A DNA stretch of 14,181 nucleotides from Promethearchaeota archaeon (lineage in GTDB: Archaea; Asgardarchaeota; Lokiarchaeia; Sigynarchaeales; SOKP01): positions 1 through 14,181 of the forward strand of contig JAUWBH010000161.1 in assembly GCA_030605085.1 (NCBI GenBank), given 5' to 3'. The position numbers and the translations under genes were made by a program. The number at the start of each line of letters is the position of its first letter. Position 1 is the first letter of the stretch. This document shows positions 1 through 14,181 of the stretch, in pieces. Under the pieces are notes generated by a model, which was not told the DNA's origin, made no database searches, and was given only the letters and a program-made list of their open reading frames with translations.

Positions 1-453
1 CTAAAGGAGCGATACCACGCCCTCTTATTGATGCATGAATTTAAGAATTGCACGAGGGTCGCAGAACTACTCAAAAAGTCCCGAAGGACGATTCAATTAT
101 GGGTTAATGCATTTAATGAGGGCGGATTAGAGGCAATTGCACCGAGTTCACCTCCAGGACGCCCTTCAAGACTCTCAGAGAGTCAGATGGAAGAATTAAA
201 AGCGGATATTTTAACGCATCCTCGCGAGTTAGGGCATGAGTTTAGCAACTGGGAAGGAAAGAGCGTGGTGCACCACATTAAAAAGAAATTCGGCGTTAAT
301 TTAAGCGTGCGTCAAACACAGAGACTCCTACATAAGTTAGGATTCACGCTTCAGCGCCCAAGGTACAAATTTCCAAAGGCCGATCCTAAGAAACGGAAAG
401 AGTTTTTAAAGGTTTTTAAAAAAAGCTGGATACTTTTAGAAAAGACGATGTAG
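1..453 (+). CDS. IS630 transposase, N-terminal DNA-binding part (orfA), 5' partial
   Basis: The frame is open from base 1, so the start lies outside the window; the ATG at 28 is internal, because the codons before it read like the usual lead-in of the first helix. The product carries a helix-turn-helix (about nt 58-140, ending TIQLWVNAF) and a second winged-helix segment (about nt 240-350, RQTQRLLHKLGF). These bind the terminal repeats. The frame stops at TAG 451-453, before the catalytic domain. A run of seven A (418-424) lies just before the stop. The -1 frame is blocked by TAA at 417-419 and is open from 420 on, so slippage on this run would fuse the product to the catalytic part. Family assignment rests on the HTH layout and on the DDE domain that follows. 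Confidence 0.8.
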   Translation, partial: LKERYHALLLMHEFKNCTRVAELLKKSRRTIQLWVNAFNEGGLEAIAPSSPPGRPSRLSESQMEELKADILTHPRELGHEFSNWEGKSVVHHIKKKFGVNLSVRQTQRLLHKLGFTLQRPRYKFPKADPKKRKEFLKVFKKSWILLEKTM

Positions 454-980
454 TCTTATTCCAAGATGAGGCGAGCGTTCAGTTTTCCCCGACGATTACT
501 CGAATGTGGTCTTTAAAGGGACAGCAACCTGAAATATTAACTTACGGTGGTCGGCAACGGCAACAACTCGTAGGTGCGGTCGAGCCTCTTTTTGGAAGAG
601 TGCACGTGGCGTTTTCTGATACTTTAAAGTCGGAACAGTTTCAACACTTTTTAGAGGGTCTCCTTGCCAGATATCCTGACGCCAGAAAAGTCCTCATAGT
701 CTTAGATAACGCTCGAGCGCATCATTCTAAATACTTGGAGCCCTTTTTAGAAGCTCATAAAGACAAGCTCGAACTCCTGTTCTTACCTCCTTATTCCCCC
801 GATTTAAATCCAATGGAATGGTTTTGGAAGTTTTTGCGGAAGCAAGTGACGCACAACACTTTTTTTGATTCTTTCAAGAAATTTCAGCAAGCGCTCATAA
901 AATTTATAAGAAAATTTAAATTACCATCACAAGAGATTAAAATGCGATGCAGTTTTGAGAAATTATTAATGGCGTTATAA
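420..980 (+). CDS. IS630 transposase, DDE catalytic part (orfB), -1 frame
   Basis: This is the catalytic RNase-H-like domain that cuts and joins DNA ends. The frame is open from 420. The first in-frame ATG (504) lies after the first catalytic aspartate (FQDEAS, codon 465-467), so an active protein needs frameshifting from the upstream frame at the A7 run 418-424. The second aspartate is in IVLDNARAHHS (codon 705-707) and the final glutamate in SPDLNPMEWFW (codon 816-818), both classic IS630 signatures. All three acidic residues are present and no stop interrupts the frame, so the element may still be active if frameshifting is programmed. A simple disabling indel, or a sequencing error in the homopolymer, is the alternative. 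Confidence 0.85.
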   Translation, partial: KKLDTFRKDDVVLFQDEASVQFSPTITRMWSLKGQQPEILTYGGRQRQQLVGAVEPLFGRVHVAFSDTLKSEQFQHFLEGLLARYPDARKVLIVLDNARAHHSKYLEPFLEAHKDKLELLFLPPYSPDLNPMEWFWKFLRKQVTHNTFFDSFKKFQQALIKFIRKFKLPSQEIKMRCSFEKLLMAL

Positions 981-1314
981 ATAATTTACTCGATATTGTA
1001 GAAAATCCGACAGAGAAAGACTTCTTAGCTTAATAAACACTATCTTTAATAATATTAAATATAATGGATTTAAAGCGCGCTAAAAAACGATTTATAAAAA
1101 TGTACAAAGACACTCTTATAATTTACCTAACTGACAATTCAGAAATACAGGTGAAAATTTGCTAGTAAAAAAAATTAAAGATTTAAAAATTCCCTAATCA
1201 AAAATCGTTGGAATTACCTTTGTTGGCTATGTCCCTCGTTTTTAAAAATCAAACCGCAAATAAAATTTAAACCAAATTAAATCTAATAGTACTGATAGAA
1301 CAAATTGCTAAACA
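981..1314. other. Gap between the IS and the HEPN-like gene
   Basis: This AT-rich stretch holds no convincing gene. The only readable frame is a 33-codon one at 1064-1165 (plus strand, starting MDLKRAKKRFIKMYKD) with an AT-rich TATA-like stretch just before it. It has no SD and no recognisable similarity and may be chance or a decayed fragment. The right end of the IS should lie in the first tens of bases. The last part is the 3' flank of the minus-strand gene ending at 1315. Confidence 0.4.
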
Positions 1315-2100
1315 TTATAAATATCCTTTACTTTTTATATATCCCACAAGGTCGTCTATTACGCCTACGCACAAATTAAATAGATCTTGTACATCTTCAA
1401 TGTTATATATCTTATCTGGGTGGTTTGTGGGATTTCTGTAATTTGCTCTAATTCTATCGCAATTATCGCATGTTACTTCTAAGTCTGTAATGCCATGCTT
1501 TTTATTATGCTTTTTAATTTCGTTAATAATAGCATCCCATCCTTTTAATTTCGTTAAATCGATGGATGGATCAAGATTTTGCAATAACAGCTTTAATAAC
1601 GCTTCAAGACCTCTTAATACATGAAATGCGCCCGCAGTACAGCACTCTGTGGCAATGCACTTCCCGCTTTCTTTTAAATCGTATTGAATACTGTCTGGAA
1701 TTGCGATAAAAATGTCTTTCGCGAAGCACTTTTCGATGTTATCCATTAGATTCTCAACGGAAATTCTTTTATCTGTTAATGTGTATACGTATAATGTACT
1801 TGTTTCTGCTATTATTACCTCTAATAATTTGTCCATGATCCCAAAAAGTTTACTTCTTAAATCTTTTCCTAATGAAAGGTTTACTTTTTTATCTTCGAGG
1901 TCTACTCCCTTTTCTTCTAGTTCTTTTTTAAATTCTTTGAGATTACGAAAACTTCGCGCTTCTTTTGTTATTTTTAATCTCTCAGACTGTTCAATAGCAT
2001 CTATAACCCTATTAATATTACTTAAAAGATAATTTTCTCCAAATATTCTTGATCTTACACAGACACTCCTAAGATAAGAAATTGTCCCTCCCAGATGCAT
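1315..2100 (-). CDS. HEPN-like protein with R-x4-H motif
   Basis: This is a 261-residue, mostly helical soluble protein. Residues 155-172 (TAGAFHVLRGLEALLKLL) resemble the helix with R-x2-E seen in DUF4145/HEPN-type proteins. The stretch YRNPTNHPD at 221-229 contains R-x4-H (R222, H227), the usual active-site pattern of HEPN ribonucleases, followed by a helix (DVQDLFNLCVGVIDDLV). The N-terminal 100 residues are charged and probably coiled and are not recognised. Two pairs of cysteines (C153/C154; C211/C214) lie in the C-terminal half. HEPN proteins often act as RNA-cleaving toxins or defence effectors; that role here is inferred. The gene diverges from the zinc-ribbon-repeat gene across a 50-base spacer, which suggests joint control. 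The ATG at 2100 is the first start in the frame and has no SD. Confidence 0.55.
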   Translation of the reverse strand: MHLGGTISYLRSVCVRSRIFGENYLLSNINRVIDAIEQSERLKITKEARSFRNLKEFKKELEEKGVDLEDKKVNLSLGKDLRSKLFGIMDKLLEVIIAETSTLYVYTLTDKRISVENLMDNIEKCFAKDIFIAIPDSIQYDLKESGKCIATECCTAGAFHVLRGLEALLKLLLQNLDPSIDLTKLKGWDAIINEIKKHNKKHGITDLEVTCDNCDRIRANYRNPTNHPDKIYNIEDVQDLFNLCVGVIDDLVGYIKSKGYL

Positions 2101-2136
2101 AAATAAAAATATTCAAGGAGATTTTAAGTGAAAATC

Positions 2137-2145
2137 TATATAAAA
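2137..2145 (-). promoter_or_regulatory. TATA element in the divergent spacer
   Basis: TATATAAAA on the plus strand reads TTTTATATA on the minus strand. From its centre a minus-strand transcript would begin near 2115, about 15 bases before the ATG at 2100, which fits. It lies only 5 bases before the plus-strand ATG at 2151, too close to drive that gene from the usual distance. The plus-strand gene may use another element. Confidence 0.45.
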
Positions 2146-2150
2146 GTACA

Positions 2151-3989
2151 ATGGTAAGCATAAATGAAAAATCTAAACTAATAAAGATTATCCAAAAGGA
2201 GCAACTTACTGAAGAAGATAAAGAAGAATTAAGACATATACTAAGCAAACTTCCTTCTGAAGAATTGAAATCGTTATTGGGTAAGATATATGAGCTATTT
2301 ATTAAAAATTATATGAATCTTAATAGTCGAAATTCTGAAAGTGAAGAAGAAATTGCCCATTACAATAGGTGGTTAACAGATAACATTAGAAATTACATAA
2401 TGAACCTCGATAATAGGATCAAGTTTCTATTTGAGCCGTATGAATCTTTTCTTAGAATGGATTCCCTTTTCGGTTTAAGTGAGCGATACCTTGTTAATCA
2501 GAGAACGATAAAGAATGCTAATAAAATAATCGCAAAAAGCGTATTGGATAATATGAGGGATAACCTCGTGCAAATAGTCCAAGAATGGATAAATAAAGAT
2601 CCTAGATTAACAGAGCTACTTTTAAAAGCTCAATTTGACATTATTGGGTTCATTGACGATTACGAGATAAGATTCAACCCATCACCAACACCGTGGACTC
2701 CAATGTCAAAAAGTAAATCTTTAATTGAACATCAACAAGACATAGAGGGTATCGTAAAGGCAAAGGGAGGAGAAATAATTAAAGCAGAATGGAGACAAGT
2801 AGGAAAAGAAAAGAATATTAATGCTCCATTTTTTTTAATTAGATGCAATAAAGGACACGAATGGTGGGCTCTTAAATCAATTCTAAATCCCACACCAAGT
2901 AGACCATACAGCTCTTGGTGTACTCATCCCGACTGCAGAAGAAAGTCTTTAATCGATCATCAACGAGACATAGAGGGTATCGTAAAGGCGAAGGGAGGAG
3001 AAATAATTAAAGCAGAATGGAGAATAATAGGCAAGAAAAGAAAAGTAAATGCACCATTTTTTAAAATTAGATGCAATAAAGGACACGAATTTTGGGTTCG
3101 GAAAAATTTTTTAATCCCCTCATTAAGGAGACCAAAAGGCTCTTGGTGTACACATCCAGATTGTAGAGGCAAATCTTTGAGCGAACATAGACGAGAAATT
3201 GAGAGCATCGTAAAGGCTAAGGGAGGAAAAATAATAGATCAAGAATTGATAAGAATGAATAATAGGAATAGAGCACATTTCCGTATAGAATGCAGAAAAA
3301 AACATAGATGGTGGGTTCTTAAAAATAATTTAATACCTTCGGTTACTAATCTTGCAGGTACTTGGTGTCCTACATGTCAAGACAGAATTTCTGCTATTGG
3401 TACTTTTGGTCATGTTCCCATCGAGTATTTCAGTTTGATTCATTTTAATTCAAAAAATTGTAAAGTTGCACACGAAAAAACTCTTGAAGAAGGAACACGC
3501 CCAGATCTTATTGTCGAAAGAGAAGATAATTTTAAGGATAAGATCGAGAAACGCCAAAAAGTTGTTGTATTTCCGTATTATATAAAAAGGATTGCGGTCG
3601 ATTTTACGATGTCGTTAACCTCTTCTACAATTTTGAAAAAATGCTTCAAAAATTACCAAAGTAAAACAAGATTTTTACTAATCGTTCTAATGCGTGAAGG
3701 AAAGTATGTAACGCCACAAAAGGTTCAAAATTTAATTAATATCAATCCAGATATCAATAGCGAAGACAAAAAAAGAATTAAAGTTATCAATTTCGAAGCA
3801 TATCTGGATTTCTTAAATTTAGGTAGTCGTAACTTAGATAAGACTGAAAAAGAGAAGAAAATCGAATCAAAGCTTCGAGGGATTGTAACATTGTGTAAAA
3901 AGTCTGTTGATTCAGATTCTGCCATTGCAACGCTTGTAGAAAAAAGCGAAAAGTACGCTAAATTACTTGGAATTAATTGTATTGTGTAA
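2151..3989 (+). CDS. Protein with three tandem zinc-ribbon units and a possible nuclease-like C-terminus
   Basis: This is a 612-residue protein. Residues 1-185 are helical and charged. Residues 190-410 are three consecutive units of 76, 76 and about 69 residues. Each has a conserved lead (SL-x-EH/DH ... IVKAKGG), then C-x3-H (C232/H236; C308/H312; C381 with H385), then a WC...C pair (C257/C262; C333/C338; C406/C409), as in treble-clef or probable zinc-ribbon domains of the type C-x2-GHxW...CPxC. Residues 411-490 contain RPDLIVE (450-456) and IAVDFT (481-486), which could be the acidic positions of a PD-(D/E)XK fold, but the usual lysine is replaced by threonine. Such zinc units usually bind DNA or RNA. 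The divergent HEPN-like neighbour suggests a defence or nucleic-acid-sensing pair; this is inference. Part of the repeat DNA is almost identical between units 1 and 2. Confidence 0.6.
   Translation: MVSINEKSKLIKIIQKEQLTEEDKEELRHILSKLPSEELKSLLGKIYELFIKNYMNLNSRNSESEEEIAHYNRWLTDNIRNYIMNLDNRIKFLFEPYESFLRMDSLFGLSERYLVNQRTIKNANKIIAKSVLDNMRDNLVQIVQEWINKDPRLTELLLKAQFDIIGFIDDYEIRFNPSPTPWTPMSKSKSLIEHQQDIEGIVKAKGGEIIKAEWRQVGKEKNINAPFFLIRCNKGHEWWALKSILNPTPSRPYSSWCTHPDCRRKSLIDHQRDIEGIVKAKGGEIIKAEWRIIGKKRKVNAPFFKIRCNKGHEFWVRKNFLIPSLRRPKGSWCTHPDCRGKSLSEHRREIESIVKAKGGKIIDQELIRMNNRNRAHFRIECRKKHRWWVLKNNLIPSVTNLAGTWCPTCQDRISAIGTFGHVPIEYFSLIHFNSKNCKVAHEKTLEEGTRPDLIVEREDNFKDKIEKRQKVVVFPYYIKRIAVDFTMSLTSSTILKKCFKNYQSKTRFLLIVLMREGKYVTPQKVQNLININPDINSEDKKRIKVINFEAYLDFLNLGSRNLDKTEKEKKIESKLRGIVTLCKKSVDSDSAIATLVEKSEKYAKLLGINCIV
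2718..3380 (+). repeat. Three in-frame tandem repeats (about 228 bp)
   Basis: Units begin at 2718, 2946 and 3174. Units 1 and 2 are both exactly 228 bp and are nearly identical in DNA from the IEGIVKAKGG region through IIKAEWR, with few silent differences. Unit 3 is shorter and more divergent, with a CPTC ending instead of CTHPDC. The pattern suggests recent internal duplication or gene conversion of units 1 and 2. Confidence 0.85.
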
Positions 3990-4081
3990 AAAAGAGATCT
4001 TGGAATAACTATTAATTTTTGGTTTTAAGGTTAAAAATTATAGAAGCGAAACCATCGTGGAAAAACTCAAGAGTTTATTTT

Positions 4082-4094
4082 AAAAAAAAAAAAA
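4082..4094 (-). terminator. T-tract terminator of the roadblock/V4R operon
   Basis: A run of 13 A on the plus strand reads as T13 on the minus strand, 16 bases after the stop of the V4R-like gene. Archaeal polymerase terminates at T-rich tracts without needing a hairpin. No strong stem is seen next to it. Confidence 0.6.
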
Positions 4095-4109
4095 TTACAA
4101 TACAATGAT

Positions 4110-4583
4110 TTAATTAACCTTTATACTAAATGTACAATCGCATACTTCCTCTGATTTTAACTTAACGCTATTGAACTCAACACTATTTAATGCATTTTTA
4201 GCAATAGTTTCTATTAATCCTTCAGTATAAGTGCAGAAAAATTTATTAGATATCTCAATGCCTGCAGTTTTAAACGGGCACGCTTTAATTAAAATTATTA
4301 TCTCATTTCCATCCATCTTTATTTCTGACTTACCCTCGCCTACTGCGGGATCGATTACTTCCTTTACCAACAGTTCAGAAAGTTTGTCAGGTGTCCACTT
4401 ATCAATTTTATGAGTTTCTCTCAACCTTTTTTCTACTATCTCCCCTTGACGCTCCCCTATAAGTCGAAAGATGGTCTGAATTGTTTCTGGCCCCATAACG
4501 TTATTAAATTCGTCCATAGCCATTTTAAACATAGTGGAAATAAATTTTAATTGACCTATCCTACGCTTTAATCTTTCACTCAT
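4110..4583 (-). CDS. V4R-like (4-vinyl-reductase-type) ligand-binding domain protein
   Basis: This is a 157-residue soluble single-domain protein. The N-terminal half is helical (GPETIQTIFRLIGERQGEIVEKRL). The C-terminal half has ACPFKTAG (101-108), FFCTYTEGLIETIAKNAL (115-132) and a closing EEVCDCTFSIKV (145-156), with cysteines at 102, 117, 148 and 150. This matches the pattern of V4R and related archaeal output domains, which bind small hydrophobic ligands, metals or gases through conserved cysteines. No catalytic domain is attached, so a sensory or scaffolding role is inferred. The gene is second in an operon: its ATG lies 11 bases after the roadblock stop, with GTGAG in the spacer as a weak SD. 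The family call is from motif shape only. Confidence 0.55.
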   Translation of the reverse strand: MSERLKRRIGQLKFISTMFKMAMDEFNNVMGPETIQTIFRLIGERQGEIVEKRLRETHKIDKWTPDKLSELLVKEVIDPAVGEGKSEIKMDGNEIIILIKACPFKTAGIEISNKFFCTYTEGLIETIAKNALNSVEFNSVKLKSEEVCDCTFSIKVN

Positions 4584-4594
4584 ATTTTATCTCA

Positions 4595-4966
4595 CTATTC
4601 TGATTTAAATATCTCACTTATTTTATTACTGGTATCCTCTATTTCTAATGTAACTAAACCTACATTTGGTTCTTTTTTTGTTATTGCAACTAAAATCACT
4701 CTTCCCGCCCCTATAAGAAACATGTTACCTTTATCTAGCTCTAAATTTAAGCTTTTAAAATTCCCATCAAAGAGAGCTTCCGCAGATCTCTTGGAAGTCC
4801 CTAAAAGAACTGCTGACATTGCTGCAATCATCCTCTCGTTTGATTCACTCGGAAGTGCAGACGCAATAACTAAACCATTAGTTCTTATAACTGCTGAACC
4901 TGTAATATCGGGTACTTTTTCTTCAAGTTCTTTTAAAATTTTAACTACATCATCGACTTTACTCAT
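4595..4966 (-). CDS. Roadblock/LC7 domain protein
   Basis: This is a 123-residue, one-domain protein of normal roadblock length. It shows a first helix (VVKILKELEEKVPDI), the central strand with TNGLVIASALP (29-39), the long helix ERMIAAMSAVLLGTSKRSAEAL (44-65), and two closing strands (KSLNLELDKGNMFLIGAGRVILVAIT). Roadblock proteins act as dimeric platforms that regulate small Ras-like GTPases, as MglB does for MglA or Ragulator for Rag GTPases, and Asgard genomes have many. The partner GTPase is not in this operon; the longin-GTPase at 9909-10832 is the only GTPase in the window and any link is speculation. GAGGTGA (minus strand, 4972-4978) is a strong SD 5 bases before the ATG and fixes the start. 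Confidence 0.85.
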   Translation of the reverse strand: MSKVDDVVKILKELEEKVPDITGSAVIRTNGLVIASALPSESNERMIAAMSAVLLGTSKRSAEALFDGNFKSLNLELDKGNMFLIGAGRVILVAITKKEPNVGLVTLEIEDTSNKISEIFKSE

Positions 4967-4971
4967 TTAAA

Positions 4972-5030
4972 TCACCTCAAACTAAAAATCTACTACCAAT
5001 AAAATCAACATAAAAATCCTAATATATAAA
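4972..5030 (-). promoter_or_regulatory. Promoter and SD of the roadblock/V4R operon
   Basis: On the minus strand a TATA element TTTATATAT (5022-5030) lies about 25 bases before a likely start of transcription near 5000. This gives a short leader that contains the SD GAGGTGA (4972-4978). Confidence 0.55.
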
Positions 5031-5130
5031 TGTTTTGAGAGATGTTTCTAACTTTACAAATATTCGTTAAATTTGATAATTTTGAACAATATACTTTTTA
5101 TAATATTTTGATTTTTTATAGATCTTCTGA

Positions 5131-5490
5131 AAATGTTATGGTACAACTGGACCAAGAGTTATAATAGAATTTTATTTAGAAAATCACTTTATGGGCGACA
5201 TTATAAATTTAAAAAATAATCCTAACCTAACAAATAATAGAGAAATTAAAATTAAAGTAATTAGTCCAATTACAATTTCTAAAATTGAAATCATTAGGAA
5301 TAAATTGTTATTTAAAAGAGAAATTGTTAATTCTGATAACTTTTTAATTTGTTTCACGGATCACGAATCTTTTGATGATGTTGCTTTAAATCACGCTCAA
5401 AAAGATGAGAAATTCGTTTTTTATTATGTTAGAATATTTCTTTTGAACGAAAACATGGCTTGGTCCAGTCCCATTTGGATAATTAAATGA
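5131..5490 (+). pseudogene. C-terminal remnant of a DUF3604 (CehA/McbA-like) protein
   Basis: The open stretch begins after an in-frame TGA (5128-5130) and TAG (5119-5121). It starts with KCYGTTGPRVIIEFYL, the signature near the C-terminal part of DUF3604 proteins (R-CY-x-TTG-x-RI). It ends with FYYVRIFLLNENMAWSSPIW (the YYVRV...AWSSPIW signature that closes the family). The catalytic PHP-like domain upstream is absent. The TGA falls where the family usually has an arginine, as expected from CGA to TGA decay. An ATG at 5191 could still start a 99-residue beta-sandwich fragment, so residual expression is possible, but the signature at 5131-5190 shows that the ATG is not the ancestral start. 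Upstream sequence back to about 5040 shows only unreadable AT-rich remnants. Confidence 0.75.
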
Positions 5491-5570
5491 CTCTAATTCC
5501 TTCTAATTATTGACATGGCTAACTATTAATTTTTTGATATTATGAGTTAAATAATCAAAAATACATCATA

Positions 5571-5580
5571 TTTAAATATA
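5571..5580 (+). promoter_or_regulatory. TATA element before the microprotein pair
   Basis: TTTAAATATA lies about 80 bases before the first Met-Cys microprotein and would give a leader of about 55 bases. A second A/T-rich element (about 5624-5635) would instead give a leaderless start near 5656. I cannot choose between them. Confidence 0.35.
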
Positions 5581-5657
5581 AATACTACTAATAATATTAT
5601 GTAAGATTTTGATCATTAATATTATTAAAAATATTTTTGTCGGTTTGTATAAAAAAA

Positions 5658-5762
5658 ATGTGTTATTTTAGCAATTATAGGAGGAAGGAAGATTTTTATA
5701 GGGACACTTCTGAGATTGAAGAAAAACTTTTAGAAGAAATAGTTCCTGAACTTGAAAAATAA
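5658..5762 (+). CDS. Microprotein A, Met-Cys-x-Phe family (34 aa)
   Basis: The product begins MCYFSNYRRKED and ends LLEEIVPELEK. It is not recognised. The case for it being a gene is its paralogue 36 bases downstream, which shares the start M-C-x-F-x2-Y-x(1-2)-R and the ending LEE(I/V)V-x-(E/K)-LEK. The intervening part is highly charged. The second residue, cysteine, would become N-terminal after Met removal. There is no membrane segment. No SD is visible just before the ATG, which is preceded by A8. Confidence 0.45.
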   Translation: MCYFSNYRRKEDFYRDTSEIEEKLLEEIVPELEK

Positions 5763-5798
5763 TAATAACATAATAAAAAATCTGAGGTATGTTAAATA

Positions 5799-5915
5799 AT
5801 GTGTTCGTTTGGCATGTATTGGAGATTGAGGGAAGATAAGAAGGAGGAATTTGACGAAAAAGAACTGCCTTTAGAAGAAGTTGTCGTAAAATTAGAAAAA
5901 CTAAAAGTAATTTAA
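5799..5915 (+). CDS. Microprotein B, Met-Cys-x-Phe family (38 aa)
   Basis: The product begins MCSFGMYWRLRED and ends LEEVVVKLEKLKVI. It is a tandem paralogue of the 34-residue product upstream, sharing the Met-Cys-x-Phe-x2-Tyr start, an Arg/Glu/Asp-rich middle and the amphipathic C-terminal helix. A good SD (GAGGT, 5784-5788) lies 10 bases before the ATG at 5799, which supports translation. An alternative ATG within the SD region (5789) leads to an unrelated 16-codon frame and is disfavoured. Function is unknown. Retention of both ends while the middle diverges suggests selection on the two ends. Confidence 0.55.
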   Translation: MCSFGMYWRLREDKKEEFDEKELPLEEVVVKLEKLKVI

Positions 5916-6041
5916 TTTTTTTATTTTATCTTTTTTTATAATTTTTTCACTTTGTACAATCTTGTGTATTTATTACAGAAGTTTGAAAACAATTTGATTT
6001 TAGGAGATGAGATAGATATAAATAAATGAAGTGTTTTTATA

Positions 6042-6074
6042 TTACTATTAAGATGTGTTAACATCTTAATGTAA
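6042..6074. repeat. Strong inverted repeat between microprotein B and the zinc-ribbon gene
   Basis: The arms ATTAAGATGT (6047-6056) and ACATCTTAAT (6061-6070) are perfect complements around a GTTA loop. Pairing can extend through TTA/TAA (6042-6044 with 6072-6074) with one bulge and one wobble. It lies about 130 bases after microprotein B and about 70 bases before the zinc-ribbon ATG, upstream of that gene's TATA element. It could be an operator or a hairpin in the 3' end of the microprotein transcript. A downstream T7 run (about 6101-6107) is too distant to be certain of a terminator. Confidence 0.6.
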
Positions 6075-6114
6075 TTTGTCTAATTAACAGAATAAAAGGA
6101 TTTTTTTAAAAGAG

Positions 6115-6123
6115 TTATTTAAA
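6115..6123 (+). promoter_or_regulatory. TATA element of the zinc-ribbon gene
   Basis: TTATTTAAA is centred about 24 bases before the ATG at 6143, so the transcript probably begins at or next to the start codon (leaderless). No SD is visible. Confidence 0.45.
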
Positions 6124-6142
6124 CAGTCCATGAGATAAAAAT

Positions 6143-6304
6143 ATGGCTGCACCTAAAGCACATCCTAAGATTGAAGTACTTCAATGTGATAAATGTGGCG
6201 GAACGATGACCTTAATAAAAGTTGCCGTTAAAAACTCAAGTACTTTTAAATTACTAGACATTTTTCAATGTAAAATTTGTAGACATTGGATAAAAACAGA
6301 CTAA
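6143..6304 (+). CDS. Small zinc-ribbon protein (53 aa)
   Basis: This is a one-domain protein with two CxxC knuckles, QCDKCGG (C15, C18) and QCKICRHW (C43, C46), separated by 24 residues that include KVAVKNSSTFKLLDIF. This is a classic four-cysteine zinc ribbon, with a proline- and lysine-containing N-terminus (MAAPKAHPK). It is not a RING: it lacks the eight-ligand cross-brace spacing. Such small ribbons in archaea bind nucleic acid or protein. It is a stand-alone gene with its own TATA element. It lies 1.1 kb before the modifier gene on the same strand, with a membrane protein between, so a link to the ubiquitin-like system is only positional. Confidence 0.7.
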   Translation: MAAPKAHPKIEVLQCDKCGGTMTLIKVAVKNSSTFKLLDIFQCKICRHWIKTD

Positions 6305-6467
6305 TTTTTTGTTTTGACTAAATAAATTAGTTTTTTACTAAGATTTTTTTACATTTAAGTAAAAACATATAGATAGATTGAATTAATCTTTTATATTTTC
6401 TATTGTTATTTCAACAAGATTTACTCAAACATTAAAAAATTATAACAAATAAGGGTGAAGTTATAAA

Positions 6468-7172
6468 ATGCTTGTATTTGAAGGATGGATTGATGGAATT
6501 ACTGCAGCAGGCGTAGTTATTATTGGATGTGTATGTGGATTGATCTTTATCTATAAATCGAAAAAGCTAGAAGCTGGACTTCTTTTTTATTTGGGGTTAC
6601 TTATTATTTTGGCGGGGCTTGCGTTTTTAGGAGTATTTTTAGATTTTTTAACCGTTATTTTCACTGGTAGCAATATGGATAACACATACGGAATGATCGG
6701 GCTCTTATCATACATCTGGGTTGCGCCCCTTGTCGTTCTTGGAATGTATATTGGCGCCGAGCTTCTGGTACCAGAAAAAAAGTTGCATATTACAATTGTA
6801 TACATAATTTTAATGATCGTTTTTGAGATATTGATATTTTTAAATCCATTGGGCAGTTTGAATTTTGTTTATCCTAAAAAACCAGGTGAAAAGTTAATTG
6901 ATTACAATCTCGTTTTGTTTTCCCCTGCAGGAATCTTAATGATTATATTTATTGTCTCGATGATAATATTCTTAGGCGTGGGTTTTTTAGTAAAAGGGAT
7001 TCAAGCTACTGGAGATTTAAGGAAAAAATTTTTATTTTTATCAATAGGTGTTTTTATATATTCTATTTTTGGATTACTTGAGAGCTTAACTGAACCAGGA
7101 CTTCTTTTAATTATCATTAGAATTGGTTATATTAGCGGTCCTATGTTTATGTATTTAGGATTAAAATCCTAA
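6468..7172 (+). CDS. Seven-helix integral membrane protein
   Basis: The 234-residue product has seven hydrophobic helices at about residues 9-29, 36-65, 75-98, 107-128, 150-178, 188-206 and 211-232. The loops are short, apart from one of about 20 residues between helices 4 and 5 (YPKKPGEKLIDYN). There is no signal peptide beyond helix 1 and no soluble domain. The topology resembles the seven-helix sensor or receptor-like proteins common in Asgard and other archaea, but no catalytic or retinal-binding residue is evident; helix 7 lacks the retinal lysine. GGTGA (6454-6458) is a good SD 9 bases before the ATG, and a TATA-like stretch lies near 6389-6398. The gene is followed by a long T-tract. 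Function is unknown. Confidence 0.7.
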   Translation: MLVFEGWIDGITAAGVVIIGCVCGLIFIYKSKKLEAGLLFYLGLLIILAGLAFLGVFLDFLTVIFTGSNMDNTYGMIGLLSYIWVAPLVVLGMYIGAELLVPEKKLHITIVYIILMIVFEILIFLNPLGSLNFVYPKKPGEKLIDYNLVLFSPAGILMIIFIVSMIIFLGVGFLVKGIQATGDLRKKFLFLSIGVFIYSIFGLLESLTEPGLLLIIIRIGYISGPMFMYLGLKS

Positions 7173-7176
7173 GTCA

Positions 7177-7213
7177 ATTAAAAAAACTTTTTTTTATTTT
7201 TTTATTTTTAATT
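7177..7213 (+). terminator. T-rich terminator after the membrane protein gene
   Basis: Nearly continuous T (about 7188-7210) begins 16 bases after the stop. It is flanked by AATTAAAAA (from 7177) and TTTTTAATT (to about 7211), which can pair. This is typical of archaeal T-tract termination and separates the gene from the modifier gene downstream. Confidence 0.6.
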
Positions 7214-7365
7214 AAAAAAGTGTGAAATCTAAACGCTTTCATATATAATCTGATTTTAAAAAAAAAATATCTAAAAAAATTAAAATTGAAACTTAACATA
7301 TTATTATTTAATTATTTAATACAAATTATAGAATGAAAATTAAAAATAAAAGAAGCGAATGATTA

Positions 7366-7620
7366 ATGAGAATCTCAGTGGAAGATAGCCGAACAGGTAA
7401 ATTGATAAAACTTGACGTAAAAGAGCATCATGTAATTGAACGTATCGTAGATATTATAATTAAACATATGGGTATTATTAGCGCTGAACAACGTTCATAT
7501 ACATTAGTTCTTAATGGTCAGGAATTACCAACTAATATCACTGTTAAGGACGCTGTTCATAAGTTTGGCTTAAAGGAGAATGATAAGTTGGCTTTATGGG
7601 CTAGGGTAGTTGGAGGGTAG
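7366..7620 (+). CDS. Ubiquitin-like modifier ending in Gly-Gly
   Basis: This is an 84-residue beta-grasp protein slightly longer than ubiquitin (76). It shows the first hairpin (RISVEDSRTGKLIKLDV, residues 2-18), a helix (HHVIERIVDIIIKHMG, 21-36), then YTLVLNGQEL (45-54) matching the ubiquitin LIFAGKQL region, and a last strand DKLALWARVVGG (73-84). The C-terminus is Gly83-Gly84 with no residue after it, so it is made in mature form and needs no protease before activation. Lysines at 12, 15, 19, 33, 61, 66, 70 and 74 could in principle accept chains. It converges on the E2 gene 95 bases away; E1 and a JAMM peptidase lie on the opposite strand. The start has no SD, and an A/T element at about 7340-7348 suggests a leaderless or short-leader transcript. 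Confidence 0.88.
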   Translation: MRISVEDSRTGKLIKLDVKEHHVIERIVDIIIKHMGIISAEQRSYTLVLNGQELPTNITVKDAVHKFGLKENDKLALWARVVGG

Positions 7621-7651
7621 CTCTTTAGTAATTCTGTCATATTTCATTACC

Positions 7652-7673
7652 AAAAAAAGGAATTTTAAAAAAA
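7652..7673 (-). terminator. T-tracts after the E2 gene
   Basis: Two A7 runs (7652-7658 and 7667-7673) in the convergent spacer read as T7 on the minus strand, about 43 and 58 bases after the E2 stop. They are suitable for archaeal termination. A matching tract for the modifier transcript is less clear. Confidence 0.4.
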
Positions 7674-7715
7674 GGGCAGAATTTTAATAACCTTATTTCT
7701 CTTTATAGACTTATC

Positions 7716-8291
7716 TTATTCGTCAATAATAATGATATCTTCATCATCCGCCCCTTTTTCTTCTTCTGCTTCTTCGATATCATATTGTAATCTGAGATCT
7801 GCCATAGAATTTTGCTTAAAAAATTCAGCAGCTTTTTTACATATAGGATAATTTAAAGAATCATCAGGATTAGGGTTTTCCACCAACATTTGCAACGCCT
7901 TTACGGTTGATTCGAGATCGGAAAGGCGAGACCATTTCTTTAATATATTGAGGCAAATAAATCCAGTACCAGTTTCATCTGTATAATAGTTAGATTTAAC
8001 AGGATGTATATTGGGATGGAGAATATCAGAGTACCAACTAAAATCAAGCCCTCCTGGATAGGGAAAGCTTCTGTTAAGCTTTAGAAAAACTCGATGGGCT
8101 TTTTGGGGGATTAAATCCATGTCACCTTTCTCTAATTTCATTAAAAATCCAACCGCTCTTATGTTGATTATAAATTCGACTGAGTTTTCGTCTTGAATTA
8201 CGGTTCCTTCTTCGAGAACGCCTAAACTCTCTAATGTTTTTAACTCATTATTGATTCTGTCAACCCATATCTCCTTGGGTAATTCGGGAAT
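7716..8291 (-). CDS. E2 ubiquitin-conjugating-like enzyme, probable ATT start
   Basis: The E2 carries the activated modifier as a thioester on a cysteine and passes it to targets. The first ATG (8141) would remove helix 1 and strands 1-2. The frame continues 54 codons upstream to TAA 8304-8306 and encodes what an E2 needs: helix PELPKEIWVDRINNELKTLE, then a strand VEFIINIRAVGF. No ATG, GTG or TTG occurs there. ATT at 8291 lies where a leaderless transcript from TATA 8313-8321 would begin, so I place the start there (191 residues). Motifs by that numbering: FPYPGG (76-81), HPNI (92-95), catalytic FICLNILKKW (Cys113), LVENPNPDDSLN (136-147). Between HPN and Cys113 are 18 residues instead of the usual 7. 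The tail (from about 171) is acidic, ending DDEDIIIIDE. An assembly error at the 5' end is the alternative to an unusual start. Confidence 0.85.
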   Translation of the reverse strand: MPELPKEIWVDRINNELKTLESLGVLEEGTVIQDENSVEFIINIRAVGFLMKLEKGDMDLIPQKAHRVFLKLNRSFPYPGGLDFSWYSDILHPNIHPVKSNYYTDETGTGFICLNILKKWSRLSDLESTVKALQMLVENPNPDDSLNYPICKKAAEFFKQNSMADLRLQYDIEEAEEEKGADDEDIIIIDE

Positions 8292-8312
8292 TTTTAAGAC
8301 CTTTTATTCTTT

Positions 8313-8321
8313 TATTTAAAA
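8313..8321 (-). promoter_or_regulatory. TATA element of the E2 gene
   Basis: TTTTAAATA on the minus strand lies 22-30 bases before the proposed ATT start at 8291, the normal distance to an archaeal transcription start. It shows that E2 has its own promoter, separate from the E1/JAMM/GTPase operon, and supports a leaderless mRNA. The rest of the spacer to 8504 is AT-rich with no gene; a small hairpin AAAGT-TAAT-ACTTT lies near 8430-8445. Confidence 0.5.
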
Positions 8322-8504
8322 GATGAAATCAAATCTCACACATAAATAAGTGTTTTTAACTAATATATATTTCTCATAAATATTAATTTTAAACATTAAT
8401 TATTAAAAAATTTCTAATTTATATGTATTTAAAGTTAATACTTTAAGCTAAAAAACAGTATAAGCTGAATTTTACATAATAAGAAATATTTTTTTGAAGT
8501 AAAA

Positions 8505-9398
8505 TTAATTTTTTTTATAGGAACAAGTCCAACACTCAGGGTTTTTCAGCTTTTTAATTGTTTCAAATTTATTTGTTAGTCCATTATAATTAAGTTGTTT
8601 CCCTATGAGTGGTTTTCCTATATGTAAATTCCATTTTCCATGCTCTTTAAAATAATCAAGACCTAAAATAAATTTCAATACTTGTTGCGACTGAATTCCA
8701 CCAATTATTGAGGTAGTAGTGATAATAGTTGCGATTTTTCCAAAAGTTTCACCATTTTCAGATTTAATTTCTTGGCCAGTACACGAAAATTTTTTCCACA
8801 TTAAATCCAGGTCGGTACCAGTAATGCCACATTGCAAACAAGCTGCGTTTTCTACACTTGAATAAACTGCCTGAACAGAACCGTAAAATTCGTCAATTCC
8901 AGAATCTATGAAAGGGATACCATTATAATACGAATAATTATTTGCTTCAAGCCGAGCTTCTAAATTATCAAGGCAAGAGCAAATCACATCGCATTGTTTA
9001 TAAAGATTTTTATCAATACTGTTTAAATCCTTTTTTATTGGAACGATATTTACCTCTGGATTTAATTCTTCACAGACTTTCTTAACAACATCGACTTTAT
9101 ATTTATTTTCTATTGCGCTATCCATATTGAATAAAACACATCGATTTAAGTTTGATTTTTCGATGATATCAAAATCAATTAAAACTATTTTTCCAATCCC
9201 CGTTAAAACTAAATTCTTTACTAGCTCATTGCCAGTCGCTCCTGCGCCAACAACCATAACTGTTGCATTAGCTATTTTATTTTGATCCCATCCGGCTATT
9301 CGTTTTTGACGATCGTACTTATCGTCGTCTATTGATGTCTCTTCTAAAACTTCTAAATCTTCAACTTCTTCTTTTTTTGTCATTTTAATGTTAAACAA
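8505..9398 (-). CDS. E1-like ubiquitin-activating enzyme (minimal, UBA/ThiF fold)
   Basis: This enzyme adenylates the modifier C-terminus with ATP and hands it to the E2. It is 297 residues: one adenylation domain without the separate catalytic-cysteine and ubiquitin-fold domains of eukaryotic E1. Motifs: DRQKRIAGWDQ (29-39), the nucleotide loop VVGAGATGNELVKNL (49-63), DFDIIEKSNLNRCVLF (75-90, with the ATP-contacting arginine 86), CSCLDN (140-145), and zinc-binding CLQC (187-190) and CWTC (289-292). FSCTGQE (Cys206) lies where Uba4-type E1s place their active cysteine. The acidic N-terminus (10-27) is extra. The TTG at 9398 opens the frame 10 bases after the JAMM stop; an ATG at 9383 is an equally possible start, and neither has an SD. 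It is the third gene of the operon. Confidence 0.9.
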   Translation of the reverse strand: MFNIKMTKKEEVEDLEVLEETSIDDDKYDRQKRIAGWDQNKIANATVMVVGAGATGNELVKNLVLTGIGKIVLIDFDIIEKSNLNRCVLFNMDSAIENKYKVDVVKKVCEELNPEVNIVPIKKDLNSIDKNLYKQCDVICSCLDNLEARLEANNYSYYNGIPFIDSGIDEFYGSVQAVYSSVENAACLQCGITGTDLDLMWKKFSCTGQEIKSENGETFGKIATIITTTSIIGGIQSQQVLKFILGLDYFKEHGKWNLHIGKPLIGKQLNYNGLTNKFETIKKLKNPECWTCSYKKN

Positions 9399-9408
9399 AT
9401 CGAGTTAT

Positions 9409-9900
9409 TTATCCAGAGATAATTGCAAAACTCAGTTCTCTATATTTTTTGATATTATTATTGTCTAGCGCGAAAAAATTGAAAGAATCTTTAATAGGAT
9501 CAACGACCAAAGCTACTTGATACGATTCAGGAAAGAAAAATTCTTGTGTTGCTATATCAATAGTACTCAAAAAACATCCGAAATTTGGATGAGAATGCCA
9601 CCAACCGAGCACGCGAATGTCTTTGTCTTTTCTTTTATGTTTTAATTTCTGAAATTTTTCATCGTATTGACCAGCAGTTCCTTCAATTTGTGCCGTTGAA
9701 TATTTATGACTGTGAATTGCGCCTTTAATATAGAGTGGATCCCTTATTATAACATATGTTTGTCCTTTCCATTTAAAGATATTCCCAATTAAATATCCAA
9801 ATATTTCTAAATTAGTACTTTTGCATAGTTTTACAATAAATTCTATAACTTTTTTCGTAACATAAACCGGGAAAACGAAGTCATCATCGTCTATATTCAT
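9409..9900 (-). CDS. JAMM/MPN+ metalloprotease, Rpn11-like deubiquitinase
   Basis: This is a 163-residue zinc isopeptidase domain of minimal MPN length. The complete JAMM set is visible: Glu32 (LEIFGYLIG) and H-S-H-x7-S-x2-D in WWHSHPNFGCFLSTIDIATQ (His102, His104, Ser112, Asp115). The GW-x-HSHP-x-FGC-x-LS-x2-D-x-TQ stretch is very close to the eukaryotic Rpn11/CSN5 pattern, including the cysteine after FG. The modifier already ends in Gly-Gly, so the likely job is removal of conjugated modifier rather than maturation. The second operon gene, it starts 8 bases after the GTPase stop with AGGAAAAG in the gap as SD. No extra domain ties it to a proteasome. Confidence 0.92.
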   Translation of the reverse strand: MNIDDDDFVFPVYVTKKVIEFIVKLCKSTNLEIFGYLIGNIFKWKGQTYVIIRDPLYIKGAIHSHKYSTAQIEGTAGQYDEKFQKLKHKRKDKDIRVLGWWHSHPNFGCFLSTIDIATQEFFFPESYQVALVVDPIKDSFNFFALDNNNIKKYRELSFAIISG

Positions 9901-9908
9901 CTTTTCCT

Positions 9909-10832
9909 TTAATCTCGGCTTTGTTGTTCTTGAATTTTGTCTAATATTGAATTTATTAATATTTCATTAAATATTGAATCTATCTCTTTTTTTGCATCTT
10001 TATGGATTGCAGAAAATCCGTAAGTTTTAATTCCAAACGATTTTTCTATTTTTTCTGGTTCAAAGGCAGCATCTTCAATATCTTGGAAGTTTGCGATTAT
10101 GTAAAAATCTGCTTTTTTCACTTTTGGTTTTAATCGAGAAACTAATCTTTTTGTTCTTCCTAAATTACTTGCTGCTGAATTTGTAATAATGCAAATTGCA
10201 TCCACAGTATTTAATAAAGGTCTATAAGTTTTTGATTTATCAACTAATTCTTCTAAATCGAATTCTCTTAACAAAAATTGTTTTAAATCGCCTAAATCAG
10301 ATACATTTACCGTTTTTTGTATAACTTCAATTAAGTCATCATCTAATTCGAGAATAGTCTCTCCGGGAAATAAATCCATGATAGTTGTCTTTCCAACACC
10401 GATCTCTCCAGTTAATAATATTTTGGGAGGTATAAAAATATATTCTTCCACGAATTCATCAAAGTCATAAAATTCGGAGACACATCCTCTAAAATCTTCT
10501 AATTGTGATCGAAATCTATTTATAAATTCTTTTTTTATCAATTCAACTTGGGGTCTCGCTTCTTCTTCTGGATCGTCAATGTCGGTGACAATTACAAACA
10601 TGGCACCAAATTCAATGTCGTAGGAATAAACAAAATTGCAATTCATGAAATTGAGGGATCTTATATCGCCCCCTTGAATTTCTTTAGCGAACGAGCTTAT
10701 TGCAGTAAGGAATCCACCAATTAAATCTTCTTCCACAAAATTTTCCTCAACTTCTGCTGAAGGCTCCACGAAAAATTTTTTAGCGTAACAAACTACGCCC
10801 CCTAAAGTTAAAACAAAAATTCTTGAGATCAT
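9909..10832 (-). CDS. Longin-like domain fused to small GTPase
   Basis: The product has 307 residues. Residues 1-115 form a longin/roadblock-type alpha-beta domain (MISRIFVLTLGGVVCYAKKF, then EEDLIGGFLTAISSFAKEI, FVYSYDIEFGAMFVIVTDID, VELIKKEFINRF). Residues 136-300 form a Ras/Arf-like GTPase: P-loop LLTGEIGVGKTTI (139-151), DTV-type strand NTVDAICIITNSA (208-220), FYIIANFQDIEDAA (243-256) in the place of NKxD, and GFSAIHKDA (272-280) as the G5 loop. The guanine-specificity motif is thus altered (ANFQD). Longin domains regulate or recruit trafficking GTPases in eukaryotes, and such fusions are typical of Asgard genomes. First in the operon with JAMM and E1, it implies that modifier activation or removal is linked to a GTP-controlled, perhaps membrane-associated, process. 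GAGG at 10847-10850 is a possible distant SD. Confidence 0.8.
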   Translation of the reverse strand: MISRIFVLTLGGVVCYAKKFFVEPSAEVEENFVEEDLIGGFLTAISSFAKEIQGGDIRSLNFMNCNFVYSYDIEFGAMFVIVTDIDDPEEEARPQVELIKKEFINRFRSQLEDFRGCVSEFYDFDEFVEEYIFIPPKILLTGEIGVGKTTIMDLFPGETILELDDDLIEVIQKTVNVSDLGDLKQFLLREFDLEELVDKSKTYRPLLNTVDAICIITNSAASNLGRTKRLVSRLKPKVKKADFYIIANFQDIEDAAFEPEKIEKSFGIKTYGFSAIHKDAKKEIDSIFNEILINSILDKIQEQQSRD

Positions 10833-10861
10833 TTCAGATTTCTTTTCCTCTTTGCTTATTT

Positions 10862-10877
10862 ATTAATAAATATAAAG
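10862..10877 (-). promoter_or_regulatory. TATA region of the longin-GTPase/JAMM/E1 operon
   Basis: On the minus strand CTTTATATTT, ending in an AT-rich run, lies 30-45 bases before the ATG at 10832. This is consistent with a short-leader transcript for all three genes. No repeat or operator is obvious next to it. Confidence 0.45.
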
Positions 10878-11105
10878 AGCTCATTTACTAACATTGCATA
10901 ATGGATTAAATTTTTAATACTCTATTTTTAATTTTCATTTTCTTATATTTATTTATTTTTAAGTTTATTGCACATTTTAATTTAATTCAATTTATATAGT
11001 CAAAAAAATCAATAACATTTATACCAAATATTATCAAATAATAGTATTTTTGTAATTATTTCGAAAATACTACTGTAAATCAGAAAGTCTTTACACTATA
11101 GACGC
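10878..11105. other. AT-rich divergent spacer
   Basis: This lies between the GTPase operon (minus) and the structured-RNA candidate (plus). It has long A/T stretches and no frame of note on either strand. I see only the promoter regions listed at its two edges. Confidence 0.4.
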
Positions 11106-11113
11106 TTAAATAT
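11106..11113 (+). promoter_or_regulatory. TATA element before the structured-RNA candidate
   Basis: TTAAATAT preceded by GACGC puts a transcription start at about 11133-11136, exactly where the first RNA hairpin begins. Between them a perfect palindrome (CTCAATAT 11119-11126 and ATATTGAG 11131-11138, loop TAAT) overlaps the predicted start and could be an operator. Confidence 0.5.
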
Positions 11114-11132
11114 TTTAACTCAATATTAATAT

Positions 11133-11334
11133 ATTGAGGAGTTCCCTCAATAGTAGAAAAGTTTTCTCGTTCCGAGAATGGGAGAGCATAACTGAAAGCC
11201 CGTCCAGCGCAGATCTGGATGACGACCTTTCGGAGTAGAAAAGCATTCCCAAATTCCGCAACGGATGACGGGATAGAGGCGTTCGGACTAATGCCGCAAA
11301 TAATTCAACAAAATATCGTTGATAACATTATTTG
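11133..11334 (+). ncRNA. GC-rich structured RNA candidate, family unknown
   Basis: This island of roughly balanced base composition is set in very AT-rich DNA with no coding frame. Helices visible by eye: 11132-11139/11145-11152 (8 bp); TTCTCG/CGAGAA 11164-11169/11173-11178; closing helix TGGGAG/TTCCCA 11179-11184/11246-11251; inside it an irregular 14-bp hairpin, CTGAAAG/CTTTCGG 11192-11198/11227-11233 continuing as CGTCCAG 11201-11207 with CTG 11215-11217 and GACG 11221-11224; TCCG/CGGA 11255-11258/11262-11265; GGCGTT/AATGCC 11278-11283/11290-11295; and CAAATAAT/ATTATTTG 11297-11304/11327-11334 around TCAAC/GTTGA. AGTAGAAAAG (11152, 11234) and GGATGACG (11217, 11263) each occur twice. I do not recognise RNase P, SRP, 5S, tRNA, box C/D or a known riboswitch. 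The strand is set by the TATA element. Confidence 0.6.
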
Positions 11335-11389
11335 AAATAATTTGAATATCGTTTTATTCATTTTGATAGTCTTATTAATACTATTGCTC

Positions 11390-11415
11390 AGAATTTATTA
11401 TCTGCAATAAATTTT
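11390..11415. repeat. Hairpin in the spacer after the RNA candidate
   Basis: AATTTATT (11392-11399) and AATAAATT (11406-11413) are perfect complements around ATCTGC, extendable by an A-T and a G-T pair. It may be a 3'-end structure or chance in AT-rich DNA. The rest of 11335-11501 shows nothing else apart from TTTTTAAAT (11469-11477), a TATA element for the small gene that follows. Confidence 0.35.
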
Positions 11416-11501
11416 CAATTTTAATACGATAAGTAAATATTACAAAATTTTAAATAAGTTCGAATAGATTTTTAAATCAAAGCATTAGTTATGTTATTTA
11501 T

Positions 11502-11645
11502 ATGAGCGACCAAAAAGAAAAAGAAAAAGTTACGGAAGAAGAAGAATCTCATGATTGGAATGTAGCTATTGAAGATAAAGAAATTCCAGAGATAAAACCT
11601 CCAAATGATAAAATTATTTATCACAATCTTATAAAAAAAGATTAA
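11502..11645 (+). CDS. Small acidic protein (47 aa)
   Basis: The product begins MSDQKEKEKVTEEEE and continues HDWNVAIEDKEIPEIKPPN to IIYHNLIKKD. It is unrecognised, hydrophilic and probably disordered in its first 16 residues, with an aromatic, proline-containing second half. TTTTTAAAT at 11469-11477 puts a transcription start at about 11500, so translation would be leaderless from this ATG. The opposite strand carries a 68-residue F/N/I-rich frame (11472-11678), which looks like a shadow of the AT-rich codons. It sits between the structured-RNA candidate and the FAD enzyme, on the same strand as both. Confidence 0.45.
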   Translation: MSDQKEKEKVTEEEESHDWNVAIEDKEIPEIKPPNDKIIYHNLIKKD

Positions 11646-11792
11646 ATCAAATTTTATCTTAATGTGACTATTTATCATTCTAATTATAAATGAGAATCCA
11701 TAATGAACTTAGTAAAAGTGTTTTTTAGTAAATATTTTTAATTTTTTAAAAGATAATTGCATTTTAATTAAAATTATGTTAATCGAATCGAA

Positions 11793-13199
11793 ATGACGAC
11801 ATTAAAAATAGGGATTGTAGGCGCAGGCTCTGCTGGGTTGTTTGCTGCAAACGAACTTGGTAAAAAAAACCTAAATAGTGTAAAAATCACTATTTTTGAA
11901 CAAGGTCCTGAAGTAGATAAACGATTTTGTCCTCTGAAAGATGGGTACGCGTGTGCGCAGTGTTATCCGTGTAAAATTATGAGTGGAGTTGGCGGTGCAG
12001 GTGCTTTTTCTTCCGGCATTTTAAATCTAAACAAAAAGATAGGTGGAGATCTTGAAGAACTGTGTAAAAACGCTAATTTGAATGTTAACGATATTATTCA
12101 AGAGATTGATGATTTCTTCATTCAAAATGGTGCTCCAAATAAAATTTTTGATCCTTATCAAAATAAAGAGAAATTAAAAGAATTAAGAAAAAAATGTGCT
12201 ACTTTAGATATTGGATTTGTGCCTATAAAGCAAAGACTTCTAGGTTCTGAAAATACTCCAAAAGTAATTAAATCCATTCAAAATTATTTAACCTCTCATT
12301 ATGACATTAAAATTCTCCCAAATACTAAAATAATTTCTTTTGACAAAAATTTAACCCTAACTTTTGAAGAAGGAAGAAGAGAAAAGTTCGATTATCTTCT
12401 TTTAGCTCCTGGACGAACAGGGATGGTGTGGCTGGCCGAACAATGCGAGGAAAATGGAATCAACACATTTTACGAACCTTTAGATATTGGTGTAAGAGTT
12501 GAAGTCCCATCGATCATAATGGAAGAAGTCTGTGAACACATCCAACGAGATCCAAAATTCCACATCATGACTCCTACCTACAACGATTTTGTGAGGACTT
12601 TCTGCGTAAATTATAAAGGATATGTCGTGAAAGAGACATACGAAGAAAGTATTGTAGGGGTGAATGGACATCAACTTACCTTAGATGGAGATTCTGAAAA
12701 TACAAACTTCGCATTTTTAATTCGACAGCGTTTAACAAGCCCACTCGAAGATACAACCGAATATGGGCGATCTATATGTAAACAAACCTCAATTTTAGGA
12801 GGATATAAGCCCATAATCCAAACTTTAGGAGATCTGCGAGGAGGGCACCGATCAAGAAATGCTACAATTGATAAAAATCCTGTTAAACCAACATTGAAAG
12901 AAGCTACTCCCGGCGATGTAGCAATGGCTTATCCATATCGCTTTGTGATGGATATTTTAGAGGGACTCGAAATTCTTGACAATGTAATCCCCGGTGTAAA
13001 TAACAATAGCACTTTAATATACGCTCCTGAATTTAAGAGAAGTGCTAAAAGAATCGAAACAAACGAGGTCTTAGAATCGAAATCTATTAAAGATCTCTTT
13101 TTTGCTGGTGATGGTGCTGGTGTATCTAGAGGGATCGTTGGTGCAGCTGTTACAGGGAAAATAGCTGCCCGTGGAATCATTGACAAAATTATGAATTAA
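11793..13199 (+). CDS. FAD-dependent dehydrogenase, COG2509-type
   Basis: The 468-residue cytoplasmic flavoprotein has an N-terminal Rossmann fold KIGIVGAGSAGLFAANEL (G10-x-G12-x2-G15, with E36 for the ribose) and a C-terminal FAD motif DLFFAGDGAGVSRGIVGAA. RFCPLKDGYACAQCYPC gives four cysteines (46, 54, 57, 60; C-x7-C-x2-C-x2-C) directly before MSGVGGAGAFSSG, the arrangement typical of COG2509 proteins. The cysteines may hold a metal or Fe-S centre or act in redox chemistry; the substrate is unknown. LLLAPGRTG is the second nucleotide-contacting strand. No reductase partner or thioredoxin is adjacent. The ATG at 11793 is immediately before the GxGxxG strand; an AT-rich TATA-like element at about 11763-11772 implies a nearly leaderless mRNA. 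Length and motifs are complete. Confidence 0.85.
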   Translation: MTTLKIGIVGAGSAGLFAANELGKKNLNSVKITIFEQGPEVDKRFCPLKDGYACAQCYPCKIMSGVGGAGAFSSGILNLNKKIGGDLEELCKNANLNVNDIIQEIDDFFIQNGAPNKIFDPYQNKEKLKELRKKCATLDIGFVPIKQRLLGSENTPKVIKSIQNYLTSHYDIKILPNTKIISFDKNLTLTFEEGRREKFDYLLLAPGRTGMVWLAEQCEENGINTFYEPLDIGVRVEVPSIIMEEVCEHIQRDPKFHIMTPTYNDFVRTFCVNYKGYVVKETYEESIVGVNGHQLTLDGDSENTNFAFLIRQRLTSPLEDTTEYGRSICKQTSILGGYKPIIQTLGDLRGGHRSRNATIDKNPVKPTLKEATPGDVAMAYPYRFVMDILEGLEILDNVIPGVNNNSTLIYAPEFKRSAKRIETNEVLESKSIKDLFFAGDGAGVSRGIVGAAVTGKIAARGIIDKIMN

Positions 13200-13598
13200 A
13201 ACGGCACTAAAAACATTTTTACAGAAGTATTTTATTGAGTGGGATGAAAATGGGCAATTTTTTTAATAAATAAAGAAAAGAGAAGGGAAAACGAAATCAA
13301 GCCAAAAAATGTAAAAATTAGGGAAAGAATTAAACTACTAAAGAGTTTAATAGAGGGCGAAATCCAATGTTATGGCTATCGATATCGTTTATTTTAATTT
13401 CCCTTCTTTGTTTTAATATAGTATTTAATATTTAAAAAGAATTGTATTATGAAATATTATGTTCGTCAAGAACTCACATTTTTTTAAGAGTTAGAAACAA
13501 AAATTTTATAAATATGTTTCATTAAAATTGAAACTTATTCAAAAAAATCTACGATTATTTAAATAAAATCACTATGATCTCTTCAATTTTTAACTTTT
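13200..13598. other. Convergent spacer between the FAD enzyme and the MBL-fold gene
   Basis: A T7 run at 13258-13264 could end the FAD-gene transcript. A 22-codon frame at 13367-13435 (MLWLSISFILISLLCFNIVFNI) would be one hydrophobic helix and has GAGGGCGA shortly upstream, but is too short to defend. An overlapping frame at about 13244-13392 reads KPKNVKIRERIKLLKSLIEG but has no ATG, GTG or TTG. The rest is AT-rich and without structure I can name. Confidence 0.35.
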
Positions 13599-14181
13599 TC
13601 ATTCTAATATCTCAGATATTTTAAGTTTTAATCCATCTTGTGCTGCGATTATTTTTTTTATATTAGTTTTTTCTTTTAATTTTTCAACTTGGCTTGATAC
13701 ACGATTCTTATTTGAAGATCTAAAACCATCCATATAGGACCCAAAATGCGTAATAATCAAAGCATCAAGATGTGGTTTAATTTTATTTAAATGTGGGATA
13801 ACTTCGTCGGTGCAGAGATGCCTTCTGCAGAAGACAGAATCAGGTCTTAAAAGGTTAAGCATGAGAATGTTTACACCAGAAAATTGTTCTGAAAAACCAT
13901 CAAACACCTTAGTATCACTTGAAAATGCGATTGTATAATCTTTAAGATTGAATCTAACACCAAAACCTTCTACATTTGAATGGATTACTTTTGTTCCAAT
14001 TATTTCTATACCATTGTAATCTAAACAATCTGCAGATTTAAATACAATTACCTTTTCGAGCATACTTTGGTGGTAAGGCTCAATATGTTTAAGTACATCA
14101 TCTGTCGTTATTAATATTCCCTTTTTGAAATAGTTGTAATTACGATCGTGTAATGTTTCTCTTGAAGCCTCTATAATTGCG
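13599..14181 (-). CDS. Metallo-beta-lactamase-fold hydrolase, C-terminal part (5' beyond window)
   Basis: The frame is open through the right edge: codons upstream of the internal ATG at 14063 (AIIEASRETLHDRNYNYFKK, LITTDDVLKHIEPYHQSM) continue it, so the true start lies outside. The visible part shows late features of the MBL fold: IIGTKVIHSNVEGFGVRFNL, then YTIAFSSDT with the metal-binding aspartate, a strand NILMLNLLRPD, HLCTDEVIPHLNKIKP and LIITHFG with the final histidine. The HxHxDH motif would be upstream, off the window. The layout resembles Elac/PhnP-like and uncharacterised archaeal MBL hydrolases (COG1234/1235 type), which act on RNA or small phosphoesters; the substrate cannot be told from this part. 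The gene converges with the FAD dehydrogenase. Confidence 0.75.
   Translation of the reverse strand, partial: AIIEASRETLHDRNYNYFKKGILITTDDVLKHIEPYHQSMLEKVIVFKSADCLDYNGIEIIGTKVIHSNVEGFGVRFNLKDYTIAFSSDTKVFDGFSEQFSGVNILMLNLLRPDSVFCRRHLCTDEVIPHLNKIKPHLDALIITHFGSYMDGFRSSNKNRVSSQVEKLKEKTNIKKIIAAQDGLKLKISEILE

Follow-up and report, generated by a model that had tools for sequence, protein, structure and literature searches.

Ubiquitin-type conjugation in archaea has been described for Caldiarchaeum subterraneum, whose cascade consists of E1, E2, srfp, and Rpn11. There, the modifier carries a pro-peptide of 9 residues, the operon includes a small RING E3, and the JAMM gene is transcribed against the operon (PMC5654768, PMC6043591). 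Lokiarchaeal regions with ubiquitin and ESCRT genes have been treated by Hatano 2022 (PMC9192718). Among the papers listed by literature searches, no title or abstract opening describes a Lokiarchaeal membrane RING protein or a GTPase-led operon for a ubiquitin-like protein (Ubl).

Here, we consider a lokiarchaeial window of 14,181 nucleotides (JAUWBH010000161.1, positions 1 to 14,181), in which an earlier note had placed a modifier, an E2, an E1, and an Rpn11-type JAMM between positions 7366 and 10832. All four are found there, with catalytic motifs in each, and the cassette is real and complete-looking. As in C. subterraneum, a GG-ending Ubl modifier, E1, E2, and an Rpn11-type JAMM share one locus. 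In contrast to the C. subterraneum cluster, the window modifier has no tail, the cluster contains no RING, the modifier gene is convergent, and the JAMM gene stands in one unit with E1 and is led by a GTPase gene. The note's comparison with the ubiquitin-type clusters of Caldiarchaeum and Asgard archaea is right as to kind; however, the window does not just hold that known cluster, since other, more canonical E2 systems occur in the same genomes. Hence, while systems of this kind had been sketched in earlier studies of Caldiarchaeum and Asgard archaea, the type seen in the window is a separate variant, confined to one lineage and accompanied by a GTPase and, probably, by RING proteins of the membrane. 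A figure legend for the supplement of PMC5654768 mentions a "Cluster III", and the window-type cluster may already be drawn there.

Gene order and the modifier

An E2 profile retrieved 21 related loci from the genome collection, all from Lokiarchaeota/Lokiarchaeia. In every one of them JAMM, E1, and E2 follow each other on one strand, with the modifier converging from the other strand. Thus, the opposite orientation of the modifier gene, which the note had reported, is the general rule, but the arrangement is not peculiar to the window contig as had been supposed. This recurrence in relatives places the cassette beyond chance. The GTPase gene lies directly ahead of JAMM in 18/21 loci, the frames being -95 to +44 bases apart; L013 places it beyond the modifier, the contig of L019 terminates, and no GTPase gene was seen at L014. 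As regards the separate promoter that the note had given to E2, the window has a gap of 213 AT-rich bases between E1 and E2, but at 20 of the 21 loci no more than 135 bases separate the end of E1 from the start of E2 (2.7 kb at L006). Mean pairwise identity falls from the modifier (77.6%) through E1 (70.0%), E2 (62.1%), and JAMM (57.0%) to the GTPase (52.9%). A 53-aa zinc-ribbon-like open reading frame (6143..6304, plus strand) also occurs near the modifier in four of the 21 loci (L002, L003, L004, and L006), and a longin-TIR gene adjoins the modifier in L013.

The modifier (7366..7620, plus strand) is an 84-aa protein with the C terminus ...ARVVGG, stopping exactly at the GG as the note had it. 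Among the best 120 of 196 homologue matches, 119 have GG and one has SG, and the tail behind this pair measures 0 to 10 residues, being absent in 14. Pfam gave no ubiquitin call, the best match being Rad60-SLD at E = 0.012, under the cut-off, so that the beta-grasp assignment rests on the structure model. The AF2 model (pLDDT, 82.5) adopts the beta-grasp ubiquitin fold, on which the earlier reading had been staked, although two of the five models were poor; among the fold-search rows examined, its structural identity was highest to ubiquitin. Profile searches against the PDB gave strong E-values only for polyubiquitin chains, which reflect the summing of repeats and are therefore not taken as proof of the fold; single ubiquitin scored at E = 0.2 to 1. 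Comparison by hhalign with the ubiquitin profile of another system of the same lineage (system A, below) was uninformative (0.9% probability). With its modelled beta-grasp fold and its C-terminal GG, the protein would be a conjugable Ubl. The alignments comprised the window sequence with 16 and with 49 of the 120 listed homologues. In one genome (L189), the modifier domain forms the N-terminal start of a 542-aa protein, and a second GG-ending small protein could be aligned in L052 and L054.

The activating, conjugating, and deconjugating enzymes

The E1 (8505..9383, minus strand; ThiF, 9e-51) has a single adenylation domain of the ThiF/MoeB type and two CxxC pairs. The longer frame of 8505 to 9398 begins with a TTG at 9398, but the E1 starts at ATG 9383, since 21 of 22 aligned rows (window plus 21 loci, as for JAMM) have methionine at that column; residue numbers here count from the TTG. 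The adenylation-site residues SNLNR (S82 to R86) and R149 and the candidate Cys206 of the note are conserved in 22/22 rows, as are both CxxC pairs, and a DN.EAR motif is invariant in the alignment. Cys206 follows the first CxxC within a stretch that is invariant at SCTG and would be the catalytic cysteine. The ThiF match (residues 34 to 290) fills the 297-aa protein, which contains neither a separate Cys domain nor a UFD; a C-terminal domain for recruiting E2 would not fit in. The enzyme is therefore noncanonical and MoeB/UBA5-like in build. In the PDB, it matches UBA1-type enzymes over one of their two adenylation halves (from about residue 400 to residue 570 of the chain) and MoeB over almost its entire length; UBA5 and BubCD chains (the latter at 1e-10) are also among them.

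The UFM1/UBA5 pathway and other noncanonical E1 systems use a minimal single-domain E1 with an in-domain cysteine, and their modifier tails are very short. The window-type system shares all of these features. It differs in that its E2 is found by UQ_con, its isopeptidase is a JAMM, and its modifier, among the fold-search rows examined, has its highest structural identity to ubiquitin.

An E1 of MoeB-type length with zinc CxxC pairs might suit a sulfur-carrier or SAMP/Urm1-like pathway, in which the modifier would serve tRNA or cofactor thiolation and E2 and JAMM would have side functions. The best NCBIfam matches of the E1 are indeed to MoeB/ThiF, all of them far below the cut-off. However, the modifier is accompanied by a genuine E2 in which Cys and HPN are conserved, both genes being found in 24 of 83 genomes of the class. 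Moreover, other ThiF-family E1s are present in eight genomes that were searched (taken from the 21 with a locus, each picked for holding the cluster), and in two of these (G002 and G006) another small protein ending in GG is encoded no more than 8 kb from an E1 of this sort. We regard a sulfur-carrier role as very unlikely.

The E2 (7716..8291, minus strand) has 191 residues when counted from an ATT at 8291 and matches UQ_con over the cut-off (E = 6.8e-9). The HPN motif (H92-P93-N94) and the cysteine (C113) reported earlier are invariant in 21 rows (the window and 20 of 120 listed homologues), and the best PDB matches are of the UBC12, RAD6/UBE2A, and UBE2N types. No ATG, GTG, or TTG precedes an internal methionine (residue 51 from the ATT), so the Cys113 numbering requires the ATT start. 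At the column of this codon (8289-8291), 14 of the 20 aligned homologues have methionine, and the other six begin one to a few residues earlier. The ATT may be an uncommon initiation codon, a start codon that has been damaged, or an error in the sequence. An E2 protein of 141 aa with one difference (P0001), which comes from a different assembly source, is likewise predicted only from the internal methionine at residue 51 and makes a mere slip of assembly less likely.

At its C terminus, the window E2 carries an acidic run and a DIIIIDE tail. An acidic run with an I/V-rich C-terminal stretch is present in all seven window-type E2s compared. Among the best 120 of 223 homologue matches, 110 fit the strict tail pattern, most others nearly match it, and two have no tail. 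No tail of this kind was found in the nine E2s compared from the two other systems of the lineage (A and B, below). Because the pattern looks like a SUMO-interacting motif, the tail might dock the modifier or the E1.

The JAMM protein (9409..9900, minus strand; JAB, 1.7e-11) is an isopeptidase of the Rpn11 type with the ligands E32, H102, H104, and D115. The complete set that the note had described, S112 included, is present in 22/22 aligned rows, and Rpn11, followed by CSN5 and AMSH, gave the best PDB matches. The profile searches that the note had proposed thus bear out UQ_con, ThiF, and JAB, all above the Pfam cut-off, but do not have the modifier called a ubiquitin.

Ubl operons of the bacterial Bil/Bub/6A type are antiviral, and such a role has to be weighed here as well. 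The PADLOC E1-E2 and JAB models match the E1 (3e-17) and JAMM (2e-7), NCBIfam 6A-MBL matches both proteins far below its cut-off, and the BubCD chains mentioned above, like the longin-TIR gene of L013, point the same way. Against this, the matches reflect shared domains, and at E = 0.01 PADLOC recognized neither the modifier nor the E2 nor the GTPase. In addition, one arrangement is kept over 21 loci, and among the 144 phylum genomes that lie outside the class a single one gave a modifier match, which was weak. An antiviral operon is, in our estimate, very unlikely.

The GTPase and the membrane RING proteins

The gene that leads the unit (9909..10832, minus strand) encodes a longin-like N-domain and an Arf-like G domain. 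The note had called it a longin-GTPase leading E1 and JAMM. The G domain was modelled and is of Arf-type fold by match. The longin part is a reading of the order of strands and helices, which fits that fold; the fold-search rows concern mainly the G domain, with none for longin, and Pfam stayed below cut-off. NFQD replaces NKxD and no DxxG is recognizable in the protein, so it may not hydrolyze GTP.

In the eight genomes, all 14 GTPases with scores over 180 bits have a modifier gene at most 10 kb away, versus none of the 16 with lower scores (chance expectation, 0.15). Over the whole class, with at most 28 candidates scored per genome, the figure for close GTPases is 33/41, the other eight being on contigs without a modifier. 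By our own count, 25 of 28 modifier-bearing class genomes have the GTPase versus 1 of 55 without the modifier. The alignment used 46 of 120 listed sequences plus the window, the 120 being the best of 318 matches. Sets of modifier, GTPase, and membrane RING protein, with no E1 or E2 in the stretch examined, occur twice in L187 and once in L196; in their GTPases, the model match covers the G domain alone.

A longin domain fused to a Rag/Arf-like small GTPase has been reported from strain MK-D1, in a study according to which operons containing RB, longin, or TRAPPC3 genes do not, in general, include the GTPases (PMC10933270). That text nowhere uses the word "ubiquitin", whereas the clade of the window GTPase is tied to a Ubl operon.

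Next to the modifier, most relatives encode a multi-spanning protein with a C-terminal eight-ligand C4C4 RING-like domain, outside the JAMM-E1-E2 unit. "Multi-spanning" here denotes hydrophobic sequences; in addition, two of 16 members, a selection from the membrane-protein matches, match HisKA_7TM, with scores under the cut-off where given. The window protein (6468..7172, plus strand) is a RING-less relative, with like copies in L003 and L012. No RING pattern was found in any frame of at least 25 aa in the window; a RING partner would therefore be elsewhere in the genome or lost. The motif is intact at 14/21 loci and broken or altered in L001, L014, and L021; it was not seen beside the modifier in L008, L011, and L016, and the contig of L006 ends soon after the modifier. 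In L002, the domain is carried by a 599-aa zinc-ribbon protein, and the frames in L009 and L019 are short (109 and 135 aa), that of L019 lying at a contig end.

We consider these membrane C4C4 RING proteins of relatives, which the note had not taken into account, most likely to be the E3, a reading drawn from motif, profile, and linkage. The main competitor, unlikely in our judgment but the most serious of the alternatives, accepts the cascade and assigns the cysteine-rich domain to a C1, zinc-ribbon, or sensing role instead. Among 16 aligned members, Pfam gave C1_2 in 14, a double zinc ribbon in six, and zf-C3HC4_3 in eight, with best E-values of 1.2e-4 or weaker; the PDB profile matches include PHD and C1 domains, and some loci have no RING protein beside the modifier. 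In contrast, the spacing C-x2-C-x(10-12)-C-x2-C-x4-C-x2-C-x(10)-C-x2-C is kept in 21 aligned copies, with one ligand His each in L002 and L015 (21 of 25 pattern matches, three L012 copies and a system A RING having been left aside), and the PDB matches, from E = 5e-4, are mainly to RING ligases (RNF4, RBBP6, and RNF113 types, MDM2) and the TFIIH p44 RING. Linkage also argues for an E3: in the eight genomes, 17 of 45 RING matches lie within 10 kb of the modifier (expected, 0.41) and 28 are unlinked, although the model was built largely from linked copies and is therefore biased towards finding them. Class-wide, the RING (E ≤ 1e-15) yields 187 matches in 35/83 genomes, with up to 17 per genome. 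It is present in 26 of 28 genomes with the modifier versus 9 of 55 without a detected one (Fisher p = 8e-12, uncorrected for phylogeny and overstating independence, since the genomes share ancestry).

Other ubiquitin systems of the lineage and the proposed pathway

Two further E2 types are encoded elsewhere in seven of the eight genomes, and G001 has one further E2. System A, from the same lineage, unites ubiquitin, E1 (about 410 to 430 aa), E2, and JAMM (about 275 aa) in a set like the window cassette. It differs from the latter in its loci, in its longer E1 and JAMM, and in its E2s, which are 21 to 28% identical to the window-type E2s compared. Its ubiquitin ends in STAG in nearly all copies compared, whereas the window modifier ends in GG. 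System B pairs a long E1 (about 530 aa, in 8/8 genomes) with an E2 and, in the stretches examined, a giant protein nearby, for which one scan revealed MIT and TPR repeats; no ubiquitin was seen beside it there. Outside those stretches, assignment to A or B is a reading of neighboring matches. The B-type E2 frame is split in G004 and G005. In L183, a RING-H2-like protein is encoded close to system A (zf-RING_2, 9.7e-8).

The window might instead hold an ordinary Asgard ubiquitin system, a merely rearranged orthologue of the Caldiarchaeum cascade. Against this, the same eight genomes carry other E2s with stronger PF00179 matches (1.3e-23 to 4.6e-26 unsplit; 1.4e-15 and 2.6e-12 for the two split ones) than those of the window type (1.4e-8 to 9.9e-12), and systems A and B have the builds described above. 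Moreover, the window E2 is 18 to 24% identical to the A and B E2s, versus 40 to 41% between A and B, in a comparison of five window-type, three A, and two B sequences that left out Caldiarchaeum and eukaryotic ones. The window type groups apart from the E2s of both other systems and, with so low an identity, would represent a third, diverged cascade. A rearranged ordinary system is thus improbable, if slightly less so than the sulfur-carrier and antiviral readings.

Searches of 227 genomes of the Asgard phylum gave modifier matches in 29; 28 belong to the class (one as a short fragment), and the 29th match is weak. Among the 83 class genomes, 24 have modifier and E2, four the modifier alone, and none the E2 alone.

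Taken together, genes and motifs, modelled folds of the modifier and the G domain, conserved order, and co-distribution make it probable, in our view, that the window belongs to a dedicated Ubl conjugation pathway of the Lokiarchaeia, a third type of E2 cascade whose steps from modifier activation to a membrane E3 we infer. In this pathway, the E1 would use ATP to adenylate the C-terminal glycine of the modifier, take the modifier onto Cys206, and pass it to Cys113 of the E2. An E3 encoded outside the window, most likely the membrane C4C4 RING protein, would bring the E2 to substrates at the membrane. JAMM would cut conjugates and, in relatives whose modifier has a short tail, trim this tail, a step that the window modifier does not need. 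Sharing its unit with the genes for JAMM and E1, the longin/Arf-like GTPase would probably place or gate the machinery on membranes, so that the pathway as a whole is probably membrane associated.

More tentatively, and with rather less than even confidence, we can envisage membrane-anchored Ubl signalling that evolved in the Lokiarchaeia parallel to their ubiquitin, with a single E1 and a single E2, a GTPase as its switch, and as its E3s the RING family, whose modifier-adjacent members are mostly on membrane proteins. If true, a prokaryote would possess a conjugation network that has many E3s and a modifier to itself, separate from the eukaryotic SUMO, NEDD8, and UFM1 systems. The compact five-gene set can be expressed and tested and offers a candidate link between Ubl conjugation and Asgard GTPases of the membrane type. 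Should this picture be right, the division of ubiquitin-like pathways, each E1-E2 pair having a modifier to itself, E3s in the membrane, and a coupled GTPase, would have begun in archaea, and in a group related to the host of the eukaryotes.

Genes on either side of the cluster

The window opens with an IS630-type transposase that is split over two ORFs (1-980), which carry its HTH part (1-453) and its DDE part (504-980). The protein encoded at 2151-3989 is 612 aa long and contains three copies of an internal repeat (HxxxIExIVKAKGG...); only weak BRCT and zinc-ribbon matches were obtained for it. A Roadblock protein adjoining a MetOD1-like protein is encoded on the minus strand (4110-4966). 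Beyond the cluster lie genes for an FAD-dependent oxidoreductase (11793-13199) and an MBL-like protein (13599-14180); the former also neighbors the cluster in the related loci L003, L004, and L006, and the latter in these three and L002.

Separate ubiquitin-like systems

In system A, a separate Lokiarchaeal ubiquitin-E1-E2-JAMM set, the ubiquitin ends in PASTAG instead of GG in L057, L059, L060, L063, and L065. In system B (L182, L185, and L198), an E1 of 527-530 aa adjoins a protein of 1653-2125 aa, which showed MIT and TPR repeats in L182, the single copy scanned. An E2 is close by in L182 and L185, and no ubiquitin was seen adjoining in the three stretches.

Variants of the modifier, spacing, and GTPase

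A modifier-like domain is found close to the N terminus of a 542-aa protein (L189:9911-11536), and E1 and E2 are about 2.7 kb apart in the related locus L006 (7302-9982). In L013 (9273-10169), a protein matched by the window's GTPase bears a TIR domain (residues 171-280), and its gene adjoins the modifier gene. Longin-GTPase forms of 874-890 aa with a C-terminal carbon-nitrogen hydrolase domain are encoded at L001:5768-8437, L010:3264-5885, and L015:5837-8488.
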